DNA of 41,734 bases from Burkholderiales bacterium (GTDB lineage: Bacteria; Pseudomonadota; Gammaproteobacteria; Burkholderiales; Burkholderiaceae_C): NCBI GenBank assembly GCA_003241965.1, contig QBMB01000032.1, forward strand, positions 411 through 42,144, read 5' to 3'. A program made the translations under genes and the position numbers. Positions 1 through 41,734 of the stretch are shown here, piece by piece (within the stretch, counting starts at the first letter, position 1; every line of letters begins with the position of its first letter). Below the pieces are notes generated by a model, which was given only the letters and a program-made list of their open reading frames with translations, did not search any database and was not told the DNA's origin.

Positions 1-8
1 CTCCCGGG

Positions 9-953
9 GTGCTCGCCCGCCTGCAGAACACGCGCCAGCTGCAGGAAATTTTCTCGCCCACCAGCGACACCAAAAGCCACTGGCAACTGCTGCGCGACCG
101 CGCCGCCGTGGCGCTGGTGGCCGAGTGCGGCATCACCACAGCCGAGCTGATCGACCTCCAGCTGCGCGACCTCGGCGCCGGACCCGACAACATCGTCCTG
201 GCCATGGCCAAGGCCGCGCAGCGAGCGCTGCCAGGCAGCGAGCGAGAAGGCACGCCACCCACCCCCACCCTCAACCTGAGCAACCCGGCCATCGACAACC
301 CGGCAGGAGCCCGTATGCCCGCCGCCCCGGTGGTGCTGACCGTGCGCCCCACCCAACCCCACAGTGAACGCGCCCTCAATGGCCGCAGCTTCGTGCTGCC
401 GGCCCGGGTGTGCGAAGTCTTGCTCCCCTGGGTGGCGCAGCGCGAGGCCCTGCTCACGGGCATGGCCGCCAAGCACGTCCCGCTCGCTCGCCGTGAGGCC
501 CATTTGAAGGAACACAGCCTGACCGGGCCACTGTTCCCCTCGCGCCAGTCCCGCAAAGACAAGGAGGGCAAACCGATCAGGGACCGGTTTTTCCCGATGG
601 AGTCAGCAGCGGTGTACCTGATCTTCAAGCGCGCCTTTGCGGGGCTCGACCCCTCCACAGGTGAAGGCGTCGGGGGCAAAGCGCGCACCGCCCAGGGCAC
701 CTCGGTGATCCGCAACAGCCTCATCCAGCACTGGCTGCGCACCATGCCCGAAGAGGAGGCACAGAAGCGTGCGGGCTTCAAGACGCTGGAGGGCATGCGC
801 GTGATCGCGCGCGCCGCCGGCATCACCACGCAAAGTCTCACCAGCCCCGATTCCAACGCCCAGGTTGAGATCGAGGGGGCAGACACCCGCATTGACAAGA
901 AGGGGCAACCCGGCCAGAAAGCGGTACGCCGTGAAAAAGGAGAGGGCGCGTGA
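9..953 (+). CDS. Tyrosine-recombinase-fold protein, probably catalytically dead; may be 5' truncated
   Basis: The protein keeps two sequence signatures of the tyrosine recombinase (phage integrase) fold. Near residue 30, RDRAAVALVAECGITTAELIDL resembles the usual RDRALLxLLxxTGLRxSEL helix pair, but the catalytic arginine position reads GITTAEL. Near residue 235, RNSLIQHWLRTMPEEEAQKRAG resembles HxLRHxxAxxLLxxG, without the His-x-x-Arg pair. No convincing nucleophilic tyrosine follows. The family normally cuts and rejoins DNA; here I infer a DNA-binding or structural role only. The GTG at 9 is the first start available, so the true start may lie outside the window. Its stop overlaps the dnaB start (GTGA at 950-953), so the two genes are translationally coupled and the protein may assist replication. 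Confidence 0.55.
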   Translation: MLARLQNTRQLQEIFSPTSDTKSHWQLLRDRAAVALVAECGITTAELIDLQLRDLGAGPDNIVLAMAKAAQRALPGSEREGTPPTPTLNLSNPAIDNPAGARMPAAPVVLTVRPTQPHSERALNGRSFVLPARVCEVLLPWVAQREALLTGMAAKHVPLARREAHLKEHSLTGPLFPSRQSRKDKEGKPIRDRFFPMESAAVYLIFKRAFAGLDPSTGEGVGGKARTAQGTSVIRNSLIQHWLRTMPEEEAQKRAGFKTLEGMRVIARAAGITTQSLTSPDSNAQVEIEGADTRIDKKGQPGQKAVRREKGEGA

Positions 954-2536
954 ATCACGACGAGTTCGAAGACATCAGCCAGCCCCCGCCGCCCGGTGGC
1001 GGGCTGTTCGACCCGACCCTGCGCCCCAACGGTGCAGAGCCGCAGGCCGAGTTTGCTCCTGCACGCCCGCCTGCCAACGGGAACACTCGCCGGCAGGCGC
1101 ATCGCCCCGCCCACGCCGCGCCCGCGCCCTTCGAGCCGCCCTCCAGTTTTGACGCTCACGAGTCCTTCGGCGCTGCCCCCAACGATTCCGGCACCGCCCA
1201 GCTGCGCGTGCCCCCGCACTCCGTGGAGGCCGAGTCGAGCGTGTTGGGCGGCTTGCTGCTGGACAACAGCGCCTGGGACCGGGTGGGCGACTTGCTGAGG
1301 CCCGACGACTTCTACCGCTACGAGCACCGGCTGGTGTTCGAGACGGTCGAGCACCTGGTCAACGCCTCTCAAGCGGCCGACGTGGTCACCGTGTTCGAGC
1401 GCCTGCAGAGCCTGGGCAAGGACGACAGCGCCGGCGGCCTTCAATACCTCAACTCGCTGGCCCAGTACGTGCCGTCGGCCGCCAACATCCGGCGCTACGC
1501 CGAGATCGTGCGCGAGCGCGCCATTCTGCGCCGCCTCATCTCCGCGAGCGATGAGATCGCCACCTCCGCGATGAACCCCCAAGGGCGCGACGTGGCCACG
1601 ATCCTCGACGAGGCCGAGCAGAAGGTGTTTCACATCGGAGAGCAGGGCTCCCGGATGAAAGACGGCTTTCAGTCGATGCACAACCTCGTGGCCCAGCTGA
1701 TCGACGATGTCTCGGCGCGCGCGGACAACCCCAGCGATGTCACGGGCGTGCCCACTGGATACATCGATCTGGACCGCATGACTTCCGGGCTGCAGGCCGG
1801 TGACCTGGTGGTGCTGGCCGCACGCCCCAGCATGGGAAAAACCGCCTTCGCCATCAATATCGCCGAGCACGTGGCGCTCAACGAGGACAAGGCGGTGGCG
1901 GTGTTTTCGATGGAGATGGGAGCGTCACAGCTGGCGCTGCGCATCGTGGGCTCGATCGGGCGCATCCACCAGAGCCACCTGCGCAGCGGCAAACTCACCG
2001 ACGATGAGTGGCCGCGGTTGACCGAGGCCATCGAGCGGCTGCGCAACGTGCGTCTGCACATCGACGACAGCCCAGGCCTCAAACCCTCCGAACTCCGCGC
2101 CAACGCTCGGCGACTGGCCCGCCAGACTGGCGGACTCGGGCTGATCGTGGTCGACTACCTGCAACTCATGAGCGGCAACAACGACGGTGACAACCGCGCC
2201 TCCGAGATTGGGGAGATTTCGCGCGGTCTGAAGATGCTGGCCAAGGAACTGCAGTGCCCGGTGATCGCCTTGTCGCAGCTCAACCGGAGTGTGGAAGCGA
2301 GGGCCGACAAACGCCCCATGATGAGCGACTTGCGCGAGTCCGGCGCCATCGAGCAGGACGCCGACATCATCATGTTCATCTACCGCGATGAGTACTACAC
2401 CAAGGAAGCTTGCAAAGAGCCAGGGGTTGCCGAAATCATCATCGGAAAACAGCGAAACGGCCCGACCGGGACTGTCAAGCTCGCGTTTTTGAACACGCTG
2501 ACGCGCTTCGAAGGATTGTCAAGTTTGGACCCCTGA
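950..2536 (+). CDS. dnaB: Replicative DNA helicase DnaB
   Basis: Hexameric 5'-3' helicase that unwinds DNA at the replication fork. A low-complexity Pro/Ala-rich extension (residues 1-80) precedes the DnaB N-terminal domain (about 85-190, PHSVEAESSVLGGLLLD). The RecA-like motor follows, with Walker A RPSMGKTA (about 292-299) and Walker B LIVVDYLQLM (about 398-407), plus the KQRNGPTG motif near the C terminus. At 528 residues it is longer than a typical DnaB (about 460-470), and the extra length is the N-terminal tail. The GTG start overlaps the previous stop by four bases. A helicase outside a chromosomal DnaB context, next to partition and recombinase genes, points to a replicon that brings its own helicase. 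Confidence 0.95.
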   Translation: MNHDEFEDISQPPPPGGGLFDPTLRPNGAEPQAEFAPARPPANGNTRRQAHRPAHAAPAPFEPPSSFDAHESFGAAPNDSGTAQLRVPPHSVEAESSVLGGLLLDNSAWDRVGDLLRPDDFYRYEHRLVFETVEHLVNASQAADVVTVFERLQSLGKDDSAGGLQYLNSLAQYVPSAANIRRYAEIVRERAILRRLISASDEIATSAMNPQGRDVATILDEAEQKVFHIGEQGSRMKDGFQSMHNLVAQLIDDVSARADNPSDVTGVPTGYIDLDRMTSGLQAGDLVVLAARPSMGKTAFAINIAEHVALNEDKAVAVFSMEMGASQLALRIVGSIGRIHQSHLRSGKLTDDEWPRLTEAIERLRNVRLHIDDSPGLKPSELRANARRLARQTGGLGLIVVDYLQLMSGNNDGDNRASEIGEISRGLKMLAKELQCPVIALSQLNRSVEARADKRPMMSDLRESGAIEQDADIIMFIYRDEYYTKEACKEPGVAEIIIGKQRNGPTGTVKLAFLNTLTRFEGLSSLDP

Positions 2537-2586
2537 ATTGCGTTCGTCAACATGCAAACTGACCCCAACTTGGAGAGCTTTCGGCA

Positions 2587-3783
2587 ATGGCAGCGGTGAT
2601 GATCATGGCGTATGACGCGCGCGGCGAAATCCGCTTCGTGGGTGATGTGCCCAAGGGGGCAGGGTGCGGCTGCTTCTGCCCCACCTGCAAGAGCCCCCTG
2701 GTGGCCAAGCAAGGCTTCGAGAACGAATGGCACTTTGCCCATGAGGCCTCGCAGGAGCGTCCTGAGTGCGCCGTTGGCGCGGAAAACCTCGCGCGAAGCC
2801 TTGGCATTGAGCACCTGCGCCATTTGCACGCACGCGGCGCGCTGGTGCTGCCGCCGTACACCACGCACGCCGGCGTGAGCACGTTGTGGCTCTCCCGATC
2901 GGAGCCCGTGACATGGGAAGCTCAGCTGGTGGGCCCACTCACATGGCGCGATGCGCCGGGCAAGGCCCAGCCGGTGGCCACCGGGATGCTCGACACGGGC
3001 GCGCCGATGGCATTCTTCGTCCAGGTGGGCGCTGCGTCCAGCCCCTCCCTGGAGGATCTGCCCGAAGACTGCGCCTACGCCACGCTGCTCGTGGTCCCAT
3101 CGTGGCCACGCGGCACCCGAACGCGCCAGGAGGCGATGGCCGCGCTCACGCAGACCGCCCAATTCCAATGGGGCTACCAGCCCGACACGTTTGGCATGCG
3201 CGCGACGGCCCAGCGCGAGATCGAGGCGATGGAGCAGCAGGCGCGCGGGCGCGCGGCCGAGTTCGAACGCCAGCGCTCGCTCGCAGCAGGCAGGCGTTGG
3301 GCGAACATCGCCAAGGCCATGAACCAGAACGCGGCCGCTGCCCCGCATGGTGGCGGGCACCACGATGCGCTCTCGCCCGTGCTCAACGGCACAGCTGCAG
3401 CGCCAGCCGCGGTGCGAGGCCAGGCGAAGGCCGACCCAGAAGCCCGCTTTGCCCAGTACCCGGGGCACGCGCCAGGCTGCAACTTCCAGTTCTTTCGCCT
3501 CGGACCCGATGAGGCGTGGGTTTTCTACGAACTGGACAAAGAGTTCGTCACGCAGCGCGGCATGGCGCCTGCCGCCGACAAACCACAGAAGGTCTGGGGC
3601 ATTGCGCCGGCGCACGGACACACCGAGGGCTGGGATGAGTGTCTGCCGCCCAGCGTGGGCAAGGGGGACCTCGACGCCGGCATCTACTGGGTGCGAGACC
3701 TCATGTCCGCAGTCAGCTTCCTGAGCCCACGTTCCAAGGCGTCCAGCACGGGCCACGATCCAGCCGAGTTCCAGGATCTGTAG
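2587..3783 (+). CDS. CoiA-like protein with N-terminal zinc-knuckle/nuclease-type region
   Basis: The first 90 residues match the pattern of the competence protein CoiA family: GCGCFCPTCKSPLVAKQG, then EWHFAHEA and a further Cys, followed by SLGIEHLRHLHARGA. Visible metal-ligand candidates are Cys27, Cys29, Cys31, Cys34, His49, His52 and Cys61. CoiA proteins are linked to handling incoming single-stranded DNA and carry a restriction-endonuclease-like region. The remaining 300 residues are not recognised and include an Ala/Gln/Arg-rich helical stretch near 200-260. A GGAGAG about 10 bases upstream supports the start. The gene follows dnaB by 50 bases on the same strand and is probably co-transcribed. 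Exact nuclease activity is unproven. Confidence 0.6.
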   Translation: MAAVMIMAYDARGEIRFVGDVPKGAGCGCFCPTCKSPLVAKQGFENEWHFAHEASQERPECAVGAENLARSLGIEHLRHLHARGALVLPPYTTHAGVSTLWLSRSEPVTWEAQLVGPLTWRDAPGKAQPVATGMLDTGAPMAFFVQVGAASSPSLEDLPEDCAYATLLVVPSWPRGTRTRQEAMAALTQTAQFQWGYQPDTFGMRATAQREIEAMEQQARGRAAEFERQRSLAAGRRWANIAKAMNQNAAAAPHGGGHHDALSPVLNGTAAAPAAVRGQAKADPEARFAQYPGHAPGCNFQFFRLGPDEAWVFYELDKEFVTQRGMAPAADKPQKVWGIAPAHGHTEGWDECLPPSVGKGDLDAGIYWVRDLMSAVSFLSPRSKASSTGHDPAEFQDL

Positions 3784-3910
3784 CGGGCACGGGGACTGGA
3801 CCGGCGTGCTCAACTGGTCGCCATCGCTGGCGCCGATCGCAGCCAGCACATAAACTTTCGCCACCTTTCGCAATTGCGACTGCCGCATGCCCTGTGCATG
3901 CATTCAACGT

Positions 3911-3949
3911 CCTGACGGGAACATCCCGTTGGGGGTGCTCCTTGTCAGG
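3911..3949 (+). promoter_or_regulatory. Structured leader with two overlapping stems
   Basis: CCTGAC (3911-3916) can pair with GTCAGG (3944-3949), while ACGGG (3915-3919) can pair with CCCGT (3925-3929). The two stems share two bases and so compete at the base. The element sits 28 bases before the ATG of the membrane protein at 3978, just ahead of a clear AAGGAG. The rest of the 194-base gap (3784-3977) holds only the dispersed 20-bp motif at 3814-3833. A translational control role is inferred. Confidence 0.4.
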
Positions 3950-3977
3950 TTTCAACAACCTCAAGGAGTACAAAAAA

Positions 3978-4379
3978 ATGGGATATCTAGAAATCCTTGT
4001 GGCACTCGCGCCGGGAATGCTCACTGCTGTCCTGGGTCTGGTGGTGACGCTGTGGGAGCCGATGAAAGTGCGGCTCAAGGAGTACCGTGAAGTCCCCGAG
4101 ATGGTGGAGCGTGTGCGAGAAATCGCCCACGACCTGTCGCTGCTGGGCTCTGGTGCTGCTGCCTACGTCGGTTACCGCGACGAGGACATCGTTCTCATCG
4201 CTTTCACCTTCGCATGGTTTGTCGCTTTTTCGACAATCGCAAACAGAGCTGCCCTTTGGGCCACAGAGCTACGTGAACGCGATGAGGTGAAGGCACATCG
4301 AAAGATGGCTGGAACGGTGCGAAGCATTGCTCGTGACGTCGTCCGCGCAGAGCTTGAGCGAAGCAAGAAGGACATTTAG
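3978..4379 (+). CDS. Small membrane protein, unknown function
   Basis: 133 residues beginning MGYLEILVALAPGM. The start was chosen for CAAGGAGTA seven bases upstream; the open frame runs much further 5' but lacks coding character there. Two hydrophobic segments are visible, about residues 5-24 (ending VVTLW) and about 55-85 (with IVLIAFTFAWFVAF). Charged, helical stretches lie between them and at the C terminus (ELRERDEVKAHRKMAG, RAELERSKKD). I do not recognise a family. The next small membrane gene begins within 75 bases on the same strand, so the two may work together at the inner membrane. Confidence 0.6.
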   Translation: MGYLEILVALAPGMLTAVLGLVVTLWEPMKVRLKEYREVPEMVERVREIAHDLSLLGSGAAAYVGYRDEDIVLIAFTFAWFVAFSTIANRAALWATELRERDEVKAHRKMAGTVRSIARDVVRAELERSKKDI

Positions 4380-4410
4380 AAATGAATGGCCTCACGCGAA
4401 GCACAAGCCG

Positions 4411-4438
4411 TTGCGTTTCGTGGGGCTCGCCCTACAAT
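4411..4438 (+). promoter_or_regulatory. Candidate sigma-70 promoter
   Basis: TTGCGT (4411-4416), a 16-base spacer and TACAAT (4433-4438) make a good housekeeping promoter. Initiation near 4445 would leave only a few bases before the ATG at 4451, so that gene might be translated from a near-leaderless transcript. Assignment rests on the consensus only. Confidence 0.4.
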
Positions 4439-4450
4439 CAGGACATCAAC

Positions 4451-4660
4451 ATGCAGCACATACTGAACACGATCATGTCAACCGCCGATCTGCTCAAAAT
4501 CATCATGCTCGTAGGCATCATCTTCGCCTTCTTGTTCAGCCGGTGGCTGAGCAAGCAAACCGCCATCCTGGCCGAAGAAAATCGCCGCGCGCATCAGAAG
4601 TTTGACTATCTGGAAGATCGTTCGACACCCCCTGGGCGCCGCGCGAGAGCTGACGCTTAA
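4451..4660 (+). CDS. Small single-pass membrane protein, unknown function
   Basis: 69 residues from the ATG at 4451, or 92 from an in-frame ATG at 4382. One strong transmembrane helix is visible (about residues 16-33 of the short form, KIIMLVGIIFAFLFSRW), followed by a charged cytoplasmic-type tail (EENRRAHQKFDYLEDR). The short start is preferred because a promoter-like sequence overlaps the upstream part, but AAGGAC before 4382 leaves the longer form possible. A perfect terminator follows at 4694-4726. No family is recognised. Confidence 0.5.
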   Translation: MQHILNTIMSTADLLKIIMLVGIIFAFLFSRWLSKQTAILAEENRRAHQKFDYLEDRSTPPGRRARADA

Positions 4661-4693
4661 CCACCCGCAACAGAGCCGCAATAGCTCAAACCC

Positions 4694-4726
4694 AAAACGC
4701 CCTCAGCTACCAGCTGAGGGCGTTTT
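4694..4726. terminator. Bidirectional intrinsic terminator
   Basis: A perfect 15-bp inverted repeat with a 3-base loop: AAAACGCCCTCAGCT (4694-4708) and its exact complement at 4712-4726, ending in TTTT on both strands. It closes the small membrane-gene unit. No start-proximal signals were recognised in the rest of the gap to 4914. Confidence 0.85.
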
Positions 4727-4914
4727 GCTTTGTGCGTCCGACTGCGAGAAGCAACTTCTCACCGGCTCGCCACCGTCAACCGCCAAGTGCGCAGTCCAGC
4801 TGAAACGCCGAGAAGCAACGGTGAGCGCAAGCTCGGCTAGGATGGCAATCGCTGAGCACGGACAGGGTTTGCGCTCACGCTTCGACCACGACCGCACTGC
4901 ACCGGACCTTCAAA

Positions 4915-5445
4915 ATGGGCCTCTTTTCCCTCTTCCGCTCGAAAGATCCAGACAAAGTCGCCAGTGAGCTGGTTGCCTCAGCGCTCGTTCTCGAACTCGG
5001 TCCTGAGGAACATCGCTGGGTCAAGGTGCTGGGTGTTGAAGTACAAAGGTACATTGCCGAGCGAAACGCACTCAGGGTTGGGATGACGCAGGCGGGGGTG
5101 ACGCTCTCCATTGGAGACGTCAAACACATGACCTCACCCAAGTACAAGCTGGAGCTGGCCGTGGAACGCAAGTTTGAGCAGTACTTCATGGCCATGCCCA
5201 ATGTCACGCCGGATGAGGGCCGCGGTTTCTATCGGGCTTTGAGCAGCCGTTACATCGTGCGTCCACCCGCCGAGATGGTGGGAATCTTCCACTTCTACTT
5301 GCTCAACCCGGGCGCCTGGCGCGACCACGACATTCAAAGCACACCCGACTACGGTGTTCCCGAGGGCTTTCAGTCGTTCGTACACGCTCTCATGAGGCAA
5401 CCACTGAAGAACGGCCTGGACAGGGCAAATGAACTGGGCGAGTAG
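4915..5445 (+). CDS. Hypothetical protein, 176 aa
   Basis: Soluble protein starting MGLFSLFRSKDPDKVASELV and ending GLDRANELGE. It has mixed alpha/beta character, no signal peptide, no membrane segment and no motif I recognise. Codon use and composition are consistent with a real gene and there is no competing long frame of similar quality. No clear Shine-Dalgarno lies before the ATG. It lies alone between the terminator at 4694-4726 and the structured leader of the next gene. Confidence 0.6.
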   Translation: MGLFSLFRSKDPDKVASELVASALVLELGPEEHRWVKVLGVEVQRYIAERNALRVGMTQAGVTLSIGDVKHMTSPKYKLELAVERKFEQYFMAMPNVTPDEGRGFYRALSSRYIVRPPAEMVGIFHFYLLNPGAWRDHDIQSTPDYGVPEGFQSFVHALMRQPLKNGLDRANELGE

Positions 5446-5586
5446 GGCTCGCTCACCCGGTCTGCCGCGTTGAGTCGCCTGAGGTGGTCGGCATCGCTTG
5501 CACCACAGCACCGGTACCACGACACTTCGTCCACCTCTCGCTTCATGCGAAAGCTGCGTGCCTCATGCACGCCAAATCACTTCCTG

Positions 5587-5608
5587 CCACCGGGCCCAGT
5601 CCCGGTGG
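5587..5608 (+). promoter_or_regulatory. Leader stem-loop
   Basis: CCACCGGG (5587-5594) pairs perfectly with CCCGGTGG (5601-5608) across a 6-base loop, ending 29 bases before the ATG at 5638. There is no U-tract, so it is not a classic terminator. It is one of several GC-rich stems found just upstream of the unknown genes in this window. Confidence 0.45.
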
Positions 5609-5637
5609 GGATTGAGGCCCTCACCCGAGAACCTCAA

Positions 5638-6009
5638 ATGGAAATCCACAAGATGCTGTGCCTGAGCACGGCGCACCTGACCTTTTCGACGCGGACTTTG
5701 CTCGAACAGGACGAACTGCCGGGCTCGATCTTCTTCCCGAAGGACATCCACGGCTGGTTCATGCATGTGCCTGAACAGCAGCTGCTGCAGGACACACTGG
5801 TCGATGCACCAACGGACGTGCGCGACTGCCTGACGCTCGCCTGCACACGAGGCTTCCAGTGGCTCATGTTCGATTCGGACGGCCCGACGATGGATGAGTT
5901 GCCGATGTACGAGGAGATCAACCTCAACGCGGCCGCCACCGAGGCGTTGGACCGCATGACCATGGGCTACGTGTCCAAGGTGCTCCTGCAGCCACTCCCG
6001 CAAGTGTGA
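5638..6009 (+). CDS. Hypothetical protein, DUF5983-like
   Basis: 123 residues from the ATG at 5638 (MEIHKMLCLSTAHLTFSTR). The opening LCLSTAHLT and an overall length near 120 residues recall the DUF5983 proteins found on plasmids and genomic islands, but this is a memory-based match and needs a profile search. The open frame extends upstream to 5470, but that part is basic and low in coding character and carries the leader stem, so the internal ATG is preferred. The protein is soluble, acidic near its C terminus (MDELPMYEEINLNAAATEAL) and of unknown function. Confidence 0.5.
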   Translation: MEIHKMLCLSTAHLTFSTRTLLEQDELPGSIFFPKDIHGWFMHVPEQQLLQDTLVDAPTDVRDCLTLACTRGFQWLMFDSDGPTMDELPMYEEINLNAAATEALDRMTMGYVSKVLLQPLPQV

Positions 6010-6013
6010 TCCA

Positions 6014-6040
6014 CACAACTATGCGCAAACCACAGTTGTG
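6014..6040. promoter_or_regulatory. Inverted repeat, possible operator
   Basis: CACAACT (6014-6020) and AGTTGTG (6034-6040) form a perfect 7-bp inverted repeat with half-site centres 20 bases apart, about two helical turns. It lies between the stop at 6009 and the broken gene at 6080. A regulator-binding site is possible; no regulator is assigned. Confidence 0.3.
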
Positions 6041-6079
6041 ACATATGCACGGCAAAAGCAAGGTGTCAGGGGGTCAACA

Positions 6080-6258
6080 ATGGATCAACCCATCGTTGTC
6101 ACCCCCGAAGAGATGGTGAAGGCACTTTTCAGTTGTGCAGGCGATGCGCCGACCCATACAATGAAGGCTACCTTGGTGCTCGCACCATTTGTCGTCTTCA
6201 TGACGACCACAACCAATTGGGTCTCGCTTGCGAGATCGGCTACCTGAAACAGCTGTAG
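6080..6258 (+). pseudogene. Small Cys/His-knuckle protein broken by a one-base shift
   Basis: Frame one reads MDQPIVVTPEEMVKALF from the ATG at 6080 and then loses sense. Adding one T to the TTTT run at 6126-6129 gives a continuous 59-residue protein whose second part is QLCRRCADPYNEGYLGAR, then TICRLHDDHNQLGLACEIGY and LKQL. The restored protein has a CxxC-x14-CxxH arrangement typical of a small zinc-binding knuckle, and neither frame alone looks complete. This may be a true pseudogene, a sequencing error in a homopolymer, or a frameshift used on purpose; the first two are more likely. Confidence 0.5.
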
Positions 6259-6440
6259 TCCAACATGTGCATCACTGCTGTTCGCAGCCTTGATGCCGAC
6301 AAGAACCACGCTGGAGTAATCCAGTGTGGCTCTGTCACCTGGTCATGGGTCTCTCGTGGCCGGTGCGCGTCGTTCCTTGTGTGTTTTCTGAAGAGAACGC
6401 AGAAGGGGCGACGTGCCCGGAAACAAACTAGGAGAGTCCC
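6259..6440. other. Short intergenic stretch
   Basis: 182 bases between the broken knuckle gene and the gene at 6441. Only a weak GGGC/GCCC stem (near 6402-6412) just before the next gene is visible. Confidence 0.4.
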
Positions 6441-6659
6441 ATGACCAAGTCGAAAGCCCCCCAGATTCATGAACCTCTGGCCACGTCCACGCTGATCCAG
6501 GCTGGCGTTCCAGTCCAGCATGTGCTTTGGTTCAACCGCCTGAGCCCGCGTGCAAAAATGCAAGCGTTGGCAACGGAGCGGGGAGAGCAGGTCTTGAACA
6601 AGGTTCGCCAGTTCATGAACGGCCCGAACCGCCTGAACCAAAATGCCATGGCCGTCTGA
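6441..6659 (+). CDS. Hypothetical protein, 72 aa
   Basis: Starts MTKSKAPQIHEPLATS with a strong TAGGAGAG eight bases upstream, and ends in NRLNQNAMAV directly before an intrinsic terminator. Together these mark a compact, genuine single-gene unit. The protein is soluble and basic, without a recognised motif; the central part (LWFNRLSPRAKMQALATERG) may form helices. Confidence 0.6.
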   Translation: MTKSKAPQIHEPLATSTLIQAGVPVQHVLWFNRLSPRAKMQALATERGEQVLNKVRQFMNGPNRLNQNAMAV

Positions 6660-6674
6660 GACCATGTTTCCAAG

Positions 6675-6710
6675 AGCCCCTTCGTCGCAAACGGAGGGGC
6701 TTTTCCTTTT
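6675..6710 (+). terminator. Intrinsic terminator
   Basis: AGCCCCT (6675-6681) pairs with AGGGGCT (6695-6701), extended by inner pairing across the loop, and is followed by TTTTCCTTTT. It lies 15 bases after the stop of the 72-residue gene. Confidence 0.75.
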
Positions 6711-6864
6711 TGGGTTTCTGGAGCGAGCGTGCGCGCAGGTGATGGAGGCTGATGGTCCGACGCGGGTAGCACCTTCACCACATCGTGTGGAGTCACGCGC
6801 GGCTTTGTTGCTAGACTTCAATGCGCGCGTTTGAGCGAAGACGCAAACATTGCCTGAGGTCCCC

Positions 6865-7392
6865 ATGCCACTCTTGAGACAAAGCCTCGTTCTCGCGTTC
6901 GCCAGCTGGGGAATCCTATCGGTATCCCATGCACAGGATGGCTTTCAGTGCGTTGATCCGAAGAACATGTCAGTGCGGTATCAGGCCCAGCCCTGCACAT
7001 CGCCCCATATGACTCGACCAGCATGGCGATCCGCGGAGAACCCTAGCGGTTGGACTACCAACCCTCCGACATCCGGTTCGGCCCAAGCTACCGCATCCTC
7101 GGCACGAGACGGGCTAACCAAGAACCAAAGCGATCTCCTCAACAGAGGTGTCAGCGGAGCCGTTGGAGCTGCTGGAGTCCTGCTGTTGCTCCTCCTGCTC
7201 GGTTGGGTTGTGCGCGGCGTCTTTCGTATGGGCAGGAGTGTTGCCGGGAAGACTGCGGAGATTGCGGCCAAGGCTACGCCGGAAGAGCTGGCTAAGGCCG
7301 CTGGGTCTGTAGCGGGTCTTGCGGAGCGGCGGGCCCGGAAGCTACGCGATGCGTTCAATCAAGGTCGAGAAGTCAACAACAAAAAACAGTGA
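6865..7392 (+). CDS. Exported/membrane protein with DUF4124-like N terminus
   Basis: 175 residues. The ATG at 6865 is preferred over a TTG at 6850 because a GAGG lies seven to ten bases upstream and a clean signal peptide follows (MPLLRQSLVLAFASWGILSVSHAQ). The next stretch, FQCVDPKNMSVRYQAQPC, resembles the two-cysteine DUF4124 domain of proteobacterial envelope proteins. A Ser/Thr-rich linker leads to a transmembrane helix (about residues 95-115, VLLLLLLLGWVV) and a positively charged Ala/Lys/Arg tail. The likely topology is periplasmic N-domain with cytoplasmic tail. Function unknown. Confidence 0.6.
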   Translation: MPLLRQSLVLAFASWGILSVSHAQDGFQCVDPKNMSVRYQAQPCTSPHMTRPAWRSAENPSGWTTNPPTSGSAQATASSARDGLTKNQSDLLNRGVSGAVGAAGVLLLLLLLGWVVRGVFRMGRSVAGKTAEIAAKATPEELAKAAGSVAGLAERRARKLRDAFNQGREVNNKKQ

Positions 7393-7511
7393 TGAGGCGC
7401 TCCGGCACGGTGCCTGCCAAGTTCGTTGGGCCTGCACCCAACCGAAGCGGCAACTTGCAACTCGATGACCTTCCTACGGCCAAGATCCAGCGCACCAGTT
7501 AAAGCACTTCA

Positions 7512-8571
7512 ATGCCATTTTCCATGTACGGCCCAGAGGCCGAAAATCTCATCGACGGGCGATCAGAGGAAGCCTTTGCGAAGGTTCTGCGAGGCGACAT
7601 CGATCCCTTCTGTACGACCATAGAGGTGGACCTTAGCTACATGGCGCTCGCCGAATGCGAAACCAAGCTCAACGCGTTGATGTCCACCTATCCAGCCTTA
7701 CCTCTTGCGCTCGTGGATGGCCCCACGCCCGAACTGAAGTTGGCTTCGATGGTTGTTGAAGCGGAGCGACAAGATGGACGGGTTGAGCCGATTTTCCCGT
7801 ACTACGTCATGTTCAAGAGTTATGGGGGGCGAGTGTTTTGGTGGGCAAACACCCCTCAAGGCCGCTCGGTGCTTCGCGTAGACGTCCCTCAGTTCGACAT
7901 ATTCAAAGCAAAACATGGGTACAGCCCGATAGGTCATCACGTCAACGGGACAAACGTCCTACTTTATGGCCCAACTATTCCAGACACCACTCATCTCGGC
8001 ACTCCCCTGACACGTTGGGCCAAGGTTTTCGACGAATTTGCAATGGAGGATCCCAACGATTTCCGAGAGCAACCGTTCCCACGACGGGTTCGTATGTGGC
8101 GGGAAGCTGCAGTGAACAGGAGGCGGAAGCTTCCCCCGTCCATCGCAGTGCAGCCAGATGACTTTCGTGGTGTTCCCACGCTTGACGGGCCCAGAGACAC
8201 CGAGACTTTGAAGCAACTCGATCGTCTCCAAGCCAGTAGGTATGACGGATGTCGAAAGGCAACCGAGCAGCTGGCCGAAGATGCGCAGGTTTGGCTGGCA
8301 AAGCTGTTTGCCGAATATGGTGGTCTCTATTCCAATGAGCGCAACCGTCTACGCCTGTGTGCGTGGGTGAGCTTTTCCGTGGGGGCAACGGTAGTGGTTG
8401 CGTATTTCGGGCTTCCTGGACACCAAGTTCGACACCGTTGACATAGAGTTCGGCACCGCAGTCAACGAACTTCACCGGCCACCATGTCGAGAACTCCACG
8501 AGGCACACCGATTGCTTGACGAGACTGGCGATACGTATGCGGCCGGCGATCCCATCTTGATGGGTAGCTGA
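7512..8571 (+). pseudogene. Hypothetical protein interrupted by a one-base shift near its C terminus
   Basis: The first frame (7512-8441) encodes 309 residues, MPFSMYGPEAENLIDG to a hydrophobic VSFSVGATVVVAYFG, then ends in the poor tail LPGHQVRHR. Removing one G from the GGG at 8409-8411 continues the protein as YFGFLDTKFDTVDIEFGTAV, then NELHRPPCRELHEAHRLLDE and TGDTYAAGDPILMGS, stopping at 8569-8571. The restored protein would have about 352 residues, with a single membrane helix near residue 290 and a soluble tail. No family is recognised. The break may be a sequencing error at a homopolymer or a recent mutation. Confidence 0.55.
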
Positions 8572-8748
8572 CCCCCAGCTCCAAGGCTAGACTTCGGGAA
8601 TCGGCCAAAAGCAGCCAAAGGCGCCGTGGGCTGACCGACCGCTTCCCCCTGCTATGCAGACAATTGTTGTCTGACTGCTCACTTCACAGCGGCCATCGGA
8701 GGCGCTTGGGCTTGTTCGCTTTTGAGATGACGTGGATCTCCTACTACC
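8572..8748. other. Intergenic stretch with a perfect inverted repeat
   Basis: CAGACAA (8657-8663) and TTGTCTG (8667-8673) form a perfect inverted repeat around a 3-base centre. It lies at a convergent junction between the gene ending at 8571 and the minus-strand receiver ending at 8749, so it could be an operator remnant or a weak termination hairpin. Nothing else is recognised. Confidence 0.3.
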
Positions 8749-9183
8749 CTACGCGTGGGTTACTACGGATCCCGCCTCCGGCGAACACTCTGGTGCCATG
8801 GCTTCCAGCGTCTGCACTACCTCACGGATCCTTAACGGCTTGAGCAGCAATCGAAAGACCGCCAACTCTTTCAGTCTCAAAGCCAGTGCGCCGCCGCAGG
8901 CAGTTGCCGTCACCACCACCGGAATGCTCGCGCTGCTGGGAAACTCCCCCGCCCGCAGGCGGATGAGCAAGTCCAGCGCCGCGTCATTGTCCTCCAGCGA
9001 TAGCACGAGCGCATCAACAGCCGTGTTCATCAGCACTTGTGTCCCTATAGGAATGCTCGCCGCCTGATGCACCTGAGCGAGGTGGAGTTCTCGCACTACA
9101 GCGGCCACCGTGCTGCGAAATACGCCATAGGGCTCCACCACTAGCATGGTGGTCTGGGTACTTGCATTGCTCAATTGCCTCAT
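8749..9183 (-). CDS. Degenerate response-regulator receiver domain
   Basis: A single receiver-type domain of 144 residues. The hydrophobic strands and C-terminal RLLLKPLRIREVVQTL, with the conserved lysine, fit the fold. The phosphorylation site is lost: where LVLLDLxMP is expected it reads LVLSLED, and the acidic pair near the N terminus reads VVEP. It probably cannot be phosphorylated normally and may act as a binding partner. ATGA at 9180-9183 overlaps the stop of the upstream GAF gene, so the two are translationally coupled. Confidence 0.65.
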   Translation of the reverse strand: MRQLSNASTQTTMLVVEPYGVFRSTVAAVVRELHLAQVHQAASIPIGTQVLMNTAVDALVLSLEDNDAALDLLIRLRAGEFPSSASIPVVVTATACGGALALRLKELAVFRLLLKPLRIREVVQTLEAMAPECSPEAGSVVTHA

Positions 9184-9677
9184 GACACAACCTCACGACG
9201 CTGCAACTCTTCCGTTACCAAGGCGCGCAAGGCGCCCAGAATAGCCAGGTCGGTTCGATCCATCTGCCGTGGCTGCGTATCCATGATGCACAGCGTACCG
9301 ACGAGTTCACCATTCGGAAGACTCAGTGGCGCACCAGCGTAAAAGCATATATGCGGTTCGCCAGTGACCAGCGGGTTGTCGGCGAAACGGGGGTCGCGGC
9401 GTGCATCGGGGACCACCATAGTCGCGGGTGCCATGATGGCGTGGCCACAGAACGACACATCCCGGCTCGTTTCACACACGGTCAATCCCACTCGGGCCTT
9501 GAACCACTGTCGGTCCTCATCCACGAGCGACACAACCGCAATGGGCACATTGAATTCAGAAGCCGCGAACGCGGCAATGCGGTCAAACCGCTCCTCGGGC
9601 GGCGTATCGAGAAGCAACAAGGAACGCAACGCTCGCAGTCGCTCCACTTCGTTCCCTGGTCTGGGTGCGTTCATCAT
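9180..9677 (-). CDS. Stand-alone GAF-domain protein
   Basis: 165 residues forming one GAF domain (LDTPPEERFDRIAAFAASEF, VSLVDEDRQWFKARVGL, FCGHAI, DARRDPRF, FYAGAPLSLPNG). GAF domains bind small ligands or chromophores and pass signals to an output module; none is fused here. AAGGAAA lies before the ATG. It is closely similar to the GAF domain of the histidine kinase read in the opposite direction from 10030, suggesting duplication, and may modulate that kinase or the receiver it overlaps. Confidence 0.8.
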   Translation of the reverse strand: MMNAPRPGNEVERLRALRSLLLLDTPPEERFDRIAAFAASEFNVPIAVVSLVDEDRQWFKARVGLTVCETSRDVSFCGHAIMAPATMVVPDARRDPRFADNPLVTGEPHICFYAGAPLSLPNGELVGTLCIMDTQPRQMDRTDLAILGALRALVTEELQRREVVS

Positions 9678-10029
9678 GGTCTATTTCCTTCTCGCAGAGT
9701 CTTCCGCCAACGATTTCTTGATGGCGGCCGTGTTCGGGCATCGGGCATGCCACCGAGGTAAGTCAATATCGACACGAAGGCGTAAAACGTGAGGAACGCC
9801 GCTTCCCGAAGACGATGTTTTGCCTGCCGGGCTGACCACCTGCTTGGTAAGCGTTGCGCATAGATTCATCGCGTGACGATCTGTCAAGTTTCGTGACGGA
9901 TAGATCCTAGAAAGACATGGGTTGAACCACACACTGCCTTGTTGATCAAACAATGTTTATCATCTCCTGGCCATCCTTGACTGTGGCTATGGCTGGTCAC
10001 ATTTGAAGGTGTTCCATTACGGAAAAGCG

Positions 10030-11625
10030 ATGAAGTTTCCAGTCCCTGACAACGAACAACGAAGAGTTCAGACGCTGCGCGATCTGCAGGTGCTGGATTC
10101 CCTGCCTAGTCCGGTGTTCGACAGCATCACCGAGTTGGCTGCGAGCATCTGCGGGACCGAGATTGCCTTCATTTCTCTGGTGGACGCAGAGCGGCAGTGG
10201 TTCAAGTCCCGCCTGGGATTTGAGCTGAGCGAGACTACCCGTGACGAGGCCTTTTGTTCACACACCATCATGGATACAGGGTCTGTATTGGTGGTCAATG
10301 ACGCAACCCGGGACCCGCGCTTCGCGCAACTTCCCCTGGTGAGCAACGGTAGCGTGCGCTTTTACGCGGGCGCTCCCATCTCCACCGCCAGCGGTCACGC
10401 TCTGGGCGCGGTGTGTGTGCTGGGTCAAGAGAAGATGTTCTTGTCCGAAGTCCAAACGCGCCAGTTGCAGCATCTTGCAAAGCTCACTATGGGCTTGATC
10501 GAACACGAGGCGCTGCGCAGACGCGAGGCGCACAGGATCCTGGATTTGGTTCGCACGAATGAGCGGATCATCCGAAACGTGCTGGACGTAGGTCGCGAGA
10601 TGGCCGCATTCATCGACCCGCAGCACCGCTACCTCTATGTCAATCCAGCTTTTGAGCGGTACTGGATTCAGTCGCAGGAGGCTCTTTTGGGCACATCTGT
10701 ACAGGATTTGGTGGGGGAACGGCTGTACCGTGAGGTGAGCCAAGTCGGTATTAACCAGGCGCTCAGTGGTCACGAATCGCTGCTCACGTTTGAGTACAGA
10801 TTCCCTGGCACAGGCTTGCGCCGCATGGAGCTGCTCCATATCCCCGCACTCAACGATGAGGGGCGAGTGCATGGGGTGGTTGAGCGTCATCGCGACGTGA
10901 CGGAGCTTGCCAAGCAGGCCGACCTTCTGCGCGGCCATGCGGCAGAACTGGAAGTCCGGCGGGTCTCGCAGGATCGGTATCTCCACGCCATTTCACACGA
11001 GTTGAAGCAACCGGTGAATGCGATCAACAACGCTACGCCAGTGTTGGTGGCCAAGTTGGATGGCACGCTCCCTGCGTTGGAGAGGAAATGTTTGACCTAC
11101 ATCGAGCGCGGCGGCCGCCGCCTGGCACGCTTGCTGGAGGACATGCGCCTGGTTGGAGAGTTGGACGCACGCACACTGGCGGTAGCTCCCCACAACGTCC
11201 GCGCGCTGTTAGAAGAGAGTTTGATGCAACTGCGTGATGAAGTGGAGCAGCGTCAGGCGACGGTGGATATTCAGGTCAATGGCGTTCTGTCGGTTGATGC
11301 GCCGGTGTTTGAACTGGCTGTTCGCTGCCTACTTGAGTATTCTTTGTGGTCCTCAGCCAAAACGCCCGCCCAACTGTTGGTGCGGTTAAGCAAGGAGGAA
11401 GGCCAATCACGGCTGGAGATTGTCGACCTCGGCACAGCGAACGCTCTTCCAGTCATCGAGTCTGGACGCGCAGATCAACAATCCACCGCTTTGCCCCCAT
11501 CCACGCTGTCGGTCGCGCGGCAAGTCGCAGTCCTGCACGGGGGCGCGCTGCTGGATGAGCCCACTCCTCAGGGATGGCGGTGCCTGGCTTTGGTGATACC
11601 GCAAGAGGACAGTCATGCACTTTGA
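10030..11625 (+). CDS. GAF-PAS sensor histidine kinase with atypical ATPase domain
   Basis: 531 residues from the ATG at 10030 (an upstream TTG at 10003 is less likely). Domains in order: GAF (about 5-155), PAS (about 175-295, MAAFIDPQHRYLYVNPAFER), HisKA with H-box AISHELKQPVN (His323), and a C-terminal ATPase-like region. The last is degenerate: the N-box position reads RCLLEYSLWSS rather than NLLxNAxK, and the usual DxGxG and GxGLGL boxes are not evident (DLGTANAL, ALPPSTLSVARQVAVLHGG). Autophosphorylation may be weak or depend on a partner. No membrane segment, so it senses in the cytoplasm. The partner receiver overlaps its end by 11 bases. Confidence 0.85.
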   Translation: MKFPVPDNEQRRVQTLRDLQVLDSLPSPVFDSITELAASICGTEIAFISLVDAERQWFKSRLGFELSETTRDEAFCSHTIMDTGSVLVVNDATRDPRFAQLPLVSNGSVRFYAGAPISTASGHALGAVCVLGQEKMFLSEVQTRQLQHLAKLTMGLIEHEALRRREAHRILDLVRTNERIIRNVLDVGREMAAFIDPQHRYLYVNPAFERYWIQSQEALLGTSVQDLVGERLYREVSQVGINQALSGHESLLTFEYRFPGTGLRRMELLHIPALNDEGRVHGVVERHRDVTELAKQADLLRGHAAELEVRRVSQDRYLHAISHELKQPVNAINNATPVLVAKLDGTLPALERKCLTYIERGGRRLARLLEDMRLVGELDARTLAVAPHNVRALLEESLMQLRDEVEQRQATVDIQVNGVLSVDAPVFELAVRCLLEYSLWSSAKTPAQLLVRLSKEEGQSRLEIVDLGTANALPVIESGRADQQSTALPPSTLSVARQVAVLHGGALLDEPTPQGWRCLALVIPQEDSHAL

Positions 11626-12010
11626 ACGCGTCATCTTGATTGACGACAACGAAACGGACAACTTCTTCCACCGTCTTGCTCTTACCAAGGCTGGTTTCGA
11701 GGGTGACGTGCGCTCGTTCGAGCGCCCAGAGGAGGGGCTGGCTTTCCTGTTGATGGACCAGATCCAGGTGCCCACCTGCGTGTTCCTGGACATCAACATG
11801 CCGTCACTCACCGGGTTTGACGTTGCTCAAGCACTCATGGACGGATTGCATCCGTTGTCGGAGTTCAGATTGTTTATGCTGACATCCTCTAACTGGACAG
11901 ATGATCGCCGTCGAGCAGAGACCATCCCGTTGATTCAGGGATTTATGGTCAAACCCTTGACGGCGGAAAACGCAGCTGGATTACTTGCTTCGCGTCGAGA
12001 AATAGACTGA
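11615..12010 (+). CDS. Single-domain response regulator
   Basis: 131 residues, a complete receiver without output domain. The acidic pair IDDNE, the phospho-acceptor in VFLDINMP, the switch residues LTSS and the lysine in VKPL are all present. It resembles the Rcp1 type of receiver that partners bilin or GAF-containing kinases. It overlaps the kinase gene by 11 bases and is almost certainly its phosphorylation target; with no output domain it must act by protein contact. Confidence 0.88.
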   Translation: MHFERVILIDDNETDNFFHRLALTKAGFEGDVRSFERPEEGLAFLLMDQIQVPTCVFLDINMPSLTGFDVAQALMDGLHPLSEFRLFMLTSSNWTDDRRRAETIPLIQGFMVKPLTAENAAGLLASRREID

Positions 12011-12606
12011 CGCGCCCCAGGACGCTTCAAGACACGGCTTCTGGCAAATCACCCTAACGTTGATCGGGTGATCTGCCAATGGGAGTACATCCAAAACGGT
12101 CGCCGCAAAAGCGCCGCTTGCGCGCCTCAACTGCGTCTATCAAGAACCACTGCAGCGCCCCCGAAAACCGGCACTTCATTTCTGCTCCTTACAGTCCGGG
12201 TGGCAGCGTACCGCGGCATGGACTTTGAACTCGTCATTTCGTCCCAACGTCTGCAAATGTTGCAGTCTCGCCATGCGCGTTGCAAGCTGACCGACTGCAA
12301 AGGGCCCATTGCTGACTATCACCCGGCGAAAGTGAACGTCGGTCGAGCAACGATAGCTGTCAATGAACGTAGGTCAGCGGATGTACCCTGTTCAGCAATT
12401 ATTCGAAGAACAACCCATGGGGCATCCACAAAACGGAGGTCAGCTTTTGAAGGTGTTGCTGAAGTTCGATGAAGGCTGAAGGTAGAGTTCGTTTCACGGC
12501 GATCGCCTTTTCGCCGCAACGCACAACATAACCATCATGAAAGCAGCGGCCAGGCGCTGAATTGAGCCAATCTTATTGCGCGCCCTCGGAGCCTTCGTTA
12601 CTTGCT
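12011..12606. other. Intergenic stretch with a stem-loop
   Basis: The 596 bases between two convergent genes hold one good stem: GGCAAATCACCC (12043-12054) pairs with GGGTGATCTGCC (12066-12077), 11 of 12 positions, 33 bases after the receiver stop. No U-tract follows, so factor-independent termination is not certain. An open frame at 12068-12472 has no start signals and poor protein character. Nothing else recognised. Confidence 0.45.
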
Positions 12607-13203
12607 TCATGTTGAAGACAAAGGTTCCATCAATACCATTAAATAGCGCCCTGTCACAAGGTCTCGGCTTACGTTGGCCAGCAAAGACTGGCCAAAACCA
12701 TCTTTCGAAAGAAACTGCAATTGGCATGTCTTTGGCGCTAAGCCCTTGCGTGCAAGGCAGACCAAACTCTCCAATTGCTCGCATCCATGCTGCGTCAACA
12801 ACCGGTCAAAAGGCCGCCCTACCAACTGAGCGCGCTTGACCCCAAGAAGTCTCTCCCCCGCGATGTTGACCTCGTGTACCAACGTCGCCGCATCCATGCT
12901 GAGGTAACCGGCGGGCGCGCGCTCGAACAGACATGCCTGCCGGGTGAGCGCAGTCTCAAGTTCATCCCGGGAGTTTTGAAGTTCTTCGAACTGCATGTCC
13001 AGCTCCACCTGATGCACCTGAAGTTCGTGCACCAAGGCCAGCGCATCCCTGGCGGTCGCAGGGGAGGACGCGAGATGCAGCAACGCGGCCATGGCCTCCA
13101 CTGCACCGGTTCGTTGGGTACGAGCACCAGCGGTCAATTGCGAGACCGCCCGCAGCCGCAAATTGGACTTTTCGTCGGGATCTTCAGCATCGTGCACGGA
13201 CAT
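12607..13203 (-). CDS. PAS-domain protein
   Basis: 198 residues: a charged N-terminal stretch, a coiled-coil-like segment (VHELQVHQVELDMQFEEL, then QNSRDELETA) and one PAS domain (YLSMDAATLVHEVNIAGERL, LLGVKRAQLVGRPFDRLL) ending without any kinase or other output. The helix-PAS layout closely matches the N-terminal part of the histidine kinase at 16951-18342 (ELQVHHIELELQNEEL). It may be a truncated relative or a free sensor for the CheB-CheR protein encoded 38 bases upstream in the same direction. AGGAAT precedes the start. Confidence 0.75.
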   Translation of the reverse strand: MSVHDAEDPDEKSNLRLRAVSQLTAGARTQRTGAVEAMAALLHLASSPATARDALALVHELQVHQVELDMQFEELQNSRDELETALTRQACLFERAPAGYLSMDAATLVHEVNIAGERLLGVKRAQLVGRPFDRLLTQHGCEQLESLVCLARKGLAPKTCQLQFLSKDGFGQSLLANVSRDLVTGRYLMVLMEPLSST

Positions 13204-13241
13204 ATTCCTGAATGGGGTGACTGCAACTCTGGCGTTAAACC

Positions 13242-15797
13242 TCAGCGCTGGCGCAAACGGGACTCCAGATCTTTCGCTGCGGTGATGTCGATCAACGTGA
13301 TGACAACGCCCTCGATCATATTGGCCAAAGTTCTGTAGGGCTTGATGCGAACCAGGTACCAGAGGCCATCGGTGGTCGTGATTTCCTTCTCGATGAAGGT
13401 CAATGTTCTGAGCGTCGTCCGGGCATCGTCATGCAGATCAGGGTAGTTCAGCGTGGTGGCCAGGTCGGTCAAGGGGCGACCGATGTCGCCTTCGCGCAGG
13501 TGCACGATGCGAGTGATCTGGTCGGTGAACCGCCTCACATTCAGGGCACTGTCCAGAAAGAGCGTTGCAATGTCAGTGCTGTTGAGCAAATTCTGCATGT
13601 CGCTCTGGGCCAGTGCGAGGTCGTCAAGCTTGGTTTGTAGCTCCTGATTCAGCGTCTGCAGTTCCTCGTTCATCGACTGAGACTCTTCCTTCGAAGTGGT
13701 CAGTTCCTCGTTAGCCGACTGCAACTCTTCGTTGGTTGATTGCAGCTCTTCGTTGGAAGCCTGTAGCTCTTCAGCAGAGGCGCCCATTTCCTGGCGCAAG
13801 GCAAGAATCTCATCCTTGCAGCGCTGCAGCTCCTCATGCATTTCCTGGTCCACTTCCCCGTTGACCCTGCGAGGCCTGCGTTTGGCGGGGAGCGATCTGT
13901 TCGAAGCCCGAAACACGATCATCACCAACCCGGCAAGCGCCTTGGGTTCCTGCATCAGCTTCACCTTCACGTCCAACGAAGCCTGTGCGTTGTCTTCGCT
14001 CAAGCGCAGTCCACTCAGTTCAACGGTGCCCCTCTCCTGAATGGCCTGGCGCATGGCCGCCGCGATCTGCGTGCGAATGGTGGGGCGCAACATGACATGG
14101 ACGTTCCAGTTCGCCTTGCCCGATGCGGGTTCAAGGTAGTTGCCCACGCTGCCATTGATGAAGACCACATCGCCTTGTTCGGTGGCAAGGACCGCTGCGG
14201 GGGAGAACTCATGAAGCAGCGCTTGTTCAGCGTGCGCCTGCAGGTTGGCAGGTGTGGTGGCCGACGAAGACACTTGGGATTCCTTGGTGGGGCGCCTGAT
14301 GGGAGAGCGTTGGCTGATGGGAAAGTCTACCGATCCCGCGCTGCGTGCACTGCCGTTGCGCCAGTAAAGGCGCGATTTCACGCTCAGCGGCGTGAACAGG
14401 GCCTGGGCGTTGCCGATGGTCTCGGAGCCTCCCAGCAGCAGCGCCCCCTCTGGCCGCAGGCTGTAGCTGAACAGGGGCAGGAGCCGCCGTTGTAGCGCTG
14501 CATTGAAGTAGATCATCAAGTTGCGACAGGACAAGAGATCGAGTCTGGTGAAAGGTGGGTCCAATATGACGTCGTGCTGCGCGAACAACACCATCTCACG
14601 AATCTGTTTGTCGATGACAAAGCCGTTGCCTTGCGGTGTGAAAAAACGGGCAAGTCGTTTCGGGTCCATGTCATCGACAATCTTGGCCGGATAGTGGCCC
14701 CGGCGAGCAACCGTGATCGCGTCGGCGCTCAGGTCACTGGCGAAAATCTGCATCGAGCGGTGTTCGCTTTCTGGCAGTTCGGAGACAACTTCCTTGAAGA
14801 TCATGGCCAGGGAATAGGCCTCCTCACCGGTGGAGCAACCGACAACCCAGGCGCGCAAACGCGCGTCCTGAGCACTCCGCGCAATCAGCGCGGGCATCAC
14901 CTCTTCCTTGAGCTCTTTCCACACCAGCGGATCTCGAAAAAAACTGGTCACCCCGATCAGCATTTCTTTGAACAGCAGGTCCAGTTCCTGCGGGTTGTTA
15001 CGCACGAACTGCGCATAGGCGGCTTGTGTTGTAAGACCATGAACCCCAAGGCGACGCTCGATGCGCCGGCTCAGCGTGCTGGGTTTGTAGTCTGAGAGGT
15101 CGTGTTTGCTGCGCTGACGCAGCAAAGCGAGAATGGAAGCGAGGGCGAGCTCGTTATCCCCGCCGCCTTCGCCGTCTTGCAAAGCGGTGTCCTTGACAAG
15201 GGTGACGCGAATGATGTGCGCGGGGAGTTCGGACGCCACGTCCACGATGTCCACGCAGCCGGTGGCAATGGCGTTTTTGGGCATGGAGTCGAACTGTGCC
15301 GACTCGGGTGATTGCACGAGCGTCAGGCCGCCTTGGGCCTTGATGGCCTGCAGACCCAGTGAACCGTCCGAACCCATACCGGACAGCACCACGCCGATGG
15401 CGCTTTCTCCCTGGTCGCGAGCGAGTGAGGAAAAAAGCAAATCGACAGGCAGCCGCAAGCCACGTGGTTGTACGGGCGGTGCCAGGCGCAAGACACCATC
15501 CACCACCGTCAGGTCCTTGTTGGGAGGAATGACATAAACAACATTGCGTTCCAGACCCATGCCCTCGGCGGCTTCGACCACCCGCATGTGGGTTGAACGC
15601 TGAAGGAGCTCGACCAGCAAAGCCTTGCGTGTGGGATCGAGATGTTGAACGACCACGTAAGAGAGGCCGCTGCCCTCTGGAACCTCACTCAAAAACTGCT
15701 CGATGGCAACCAAGCCACCCGCCGAGGCACCCAAGCCCACAGTGCGATTGGCGCTCTGAGTCTTGCGGCTTGCACCTCTATTCTGCTTGGCATTCAT
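13242..15797 (-). CDS. CheB methylesterase - CheR methyltransferase - PAS fusion
   Basis: 851 residues. The CheB methylesterase domain (about 18-200) keeps its catalytic triad: Ser25 in GASAGG, His52 in VVVQHLDP and Asp144 in SGMGSDG. The CheR methyltransferase (about 230-480) has the KPSTLSRRIERR start and the AdoMet motif VVGCSTGEEAYSLAM (about 318-332). A long Glu/Gln coiled coil with repeating EELQSxNEEL (about 655-725) leads to a PAS domain at the C terminus (ALNVRRFTDQITRIVHL). Relatives often end in a kinase, which is missing here. In chemotaxis these enzymes set receptor methylation; with no receptor or other che gene nearby, it may instead tune the sensor kinases around it. Confidence 0.92.
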   Translation of the reverse strand: MNAKQNRGASRKTQSANRTVGLGASAGGLVAIEQFLSEVPEGSGLSYVVVQHLDPTRKALLVELLQRSTHMRVVEAAEGMGLERNVVYVIPPNKDLTVVDGVLRLAPPVQPRGLRLPVDLLFSSLARDQGESAIGVVLSGMGSDGSLGLQAIKAQGGLTLVQSPESAQFDSMPKNAIATGCVDIVDVASELPAHIIRVTLVKDTALQDGEGGGDNELALASILALLRQRSKHDLSDYKPSTLSRRIERRLGVHGLTTQAAYAQFVRNNPQELDLLFKEMLIGVTSFFRDPLVWKELKEEVMPALIARSAQDARLRAWVVGCSTGEEAYSLAMIFKEVVSELPESEHRSMQIFASDLSADAITVARRGHYPAKIVDDMDPKRLARFFTPQGNGFVIDKQIREMVLFAQHDVILDPPFTRLDLLSCRNLMIYFNAALQRRLLPLFSYSLRPEGALLLGGSETIGNAQALFTPLSVKSRLYWRNGSARSAGSVDFPISQRSPIRRPTKESQVSSSATTPANLQAHAEQALLHEFSPAAVLATEQGDVVFINGSVGNYLEPASGKANWNVHVMLRPTIRTQIAAAMRQAIQERGTVELSGLRLSEDNAQASLDVKVKLMQEPKALAGLVMIVFRASNRSLPAKRRPRRVNGEVDQEMHEELQRCKDEILALRQEMGASAEELQASNEELQSTNEELQSANEELTTSKEESQSMNEELQTLNQELQTKLDDLALAQSDMQNLLNSTDIATLFLDSALNVRRFTDQITRIVHLREGDIGRPLTDLATTLNYPDLHDDARTTLRTLTFIEKEITTTDGLWYLVRIKPYRTLANMIEGVVITLIDITAAKDLESRLRQR

Positions 15798-15906
15798 GGC
15801 GAATTATCACGAGAGATCATGGCGATATCCCTCGTCTGTCGACGAATATCACTGCAGGGTTATCTGCCGCGAGTGAGTTGCAAGGTTGCGCAGACCCGCG
15901 GGCGGA

Positions 15907-16713
15907 TCAGACCAATATCGGCTGGGGTAGCAGGCGGTCGTACTCGTTCTTCACCACGTGGTAGCACTCGCAGGTGCGTTGCTCCAGGCCCGGGCGGTCT
16001 AGCACCGTTATGTGGCCGCGCGCATATCGAATTAGGCCTGCTGCCTGCAGCTTCAGCGCGGCTTCTGTCACACCCTCACGGCGCACACCGAGCATGTTAG
16101 AGATCAACTCCTGTGTCATCACCAGCTCGTTGCCGCTCAGGCGGTCCAGGCTGAGCAACAGCCAGCGGCACAGTTGCTGGTCCAGCGAATGGTGCCGGTT
16201 GCACGCCGCCGTTTGACACATCTGCGTAATGAGCGCCTGGGTGTAGTGCAGCATCTGGGGCACCACGACGCCAGAACACTCGAGATCGGCCTTGATGACG
16301 TCGGCGCGAATCCGGTAGCCCATGCCCGCACTCTGCACAACGGCGCGGCTGAGAGTCGAGTCCCCACCGAGGAAGAAGCTGATGCCCACCACGCCTTCAA
16401 TTCCGATCACGGCGATCTCCGCTGACGAGCCATTCTCCATGATGTTGAGAAGAGACACGATAGCGGTGGTTGGGAAGTACGCGTAGTGCATCTGCACGCC
16501 AGATTCATGAATGACCTTGCCCAAAGGCAAGGCGACATGCTCCAGATGCGGCATCCAGCGCTCCCACACCGCGTCTGGCAGTGAAGCGAGCAATCGGTTG
16601 TGGCGCGGGTCGTCGAGATCGGTCAATTGGATTTCTCTTTGTTGCCTGTGCTCGCCAAATGCGCCCCAGTACTTCACTTGTACACCTTTAATCTGCACAA
16701 AGATACGACCCAC
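15907..16713 (-). CDS. Crp/Fnr-family transcriptional regulator
   Basis: 268 residues. The middle (about 40-160) has the cyclic-nucleotide-binding-like beta barrel (ALPLGKVIHESGVQMHYAYF, GSSAEIAVIGIEGVVG), and the C-terminal part (about 190-250) a winged helix-turn-helix (TQELISNMLGVRREGVTEAA, GLIRYARGHITVLDRPGLE). There are no Fnr-type cysteine clusters, and the ligand-contact residues of true cAMP receptors are not evident, so the signal is unknown. It is read in the same direction as the CheB-CheR gene, 109 bases upstream of it, and divergently from the histidine kinase at 16951, and so may regulate either. The exact start is uncertain. Confidence 0.82.
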   Translation of the reverse strand: MGRIFVQIKGVQVKYWGAFGEHRQQREIQLTDLDDPRHNRLLASLPDAVWERWMPHLEHVALPLGKVIHESGVQMHYAYFPTTAIVSLLNIMENGSSAEIAVIGIEGVVGISFFLGGDSTLSRAVVQSAGMGYRIRADVIKADLECSGVVVPQMLHYTQALITQMCQTAACNRHHSLDQQLCRWLLLSLDRLSGNELVMTQELISNMLGVRREGVTEAALKLQAAGLIRYARGHITVLDRPGLEQRTCECYHVVKNEYDRLLPQPILV

Positions 16714-16950
16714 TATCCAATCGACGCAGGTTGATGATTCATATTGGTTTCGGCGTCTGGGTGGGTTGCCGAACAGACGCGTGATGTTCAGCGGCGCAGG
16801 CTCTGCAAGCGCAGATCCAGGGTTTTTATTGCCTCAAAGAACAACATCTGTCCAAGAGGGCCTCCAGTTGTTAACCACCGCCGACCTCAGTCAGAAACGA
16901 CTGTGCCTTCTTGCGCGAAACCCAGCAGCGCTTCCTGCCAAAGTAAGCAT

Positions 16951-18342
16951 ATGCCGAGCGCGATTCAGCGCGAGCTTGAGAAACTGCGCACTGTCGATCG
17001 CATCGTCATGAGCGACGACATGCAAGCAGCCATGGCCGCCCTGCATCTGCGTGCAGAGGCAATCTTGAAAGAGCGGCAGGAACTAGTTCCCGATGCTTCC
17101 ACAGACGCCAAGCGATTGCTGCACGAGCTCCAGGTACATCACATCGAGCTTGAACTGCAAAATGAAGAACTGATCGCACGTCGCGATGAGGTGGAAGAAG
17201 GCTTGAAGCGCTACACCGACCTGTACGAATTTGCGCCAGTTGCTTATGTCTCTTTGACAGCAGATGGAACGCTGAAGCAAACCAACGCCGCTGGCGAGCG
17301 GTTGCTGGGCAACCCGCGGGCAGCACTCGAGGGCAAGCGCCTTGTATTGCTCGTTGTCGAGGACGACCGGCGAGCTCTGGAGAGTTGGCTGGAGCATCTT
17401 TTCATGGGAGGCGAACCTCCGCCTTGCGAGCTCCGCTTGCCCGCGGCGGGTCCTCCCGACGGCGCTGTGCTTACGGTGCAGATCGATGCCAAGCTCAGCG
17501 CCAGCGGTCGTCACTGCTGCGCAGTTTTGATCGATGTGACAGAGCGGCTCGCTTCCGAGAAGGCGCTGAAGGCTCTCGAATTTCAGTTGTACGAGTCGCA
17601 GAAGATGGAAGCCATTGGCACACTGGCCGGCGGCATTGCGCACGACTTCAACAACATTCTTGCCGCCATCCTCGGCAATGTTGTGTTGGCCCAGCAAGAC
17701 GTCGGCGAAGAGCACGCGGCATCCGTATCGCTGGCGCAGATCCGGCAGGCCAGTGTCCGGGCCCGAAGTCTTGTGCAGCAGATACTGACTTTCAGCCGGC
17801 GATCGTCAGCCTCGGCGGCTCTCGTTGATCTGAAGAAGTCGATCCATGAGACGCTGGCCCTGCTGGGAGCAACTCTGCCCGCAAGTGTGCAACTGCGCGT
17901 ATCACTGTGCGAGGAGCGGTTGACCGTGTTGGGCGACGAGACAGGAGTGCAACAGGTGGTGATGAACTTGTGCACCAACGCGTGGCAGGCGCTTTATTCC
18001 GAAGGGGGTTATATCGAACTGCAGTTGGATGCTCCGCTACCGGCTGTGAGTCTTGAGTCTCAGGTCCCTTTCGGCCTTGCAGCTGGACGACACGCCAGGT
18101 TGCGTGTGCGAGACAACGGTTGCGGCATGGATGTGGGGACTCAGGCTCGCGTGCTCGAACCATTCTTCACCACTAAAGCCATGGGCAGAAGCACTGGGCT
18201 CGGTCTGTCGGTGGTGCACGGCATCGTCACGTCGATGGGCGGCTTACTCCGTTTGCACAGCAATCCGAGACAGGGCAGCAGCTTTGAGGTCTGGCTTCCC
18301 CTGGCAGAAACTACTACAACCGACAGTGTTGTTCCAAGTTGA
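16951..18342 (+). CDS. PAS sensor histidine kinase (NtrB-like HisKA type)
   Basis: 463 residues from the ATG at 16951; the open frame reaches back to 16744 but that part is basic and unlike coding sequence. An N-terminal helical segment (about 45-90) precedes a PAS domain (about 90-205), then HisKA with H-box GGIAHDFNNILAAILGN (His231), and a full ATPase domain: N-box NLCTNAWQAL, G1 VRDNGCGM, F-box EPFFTT, G2 GLGLSVVHGIV. All catalytic boxes are intact, unlike the kinase at 10030. No membrane helix is present. No receiver is adjacent; the stand-alone receivers at 8.7-12.0 kb are candidate partners. Confidence 0.9.
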   Translation: MPSAIQRELEKLRTVDRIVMSDDMQAAMAALHLRAEAILKERQELVPDASTDAKRLLHELQVHHIELELQNEELIARRDEVEEGLKRYTDLYEFAPVAYVSLTADGTLKQTNAAGERLLGNPRAALEGKRLVLLVVEDDRRALESWLEHLFMGGEPPPCELRLPAAGPPDGAVLTVQIDAKLSASGRHCCAVLIDVTERLASEKALKALEFQLYESQKMEAIGTLAGGIAHDFNNILAAILGNVVLAQQDVGEEHAASVSLAQIRQASVRARSLVQQILTFSRRSSASAALVDLKKSIHETLALLGATLPASVQLRVSLCEERLTVLGDETGVQQVVMNLCTNAWQALYSEGGYIELQLDAPLPAVSLESQVPFGLAAGRHARLRVRDNGCGMDVGTQARVLEPFFTTKAMGRSTGLGLSVVHGIVTSMGGLLRLHSNPRQGSSFEVWLPLAETTTTDSVVPS

Positions 18343-18688
18343 GCCATTGAGAGTGACAGGCTCCCGGTGGCGCGCCATGGTATGCCTGCAGGCACATCAA
18401 GCGCGGTGCGCGGATTGGGTCTGACTCTGTTTCCGATAGCCTTGGAGCAGCCGGTTGTGGAGGTGTAGCTGCCGTACAGCGCCATCTGCCGAGGGCTTTT
18501 TGTGGAAACGCCGAAGCTGTCAGGGCACCGATTATGAAAGATCGCAACCAGTATTTACCGTAAGGTGGAGGGCTCGAGGCGGACGACTGCTTGTGGCCGA
18601 TTGCCGAAGTCTAGCCGGCCTCGCACCCGCTCGACCAACCTACATGGAAAGTAGGAGCCGCAGACTCGATGTCTAGCTGCAGCCCCGA
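18343..18688. other. Intergenic stretch before the insertion sequence
   Basis: 346 bases from the histidine-kinase stop to the IS21-type end. No convincing open frame, promoter or terminator was seen. The last bases before the element (18676-18686, GCTGCAGCCCC) are repeated in inverted orientation just beyond its other end. Confidence 0.45.
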
Positions 18689-18733
18689 TGGCCAGGTCAA
18701 ATTCCCCCACCCTTGGCCACCCCAAATTCCCCC
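18689..18733 (-). repeat. IS21 end with two tandem transposase-site repeats (istB side)
   Basis: Two copies of TGGCCA-N3-CAAATTCCCCC, starting at 18689 and 18714 (25 bases apart). IS21-family ends carry several repeats that the transposase IstA binds. Confidence 0.75.
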
Positions 18734-18749
18734 AGGCAGGACGGTCGGA

Positions 18750-19514
18750 TTATGACGACTCGGGTGTGACGGCGATGCGTGCAGCGGCCTCCTTGAGGCG
18801 GAAGCTCTTGCCCTCGAACTCCAGCATCGCGCAGCGGTGCATGAGCCGATCCAGGATGGTGCTGGCCATGGTGGCGTCGCCGAGGTATTTGCCCCAGTCC
18901 TGCACCACGCGGTTGGACGTGATGAGAACAGCGCGGCGCAGCTTGTAGCGCTGGTTCACGATGGCCTGCAGGACTTCAGCGGCATGCTCGCTGATGCGTC
19001 TGGCCAGGAACAGGTCATCGAGGACGAGCAGGTCCGGCGCGACCCAGTCCTTGAGCAGCTCGGTGCGCTCTGCCGTAGTGGCCAGCGCGTAACGGGCGAA
19101 CTCGGTGTCGGCTTCCAGGTAACGCACGTCATAGCCCTGCAGCGTTGCCTGGTAGGCCACCGCCTTGGCCACATGGCTCTTGCCGGTGCCCGGCTTGCCG
19201 ATGATCAGCGCGTTGGCCCCCTCGCCGATGAACTTCAGGGTGTGCAACTCGAAGCAGGCGCTACGCGGCAGCTTCGGGTTGAAACGCCAGTCGAAGTCAG
19301 CCAGCGAGGGGCGCTCATCCAGACCCGAGCGCTTGAAGCGGCGCTCGGTCAGGCGAGAGCGCCGGCGGTCCAGCTCGTCTTGCAGCATGGCGGCGAAGGT
19401 CTCCAGGAAAGGCTGCTGGGCGGCCTGGGCCTGCATCACGCGGGTGGACAGGGTCTCGGCGATGCCGGACAGGCGCAGCTCGCGCAGCGCGCGTTCGATC
19501 TCGATCATGTTCAT
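18750..19514 (-). CDS. istB: IS21-family helper ATPase IstB
   Basis: 254 residues. AAA+ ATPase that assists the IstA transposase in target capture. Visible: an N-terminal helical domain (RALRELRLSGIAETLSTRV), Walker A IIGKPGTGKSHVAKA (about 104-118), Walker B DLLVLDDLFLAR (about 160-171) and the sensor region VLITSNR. Length and order match the family. The start ATG overlaps the istA stop (ATGA at 19511-19514), the usual coupling. Confidence 0.94.
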   Translation of the reverse strand: MNMIEIERALRELRLSGIAETLSTRVMQAQAAQQPFLETFAAMLQDELDRRRSRLTERRFKRSGLDERPSLADFDWRFNPKLPRSACFELHTLKFIGEGANALIIGKPGTGKSHVAKAVAYQATLQGYDVRYLEADTEFARYALATTAERTELLKDWVAPDLLVLDDLFLARRISEHAAEVLQAIVNQRYKLRRAVLITSNRVVQDWGKYLGDATMASTILDRLMHRCAMLEFEGKSFRLKEAAARIAVTPESS

Positions 19515-21163
19515 GGCTGAACTCCCGGTGCGTTGGTGGTGTTGTTGGTGGTGGTGGTGGTGGTGTTTGCCGTGGCGGCGGCGAGCGCGAAGAGATCGCT
19601 GTACTCCTCAGCGTCTCGGATGAGCTCATGCTGCTGCGTCAGCGCGTGGGCACCGGCGGCGGGTGCTTCGCCGCAGGCAGCCTCGATGGCCGCCATCGCC
19701 TGGGCAAAGAGGGCTTCGGTCAGCGCCAGCACGCGCTTGTAGCTGTAGACCCCTTGCTCCAGGGCCTGGGCGCAGGCGGCATTGATGCAGTGCGCCGGGT
19801 AACGGCGCATGAGTCCCACAATGCCCCAGAGCTTGCGCTGCCCGACACGACCCTCGATGGCAAAGAGCAGCTCACACAGCCGGCTGGCGTGCTCACCAAT
19901 CTCGCCGGCCTGACGCAGGATCAGGCGGGTCTCGCGAGACGGATTGAACACCCGCTCCTCCATGGGCAGAATCACCGTGCCGGGACGCTCGGCCTTGGCG
20001 TGGGTGCGCAGCAAGGCACGTGTGTGCATGTCACGAATCTCGATGCGCTGGGCGTAGATGCGCACCAACACCTTGGAGCCGATGGGCGCCGGGCGGGCGG
20101 CGTAGCTGCTGTGATCCACCCGCACACAGCTGTCGTCGCAGACGGTGCGCACCGCCTCGTCGAAATACTGCACGCCCAGCAGTGGCAGGGGTTTGAGGTG
20201 GCTGCGCTCCTCCTCGAACATGGCCTGCACCTGGCGTCGCTCGGTGCCGTGGATGCGCTTGGATGCCCAGCTCTTCTCCCAGTGCGCCAGGAACTCGTTC
20301 TGGGCCTCAATGGACTCAAAGCGCCGACCCTTCAAGGCCGTGGCCTGGGTGTGGCCGATGGCATGCTCCACCGTGCCCTTGCGGTTGGGGTCTCGCACCC
20401 GCGCCGGGTCGGCCACCACGCCATAGTGCGCCAAGGCGGCGGCGTACACCGGGTTGAGATCGGGCTCGTACAGGTCGGGCTTGAGGACGCCTTCCTTCAG
20501 ATTGTCCAGCACCACGTACTGGGGGCAGCCCCCGAAGTACCGCAGGGCCTGCTCGTGCAGCTCGGCCCAGATCTGCTGACTGGACTTCCAGACCACGCAC
20601 CGGTAACTGGCACGGGAATATCGCAAGGTGGCCACGAACAGGCGGGGCTTGCGGTACCGGTCGCTGCCGGGCACGCGGGTGGGCGCGCCCTCGCCGTAGT
20701 CCACCTGCATCTCCTCGCCGGGCAGAAAGGACAGGCGATCGAACTGCTCGGGCTCCTTGTGGCGCAGCTTTGCACAGAAGCGTTTGACCGAGTTGTACTG
20801 GCCAGCAAAGCCGTGCTGGTCGACCAGATCCTGGTAGATGGCCGTGGCGTTGCGCTTCAGCCGCAGTTGGGCTTCGATGAACGCGCGCCAGGGTTCGCAC
20901 AGGGAGGTGGCCACCGGCACAGGAGCCGGTGGCCAGGGTGGGGGAATTTGCTCTGCCGAGCCGGTGGCCACCCCGGGGGAATTTGACTGCAGTTGCTCCA
21001 GCCAGCGCTGGTGGTAGCTCCTGACCGTCTTGCGGTCGATACCCGTGATGCGGGCGATCTCGCGTTGCGATGTGTTGCGCTCCAGCAGTGTCTCTATGGT
21101 GGCGCGTTGGTTGGACTTCAAGACATTCACTCCTTGGCCTTCCCTCAGGGAAGACCGGATCAA
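19511..21163 (-). CDS. istA: IS21-family transposase IstA
   Basis: DDE-type transposase, up to 550 residues. N-terminal helix-turn-helix regions (TSQREIARITGIDRKTVRSY) bind the element ends; the catalytic core has the acidic residues in MQVDYGEG, YVVLDNLKEG and GTVEHAIGH. The C-terminal part ends in an Ala/Thr-rich tail with TTTTTTNNTTNAP. The first in-frame start is a TTG at 21163 with a weak ribosome site; a TTG at 21121, eight bases after AAGGAG, is a good alternative. The segment at 20923-20985 contains two 28-bp repeats that echo the element's end motifs. Confidence 0.93.
   Translation of the reverse strand: MIRSSLREGQGVNVLKSNQRATIETLLERNTSQREIARITGIDRKTVRSYHQRWLEQLQSNSPGVATGSAEQIPPPWPPAPVPVATSLCEPWRAFIEAQLRLKRNATAIYQDLVDQHGFAGQYNSVKRFCAKLRHKEPEQFDRLSFLPGEEMQVDYGEGAPTRVPGSDRYRKPRLFVATLRYSRASYRCVVWKSSQQIWAELHEQALRYFGGCPQYVVLDNLKEGVLKPDLYEPDLNPVYAAALAHYGVVADPARVRDPNRKGTVEHAIGHTQATALKGRRFESIEAQNEFLAHWEKSWASKRIHGTERRQVQAMFEEERSHLKPLPLLGVQYFDEAVRTVCDDSCVRVDHSSYAARPAPIGSKVLVRIYAQRIEIRDMHTRALLRTHAKAERPGTVILPMEERVFNPSRETRLILRQAGEIGEHASRLCELLFAIEGRVGQRKLWGIVGLMRRYPAHCINAACAQALEQGVYSYKRVLALTEALFAQAMAAIEAACGEAPAAGAHALTQQHELIRDAEEYSDLFALAAATANTTTTTTNNTTNAPGVQP
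20923..20985. repeat. Two 28-bp direct repeats inside istA that echo the IS ends
   Basis: Copies at 20923-20950 and 20958-20985 share GAGCCGGTGGCCA, four variable bases and GGGGGAATTTG; they start 35 bases apart. Both contain the TGGCCA and GGGGGAATTTG blocks of the terminal repeats, though in a different order. In protein they encode a Pro/Ser-rich linker. They may be extra IstA binding sites or remnants of an older end. Confidence 0.6.
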
Positions 21164-21224
21164 TGTCCTGCCAACAGGTGCCGACGACGCCGGCGTTAAA
21201 CCCCTATCCCCGATCAGTTCAGGT

Positions 21225-21268
21225 GGGGGAGTTTGAGGTGGCCATAGACGGGGGAATTTGGGTGGCCA
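21225..21268 (+). repeat. IS21 end with two tandem transposase-site repeats (istA side)
   Basis: GGGGGAGTTTGAGGTGGCCA (21225-21244) and GGGGGAATTTGGGTGGCCA (21250-21268), inverted relative to the pair at 18689-18733. Confidence 0.75.
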
Positions 21269-21291
21269 TCAGGGGCTGCAGCAAGTTGAGC

Positions 21292-21382
21292 GTGTCCAAG
21301 AGTGCCGATACGGGTGTCCAGGTCCCACCGTTCCCGCTGTCCACGAGAAACCGAACTGAGTGTCCAGCAGCGACCGAAATAC
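21292..21382 (+). repeat. Four ordered repeats at 22-23 bp spacing
   Basis: The heptamer (G/C)TGTCCA starts at 21292, 21314, 21337 and 21360, that is every 22-23 bases, and is followed each time after five or six bases by (A/G)CCG. Regular arrays like this occur at the ends of IS21- and Tn7-type elements as transposase sites, or as iterons of plasmid replicons. Placed 24 bases outside the IS21 end, it may be the remnant end of a second element. Confidence 0.5.
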
Positions 21383-21389
21383 GCAGTGG

Positions 21390-21559
21390 TGCACGTGTAC
21401 AACGGCCAAGGTTCAATTGAAGTTTCCGGCCATGTTCCTGGCGCCATCAAGACGGATGCGGTTCAGTTCAGATTCAGAGTCACTACGGCAGAGCATCCGA
21501 TGTTGTCCTTCGAAACGCTTATTTCTGCATTGAAGGAAGTCCGAGATACGCAGATGTAA
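21390..21559 (+). pseudogene. Possible 3' gene fragment next to the IS
   Basis: The frame ending at 21559 encodes VVHVYNGQGSIEVSGHVPGA, IKTDAVQFRFRVTTAEHPML and SFETLISALKEVRDTQM, which has plausible protein character. Upstream, the frame runs into the repeat array at 21292-21382 and has no ribosome site. It could be the tail of a gene cut by an insertion; equally it may be fortuitous. Nothing is recognised from 21560 to 21743. Confidence 0.25.
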
Positions 21560-21743
21560 TCCAGCGCCATGGCTGTAGCAGATCTGTCGGAGCCTTGCGC
21601 CGCTGTAGGGACTTTCGATCGTGCGGGGCGTCCTGGAGCGGCTTGTTTCTCTCATGCCAGTCAGCCAGGTGCTGCTCGGCGCTGATCGGTCGCCCTCATG
21701 GGTCTATCTCAAGATGAGATTGCCGGAGGCATACAAAGGCCTT

Positions 21744-22997
21744 TCACATGTTCAGTATCCAGCGCACCAGCGGCATGACGTCTTCAGCCGGGGCCTCGCT
21801 CCGTGGCGCGGGCATGGTCCCCCATTCGCCAACGCTGCCTTCAATGACGCGCCTACTGACTACTTCGCTTACATCGCGTCCCCGATAGCGCTCAGCGATC
21901 GCCTTGAACGAAGGGCCGATTGAGGGCGTGGTCTCCGCATGGCAGTTCATGCATTGGTGTTGGGTGGCTAGCGCCCAGTTTCCCCTCATGGAGGCCGGCA
22001 GCGAGAACTGCCCAGTCCTCCCTGAATCCGCGGTTGCCTCCGAGTGGACTTGATTTTCAGATGCCGGCGCTGACGCACCGCGCTGCCCAGGAGCATTTGA
22101 GGGAGGTGATCGGAAGCCCGGATGGGAGAGACCACCAGCAGGAGGTGTACGCGCTGGAACCGACGTGAAGCCGGGGTGCGAGAGCCCCTCAGGAGAGGGC
22201 GCCGGCTTGAGCGAAGGCGCGCTGCTTCGCGCAAGCGCCGTCGGCCGGAATCGGTCCCCAAGCAAAGAACGGATATCGCGGTCCATCCGTTCGAACTCAC
22301 CCCGGCAGCGAACGACCCTGCTTTGCGGCAGCTTCACTGTGATCGCGGCCTGCGCGAAAAGCTGAGGGTTCTTCCCAAGGCCCCAGCAGACCTGGTTGGC
22401 CAGCCGCTGTTCAGGGAGCCCGTGCTGCGCTCCATATTGCTCACTGCCCCTCAGGAAGATCTCGAACGCGTCGGCCCGGCGATTCGCGAAAAAGCTCAAA
22501 GAGCGTGCCAGTATCTGATCCCCTCCTGTCGTGAGCAGGACAAACGAGGCAATCTGATCTGCAGCGTCCTCCTCGCGGCCCAGCACCGGTAGCTGGAACT
22601 CGTCGATGAGGTGGTGCCCGATCTCATGGAGTAAGACGAAAGCCATCTCGGCATGGATGGCCTTGGCCAGCTGATCCCTTGTCATGCCGTAGAGCGCTGC
22701 GCGCTGCAAGTTGGCCTCGGTCTGTAGGAACAACTCGTAGCAGAGGACGATTTCGGGTCCAGACGGCCTGTAGTACGCATTGGCCGCGCCACAGGAGCGC
22801 ACAACGATGGGAACTTCCTTCGGAATGACGATGATCCGGTTGAACAAGGTGACCAGGTTCTGAATGGATCCACTGGCGCGGATTTGCTGCGCCCATCCCA
22901 CCTGATCGCTGGAGGCGGGCGCCAGCTGCTCGAACCGATACTGGGCCTGTGCCGACAGCGCCGCGCAGGCTGCCAGAGCAGCCAGAATCTTTTTCAT
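21744..22997 (-). CDS. Secreted HExxH metallopeptidase fused to a c-type cytochrome domain
   Basis: 417 residues from the ATG at 22997, preceded by GGTGGA and followed by a signal peptide (MKKILAALAACAALSAQAQ). The N-terminal half resembles the DUF4344 family of putative zinc metallopeptidases, with the zinc motif LLHEIGHHLID and the downstream acidic GREEDAADQIA. A Pro/Ser-rich linker contains two copies of GLSHPGF. The last 80 residues form a class I cytochrome c domain: haem site CMNCH and a likely axial methionine in GTMPAP. Both parts belong in the periplasm. The combination is not one I know; a redox-controlled or electron-accepting protease is an inference. Confidence 0.75.
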   Translation of the reverse strand: MKKILAALAACAALSAQAQYRFEQLAPASSDQVGWAQQIRASGSIQNLVTLFNRIIVIPKEVPIVVRSCGAANAYYRPSGPEIVLCYELFLQTEANLQRAALYGMTRDQLAKAIHAEMAFVLLHEIGHHLIDEFQLPVLGREEDAADQIASFVLLTTGGDQILARSLSFFANRRADAFEIFLRGSEQYGAQHGLPEQRLANQVCWGLGKNPQLFAQAAITVKLPQSRVVRCRGEFERMDRDIRSLLGDRFRPTALARSSAPSLKPAPSPEGLSHPGFTSVPARTPPAGGLSHPGFRSPPSNAPGQRGASAPASENQVHSEATADSGRTGQFSLPASMRGNWALATQHQCMNCHAETTPSIGPSFKAIAERYRGRDVSEVVSRRVIEGSVGEWGTMPAPRSEAPAEDVMPLVRWILNM

Positions 22998-23127
22998 GAG
23001 TCCACCCCAGCCGAAAGTCTGATGAGCAACTTTAGCGGGTCTCTCGATTCCGGCGCTGGTAGAGGCCTTGGGTTGTCGCAACCCTACAACCGGGCACCCG
23101 GCATGGCGAGCGACTGGTCCTGAACAC

Positions 23128-23156
23128 TTGCAGCGACCGGCGTGCCCTCGGACAAT
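23128..23156 (+). promoter_or_regulatory. Candidate promoter for the 23.3-24.9 kb gene set
   Basis: TTGCAG (23128-23133), a 17-base spacer and GACAAT (23151-23156). It faces the gene starting at 23269 and would give a leader of about 105 bases containing the stems described next. Confidence 0.4.
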
Positions 23157-23183
23157 GCCTCCACCTCGGTGCTTTCACCGTTT

Positions 23184-23248
23184 GACGGTCTCGCGCCGTC
23201 CTTTCAACTACCCAAGGGGCACAAGTGCCCGATGGGCTCATGTGTCCC
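23184..23248 (+). promoter_or_regulatory. Structured leader with competing stems
   Basis: A first stem pairs GACGG (23184-23188) with CCGTC (23196-23200). Then GGGCA (23217-23221) can pair with TGCCC (23226-23230), or GGGGCACA (23216-23223) with TGTGTCCC (23241-23248); the last two exclude each other. The second choice ends 20 bases before the ATG at 23269 and could affect translation. Role inferred. Confidence 0.4.
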
Positions 23249-23268
23249 TCAACCCCACAGAGAACACC

Positions 23269-23883
23269 ATGAGTCATCCATCCGACGTTCTGTTCGAGCG
23301 CATGCGTGAGGTGGTCGAAGCCCCCGGCTACCACCTTCTCCAGCACTACAAGCAAGATTTCTACAAGTACGACAGGCAGCAGCTGGTGGACAGCTTCACT
23401 CCCGACATGAGCTACCTCTGGGTCGTCAGGGAGATGGGCACCCACCTGTTCCCGCTGTACATCGACCCCCGCATCACCAACGAAGCCCACGCCGCGTTGA
23501 GCATTCAGTCCAGTGCTCAGGACATCTTCATCGTGGGTCCGAAAGGGCTGAAGAAGATCGAGCTTCAACGCGCACTGGACGAACTCAAGCACTATGACTA
23601 CAAAGTCGGTCTGCAGGGCGTCTTCAAGATGGGCCGCCTTCTGGCCGAGATTGATGTTCGAGTCGTCTGGGCAGAAAGCCGCCAGAAAGGCGAAGTCGAG
23701 TACCGCAGCGAGTTGCCCATCATCGCCCTGACCCCCCGCGATCGCATTGCTCTGCAGCGTATCGCGCTGGGCCAGGTCATCAACAAAAGCCAGAGCCTGT
23801 TCACCCCCTGCACGGAGGTGACCTACAACGGCATCAGTCTCCTTCACGAGACTCAAGCACTTGAGGAGGAATGCCCGGCATGA
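23269..23883 (+). CDS. Hypothetical protein, 204 aa
   Basis: Starts MSHPSDVLFERMREVVEAPG at 23269; the longer open frame upstream covers the promoter and leader and is rejected. A soluble alpha/beta protein with no recognised family. Visible segments include FPLYIDPRITNEAHAALSI, DIFIVGPKGLKKIELQRALD and ALTPRDRIALQRIALGQV. It overlaps the next gene by four bases (ATGA at 23880-23883), so the two are probably made together. Confidence 0.65.
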   Translation: MSHPSDVLFERMREVVEAPGYHLLQHYKQDFYKYDRQQLVDSFTPDMSYLWVVREMGTHLFPLYIDPRITNEAHAALSIQSSAQDIFIVGPKGLKKIELQRALDELKHYDYKVGLQGVFKMGRLLAEIDVRVVWAESRQKGEVEYRSELPIIALTPRDRIALQRIALGQVINKSQSLFTPCTEVTYNGISLLHETQALEEECPA

Positions 23884-24155
23884 AACACCAATGGACCGTC
23901 CCCCCTCGAACGCTCGAGATCAAGCAGGGCATGCTCGATGCCTGGTCGATGTTGCTGTTGTCGGAAGACGCTGCTGCATGCGTCCAGATCGAAACCCCAG
24001 CTGGCTACCTGATCCGCGTTCTGCCCATCGAGCAGGACTTTGGTGACCAGCCCGACGAGCTGAAAGACTTCATCACGGAAGCCCGCCGCCTTCGAAAAGA
24101 CTGGCTGCTGGTTCCCATGACCCCTGCAAGCGAGCCCTTTTCGCTTATGCAGTAA
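23880..24155 (+). CDS. Hypothetical protein, 91 aa
   Basis: Starts MKHQWTVPPRTLEIKQGM at the ATG overlapping the previous stop; GAGGAGGA lies about ten bases upstream inside the preceding gene. An earlier in-frame ATG at 23871 is too close to that site. A small soluble protein (VQIETPAGYLIRVLPIEQDF) of unknown function that probably partners the 204-residue protein. Confidence 0.6.
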   Translation: MKHQWTVPPRTLEIKQGMLDAWSMLLLSEDAAACVQIETPAGYLIRVLPIEQDFGDQPDELKDFITEARRLRKDWLLVPMTPASEPFSLMQ

Positions 24156-24183
24156 CCCCGGGCATCCGCCCAAACCCTGGTGT

Positions 24184-24244
24184 CCACTTGCCTCACGGCA
24201 GGTGGATTCCTTGAGCCTCCTTTGCCCGGGGGTTCAAGGAATCC
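24184..24244 (+). promoter_or_regulatory. Two adjoining strong stems
   Basis: CCACTTGCC (24184-24192) pairs with GGCAGGTGG (24197-24205) over a TCAC loop. GGATTCCTTGA (24204-24214) pairs perfectly with TCAAGGAATCC (24234-24244), with further inner pairing. The stems share two bases. No U-tract follows either. They lie between the stop at 24155 and the gene at 24342 and may process or stabilise the transcript. Confidence 0.5.
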
Positions 24245-24279
24245 GGCACCGCCGAATTCGCTGTCCCTGCGACAGCACT

Positions 24280-24323
24280 CAACAACCCATCGGGTGCATC
24301 AAGCCCTGATGGGGAGATGCACC
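24280..24323 (+). promoter_or_regulatory. Pseudoknot-like or switching leader element
   Basis: CCCATC (24286-24291) is complementary to GATGGG (24308-24313), and GGTGCATC (24293-24300) to GATGCACC (24316-24323). The order 1-2-1'-2' makes either a pseudoknot or two competing states. It ends just before the AAAAGG ribosome site of the gene at 24342. The first 19 bases recur in front of the gene at 25014. Confidence 0.5.
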
Positions 24324-24341
24324 TCTGAAAAGGACGCATCC

Positions 24342-24686
24342 ATGCCAACCAACCCGACCCCTTTGATGGACGCGCGCTTCGCGTGTCTTGTGATGGGCGA
24401 GCGAGCCAGCGACTACGAATTGCTCGAAATCGAACCTGTACGCCACGTGGGCGGCCCGGTGCCTGACCAGGGCGACGTTCGGATCGACCACGAGCAACCT
24501 GAGTTCTTTTCGGTCTACCTCCGTCACAAGGACGGCCTCGCCGCGTGCGTCGGTGACCATGGCTCCCATGCCCTGGCCACCGCGTACGCAAACGAGTTGT
24601 CCAAAGCCCACGGCTGGGATATCCACGACCACGTGACGGGTGAGACCCTGAACGCAGGTGAGGTCCATGAACCAGCTGAAGCCTGA
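24342..24686 (+). CDS. Hypothetical protein, 114 aa
   Basis: Starts MPTNPTPLMDARFACLVM with AAAAGGAC about nine bases upstream; the longer frame from 24180 covers the leader stems and is rejected. An acidic soluble protein with no recognised family (EPVRHVGGPVPDQGDVRID, EQPEFFSVYLRHKDGLAACV). It overlaps the next gene by 20 bases, which suggests coupled expression. Confidence 0.6.
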   Translation: MPTNPTPLMDARFACLVMGERASDYELLEIEPVRHVGGPVPDQGDVRIDHEQPEFFSVYLRHKDGLAACVGDHGSHALATAYANELSKAHGWDIHDHVTGETLNAGEVHEPAEA

Positions 24687-24882
24687 AACGGTCAAGCGGC
24701 TCATGCGCCAGAACGGCAAGACGATCCGAAGCCTTGCAGCCCAGATGAACATCACCATGACCCGCGTGCGCCAGGTGCGCGAGGAGGGCGTGAAAGGTCA
24801 GGAGTACTGCCGCGACTGGCTCGAAGCGCTGACCGCAATACCCACGGGTGGTCCGGACCAGGCGACAAGCTTGGAGAGCTGA
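24667..24882 (+). CDS. Small helix-turn-helix-like protein, 71 aa
   Basis: Starts MNQLKPETVKRLMRQNG after GGTGAGG. Residues 10-40 (LMRQNGKTIRSLAAQMNITM, TRVRQVREEG) have the spacing of a helix-turn-helix: IRSLAAQMNIT as the first helix and turn, TRVRQVREEGV as the recognition helix. It may regulate its own operon or neighbouring leaders. It overlaps the upstream gene by 20 bases. Confidence 0.55.
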   Translation: MNQLKPETVKRLMRQNGKTIRSLAAQMNITMTRVRQVREEGVKGQEYCRDWLEALTAIPTGGPDQATSLES

Positions 24883-24919
24883 ACCACAATCACAACCGTT
24901 GACGGCCACGCCGTACATC

Positions 24920-25004
24920 GGCACCCCTGCGGTGCCAACTTCAACCAACCCGCCGGGTGCACTCACTGCCCGGTCGGGCTTGAGGCTCCCGGCTTTTCTT
25001 TTTT
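24920..25004 (+). promoter_or_regulatory. Attenuator-like leader before the gene at 25014
   Basis: GGCACC (24920-24925) pairs with GGTGCC (24931-24936). CCGGG (24953-24957) can pair with CCCGG (24969-24973). GTCGGG (24973-24978) pairs with CCCGGC (24988-24993) and is followed at once by TTTTCTTTTTT, an intrinsic-terminator form placed directly ahead of the GGAAGA ribosome site. Read-through would be needed to express the gene, so transcription attenuation is likely. The middle segment shares about 20 bases with the element at 24280. Confidence 0.55.
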
Positions 25005-25013
25005 GGAAGAACC

Positions 25014-25868
25014 ATGAACCTCAAAGACCAAGCCCGCATCTGGATCAAGACTGTGGTGGGCAACCACCTCGGGCGCAACATCCGGACCTTCAAGTTCGTC
25101 ACCTACACGGGTGAGACCAGCCACAACCAACTCGGCGGTGTCAGCTATCTGCTGCCGGCCGAGGGCAAGGTTGTCGAGCAAGGCGAGGACTTCACCCTGA
25201 TCAAAACCGGTCCGGGTTCGTTCACCATCGTTGTCAGCAAGCTGCTCAGCGAGCCTGTGGCGCTGGAAGACAAAGTCTCCGTGAGCTTCTACAAGCTGCG
25301 CCGTTTCGACGGCACGGCCGCAGACGGCAGCGATGACTCCTCGGTGGACGGCTGCCGCACAGTCATGATCACCGGGGCCGAGACCCGTTTCCCGGCAACC
25401 TGGGAGGGTCGCTACCTCGGCATCAACGAACGGTTCGGCGCGAGCTACACCGTCATCCAGAACCCCTACCTGCGCGACATGATCACGCAGATGGAGCGGG
25501 AAAAGGTGGACGGCGGCCTGCGCTGTACCGTCAACGTCCTGGTGGACGCCGGCGCGACCAGCCTGACATTCACCGACCCGGTGGAGGAGGAAAGCGTGGC
25601 CACGCCCCCAGGGATGACCGCGCAGATCGCGAGCAGCAAATTCACCGGTTCAGTCTTTGTAGGCTACGACCGCGGTGCTGACACCTACTTCATCGACCTG
25701 ACGGCAGGCGAGGGGGGTGATACGCGCCGCATCGATGACGTCCACTTCAACGAGTTGGGCGAACGCCTGATCGAAGCGATTGATGACCGCGAATGGCTCA
25801 AGGCCAAGGTGGTGATCACGAAGAAGGCCCCGAAGAAAAAGGCCCAACCGCAACCCGAACTCGTCTGA
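25014..25868 (+). CDS. Hypothetical protein, 284 aa
   Basis: Starts MNLKDQARIWIKTVVGNH with GGAAGA six bases upstream. A soluble, mostly beta-rich protein with segments such as FTLIKTGPGSFTIVVSKL and RCTVNVLVDAGATSLTF, and a lysine/proline-rich tail (KKAPKKKAQPQPELV). No recognised family, signal peptide or membrane helix. It is the last gene of the rightward set, closed by a strong terminator, and its expression seems controlled by the attenuator-like leader in front. Confidence 0.65.
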   Translation: MNLKDQARIWIKTVVGNHLGRNIRTFKFVTYTGETSHNQLGGVSYLLPAEGKVVEQGEDFTLIKTGPGSFTIVVSKLLSEPVALEDKVSVSFYKLRRFDGTAADGSDDSSVDGCRTVMITGAETRFPATWEGRYLGINERFGASYTVIQNPYLRDMITQMEREKVDGGLRCTVNVLVDAGATSLTFTDPVEEESVATPPGMTAQIASSKFTGSVFVGYDRGADTYFIDLTAGEGGDTRRIDDVHFNELGERLIEAIDDREWLKAKVVITKKAPKKKAQPQPELV

Positions 25869-25920
25869 GTTTCAACGCCTACTCCTGCCCTTCGGGGCTT
25901 GGGCAATCGGCACCATGAAT

Positions 25921-25959
25921 AAAGCCCCGGCCACCATTGAAAGGTGGTCCGGGGCTTTT
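25921..25959. terminator. Bidirectional intrinsic terminator
   Basis: AAAGCCCCGG plus CCACC pair with GGTGG plus TCCGGGGCTTT across an ATTGAAA loop. The poly-A on the left and poly-T on the right let it work on both strands. It separates the rightward set ending at 25868 from the leftward gene ending at 26028. Confidence 0.88.
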
Positions 25960-26027
25960 CTGTTTTTAGCTCGCAGTTGCGATTGCGATGATACGGCGGC
26001 AACGCGGTGCAAATACTCCTTCCAGCG

Positions 26028-26711
26028 TCAATTCGGCAACGCGCGTCGCCCGAAGGCCGCTCGCATTGAAGCTTGAAACTCCGGCTTGCCGCCGTACGAA
26101 GGATGGCGAACGGACAGATCGCAAGCAAGACCCATTCGGTCCATCAGGCCTTGCGATTTCTTTCCGATCGCGACCAGTTTCGCCTTGGGAAACGCGGCCC
26201 TCAGCGCGAGCATTGCGGGTTTACCCTCCATCACCTCGCTCGTTGATGGGGTCCGATTGCAAAGGGGATTGTCTGGGAGGTGCGGATGCATTTGGATGGC
26301 ATTCCACAAGACTGCCTTTTCGGCGAGTCCTACTTCGTAAAGGATTTCCCACACGGCGGCAGCGCTGCCTTCTTTGAATGGACCGCTCGCGTACCCTGAA
26401 AGACGCTCGTAGCCACGCGCGACACGGGGAATCGCGCCGCTGAGTATCTGATCCTCGCAGGTGAAGGCAACACCAGACACGGCTGCCCCGCGCCAGCCAG
26501 GCGCTTCGCCGACGAGGATCACCTCGGGATCGCAATCGAGGTGTGCTCCAAGTCGCCCAAGCTTCGCCTTAGGACTGTTGCCATGTGCGTCCATTTGGTG
26601 AGGCGTAGCGTAGGGATTGAACAACCCCTCCCGGGTAGGAGGGAGCAGGGAGGCAAGCTCCTGAGCCAAAGCCATCGCCGTTGGACTCACGGAATAGCCC
26701 TCAGTCATCAT
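26028..26711 (-). CDS. Uracil-DNA glycosylase superfamily protein
   Basis: 227-228 residues from tandem ATGs at 26711/26708. Two signature motifs of the uracil-DNA glycosylase fold are visible: ILVGEAPGWRGAA (motif 1, GExPG, about 60 residues in) and LSVRHPSYGGKPE near the C terminus (motif 2, HPS). The central WNAIQMHPHLPDN fits the usual Asn/aromatic region. The N-terminal half lacks the four iron-sulfur cysteines of families 4 and 5, so the subfamily is unclear. The family removes uracil or related bases; on a mobile replicon it could repair or modify DNA. The start overlaps the 57-residue gene by 11 bases. Confidence 0.75.
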   Translation of the reverse strand: MMTEGYSVSPTAMALAQELASLLPPTREGLFNPYATPHQMDAHGNSPKAKLGRLGAHLDCDPEVILVGEAPGWRGAAVSGVAFTCEDQILSGAIPRVARGYERLSGYASGPFKEGSAAAVWEILYEVGLAEKAVLWNAIQMHPHLPDNPLCNRTPSTSEVMEGKPAMLALRAAFPKAKLVAIGKKSQGLMDRMGLACDLSVRHPSYGGKPEFQASMRAAFGRRALPN

Positions 26712-26874
26712 GGTTCCCAAACTGGTCGATGCTGCCGTGGTTGTGGGTAACGGCCCGGCCCCCACCGCTGGAACCTCCCTCGTCGTCATCCCCGCCACCA
26801 CCATCACTGGTCAGACCTTTGAAGCCAAGGTACGCGATCAAAACGATACCAATCAACGAAAGCAAAGTTGCCAT
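26701..26874 (-). CDS. 57-residue single-pass membrane protein
   Basis: Found by direct reading. Starts MATLLSLIGIVLIAYLGFKG at 26874 with TGAGGTAG about ten bases upstream. Residues 3-18 form one hydrophobic helix, and the rest is a Gly/Asp/Ser-rich tail (SDGGGGDDEGGSSGGGRAV) ending NHDD. Its stop overlaps the start of the glycosylase gene (ATGATGACTGA), so both are translated from one message. No family recognised. Confidence 0.6.
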   Translation of the reverse strand: MATLLSLIGIVLIAYLGFKGLTSDGGGGDDDEGGSSGGGRAVTHNHGSIDQFGNHDD

Positions 26875-26884
26875 TTCATCTACC

Positions 26885-27232
26885 TCAATGATTCAGGCGC
26901 CACTCAGGCAGCGCCATGTTCTTTTTCACGGCCAACGCCATCGTGGCCACCGTCTTCACATACGCCAGCCGCTGGCCGAACGTCTTGGGCTCGGGCATGT
27001 CCCGCAGTCCCAGTTCGTCGACCATTTCCTCCAGGAGCGGGTCCAGGTGGGCGGCATGCTTCCACTCAGGCACCACCACCTCGGGGCGGCTGATGCGCAG
27101 CTTGATCTTCAGGAGATCGCGGCCGTACAGGCTCCCCAACAGCCAGTGCGGCTCTTTGGTGGCAGCCTCGACGGGAGCGTAGTGCTCGCGGAAGTCTGCA
27201 ACGGTCATATCGATTTCGGCCAGGTAAGACAT
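26885..27232 (-). CDS. Hypothetical protein, 115 aa
   Basis: Starts MSYLAEIDMTVADFREHY at 27232, chosen over an upstream frame start at 27280 because of AGAGAGGA eight bases before it. Soluble and predicted helical; segments include PHWLLGSLYGRDLLKIKLRI and KTFGQRLAYVKTVATMALAV. No known family. It precedes the 57-residue membrane gene by 10 bases and so heads the minus-strand unit that includes the glycosylase-fold gene. Confidence 0.6.
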   Translation of the reverse strand: MSYLAEIDMTVADFREHYAPVEAATKEPHWLLGSLYGRDLLKIKLRISRPEVVVPEWKHAAHLDPLLEEMVDELGLRDMPEPKTFGQRLAYVKTVATMALAVKKNMALPEWRLNH

Positions 27233-27304
27233 TTTCGTCCTCTCTTTCGGTTTGCTTGCTACTAGGTTCTCACGTATCAAGCTCGTGTCAAGGGCGCTTC
27301 AAAC

Positions 27305-27331
27305 GAAAAAAGGGCCGACTTTCGTCAGCCC
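27305..27331 (-). terminator. Intrinsic terminator of the par operon
   Basis: On the minus strand GGGCTGAC (27331-27324) pairs with GTCGGCCC (27319-27312) over a GAAA loop, followed by a run of Ts. It lies 28 bases after the stop of the parR-like gene. Confidence 0.8.
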
Positions 27332-27358
27332 CCTTTCCTGCACGGATAGCGCCTGCGT

Positions 27359-27703
27359 CTAGTGCGCTGCCAGCTTGTAGGTCTCACCGAACATCCGCCC
27401 GAAACTGTTGAGTTCAGCTTCGTCGGTGTCGCTGTTCACCACGCTCGTTGCCGGAACAGGCGCCACGCCCGCTTCGGCGGAATCTGCGGCTGGCCGCTGA
27501 AGTGTGACCGGCGCCTGCGTTGAGGAGGATCCCCCGTTTCGCAACATATCCTTCTTGAACAGCCACCCAAGGTAAGCCAGCTGGTACACGGTGGTCGAAA
27601 GCGTCGATGGGTCCAACCGGTCCAGATACTCCATCAGGCCGTCGGCGTCCTTTGGAAAGCGAAGGCGCACCCGCACGCCAGTTCCTTCTTTGGATGAAGC
27701 CAT
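27359..27703 (-). CDS. ParR/StbB-like partition adaptor (by context)
   Basis: 114 residues from the ATG at 27703 with GGAGAG about ten bases upstream, 17 bases after the parM stop. The N-terminal half (TGVRVRLRFPKDADGLMEYL, DRLDPSTLSTTVYQLAYLGW) fits the size and helical style of the small DNA-binding adaptor that joins the centromere to ParM filaments; the rest is a Ser/Ala/Pro-rich tail. Sequence alone does not prove homology, so the call rests mainly on position between parM and the operon terminator. Confidence 0.55.
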   Translation of the reverse strand: MASSKEGTGVRVRLRFPKDADGLMEYLDRLDPSTLSTTVYQLAYLGWLFKKDMLRNGGSSSTQAPVTLQRPAADSAEAGVAPVPATSVVNSDTDEAELNSFGRMFGETYKLAAH

Positions 27704-27720
27704 GCTCGTTGCTCTCCGGG

Positions 27721-28806
27721 TCAACGGTTCGCACTTCCCATGCGCTGGGTGTACTCGGCGACGATCTGGAAGCCCCGCACGTTCGAGAAGGCCGCGCCGG
27801 CGTCGATGCGAAGGCGCGGGCGCAGCTCAGGGTGCTGCTCACGCAGATAATCGTAGAACACCGCACCGCCACCACCGCACACCAGGATGCTGTGAAAGTC
27901 CTCCAGAGCGCCGATGGTGTCGAGCATCGCGTTGTAGCCCCCGCGCAGCACGTCGCTGATGGCCCCCGAGAAGTCGGACATCGCGTATTCCACACCCGAG
28001 ATGCGGATCGTCTCGTTGCGCTCGCGGATCGCTGCATCGATTTCTTGAATGATGCTGTACTGGCCGCGCAGGCTTGGGTTGATCATCTTGGCCACGGCGG
28101 AAGCGCAGGCCAGCATCGATTCTGGATGCGCACCGGACCGCTCGTAGTTGGGAGCCTTGTCACGGGCAACAAGGAAGTCGATGGTGCCGCCGCCCACGTC
28201 GATGACCAAGTTCCACCCGCTCAGATTGAAGTCGGGATGGGTCAGGCCGTAGTTGTACAGAGCGCCCATAGGCTGAACCATCACCGAGGCATCCACCACC
28301 GTGACATGGCGCGCACCGACACTGGGATCGGGGCTCACGACTTCATGACGGCCGACCACGATGCTGCGAAGCCGATCACGGTATTCAAGGTACGTGTTCA
28401 GCGGCAACCCCACCGTCAGGTGCTCGATCGCCATTTCTTGCGGGTTGCCAGCATCCTCCAGCATGTAGTGCATCGCACCGCGCATCAGTGCAAGGTACGA
28501 GGGGGAGGTGCAGTAGTCCTTCATCACATGTCGAGGCTGGACGCCCTTCAGGTGCATGTCCACGCCGCGGCCTGCGAAGTGGGGGACGCCGTTGACTTCG
28601 CTGATGCAGCCGTCAGCACCGTGCGTACCAGGCGCGTGCATGAACGTGGCATTTGGCCGCAACGTGGCAGTGATGGATGGGAACAAGTCGGCGTGAACCA
28701 TGTTGATCCCGTTGACCTGCTTGCGGCCGCAGGTGAATTTCGTGTTGGCGTACCCCACGTCGATGGCTCGAGCTGGGACGCTGGTGATGTTCGTATCGCG
28801 TTTCAT
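27721..28806 (-). CDS. parM: Actin-like plasmid segregation ATPase ParM/StbA
   Basis: 361 residues from the ATG at 28806 (AAGGAGAG upstream). The actin-type nucleotide site is clear: phosphate-1 AIDVGYANTKF (about 14-24), phosphate-2 LVIDVGGGTIDFLVAR (about 200-215) and the adenosine motif SILVCGGGGAVFYDYL (about 315-330). ParM filaments push plasmid copies apart when capped by ParR bound to the centromere. The frame extends 44 codons further upstream but that part crosses the repeat region. The downstream parR-like gene, the terminator and the upstream palindromic repeats complete a type II partition locus. Confidence 0.85.
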   Translation of the reverse strand: MKRDTNITSVPARAIDVGYANTKFTCGRKQVNGINMVHADLFPSITATLRPNATFMHAPGTHGADGCISEVNGVPHFAGRGVDMHLKGVQPRHVMKDYCTSPSYLALMRGAMHYMLEDAGNPQEMAIEHLTVGLPLNTYLEYRDRLRSIVVGRHEVVSPDPSVGARHVTVVDASVMVQPMGALYNYGLTHPDFNLSGWNLVIDVGGGTIDFLVARDKAPNYERSGAHPESMLACASAVAKMINPSLRGQYSIIQEIDAAIRERNETIRISGVEYAMSDFSGAISDVLRGGYNAMLDTIGALEDFHSILVCGGGGAVFYDYLREQHPELRPRLRIDAGAAFSNVRGFQIVAEYTQRMGSANR

Positions 28807-28900
28807 GGGACTCTCCTTGAAGAAATTGCATGCACGGGGTGTGCTGGTAGGGGAGTTTCTGGTCGCATGCACAAGTGCGCAAGCGATGGCGACCAGTCCG

Positions 28901-28937
28901 TGGCCCGGAGTGGTCCGGAGCGGGCCACTCCGGGCCA
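28901..28937. repeat. parC-like palindromic repeat, copy 1
   Basis: TGGCCCGGAGTGG (28901-28913) and its exact complement (28925-28937) flank an 11-base centre. First of three 37-bp repeats upstream of parM; 95 bases before its start. Confidence 0.7.
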
Positions 28938-28974
28938 ATGCCAGCTAGAAGGAGTGAGGAAACGGTACGTGTGC

Positions 28975-29011
28975 TGGCCCGGGGTGGCCCGCGCCGGGCC
29001 GTTCCGGGCCA
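28975..29011. repeat. parC-like palindromic repeat, copy 2
   Basis: 37 bp beginning TGGCCCGGGGTGG, starting 74 bases after copy 1. The outer 8 bp are palindromic (TGGCCCGG/CCGGGCCA), and an inner GGCCC-GCGCC-GGGCC palindrome is present. Confidence 0.7.
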
Positions 29012-29056
29012 CACCAAGTACATGAGGGAGAAAAATGGGCTTTGACTCCCATCGTC

Positions 29057-29093
29057 TGGCCCGGGGTGGCCCGCGCCGGGCCATTCCGGGCCA
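29057..29093. repeat. parC-like palindromic repeat, copy 3
   Basis: 37 bp differing from copy 2 at a single base (ATT for GTT in the right arm), starting 82 bases after copy 2. Together the three copies are a good candidate for the centromere and autoregulatory operator of the par operon. Confidence 0.7.
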
Positions 29094-29474
29094 GGGAGCG
29101 TAGAGGTGCAACGCGCGGCCCAGCCATACGTGCACGACAACCCAATCCTCGCGCTCGCCCAACAGATCTGGTCCTTCAGTCAGGTCATGGATGAAAGCGC
29201 AGGGCGAACCTCTGTTGAAGCCTCACAGACCCACTTACCGCCAAGCAAAGTTGAGTCCTCCAGATGAGATGTCAACAAGGGGCACTGGTATCAATGGAGG
29301 AGAGACAAAAAATGAACGCTTAAAGACAGAGTGATAACAAGAGGGTTGTATTGCAAGCCATTTTTTCCAACATACAAAGAGAGGAAAGGGGGAAGGAAAG
29401 CTTTCTTTAGTCTGTGGATAACCCAACGACAGCACGAACGGCGAGCGCGGTTGCCCACAACTGGTCCGCATCAC
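29094..29474. other. Non-coding region with DnaA box; possible replication origin
   Basis: No convincing gene. AT-rich, purine-rich stretch at about 29270-29420 (runs of A and G, TTTTTT at 29361) followed by a perfect DnaA box on the minus strand, TTATCCACA (complement of 29413-29421). Near-matches TTGCCCACA occur at 29451-29459 and 29742-29750. The pairing of an AT-rich block and a DnaA box beside the partition locus fits an origin, but no iteron array or initiator gene was identified. Confidence 0.4.
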
Positions 29475-29503
29475 GTGACAGGACTCAGAACAGCCCCTAC
29501 TAT
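29475..29503 (+). promoter_or_regulatory. Candidate promoter of the structured RNA/recombinase unit
   Basis: GTGACA (29475-29480), a 17-base spacer and TACTAT (29498-29503). Transcription from about 29510 would cross the hairpin-rich region and reach the recombinase start at 30356. The 380 bases between this site and the first clear hairpin at 29891 hold no gene I can support. Confidence 0.4.
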
Positions 29504-29890
29504 CCGCTTCGCTGTACCTCGGTACGTCGACATCCCGGTTCACTCCAGTGATGTCCTAGCCCATCGGGCAAACCGCCAACCGACGCTCCACTGTGAGTGT
29601 CCTAAGGCAACAAGTCGGCCTCCCACGTTGGAAGTCGCAAACCAAGACGGTGCTCTGTATGGGGCATCGCAAAACAGGTCGCATAAAGACCAGCTGCTGA
29701 GCCCGCGATGCGGTTCAGAAGTGGTGGCCCCCGGATGGGGATTGCCCACAGCAAGCTAACAAGGCCTTCCTATGGAGGTCGCCAGCCAACGCTCCGAGCT
29801 ACGGAGCATGTGTGGACGCGCAAGCGTATAGATCAACTCACGTTTTGACTTTGCTCTGACGACTACCTCCGGGTGGCACGTCACAAGTAC

Positions 29891-30324
29891 CTCCCGCCTG
29901 GCAATTGAGCCGGGAGCCCTCTGGGCCTAAAAAGGGGCAGGTTGGACAAGCAGCAAAGGACAACGCCGCCAAATCAGTCTGGCGGTGAAGTGAGTTCACC
30001 TGGGTAGTGAATAACTACTCTGGTCTAGCCCACCACACAAGGCTCTGTCTCAAGAAGACAGTACCCCCCCGACGCCATCACTGCGTCGGGGTGCCCATCT
30101 AGTAAGGATGGGGGTCACACGGGGATTCCACCCGTGCCGACAGGATGGCTTGCTAACGAAAAACGGAAACCACTGAAGACTGTTGTGCCTTGCCCAGGGG
30201 CCTTGTACCGGGCGAACCAGTAGCGAAGAGATGAAAAAGGAGCCAGAGCGATCTGGAGGTCTGAGGTTGCTTGGAGGGTTGACACATGCAGGTAGCGAAA
30301 GCCGCCTTCAGGTGTGAACCCTCC
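29891..30324 (+). ncRNA. Candidate structured non-coding RNA upstream of the recombinase
   Basis: At least nine consecutive stems: CTCCCG 29891/29911; CCGCC 29966/29981; GGTGAA 29984/29995; GTAGT 30004/30014; CTGTCT 30045/30056; a perfect 9-bp CCCCGACGC 30067/30083; CCCATC 30094/30107; CACGGG 30118/30131; CCAGA 30243/30252 capped by a GCGA tetraloop; and a long arm GGAGGGTT-ACAC pairing 30273-30285 with 30312-30324, topped by a GAAA loop (30297-30300). Loops are short and stems closely packed, with no open reading frame of quality. It ends 32 bases before the recombinase ATG. It does not show group II domain V, RNase P, tmRNA or a riboswitch core I know. It could be an independent RNA or a long regulatory leader. 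Confidence 0.6.
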
Positions 30325-30328
30325 AGGT

Positions 30329-30358
30329 GGAGAGTCATGTCAGAAAAGGAGAGTCATG
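30329..30358 (+). promoter_or_regulatory. Duplicated ribosome site and start codon
   Basis: GGAGAGTCATG occurs at 30329-30339 and again at 30348-30358. The first ATG (30337) opens a 24-codon frame overlapping the recombinase start in another frame; the second leads the recombinase. A leader peptide with translational coupling is possible. Confidence 0.45.
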
Positions 30359-31849
30359 ATGGACGAAGGCAAGTCGTTTGGTATGGGCGATGCATCCGCA
30401 GGTGGAAATGAGGCTGGACGGTCGTATAACGGTCCTCCATCCCGGCCGAAGAAGAAAGCAACATTTCAACGCAAGTCACGTGCACAGACCCTGAAGCGGG
30501 GAGGACCTGGCAGTGCCAAGCCACGTTCGGACCACGCCATCGCGGTGTATCCGAACGACCCGCAAAAGCAGATGGCAATCTTTCTGGACGGGCTGGATCC
30601 TCAGTCTTTCATCGGACGTGAACGTTCGGTGTCGCACCTCACGGAAACGCGCTTCGGTCAAACCCTCAAACGCATGATCGGTGAACTAAGCGAACTGAAC
30701 ATGCCTATCCAGCGCATTGACCAGGTCAGCCGCCGCCACGCAGCTGCCCTGGTCGTGCGCTGGTTGAACGAAGAAAAGCAGTGTGCTGCCACCGTCAACA
30801 ACAAGGTGAGTTTCATCCGCAAGTACTGCGAACTCATTGGGAAGGTGGGCGCGATCCCCAAGGGAGAGGAGTGGTACCAACTTCTGGAATCGAAGGGCGT
30901 ACCGCGCAGTGCCTTAGTGCGCCAGCAGGTGGCCTATGGCAGCAAGACCTGGAGCGCTGCAGGAATCCAGCCCATTGGCATCGCCGCTCTGTTGGCGGAG
31001 GATCATTACCACGAGTCATTGCTCGTCGAGCTGATGTATTACTTCGGGTTGCGGGTGTCGGAGGCGCTCAGTCTCAACCCCACCCGCTCAGATGTTGTGG
31101 GCGGTCTGATGTTGACGTCAGGCACCAAGGGCGGGAAGGATCGCCTGGTCCCCTACATGGACGACGCTGAAATTAAAGCAAAGCAGCGTGACGTGTTGGA
31201 CCGTGCGATCGCATGGGTGAACAAGAACAACCGGCGTGGTGACATGGGCTACCCGGGACTGTCAATGGAGAAGTCCCGTCAGAAGTACTACAACACGCTG
31301 CATTCGGTGGGCGTGACAAAAGCGCACATGGGTGTTGTCAGCCATGGTTTGAGGCACGAGTACGCTGCCAACATGTTCGAGCAGATCACTGGGCATCGCC
31401 CCCCTGTGGAAGGACAAGAGCCATCGGATTGGTTCAAGAACAACCGGGAACTGGTCGATCACGCCTACCTCAAGGTGTCGGAGGCATTGGGCCACTGGCG
31501 CAAGAGCATCTCAGCTGCGTACCTTGGCTCCATCGCAGGGATGAGCAAGACGCAGAAGCATCGCATCGAAAAGCTGATCGAGATGTTCCAGAACACGCCT
31601 GGCGTAGCTGAAGGCTTGCTTGCGGTGGGCATCGAGCGTGCGTGGCTGACCGGTCGCGGTGGTCAAGGCATCCAGCTGGCCCTTCACGAGCGGATTCAAC
31701 TCACGGTGTCTTTGAAACAGGGCGGGTCGTGGTCTGTTCTCAACGACGCACACGCCTTGCTCGAAAAGTTGCTTCCTGGCCGCGTGATGGTCGCGCCATT
31801 GCTCGGTGGCGTGCAACCCGATGACGGCGTGGAGGTTTTTCTGGACTGA
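30356..31849 (+). CDS. Tyrosine recombinase (integrase family), intact
   Basis: 497 residues from the ATG at 30356 (or 30359), with AAAAGGAG seven bases upstream. A basic, disordered N-terminal tail (1-60) precedes the core-binding domain and the catalytic domain. All active-site residues can be seen: Arg233 in YFGLRVSEAL, Lys in SGTKGGKDRLVPY, His330 and Arg333 in VSHGLRHEYA, His380 in EALGHWRKS and the nucleophile Tyr389 in ISAAYLGS. A C-terminal extension of about 100 residues follows the tyrosine. The enzyme should perform site-specific recombination, resolving plasmid multimers or integrating an element. No att site or excisionase was found nearby; the structured RNA directly upstream is its most unusual feature. 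Confidence 0.85.
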   Translation: MMDEGKSFGMGDASAGGNEAGRSYNGPPSRPKKKATFQRKSRAQTLKRGGPGSAKPRSDHAIAVYPNDPQKQMAIFLDGLDPQSFIGRERSVSHLTETRFGQTLKRMIGELSELNMPIQRIDQVSRRHAAALVVRWLNEEKQCAATVNNKVSFIRKYCELIGKVGAIPKGEEWYQLLESKGVPRSALVRQQVAYGSKTWSAAGIQPIGIAALLAEDHYHESLLVELMYYFGLRVSEALSLNPTRSDVVGGLMLTSGTKGGKDRLVPYMDDAEIKAKQRDVLDRAIAWVNKNNRRGDMGYPGLSMEKSRQKYYNTLHSVGVTKAHMGVVSHGLRHEYAANMFEQITGHRPPVEGQEPSDWFKNNRELVDHAYLKVSEALGHWRKSISAAYLGSIAGMSKTQKHRIEKLIEMFQNTPGVAEGLLAVGIERAWLTGRGGQGIQLALHERIQLTVSLKQGGSWSVLNDAHALLEKLLPGRVMVAPLLGGVQPDDGVEVFLD

Positions 31850-31876
31850 GTTGCGACACCGTGGCTGGGCGTGGAG

Positions 31877-32209
31877 CTATACCGCGTTGGATGGGGTGCT
31901 CGTTTCTGGGGTGCCTTTGAAGGCCAGAACGAGCATCAACATCCCAGCCACGGGTGGAATGCACAGCAGCAACGCCCACCAGCCAGAGCCCAAGCCATCG
32001 CGAGATCGCTTGATCACCTGCAATGCGATGGCCAGCAGGACCAGGAGGAACGCAATACCGCCGAAAAGGCTTCTGCTCTGGCCGAACAACACGACGATGG
32101 CGACCGCACCAGCCAACAGAAAGAGCATTCGCAGGCTGTAGGCAGATCTGGAAATGCGGCCCTTGGGGCTCCAGAAGTATTCAGGTGGATTCGTATCGGT
32201 CGCGGTCAT
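31877..32209 (-). CDS. DUF805-family membrane protein
   Basis: 110 residues. FWSPKGRISRSAYSLRML at the start, a conserved RSRDGLGSGWWALLLCIPPV near residue 70 and three or four hydrophobic helices match the DUF805 family of small inner-membrane proteins, whose function is unknown. It is convergent with the recombinase gene, 27 bases apart, with no strong terminator between them, and divergent from the secreted protein at 32328. Confidence 0.75.
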   Translation of the reverse strand: MTATDTNPPEYFWSPKGRISRSAYSLRMLFLLAGAVAIVVLFGQSRSLFGGIAFLLVLLAIALQVIKRSRDGLGSGWWALLLCIPPVAGMLMLVLAFKGTPETSTPSNAV

Positions 32210-32327
32210 TGAGGGGCCTTGAATGTGAGGGCCGGAATGCTACCGTGAACTGGACCACACAAAACGCGCCGAAGCGATTCACGGCGCACAACGACAACTG
32301 AAAATTGGACCTGAAGGAAACGAACAC

Positions 32328-32762
32328 ATGAAGACGCTGAAACAAACACTCGCCTTGATTGCAATCGCCGCAAGCACGCTCACCGGCGCCCATGCCGAAT
32401 CACCAAACGATTACGCGTATCTGATCTTGAGAAGCGACCAGGACGGGCAAAGCGACTGCGTGATGCGCGAAAAGGGACATGCGCGCCTGAAGAACCCGAT
32501 CCTCATTGCGGGCAAGAGCTACAACGAGGACCAGTGCACCGTGGCGATGTCGGCCAAGGACTTCGCCAAGCAATTCCAGATGTGCTCGCTGACTGCAATG
32601 GACACGCAAAATGCCAGCGGTGCCGAGTGCGATTTCAGCACGGCGAACCAAGGGGAGGTGGTCGAATTCACATCGGGCGCGGGCATCTTCAAGATCAGGG
32701 GGGACATGCCCGCTGAGGTGAGATGCGTCTTTGCCTGCAAGCTCCAGTCCGCCAAGAAGTGA
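32328..32762 (+). CDS. Periplasmic hypothetical protein, 144 aa
   Basis: AAGGAAA lies before MKTLKQTLALIAIAASTLTG AHA, a clear signal peptide cleaved near residue 23. The mature part contains about six cysteines (SDCVM, DQCTV, QMCSL, AECDF, VRCVFAC), suggesting disulfide bonds after export. No known family. A weak promoter-like TTGAAT-N16-TACCGT lies about 100 bases upstream. Confidence 0.65.
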   Translation: MKTLKQTLALIAIAASTLTGAHAESPNDYAYLILRSDQDGQSDCVMREKGHARLKNPILIAGKSYNEDQCTVAMSAKDFAKQFQMCSLTAMDTQNASGAECDFSTANQGEVVEFTSGAGIFKIRGDMPAEVRCVFACKLQSAKK

Positions 32763-32769
32763 CAACGCA

Positions 32770-33063
32770 ATGAGCACGAGAAGCAACTTTCTGGATGCTC
32801 GGCGGGCCTCGGTCGGCGCACGCAGACCGGCCGGCGAGGTGCCCGATGCAGTTCCGTGCGGCCACGGGCAGGGAGGCCATACCGCTAGGCAGGCGGGGGG
32901 CGATCCAACGGAGGTGTCCAAATCGAATCCAGCCCCACACACCGGACCCTCCACGCGGGGGGCGGTTGAAGCAGGAGAGGGCGGAGGGCAGGCAAGCTGG
33001 TACCGGGAGTTCGAACAAGCCCTGCAGGTTTGGAATGAGACATTCATTCCAGCGCGCGTGTGA
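32770..33063 (+). CDS. Small hypothetical protein, 97 aa
   Basis: Starts MSTRSNFLDARRASVGAR seven bases after the previous stop. The middle is low-complexity and Gly/Ala/Pro-rich; only the C terminus (ASWYREFEQALQVWNETFIP) looks like a folded or binding segment. No good ribosome site, so translation may depend on the upstream gene. Real but low confidence. Confidence 0.4.
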   Translation: MSTRSNFLDARRASVGARRPAGEVPDAVPCGHGQGGHTARQAGGDPTEVSKSNPAPHTGPSTRGAVEAGEGGGQASWYREFEQALQVWNETFIPARV

Positions 33064-33123
33064 TCAGCCCTCGGTTTTGCTGACCGCATGAGCGCGACCG
33101 TGGTGTGCTCGCCTTGGAGGTGG

Positions 33124-33347
33124 GTGCGCTATCGGCCTGACAACCCCGCGTAGACCGGGCGGCCAGGACAACATTCGCCGACTATCGTTGGTGTCCACAC
33201 GGGACGGGCTTCAGCAGCGTAGTCCCGCCCTGCGTTTGGCCGGCACCTTCGGGAGACCAGCCGGTTGACTGGTCCGCTTCGCTGGCGCGACGGCCCATCT
33301 GCAAACAAAATTCGTCGCGAACAGTGTCCCGCCCAATCACGCGCGGG
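33124..33347 (+). promoter_or_regulatory. Structured leader with motifs shared with the 34.6-34.8 kb leader
   Basis: GTGCGCTATCGG (33124-33135) and CTGGTCCGCTTCGCTGGCGC (33269-33288) recur in the same order upstream of the gene at 34861. Stems: CGGGAC (33200-33205) with GTCCCG (33222-33227), and CCCGC (33328-33332) with GCGGG (33343-33347). The whole 319-base gap before 33383 has no gene. Confidence 0.5.
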
Positions 33348-33382
33348 CCTGCGCCCTCAACCACCTGAATGGAAACCACATC

Positions 33383-34255
33383 ATGAAAGCCAGCTCCACA
33401 ACCAAAGGCGCCCTAAGAAATCTCGACGTTGCACTGACGCGTGACTTCGAATGGGTCTTTAACCGTCAGGGGAGCACTTTCAAGGTCCAGACCGCCCCAC
33501 CCATCGGCAGACTGCAGTGGGATTGCCTGGAGTTCTGGATCACGCGGACAGACCTGCCCGCCTACGCTCAAGTGGCGTATCACGTCTACAACGTCGCTCG
33601 GCGGTTCAATGAAGCGTCGGTAGGGTGGCTGATTGAGCTCCTGATGGATGTGGGGTTCACCACGTGCAAAGAATGCAAGCTGGAGCCAGCCCTCGGCAAG
33701 GGCGCCTGTACGACGAACCATGTGGGCGTGTGCGAGATGTGCCACATCGCCGATCCGCATGACCTGTATTCACAGAGCTATGACACGCTGGTCGAAGAGG
33801 CCAAGACCAAACTGTCCAGTGTCCGAGAGGCCTACGCCAACGGTCATCGCTTCACCTTGCTCATCGAGGGATCGACACACGATAACTGTCCAGAGACATG
33901 CCAGACCTGCCGCGACGGCTTCAGGAATCTGGACAGGCAAGCACGCTACTTGGAAGTGGAGCATCACTTCAAAAAGTACCCCGGGGAAAAGGCCGTTGAA
34001 AAAGTGTTCGAGAAGCACGCTTTCGGTTTTTGCACCGATGTGGACGTGATGGACACCGAACACTGGGTCGAAGACCGGGAAGACAAGCTCAATCACCTGC
34101 AGGCTCTGCGCCGAGACTTCGAAGCGGCCAAGAAGGCGCATGCCGTACTCTTGAACGAAAGCGCGGCCCAAGCACAACGCGCGCTGGCAAGGAACTCCAT
34201 CGCTGCCCGAGCGGCAGGCAAGGGCCCAGGCGGCGCTCAGGGAGCGACCCCTTGA
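33383..34255 (+). CDS. Cysteine-knuckle protein, family member 1
   Basis: 290 residues from MKASSTTKGALRNLDVAL. The midpoint carries two cysteine pairs: TTCKECKLEPALGKGACT, then VGVCEMCHIAD, followed by a further NCPETCQTCRDG near residue 170. Such CxxC pairs usually bind zinc. The arrangement of an N-terminal beta-rich region, a CxxC pair, about 20 residues, a second CxxC and then a charged helical C terminus is repeated in the proteins at 35959 and 38961. Function unknown; a nucleic-acid or protein-binding role is an inference. It overlaps the next gene by four bases. Confidence 0.65.
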   Translation: MKASSTTKGALRNLDVALTRDFEWVFNRQGSTFKVQTAPPIGRLQWDCLEFWITRTDLPAYAQVAYHVYNVARRFNEASVGWLIELLMDVGFTTCKECKLEPALGKGACTTNHVGVCEMCHIADPHDLYSQSYDTLVEEAKTKLSSVREAYANGHRFTLLIEGSTHDNCPETCQTCRDGFRNLDRQARYLEVEHHFKKYPGEKAVEKVFEKHAFGFCTDVDVMDTEHWVEDREDKLNHLQALRRDFEAAKKAHAVLLNESAAQAQRALARNSIAARAAGKGPGGAQGATP

Positions 34256-34533
34256 ACGCCAGAAGCCCAGACCCCGAGCAAGCGCAGGCCCCGTCATCCG
34301 GCGGCTCTTTCGCTGACCTATCGCACAGGACGGGCGCAAGCAACGGGGTCGTCGTCGCAGAACAGGAGCGCCAGCGGCTCCTGATGGCAGAACTGCTGGT
34401 CAGATGCTTGCAGCAGAACCTCATCACCGATGAGGCCTTCCTGAAGAAGACCGAGGTCTTGGACGCACCAGGTGGCCCTGAAACGTTCGCCCGAGCGACA
34501 AGGCCCCCGCCAGCTGGATTGCTCCCCGGCTGA
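34252..34533 (+). CDS. Small hypothetical protein with TTG start, 93 aa
   Basis: TTGA at 34252-34255 joins the start of this gene to the stop of the previous one. The protein begins NARSPDPEQAQAPSSGG after the initiator and contains a helical EQERQRLLMAELLVRCLQQN, LITDEAFLKKTEVLD, with convincing amphipathic character. The frame is open further upstream but only antiparallel to the previous gene's sense. Not recognised; probably a partner of the cysteine-knuckle protein. Confidence 0.5.
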   Translation: MNARSPDPEQAQAPSSGGSFADLSHRTGASNGVVVAEQERQRLLMAELLVRCLQQNLITDEAFLKKTEVLDAPGGPETFARATRPPPAGLLPG

Positions 34534-34629
34534 TCAACCTGGACGGCGACACCGCTTTCCAGTCGCCGCCCGTCAAGCCCCCGACCACGCCATGCCCCGG
34601 CTCGCATAAGCACCTGGGCTGGCTCATCC

Positions 34630-34860
34630 GTGCGCTATCGGGGTCAAACCCACCAGATAGCCGGGGGCCGCACCACGCCTCAAGCCCTAATCTTCAAGGC
34701 TGGTAATTCACTGTTTTGCGTGAGGAATGCCGCACCGCGCGAGGAACTGCCGCGAACGTGCACTCACGACATGGGGCGGCCCGCTCAACTGGTCCGCATC
34801 GCTGGCGCGATTGAAGGAGCACCAAGACAATTCCCACCAGTGAACCAACAGAGCGCAGCA
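34630..34860 (+). promoter_or_regulatory. Leader with motifs shared with the 33.1-33.3 kb leader
   Basis: GTGCGCTATCGG (34630-34641) and CTGGTCCGCATCGCTGGCGC (34789-34808) match the leader of the gene at 33383 in order and approximate spacing (159 versus 145 bases). The gap from 34534 has no gene of its own; the open frame crossing it is the 5' extension of the gene at 34861. Confidence 0.45.
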
Positions 34861-35910
34861 ATGACCCACACGGAAGTAATCACAGAGACCCGATTCGCAC
34901 CCAAAGACAGCGATCGTGGAGCAACCATGCGCGTGTCTCTGCGCTCGCCAGCCCAGCCTTCGTCCATGACATTCGACCGTTTTGCCAGTTCCCAGCTGAA
35001 CACCTCAGCCACCCCGAAAAGCCACATCGAGAGCCCCGCCCGCGCACCCCGCGAGCAGTTTGAGACCAGCAAGATTCCCGGGCTGCTCACGCCCACCGGC
35101 TCCTTCGAGCTGCACCGCTTCCTCATCCTGGCACTTGCCCACAACGCAGCTGAGCGCACCGATGCCCCCGCAACCGGCGCGGCCATCCTCATGCGTGTGG
35201 TCTACCCACCGGTGGCCACCGGCAACGCAGTTGGCGCAGAGCATGCAGACTTCCAGGACAGCGACGCGTCCGTCTCGGGCTGGCCGCCCCTGGACGCAAG
35301 CTTTGATCCGCACGTTGCGGTCCAGATGGTCGACACGGCCGCCACGCTCAGCGCCCCTCATCCCCTCTACGAGACGCTGCTGCGCTGGGCCCCGCTGCCG
35401 CAGGCCTTCGCCGATGGAAGCCACAGCCTGCACGCCATCAACCAGCGCTCCATCGTCCACCTTGCCTTCGCACCCAGCATGCCCGGTGACCCCATCCTCG
35501 TGATGAGCGTCAACGCCGCTGGCCAGTACGCCTCGCACATGCACTTTCGAAGCGAGTGGAAGGTCTGCGAACGCGCTGAAAGCGTGACAGATGCGCTGCG
35601 CAGTGCTCACATGAAGACCGCAGGCCTGCCAACGCCGGCCGATGACCAGGAGCTGCAGGACATGCACGACCAGCTGCGCATCCGTGCGCTGGCCCGGCGC
35701 GCCGCGGCGATCACGATGGAGGAGATCACTGCCGATCAACCCCACATCGCAGCCGACCTGATGGGCAAGAGCCCCCTCACCAACACCGCGCCTTGCTCAA
35801 CAACGCGGGAGATTGAGGAGAGTTTTCCGGGTCTGGTGGTGCTGGTGGCACTGCGCGAGACACAACGCCACTACGCGCGTGTGCGCCACCCGCTGGGGCT
35901 ATGGGACTGA
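34861..35910 (+). CDS. Hypothetical protein, 349 aa
   Basis: The ATG at 34861 (MTHTEVITETRFAPKDSD) is preferred; the frame is open from 34630 but that part carries the shared leader motifs. Soluble, with a Ser/Thr/Ala-rich N terminus, a central hydrophobic FELHRFLILALAHNAAE, and segments such as GDPILVMSVNAAGQYASHMH and PGLVVLVALRETQRHYARV. No known family or catalytic motif seen. It lies between two cysteine-knuckle genes and is probably expressed with the one at 35959, 48 bases downstream. Confidence 0.6.
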   Translation: MTHTEVITETRFAPKDSDRGATMRVSLRSPAQPSSMTFDRFASSQLNTSATPKSHIESPARAPREQFETSKIPGLLTPTGSFELHRFLILALAHNAAERTDAPATGAAILMRVVYPPVATGNAVGAEHADFQDSDASVSGWPPLDASFDPHVAVQMVDTAATLSAPHPLYETLLRWAPLPQAFADGSHSLHAINQRSIVHLAFAPSMPGDPILVMSVNAAGQYASHMHFRSEWKVCERAESVTDALRSAHMKTAGLPTPADDQELQDMHDQLRIRALARRAAAITMEEITADQPHIAADLMGKSPLTNTAPCSTTREIEESFPGLVVLVALRETQRHYARVRHPLGLWD

Positions 35911-35958
35911 CAGATCTGCGCCAGTTGCGCTGAATATTGATCGACAAGGTATTGAGAC

Positions 35959-36929
35959 ATGGAATCTGACAACGCCGCCGCAGCCACCGCAACGGAATAC
36001 GCGCCAGCCTATGTCGTCGAGCACATCCCTCCCAGTCTGGACGCCCGCTTCGCCCCGCAGACGCGCAAGTTCAGCTTCTTTCTGGGCGACCACAGCCTGA
36101 CCGTACAGACCGGCGCCGTGTGCGACCAGGTCAAGGCGGTCTCCCCCAACCTCAGAGCCTGCCTTCACCTGGAGAGCGCATCTCGCGGGCGACTCTTTCT
36201 TGGCGTGGTGACAAGTCCCAGCGTTCACAAGGATCAGGCCACGATTGGTGATCTGCAGGCCTTGGTCGCCTCGGTCCAACTCAGACCGTGCGTGGATTGC
36301 ACCGAGCACTTCCTGATAAACCCGCTCATGCCCAACCGCGCGGTTTGCAGGACGTGTTTTCATTTGCGCAAGACGCGTCTGGCCGGAGACATTCTCATTG
36401 GGCAGCGCGAGCATCTCAGCCGAAGGCGCGCCGATATCCAGAAGGCCTGCGACGACGGCATGACGCATGTCGTGATCCGCAAGAAGGACATGCTCTTGCA
36501 CCTGGAGCGATTTGTGCGGTTGCCGGATGAGGTGCGCAGTCATCTTTGCACGCTTGAGGTGTGCCGGTTCACCTTCGACAAGCCCTATGCCGACGATTTC
36601 GTTGCGCCGTTTGCCACCTACGAAGGTCCCCTGGACCCGCCAGAGCAGGCAGTGGTGATGACCGTGCAGGATTTTCTGGAGCAGACCGTGAAGCGCCAGG
36701 CAGCGGTTCAAAACCTGATGCGCGGAACCAAAGGTCTGAGGGACCGCGCAGGCGTATCGATGATGAAGGAAATCCAGCGTTTGAAGGGCCCGTCCCCCTC
36801 GACCTCGTTTTCGAGATCGACACCGGCTCGGGCCCGACCAAGACGCGTGTCGATATTGAGGCAGCTCGCCGAGCTAGCGAGATGAACAGTCGTATCTCAA
36901 CAGCAAGCCTGTCCAGCAGCAGGCCTTGA
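35959..36929 (+). pseudogene. Cysteine-knuckle protein, family member 2, with a one-base shift near the end
   Basis: The first frame gives 308 residues to 36885: N-terminal FAPQTRKFSFFLGDHSLTVQ, knuckle QLRPCVDCTEHFLINPLM then NRAVCRTCFHLRK, and a helical C-terminal half. The last 40 residues of that frame (GPSPSTSFSRSTPARARP) are basic and unlike a protein end. Adding one G at GGG 36786-36788 continues as GPVPLDLVFEIDTGSGPT, KTRVDIEAARRASEMNSRIS, stopping at 36927-36929, for about 323 residues. The layout matches the proteins at 33383 and 38961. The break may be a sequencing error or true inactivation. Confidence 0.6.
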
Positions 36930-36953
36930 CAACGCAAGGGTGGCTGCTAGCTT
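36926..36953 (+). promoter_or_regulatory. Candidate sigma-70 promoter, twin 1
   Basis: TTGACA (36926-36931), 16 bases, TAGCTT (36948-36953), followed by GGATTGAGG. The same arrangement and flanking bases recur at 38828-38855. It begins inside the stop region of the preceding restored frame and would drive the gene at 37073. Confidence 0.55.
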
Positions 36954-37072
36954 GGATTGAGGGTTGCTCAGTGCCCCCCCACACCGTTTTGAAGGACGGC
37001 TCTGCCGCCTGTCTCAACGCTTCCTGTTGCCCTCCGATGGCAAGAATTCACCAACCAACCTTTCTAGAACAC

Positions 37073-38011
37073 ATGAATCATCTCCAAGCTCTCAAGCGCG
37101 CCGTTCTTGGCGTCCTCCTGATGGCACCCGCCCTGTGCATGGCCTGGGGTGCGATTGCATCCAACCCGGAAACGGGCACACACATCGCAACGGGCCACGC
37201 CAGCGCGGCCGAGGCCGAGCAGGAGGCGATCGAGCGGTGCGAGGAGAAGGGGCTGGCCTGCTCCCTCTTGATCACAGGCAGCAACGCTGGAGCCTTCGTG
37301 GTCTACGTGAGCAAGGGGGGCTACCACGGAGCGTTCGCACGTGACCCTGCCCAGGCAGACAAACTTGCCAAGGCCAACTGCCGCAAGAACAACAAGGTCT
37401 GTGAGATCCGGTCTGCGGCGTGGGACAGGGGCGCCGTCTGGCTCGCCGTGGCCATGAGCGACACCGGATCATGGGTTCGCTACAACAACCCGGACCCCGA
37501 GGCTGTTCAAGAGCAAGCCATGGCCGACTGCCTGAGCAACTCGACTGCACCCAAAACGTGCAAACTGCTGGGCGACGCCGCTCACAAAGGGAGTGTCGCG
37601 ATCGCAACCTCGGACAGCGCCCAACTCAGCTACATCAAAGTCGCTCTCGACCGTGAAACGGCCGCAAGTGGGGCTCTGAAGGGCTGCGCAGCATTGCCCA
37701 GCAAGCCCCTTGACTGCAAGGTGGCCCAGCAATACAGCAATGATGACCCGCTGCCCAGCCCCAAGGCGATGCAAGCACTGGAAGCACAGGCCGAGAAGAA
37801 CCGCGCCGCCGCTATGCGTGTGAAAGCTCCAGCACCTGTAAAAAGCGTTCGCAGCACCGCCAGGACCACCGAGCACTACACCTGCGAGACCAGCTGCACG
37901 AACGCCAGCTGCGTGAGCCGGTTCGACGACGGAACGATCCTGCACTGGACCGCACAGATGAAACACGACGGCTTCAAGTGGGCCCTGGACACCTCGGGCT
38001 GCGGGCGTTGA
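37073..38011 (+). CDS. Secreted DUF4189-like protein
   Basis: 312 residues from MNHLQALKRAVLGVLLMAPA, a signal peptide cleaved near residue 25. The mature part begins WGAIASNPETGTHIATGHA, SAAEAEQEAIERCEEKG, the pattern of the DUF4189 family of exported repeats (Gly-Ala-Ile-Ala start, Ala/Glu helix, paired cysteines). A second, looser copy follows (GAVWLAVAMSDTGSWVRYN, then DCLSN and KTCKLL). The C terminus has a cysteine-rich YTCETSCTNASCVSRFDDG. It likely acts in the periplasm with disulfide bonds; function unknown. Confidence 0.6.
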   Translation: MNHLQALKRAVLGVLLMAPALCMAWGAIASNPETGTHIATGHASAAEAEQEAIERCEEKGLACSLLITGSNAGAFVVYVSKGGYHGAFARDPAQADKLAKANCRKNNKVCEIRSAAWDRGAVWLAVAMSDTGSWVRYNNPDPEAVQEQAMADCLSNSTAPKTCKLLGDAAHKGSVAIATSDSAQLSYIKVALDRETAASGALKGCAALPSKPLDCKVAQQYSNDDPLPSPKAMQALEAQAEKNRAAAMRVKAPAPVKSVRSTARTTEHYTCETSCTNASCVSRFDDGTILHWTAQMKHDGFKWALDTSGCGR

Positions 38012-38079
38012 GCCACCCGGCACCAGAAAGCCCAAAGGGCTTGTTATCCTCGAAGCCTTTGAATCAAAAGGGAAAAACC

Positions 38080-38760
38080 ATGAAACTCCGCTTCCAGTTG
38101 GCCCTCGCGGCGGCAGTCGTTCTCTCGGGTTGCGCCTCGATGTCGCCTGGAGTCCAGAGCAACATCACCGAGTTCCATCGCTTGGGCTCACCCACAGCGC
38201 AGGACACCTACGCAGTACTCCCTTGGCGCAAAGACCTCGAAGGGTCGCTGGAATTCCAGACCTACGCGACGCAGCTCGCCGAGGGCATGCGTGCCAAGGG
38301 CTTCAACGTCGTGCCGGCCGGAAGCCCTGCCAAGTTCGCCGTCTTCCTGGACTACGGCATCGACAGCGGGCGCACCGAGGTTTCCAGCTACTCGATCCCA
38401 CAGTGGGGCGTGACAGGCTACTCCGGCGCCACCACCACCGGCACCGTGAGTTCTTTCGGCGGCACCTCGTACCTCAACGCCCGCACCACGGCCACGCCCA
38501 CCTATGGCGTCACAGGCTATACGCAAGGAACCACCAGCGAGCGTGTGTACCGCCGCTTCGTGAATGTCGACATCGTCGAAGTCGAAGCCGGTGCAACAAC
38601 GCCGAAGAAGGTGTACGAGGGCAAACTGCGCAGCGAAGGCAGTTGTGGCGCCTTGCCCGTGGTAATGCCGGCGCTCCTGACCGCCCTGCTGACCAAGTTT
38701 CCAGGCGAGTCGGGCAAGGCCCGCACCGAGTCCACTACCCTGCCTGCCACCGGCTGCTGA
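38080..38760 (+). CDS. Outer-membrane-type lipoprotein, DUF4136-like
   Basis: 226 residues starting MKLRFQLALAAAVVLSGCAS; the lipobox LSGC shows lipid attachment at the cysteine. The domain that follows (ITEFHRLGSPTAQDTYAVLP, ATQLAEGMRAKGFNVVPAGS, AKFAVFLDYG) fits the DUF4136 style of lipoproteins, then a Gly/Ser/Thr/Tyr-rich loop and a final beta region. GGGAAAAA precedes the start. Predicted envelope protein; function unknown. Confidence 0.7.
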   Translation: MKLRFQLALAAAVVLSGCASMSPGVQSNITEFHRLGSPTAQDTYAVLPWRKDLEGSLEFQTYATQLAEGMRAKGFNVVPAGSPAKFAVFLDYGIDSGRTEVSSYSIPQWGVTGYSGATTTGTVSSFGGTSYLNARTTATPTYGVTGYTQGTTSERVYRRFVNVDIVEVEAGATTPKKVYEGKLRSEGSCGALPVVMPALLTALLTKFPGESGKARTESTTLPATGC

Positions 38761-38827
38761 GCATTCACAAGACCAGCTTGAACCTCTGAGGGGCAGATCG
38801 TTTGGGCGGTTGAGCAGGTAGGCGTCC

Positions 38828-38855
38828 TTGACAGCGAAGAGATGGGTGCTAGTTT
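38828..38855 (+). promoter_or_regulatory. Candidate sigma-70 promoter, twin 2
   Basis: TTGACA (38828-38833), 16 bases, TAGTTT (38850-38855), followed by GGATTGAGG as at 36926-36953. It gives a leader of about 100 bases with a small GGGG-AAA-CCCC stem (38880-38890) before the gene at 38961. Confidence 0.55.
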
Positions 38856-38960
38856 GGATTGAGGAATCAGCATTTGTTGGGGAAACCCCTTCAGTGCCGG
38901 TTTTTCATCCCTTCACCCACCTGAGCACAGCAGTGATCAGGCCAGTCCCAAGGCCCCGTC

Positions 38961-39809
38961 ATGAGCGACAACAGCAGCCCCACGCCATACCCCGGCATCG
39001 AAACGAGCGCCCCTCTGGCGCGCGACTTCACGTTCACCACCCAGCGTGCAGGGGAGACCCTGACGATGCGCGTCGAAGCCGCCTCGTGGGGTTACCCCAA
39101 CTGGGGGCTGCAGATCGGTGTGAGCATCGACGATGGGGGCAAGACCCGCCACAACAGCACCGGTGTCCGCAGGCCCGACTTGCCCTTCGAGCGTGCCACC
39201 GTGGGCGATGCGCTGGCACTGTTCGAGAGCGTGGGCATCGTGCCCTGCCGCACATGCGGCGCGCCAGCGTTTGACCCGGACACCAGCATCACCAACCGCG
39301 CAGGTGAATGTGAAAGTTGCTTTCTGGAGCGCATCGACCGGGACTTCGAACGACAGATGCTGCCCTCGCGCATCCGCGAACTCAAGGCCGAACTTCAGCG
39401 CGCCGTCGATCACAAGGCCAAGGGCTTCACCCACCGGCTGCTGGCCATGATCCACCCCGAAGCGGGGGGTGATGACTACCTCGTGGAGTTTTTCACAAAA
39501 AAAGAGCCCACGCCCGCCGAGATTGAAAAGCTCCTGAAGAAGCGGCGCTCCGCCGTCCTCAACGACTACAGGCTGACCCACCTCGACATCTTGCAGACCA
39601 GCCTGCAGGAAGCGCTGGCCAAGGCCGAAGCCGACAAAGTCACCTTCGCAGCCGAGACAACAGAAGCGCGCAAAGTCGCTGCCAAGGCCGCGCGCGACGC
39701 GAAGAAAGCCATCGGCGCGGCCGCGAAGACGCCGGGCAAGGCCCGCAGCCCCAAAGCAACCGCAAGGGCAGGCAAGCCCCCACAAGGCGATCAGGGGGAC
39801 GCATCGTGA
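38961..39809 (+). CDS. Cysteine-knuckle protein, family member 3
   Basis: 282 residues from MSDNSSPTPYPGIETSAP. A beta-rich N-terminal region (RDFTFTTQRAGETLTMRVEA, WGLQIGVSIDDGG) leads to the knuckle GIVPCRTCGAPAFDPDTS then NRAGECESCFLERID, a helical charged middle, and a Lys/Ala-rich tail (KAARDAKKAIGAAAKTPGKA) suited to nucleic-acid contact. The layout is shared with the genes at 33383 and 35959. GTGA at 39806-39809 overlaps the next start, coupling the two genes. Confidence 0.65.
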   Translation: MSDNSSPTPYPGIETSAPLARDFTFTTQRAGETLTMRVEAASWGYPNWGLQIGVSIDDGGKTRHNSTGVRRPDLPFERATVGDALALFESVGIVPCRTCGAPAFDPDTSITNRAGECESCFLERIDRDFERQMLPSRIRELKAELQRAVDHKAKGFTHRLLAMIHPEAGGDDYLVEFFTKKEPTPAEIEKLLKKRRSAVLNDYRLTHLDILQTSLQEALAKAEADKVTFAAETTEARKVAAKAARDAKKAIGAAAKTPGKARSPKATARAGKPPQGDQGDAS

Positions 39810-41701
39810 GCACAGAGCGCCCCGACACCTTCGAGGTTGGTCCCGTCAATCCTCAGGCCGCCACTGGCGGCGACTGGGACACGCAGGACGGTACCTTCAC
39901 GGCGCACCGCCGCGACGACATGCTGCACCCGGGACGGTACTGGCGCTGCCGCAATGATCGCGAGGTGCCGTACCCGGGCTTCGCGAACCACAGCCTGCCC
40001 CTGCACGCGCAGCAGATCTACCTCATCACCGATCTGGTGATGTTCGAGGACCGCATCCACTCGGTGCAGGTACTGGACACCCCGTCCAGTGGGCGCACCC
40101 ACAGCTACCCCATCCTGGTGGCGGAGTTCCTGCGGGACTTCGAGCCGGTGGCCGATGAGGAGGCCAAGGCAGCGCGCGCGGCCGAGATGCAAACCATCAT
40201 GAGCGGCGTGAGCGCCATGCAGGCAGAGATGGTGCAGGCTCAAACCGACCCCTTGGGGCTTCCGGGCGTGCGCGAGGCCGCCGAGGAGGCGGTGCAGCAG
40301 TACGAGCAGGAGCAGATTTCCCGCGTGCAGGCGCAAGTGCAAGAGAGGGAGAAGCGCGAAGCCGATCTGCGCCGCATCCACCGCCGCGCTGCGCGCCGCT
40401 CCGCCGAGAAGGGCAACCCGATTGCGCTTCGCCAGATGACCCTGTCCAACTCGGTGAGCGACATACTGCACGAAGGCATCAGCCCGGATGGGGTGTACGA
40501 ACTCACGCTGGAAGCCGGACGCCACATCGCGCGCGGTGAAGCTCTGAGCAAGTGGATCAGCGCCCGCGCCAAAGAGATCGGGCGTGAGCTCGAGCGCCTC
40601 ACACCGTTTTACACCGAGCAGCAGAAGGTGGCGCTGGCCAGCGCGCACAAGGCAATTGCCCACGTCAAGAGCCTCCAGGAGGGCATCCAGACCCTGCGCC
40701 TGTACACCGGTGAGGGCGTGGACGTGGTGCAGGTGCGCCAAGGCAACGACGCGCCCAGCCGTGAACGCCTGACACTCTTACAGGGGAAGCGGTTTGCCGA
40801 CGAAGAACTGGCCATCTGGGCTGATGTGGGCGTTGAGTTCGACTGGCGCTCCGCCGAGCGCTTCTTCACCGCCTTGCGCGAAAACGATGCGCTGCTCGAC
40901 CAGGTGCTGCCAGCCCCGCGCTGCGTGGTCACCATGGCCGTGACGCGCCGGACAATCCGCTACAGCGCGAACATGCACTGGTACGACCGCCTGATCAACG
41001 ACATCGCCAACAAGGCGGTGTTCCTGCTGGTGCGCAACGGCCAGAACGTGCATGCCGTGTATTCAGATGAACCCTCGCACGAGGCGGCTGAGCGCCTGTT
41101 CCCTGCGGCGCACGAGGTCCGGGGCCACTTCGAAGGACTCGACGGCTCCACCATCGGCCTGCACGATGTGCGCTTCGGCAAGGCCAACGCCGATTGGGAG
41201 AGCACCAACCTGCACTACACCCGCCTGCTCATCCTGCTGTGCGGGCTCGACCACCGGGAGCGCCTCTTTGGCGACTTCTACCCGCACGAGCAGGCCATGC
41301 GCATGCTCAGTCTGGATTTTCAGCGGCAGTACTTCCATTTCGTCCACGACGATGAGGAGCACGCCTTGCTGGGCGAGGGCTCGCGCCTGCCGGTGATGGA
41401 GTGGATAGCCGAGCGCAACAGCTACCTGCGCAGCGGCTCGCGCGTGGCCGTGGCACCGGGCAACCAGCTCAAGGCGGTGCAGGGCGCCGGCACCAACATC
41501 CGCAAACTCAAGCCCATCGAGTCGGGCGTGCCCAGCCGGTTCGTGGCGCGCGCCAGCGGGGGCTTTCACAAGGTCCAGATTCCGATGCGCAATCCAGAGC
41601 ATCGGCAGGTGCTGGCCACCGCCTGGCTGGACGGCCCCAAAGCCCCCACCGAGATGGACACCTGGTTCCTGTGCCTGGATGGGTATTTCGGACCAACGTG
41701 A
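39806..41701 (+). CDS. Large hypothetical protein, 631 aa
   Basis: Starts with GTG (STERPDTFEVGPVNPQAA) overlapping the previous stop by four bases. It has an N-terminal region with RYWRCRNDREVPYPGFANHS, a long charged helical part (about 110-280, EQEQISRVQAQVQEREKREA) likely to form a coiled coil, and a C-terminal half with aromatic-rich segments (RTIRYSANMHWYDRLINDIA, LHYTRLLILLCGLDHRERLF). No Walker, nuclease or other catalytic motif that I recognise. Its coupling with the cysteine-knuckle gene suggests a two-protein module. Ends complete at 41701. Confidence 0.65.
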   Translation: MSTERPDTFEVGPVNPQAATGGDWDTQDGTFTAHRRDDMLHPGRYWRCRNDREVPYPGFANHSLPLHAQQIYLITDLVMFEDRIHSVQVLDTPSSGRTHSYPILVAEFLRDFEPVADEEAKAARAAEMQTIMSGVSAMQAEMVQAQTDPLGLPGVREAAEEAVQQYEQEQISRVQAQVQEREKREADLRRIHRRAARRSAEKGNPIALRQMTLSNSVSDILHEGISPDGVYELTLEAGRHIARGEALSKWISARAKEIGRELERLTPFYTEQQKVALASAHKAIAHVKSLQEGIQTLRLYTGEGVDVVQVRQGNDAPSRERLTLLQGKRFADEELAIWADVGVEFDWRSAERFFTALRENDALLDQVLPAPRCVVTMAVTRRTIRYSANMHWYDRLINDIANKAVFLLVRNGQNVHAVYSDEPSHEAAERLFPAAHEVRGHFEGLDGSTIGLHDVRFGKANADWESTNLHYTRLLILLCGLDHRERLFGDFYPHEQAMRMLSLDFQRQYFHFVHDDEEHALLGEGSRLPVMEWIAERNSYLRSGSRVAVAPGNQLKAVQGAGTNIRKLKPIESGVPSRFVARASGGFHKVQIPMRNPEHRQVLATAWLDGPKAPTEMDTWFLCLDGYFGPT

Positions 41702-41734
41702 CCGCTGGTTTCGGTATCGTGACCGAGGATTTCG

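What the first reader, a model, noticed from the sequence alone, without database searches (positions are those of the whole stretch)
29891..30324. Large hairpin-rich RNA directly upstream of a tyrosine recombinase
About 430 bases carry at least nine consecutive good stems, including a perfect 9-bp stem and a long terminal arm with a GAAA loop plus a separate GCGA loop, and no coding frame of quality. It ends just before the recombinase start, and a candidate promoter lies at 29475-29503. It matches none of the structured RNA classes I can recall. It could be a new RNA partner or long control leader for a recombinase, or a large independent RNA.
Basis: partly seen in the sequence, partly recalled or inferred. 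Interest (0 to 1): 0.78.

Follow-up and report, generated by a model that had tools for sequence, protein, structure and literature searches.

The report
Giant structured RNA beside plasmid recombinase
Bacteria related to Hydrogenophaga carry, on plasmids and chromosomes, a seemingly undescribed folded RNA of about 800 bases that is conserved better than the DNA-recombining enzyme gene beside it, which suggests a new kind of large bacterial RNA whose job is still unknown.

Summary
The conserved unit runs from a promoter at 29475-29503 (start near 29510) to about 30323, roughly 815 nt, and ends 35 nt before the recombinase ATG (30359). Model R1 finds it in 19 loci: 18 upstream of relatives of the same recombinase (down to about 30% identity), one decayed copy. 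Compensatory changes are strong, and a strand-neutral test shows that it folds as RNA on the recombinase strand. No Rfam match; no frame stays open through it. Against four close relatives the RNA is 88-91% identical, the recombinase gene 61-65%.

The RNA sits in a recurring module: actin-like ParM gene (-), 1.1-2.0 kb gap, recombinase (+); 58 of 72 informative loci. In Burkholderia/Paraburkholderia/Cupriavidus and in Aquabacterium/Massilia relatives the same gap also covaries. Covariance models do not link the Burkholderiaceae type to the Hydrogenophaga type, so common descent is only proposed, and most distant recombinase relatives lack a detectable RNA of this type.

Best reading: a new class of giant ornate RNA, probably co-transcribed with the recombinase and its partner or regulator in element maintenance. 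RNA identity is near certain; function is inferred.

The parts
29475..29503 (+). sigma-70-like promoter of the RNA (GTGACA, 17-nt spacer, TACTAT)
   Evidence: Only promoter-like site found by the scan of 29300-30450; hexamers about 17 nt apart, of varying quality, at the aligned place in most of the other 16 homologues, read by eye. Start site near 29510 is inferred.
29510..30323 (+). large structured RNA, about 815 nt
   Evidence: nhmmer profile from 8 homologues aligns nearly end to end in them; covariation; strand test; fold z -4.65.
29750..29757 (+). 5' strand of a long-range helix closing the 3' domain; partner 30147-30154
   Evidence: AGCAAGC/GCUUGCU here, AGUAAUCC/GGAUUACU, UAGCAACA/UGUUGCUA, UAGCAAAC/GUUUGCUA in relatives; only 4 bp in G024 and G001a, 5 bp in G046.
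30147..30158 (+). 3' strand of the closing helix and the CUAACG motif
   Evidence: CUAA(C/A)G in all 17 sequences of A2; CUAA(A/C)GG follows the closing helix in the 16 Burkholderia/Cupriavidus-type sequences.
29835..29996 (+). second long-range helix 29835-29841/29990-29996 and the arm inside it
   Evidence: RNAalifold on 8 homologues; compensatory changes at 29838/29993, 29839/29992, 29846/29962, 29847/29961.
29998..30144 (+). row of six hairpins or short helices, including the perfect 9-bp stem 30067-30091
   Evidence: five of the six were counted in alignment A2, each with at least one pair changed on both sides.
30273..30323 (+). terminal arm with GAAA loop, ends 35 nt before the recombinase ATG
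   Evidence: compensatory pairs 30276/30320 and 30277/30319. No U-run follows it.
30359..31849 (+). tyrosine recombinase, 496 aa, XerC/D-like, with about 100 residues beyond the catalytic tyrosine
   Evidence: Pfam Phage_integrase 4.8e-10; NCBIfam XerC/XerD hits below their cut-offs; invariant HxLRH ... Y388; AlphaFold2 mean pLDDT 85; PDB matches are integron integrase, lambda Int, XerA, Cre.
27721..28938 (-). divergent ParM-like actin, akin to PRTRC system protein D (true start probably near 28806)
   Evidence: Pfam ALP_N 7.9e-20, above cut-off; TIGR03739 PRTRC_D 3.2e-44 but 151 bits, below its cut-off of 215.
28897..29097 (.). three imperfect palindromic repeats of about 40 bp upstream of the actin gene, centromere-like
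   Evidence: Self-matches at 28897-28937, 28974-29011, 29056-29097. The centromere role is inferred.

Best explanation
It is a new class of giant ornate RNA, about 815 nt, transcribed from its own conserved promoter as the first part of the recombinase transcription unit in a plasmid or mobile-element maintenance module (actin-like partition gene, RNA, tyrosine recombinase). Shown: a conserved, covarying fold with the G-U bias of RNA on the recombinase strand; a promoter-like site; no intrinsic terminator found in the window before the recombinase; linkage to recombinase and actin gene; RNA better conserved than the recombinase gene in all 7 relatives compared. Inferred: that it is transcribed, that the folded RNA is itself the product, and that it acts with or on the recombinase, as an RNA partner that assembles with it or controls its use (for instance in multimer resolution), rather than as a passive leader. 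By function I put RNA partner/regulator of the recombinase at about 0.4, pure cis leader 0.25, independent trans-acting RNA 0.25, other 0.1.
For: Covariation against two controls: 14 of 26 pairs change on both sides, 0 of 500 shuffles reach this; slides of 1-3 columns drop cells paired from 94.9% to 27-42%. Folding five distant members on their own gives many of the same helices, by eye. Strand test with G-U forbidden during folding: pairs with G-U against pairs with A-C are 45:17 and 37:12 in two Hydrogenophaga-type groups; coding controls 16:13 and 19:17. RNA against recombinase gene, nucleotide identity to the window: 88-91% against 61-65% in four relatives, 95 against 89 (G032a), 65 against 58 (G024), 68 against 52 (G022). 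Model R1 hits 19 of 32 sources at E <= 1.3e-4; 17 of the 19 were its training set, two (L136, other genus, 3.8e-14; L057, 1.3e-4) were not, and both lie just upstream of the recombinase. No + strand terminator-like site in 16 of 18 RNA-recombinase intervals.
Against: No transcript or 5' end was seen and no RNA-protein binding tested. Most distant recombinase relatives give no match to R1: 65 of 66 sources without a significant hit, so the enzyme family does not need this type of RNA. The actin gene is linked too (59 of 72 informative loci), so the partner could be the actin or DNA; and the actin gene is better conserved than the RNA in G001a/G024 (68.5% against 64-65%), G001b, G037b and JS666. 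L136 has the RNA but no actin within 5.9 kb. L113 keeps the RNA without a recombinase, though it looks like decay. The closing helix is only 4 bp in G024/G001a. The count of further pair types is less decisive (22 of 500 shuffles reach it). Two intervals hold a weak terminator-like site. It is rare: 11 of 67 genomes in the genus, 3 of 399 in the family, the window's own included, under strict filters.
Confidence: 0.5

Rival explanations
1. It is a very long cis-regulatory 5' leader of the recombinase mRNA, controlling it by attenuation or by folding near the start codon.
For: Same strand, directly 5' of the gene, promoter-like site at its head, no terminator-like site between in 16 of 18 intervals; Shine-Dalgarno-like AAGGAG just before the ATG.
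Against: About 815 nt is several times the size of known leaders (recalled); the RNA is better conserved than the gene it would control in 7 of 7 relatives compared.
Confidence: 0.25
2. It is an independent trans-acting ornate RNA of a mobile element, working like GOLLD, ROOL or OLE (for example as an RNA multimer), only neighbouring the recombinase.
For: Size, many hairpins, long-range helices, plasmid setting in some carriers. A very abundant long RNA, later counted as ROOL, lies on a Lactobacillus salivarius megaplasmid (PMC5643018, passages); ROOL forms cages (PMC12286853, passages).
Against: No Rfam relation; no terminator of its own found; among the 19 R1 loci it is followed by something other than the recombinase only in L113.
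Confidence: 0.25
3. The block is a DNA element: a folded single-stranded recombination site (integron attC-like) or cruciform used by the recombinase.
For: Best PDB match of the recombinase model is the integron integrase structure 2a3v (remote, TM-score 0.35 on the query); a recombinase gene often lies beside its site (recalled).
Against: Tolerance of G-U rather than A-C on one strand, 45:17 and 37:12 pairs, against about 1:1 in coding controls; promoter-like site; length and multi-branch fold far beyond an attC site.
Confidence: 0.04
4. It is replication RNA: a preprimer or origin transcript of the plasmid.
For: A perfect DnaA-box sequence (consensus recalled) at 29413-29421 and TTATCCACA upstream of the RNA in Polaromonas JS666.
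Against: pMOL28, which carries the same kind of gap, has a known replication and partition region (title of Taghavi 1996 seen in the reference list of PMC2864759; that it lies elsewhere is recalled); some Hydrogenophaga copies sit in replicons of 4.4-4.7 Mb.
Confidence: 0.05
5. Ordinary: a coding region, a repeat or a chance fold.
For: GC-rich DNA folds easily; an ORF of 142 aa overlaps it at 29331-29759.
Against: 4-14 stops in every frame in 8 homologues, non-triplet indels, covariation beyond shuffles and slides.
Confidence: 0.01

Closest known systems
ROOL RNA (incl. the lncRNA of the Lactobacillus salivarius megaplasmid)
   Same: Large ornate RNA on mobile DNA, function unknown (PMC5643018, PMC12286853; passages).
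   Different: No Rfam match; here in a ParM-recombinase gap in Proteobacteria, followed by the recombinase gene; ROOL is described from phages and prophages, often near tRNA islands.
GOLLD RNA
   Same: Many members over 800 nt; one part of the molecule better conserved than the rest (PMC12286853, passages; for ours).
   Different: No Rfam match; no tRNA in the window; no match in phage records.
OLE RNA
   Same: Large ornate RNA with protein partners (passages); gene of one partner directly downstream (recalled).
   Different: No Rfam match; extremophile Firmicutes (recalled); the neighbour here is a DNA recombinase.
RNAs in the 5' region of recombinase/nuclease genes of mobile elements (IS110 bridge RNA, IscB omega RNA/HEARO), recalled
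   Same: Structured RNA directly upstream of, and on the strand of, the enzyme that moves or cuts DNA.
   Different: Those are a few hundred nt, with transposase or nuclease genes of other families; no guide sequence was sought here.
STAXI motif (Weinberg 2010, PMC2864571, passages)
   Same: Structured motif near XerDC-type integrases.
   Different: Tandem short pseudoknots, listed for Enterobacteriales; ours is one 815-nt unit.
PRTRC system protein D / ParM modules
   Same: The actin gene beside the RNA is of this kind (below the family cut-off; several relatives are annotated so).
   Different: In the library searched no paper holds both 'PRTRC' and 'noncoding RNA'.

Membership tests
GOLLD / ROOL / OLE (Rfam families) | Match to the Rfam covariance model at gathering score | tested here: not met
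   0 matches in the window; only two chance-level hits of other families at E <= 5 in 29300-30400; 0 in 11 related loci; in 15 more loci only a tRNA and ncS54, both outside the gap.
GOLLD / ROOL / OLE | RNA-only multimer (cage or dimer) | not testable with these tools
   Needs cryo-EM or native gels.
GOLLD / ROOL | Phage/prophage setting near tRNA genes | tested here: not met
   No tRNA in the window; no match in 50,697 phage records nor for one RNA pattern in viral contigs.
Group I / group II introns, HEARO | Rfam model match | tested here: not met
   (that these families are in Rfam is recalled).
Integron attC-like folded DNA site | Structure conserved without strand preference for G-U | tested here: not met
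   Pairs with G-U: A-C 45:17 and 37:12 on the recombinase strand.
Cis-regulatory leader | Co-transcribed 5' of the gene, no terminator between | tested here: inconclusive
   Same strand; 16 of 18 intervals without a terminator-like site, two with a weak one. Co-transcription itself was not observed.
Cis-regulatory leader | Deleting or changing it alters expression of the gene | not testable with these tools
   Needs reporter experiments.
RNA partner of a recombinase | RNA-protein binding | not testable with these tools
   Needs pull-down or CLIP.
Tyrosine recombinase | Catalytic R..K..HxxR..H..Y and fold | tested here: met
   Invariant R232, K257, H329, R332, H379, Y388 in 36 sequences; Pfam; PDB matches.
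Burkholderia/Cupriavidus gap RNA as the same family | Found by the covariance model of the other type | tested here: not met
   R1 finds none of L130-L134 and L137-L141 at E <= 0.5; R2 finds no RNA in the Hydrogenophaga-type loci (52 sources, best E 1.5, on the other strand).

The most novel reading that the evidence does not exclude
Every PRTRC-D/ParM-recombinase module of large proteobacterial plasmids, including the classical megaplasmids pMOL28 and pHG1, carries a member of one ancient superfamily of giant RNAs that has diverged beyond sequence recognition, and this RNA is a working part of DNA segregation or recombination: the first RNA-dependent tyrosine recombinase or RNA-containing partition machine.
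Probability: 0.15. Interest if true: 0.95.

Novelty: categorically new. Interest (0 to 1): 0.82.

Why it matters
Classes of bacterial RNA of this size are few and mostly unexplained. This one comes with a fixed genetic setting, a partition actin on one side and a recombinase on the other, so its function can be tested by plasmid stability and recombination assays. Similar structured gaps on pMOL28 and pHG1, plasmids of well-used laboratory bacteria, would make the question testable at once. If the RNA works with the recombinase, it would be a new principle in site-specific recombination.

Tried and rejected
Rfam search of the window at gathering score and of the region at E <= 5: nothing convincing. 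DNA searches of plasmids (29850-30340) and phages (29450-30340) with the window RNA found nothing; so did one RNA pattern in viral contigs. A recombinase search of viral contigs gave one locus, of the Aquabacterium group. The RNAalifold closing helix 29458-29466/30214-30223 was dropped, since it would lie upstream of the promoter. The covariance models of the two types do not find each other, so common descent is not claimed as shown. The strand test is clear in the Hydrogenophaga types (45:17, 37:12 pairs) and in Massilia relatives (43:11), weaker in Aquabacterium relatives (34:20), Burkholderia/Paraburkholderia (33:20) and Cupriavidus (28:21), and absent when all 16 Burkholderiaceae sequences are aligned together (33:33). 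In the recombinase coding control pairs are 16:13 but cells 36:18, so cell counts alone should not be trusted. For the Aquabacterium group RNAalifold gives the reverse strand a slightly lower energy than the forward strand (-487 against -465). Fold z-scores of 300-nt windows in the other gaps are mixed: strongly low on the + strand in Paraburkholderia BN5 and Sulfuricystis, not low in Janthinobacterium (none under -0.9) and at best -2.5 in the PBL-H3 plasmid. A first global nucleotide identity of recombinase genes was inflated by gap placement and replaced by codon alignment. A search for a (T/A)-A-(C/A)-G motif with a partner strand in 91 gaps found a candidate in 80, but the pattern is common by chance and no shuffle control was run, so it is not used as proof. 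Papers: 7 searches (listings seen) gave no description of this RNA; passages only were read in PMC5643018, PMC12286853, PMC7563307, PMC9166356, PMC2864571 and PMC2864759. Weinberg 2017 (10.1093/nar/gkx699) is not held. The C. metallidurans start-site study PMC7563307 has no passage on this gap in the parts seen, and its tables could not be read.

Full report
1. The observation. Rfam gives no match in the whole window at gathering score and only two chance-level hits at E <= 5 around the region. ARAGORN finds no tRNA or tmRNA.

2. The true extent. A DNA search of 100 genomes (the window's own included) finds matches in 9 of 100; two of these are short (G081, 33 bases; G048, 44 bases, later shown by the models to be real; G081 was not followed up). 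Alignment of the homologues shows conservation from about 29455 to 30323; apart from the closest copy (G032a) it stops there, just before the recombinase. A sigma-70-like site, GTGACA-17-TACTAT at 29475-29503, is the only one the scan found in the region. At the same place in most of the other 16 homologues hexamers about 17 nt apart can be read by eye, while the spacer varies; their quality differs, and in the Polaromonas JS666 copy the alignment is shifted. The start is therefore put near 29510 and the RNA at about 815 nt (z -4.65, 0 of 20 shuffles). In 300-nt windows the z is uneven along the molecule.

3. It is RNA, and on the recombinase strand. In alignment A2 (17 sequences, window 29988-30158) 94.9% of cells pair against 84.7% in shuffles, 14 of 26 pairs change on both sides, and none of 500 shuffles reaches either; the number of further pair types is reached by 22 of 500; sliding partners by 1-3 columns drops pairing to 27-42%. 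The structure was derived from this alignment, which favours it over the slid versions. A long-range helix (29750-29757 with 30147-30154) is rewritten in step across lineages: AGCAAGC/GCUUGCU, AGUAAUCC/GGAUUACU, UAGCAACA/UGUUGCUA, UAGCAAAC/GUUUGCUA; own partners give 7.8 Watson-Crick pairs on average, foreign partners 5.75; G024 and G001a keep only 4 and G046 only 5. To decide RNA against DNA, alignments were folded on both strands with G-U pairs forbidden, and the pairs found on both were scored: pairs with a G-U outnumber pairs with an A-C 45:17 (9 sequences) and 37:12 (5 distant sequences); coding controls give 16:13 and 19:17 (cell counts in the first control are 36:18). All six frames hold stops in 8 homologues.

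4. Conservation compared with the neighbours. Against the window, RNA (29510-30324) and codon-aligned recombinase gene are: G032a 95.3 and 89.1%; G037a 88.0 and 63.4; G029 87.6 and 61.8; G032b 88.4 and 61.0; Limnohabitans L050 90.9 and 65.2; G024 64.9 and 57.6; G022 67.7 and 51.7. So in 7 of 7 the RNA is the better conserved. Against the actin gene the picture is mixed: RNA ahead in G037a, G029, L050 (88-91 against 70-71%), G022 (67.7 against 64.1) and slightly BPS33 (53.5 against 51.3); actin ahead in G001a and G024 (68.5 against 64-65), G001b, G037b and JS666. Strong selection on the RNA, or exchange of recombinase genes around it, would both give the first pattern.

5. Distribution. Model R1 (174 positions, built from A2) hits 19 of 32 sources at E <= 1.3e-4. 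Seventeen of these 19 are the sequences it was built from; the two others are L136 (another genus of the family, 3.8e-14) and L057 (a gammaproteobacterial MAG, 1.3e-4), and both lie just upstream of a recombinase of this family. L047 shows a partial match cut by the contig end (E 0.26, not counted). Of 66 further sources, nearly all of them recombinase relatives, only L057 gave a significant match, so most distant members of the recombinase family lack a detectable RNA of this type. By genomes: 11 of 67 in the genus and 3 of 399 drawn from the family, own genome included, with strict filters. One carrier is Hydrogenophaga sp. PBL-H3, recognised by its 319,548-base plasmid. The RNA occurs on plasmids (PBL-H3, BPS33, Polaromonas JS666) and on replicons of 4.4-4.7 Mb.

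6. The module. Profiles of the recombinase and of the ParM-like actin were run on 84 loci (ten re-fetched copies and the ten short loci L144-L153 were left out); 83 have the recombinase (L113 does not). Of these, 11 hold too little upstream sequence and 13 hold at least 2.6 kb upstream without the actin; 59 have the actin within 6 kb, always divergent. In 58 of the 59 the distance between aligned starts is 1,102-1,960 bases; in one (L041) a deletion has removed it. So the arrangement holds in 59 of 72 informative loci, with a real gap in 58. The loci were gathered by recombinase similarity, so this is not a random sample. Among the 13 without actin are Comamonas L111, Shewanella L142 and Klebsiella L143 and also L136, which does carry the RNA.

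7. Other bacteria, same gap. The pMOL28 gap finds 23 plasmid records and the Burkholderia cenocepacia gap 42, the queries' own included; ten matches were fetched, nine of the ten are annotated, and all nine show PRTRC protein D on one side, a recombinase on the other (annotated as integrase in seven, as helix-turn-helix protein in two) and no listed gene between (the gene tables of that collection are incomplete). pHG1 has one small hypothetical gene in its gap. A 16-sequence alignment of one part covaries: 91.0% of cells paired against 81.9% shuffled, 12 of 28 pairs changed on both sides, 0 of 500 for both; further pair types are not beyond chance (140 of 500). Groups of Aquabacterium/Piscinibacter relatives (15 loci) and Massilia/Janthinobacterium relatives (11 loci) also give large covarying folds, though in the first the reverse strand folds slightly better. 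The strand test in these groups is 34:20, 43:11, 33:20 (Burkholderia/Paraburkholderia), 28:21 (Cupriavidus), and 33:33 when all 16 Burkholderiaceae sequences are put together: supportive in some, weak in others. In the Burkholderia/Cupriavidus type a long-range helix is again followed by CUAA(A/C)G. Neither covariance model finds the other type. One superfamily is thus a proposal from position and plan, not a result. An order-wide search with the Burkholderiaceae model hit 1 of 399 genomes under strict filters.

8. The enzyme. The recombinase has the catalytic residues of tyrosine recombinases invariant in 36 sequences, a confident predicted fold (mean pLDDT 85) with a small extra C-terminal part, and resembles integron integrase, lambda Int, XerA and Cre (TM-scores on the query 0.23-0.40 among the 50 listed, so remote). 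Its target site is unknown.

9. How it most likely works. Anatomy gives promoter-like site, RNA, then recombinase without a terminator-like site in the window and in 16 of 18 intervals. The most economical reading is one transcription unit whose first 0.8 kb is a folded RNA. I favour an RNA that works with or on the recombinase in the upkeep of the element: in 18 of the 19 R1 loci the RNA lies directly upstream of the recombinase, over a range of recombinases down to about 30% identity, and large RNAs and small partner RNAs often lie beside the gene of their protein (OLE with OapA, IS110 bridge RNA, omega RNA; recalled). The reverse does not hold, since many relatives of the enzyme lack this RNA type. 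A pure leader and an independent ornate RNA remain nearly as likely, and the actin could be the partner. None of these functional steps was shown.

10. Known or new. No Rfam family fits, and seven paper searches gave no description; most subscription journals and preprints are not in that library, and the 2017 list of 224 candidate RNAs could not be read. The nearest kinds are the giant ornate RNAs GOLLD, ROOL and OLE (PMC12286853, passages read), one of which, ROOL, was also found on a megaplasmid (PMC5643018, passages read). Our RNA shares size and elaborateness with them but not sequence family or gene setting. I call it categorically new as an RNA class, with the caution that 'giant ornate RNA of mobile DNA' as a loose kind is already known.

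Noticed in passing
window 28897-29097: Three imperfect palindromic repeats of about 40 bp, about 80 bp apart, upstream of the ParM-like gene; repeats of other sequence stand there in L130 and L133 (read by eye). They look like a plasmid centromere.
   Followed up: partly
window 29413-29421: A perfect DnaA-box sequence (TGTGGATAA) upstream of the RNA promoter; TTATCCACA also lies upstream of the RNA in Polaromonas JS666 (L109).
   Followed up: no
L113 8698-10432: Decayed copy: ParM remnant and a well-scoring RNA (R1 154 bits) but no recombinase of the family; an AAA ATPase gene follows and another integrase precedes.
   Followed up: partly
L041 about 9868-11050: A copy in which a deletion has brought actin and recombinase remnants together and removed the RNA.
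   Followed up: partly
window 31595-31849 (recombinase residues 413-496): Small C-terminal alpha/beta extension beyond the catalytic tyrosine; role unknown.
   Followed up: partly
G032 C147 and C112 (L035, L044, L038): One genome holds three copies of the RNA, two of them on the same 146-kb contig.
   Followed up: no
window 18750-21163: IS21-like element (IstB helper ATPase and rve transposase).
   Followed up: no
window 950-2536, 26028-26807, 36926-38011: DnaB helicase, uracil-DNA glycosylase and DUF4189 genes; the PBL-H3 plasmid carries genes of the same names near its copy, so the window may be part of a related plasmid or integrated element.
   Followed up: partly
L139 6695-6773: Rfam match to Burkholderia sRNA ncS54 on the B. 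cenocepacia plasmid, outside the gap.
   Followed up: no
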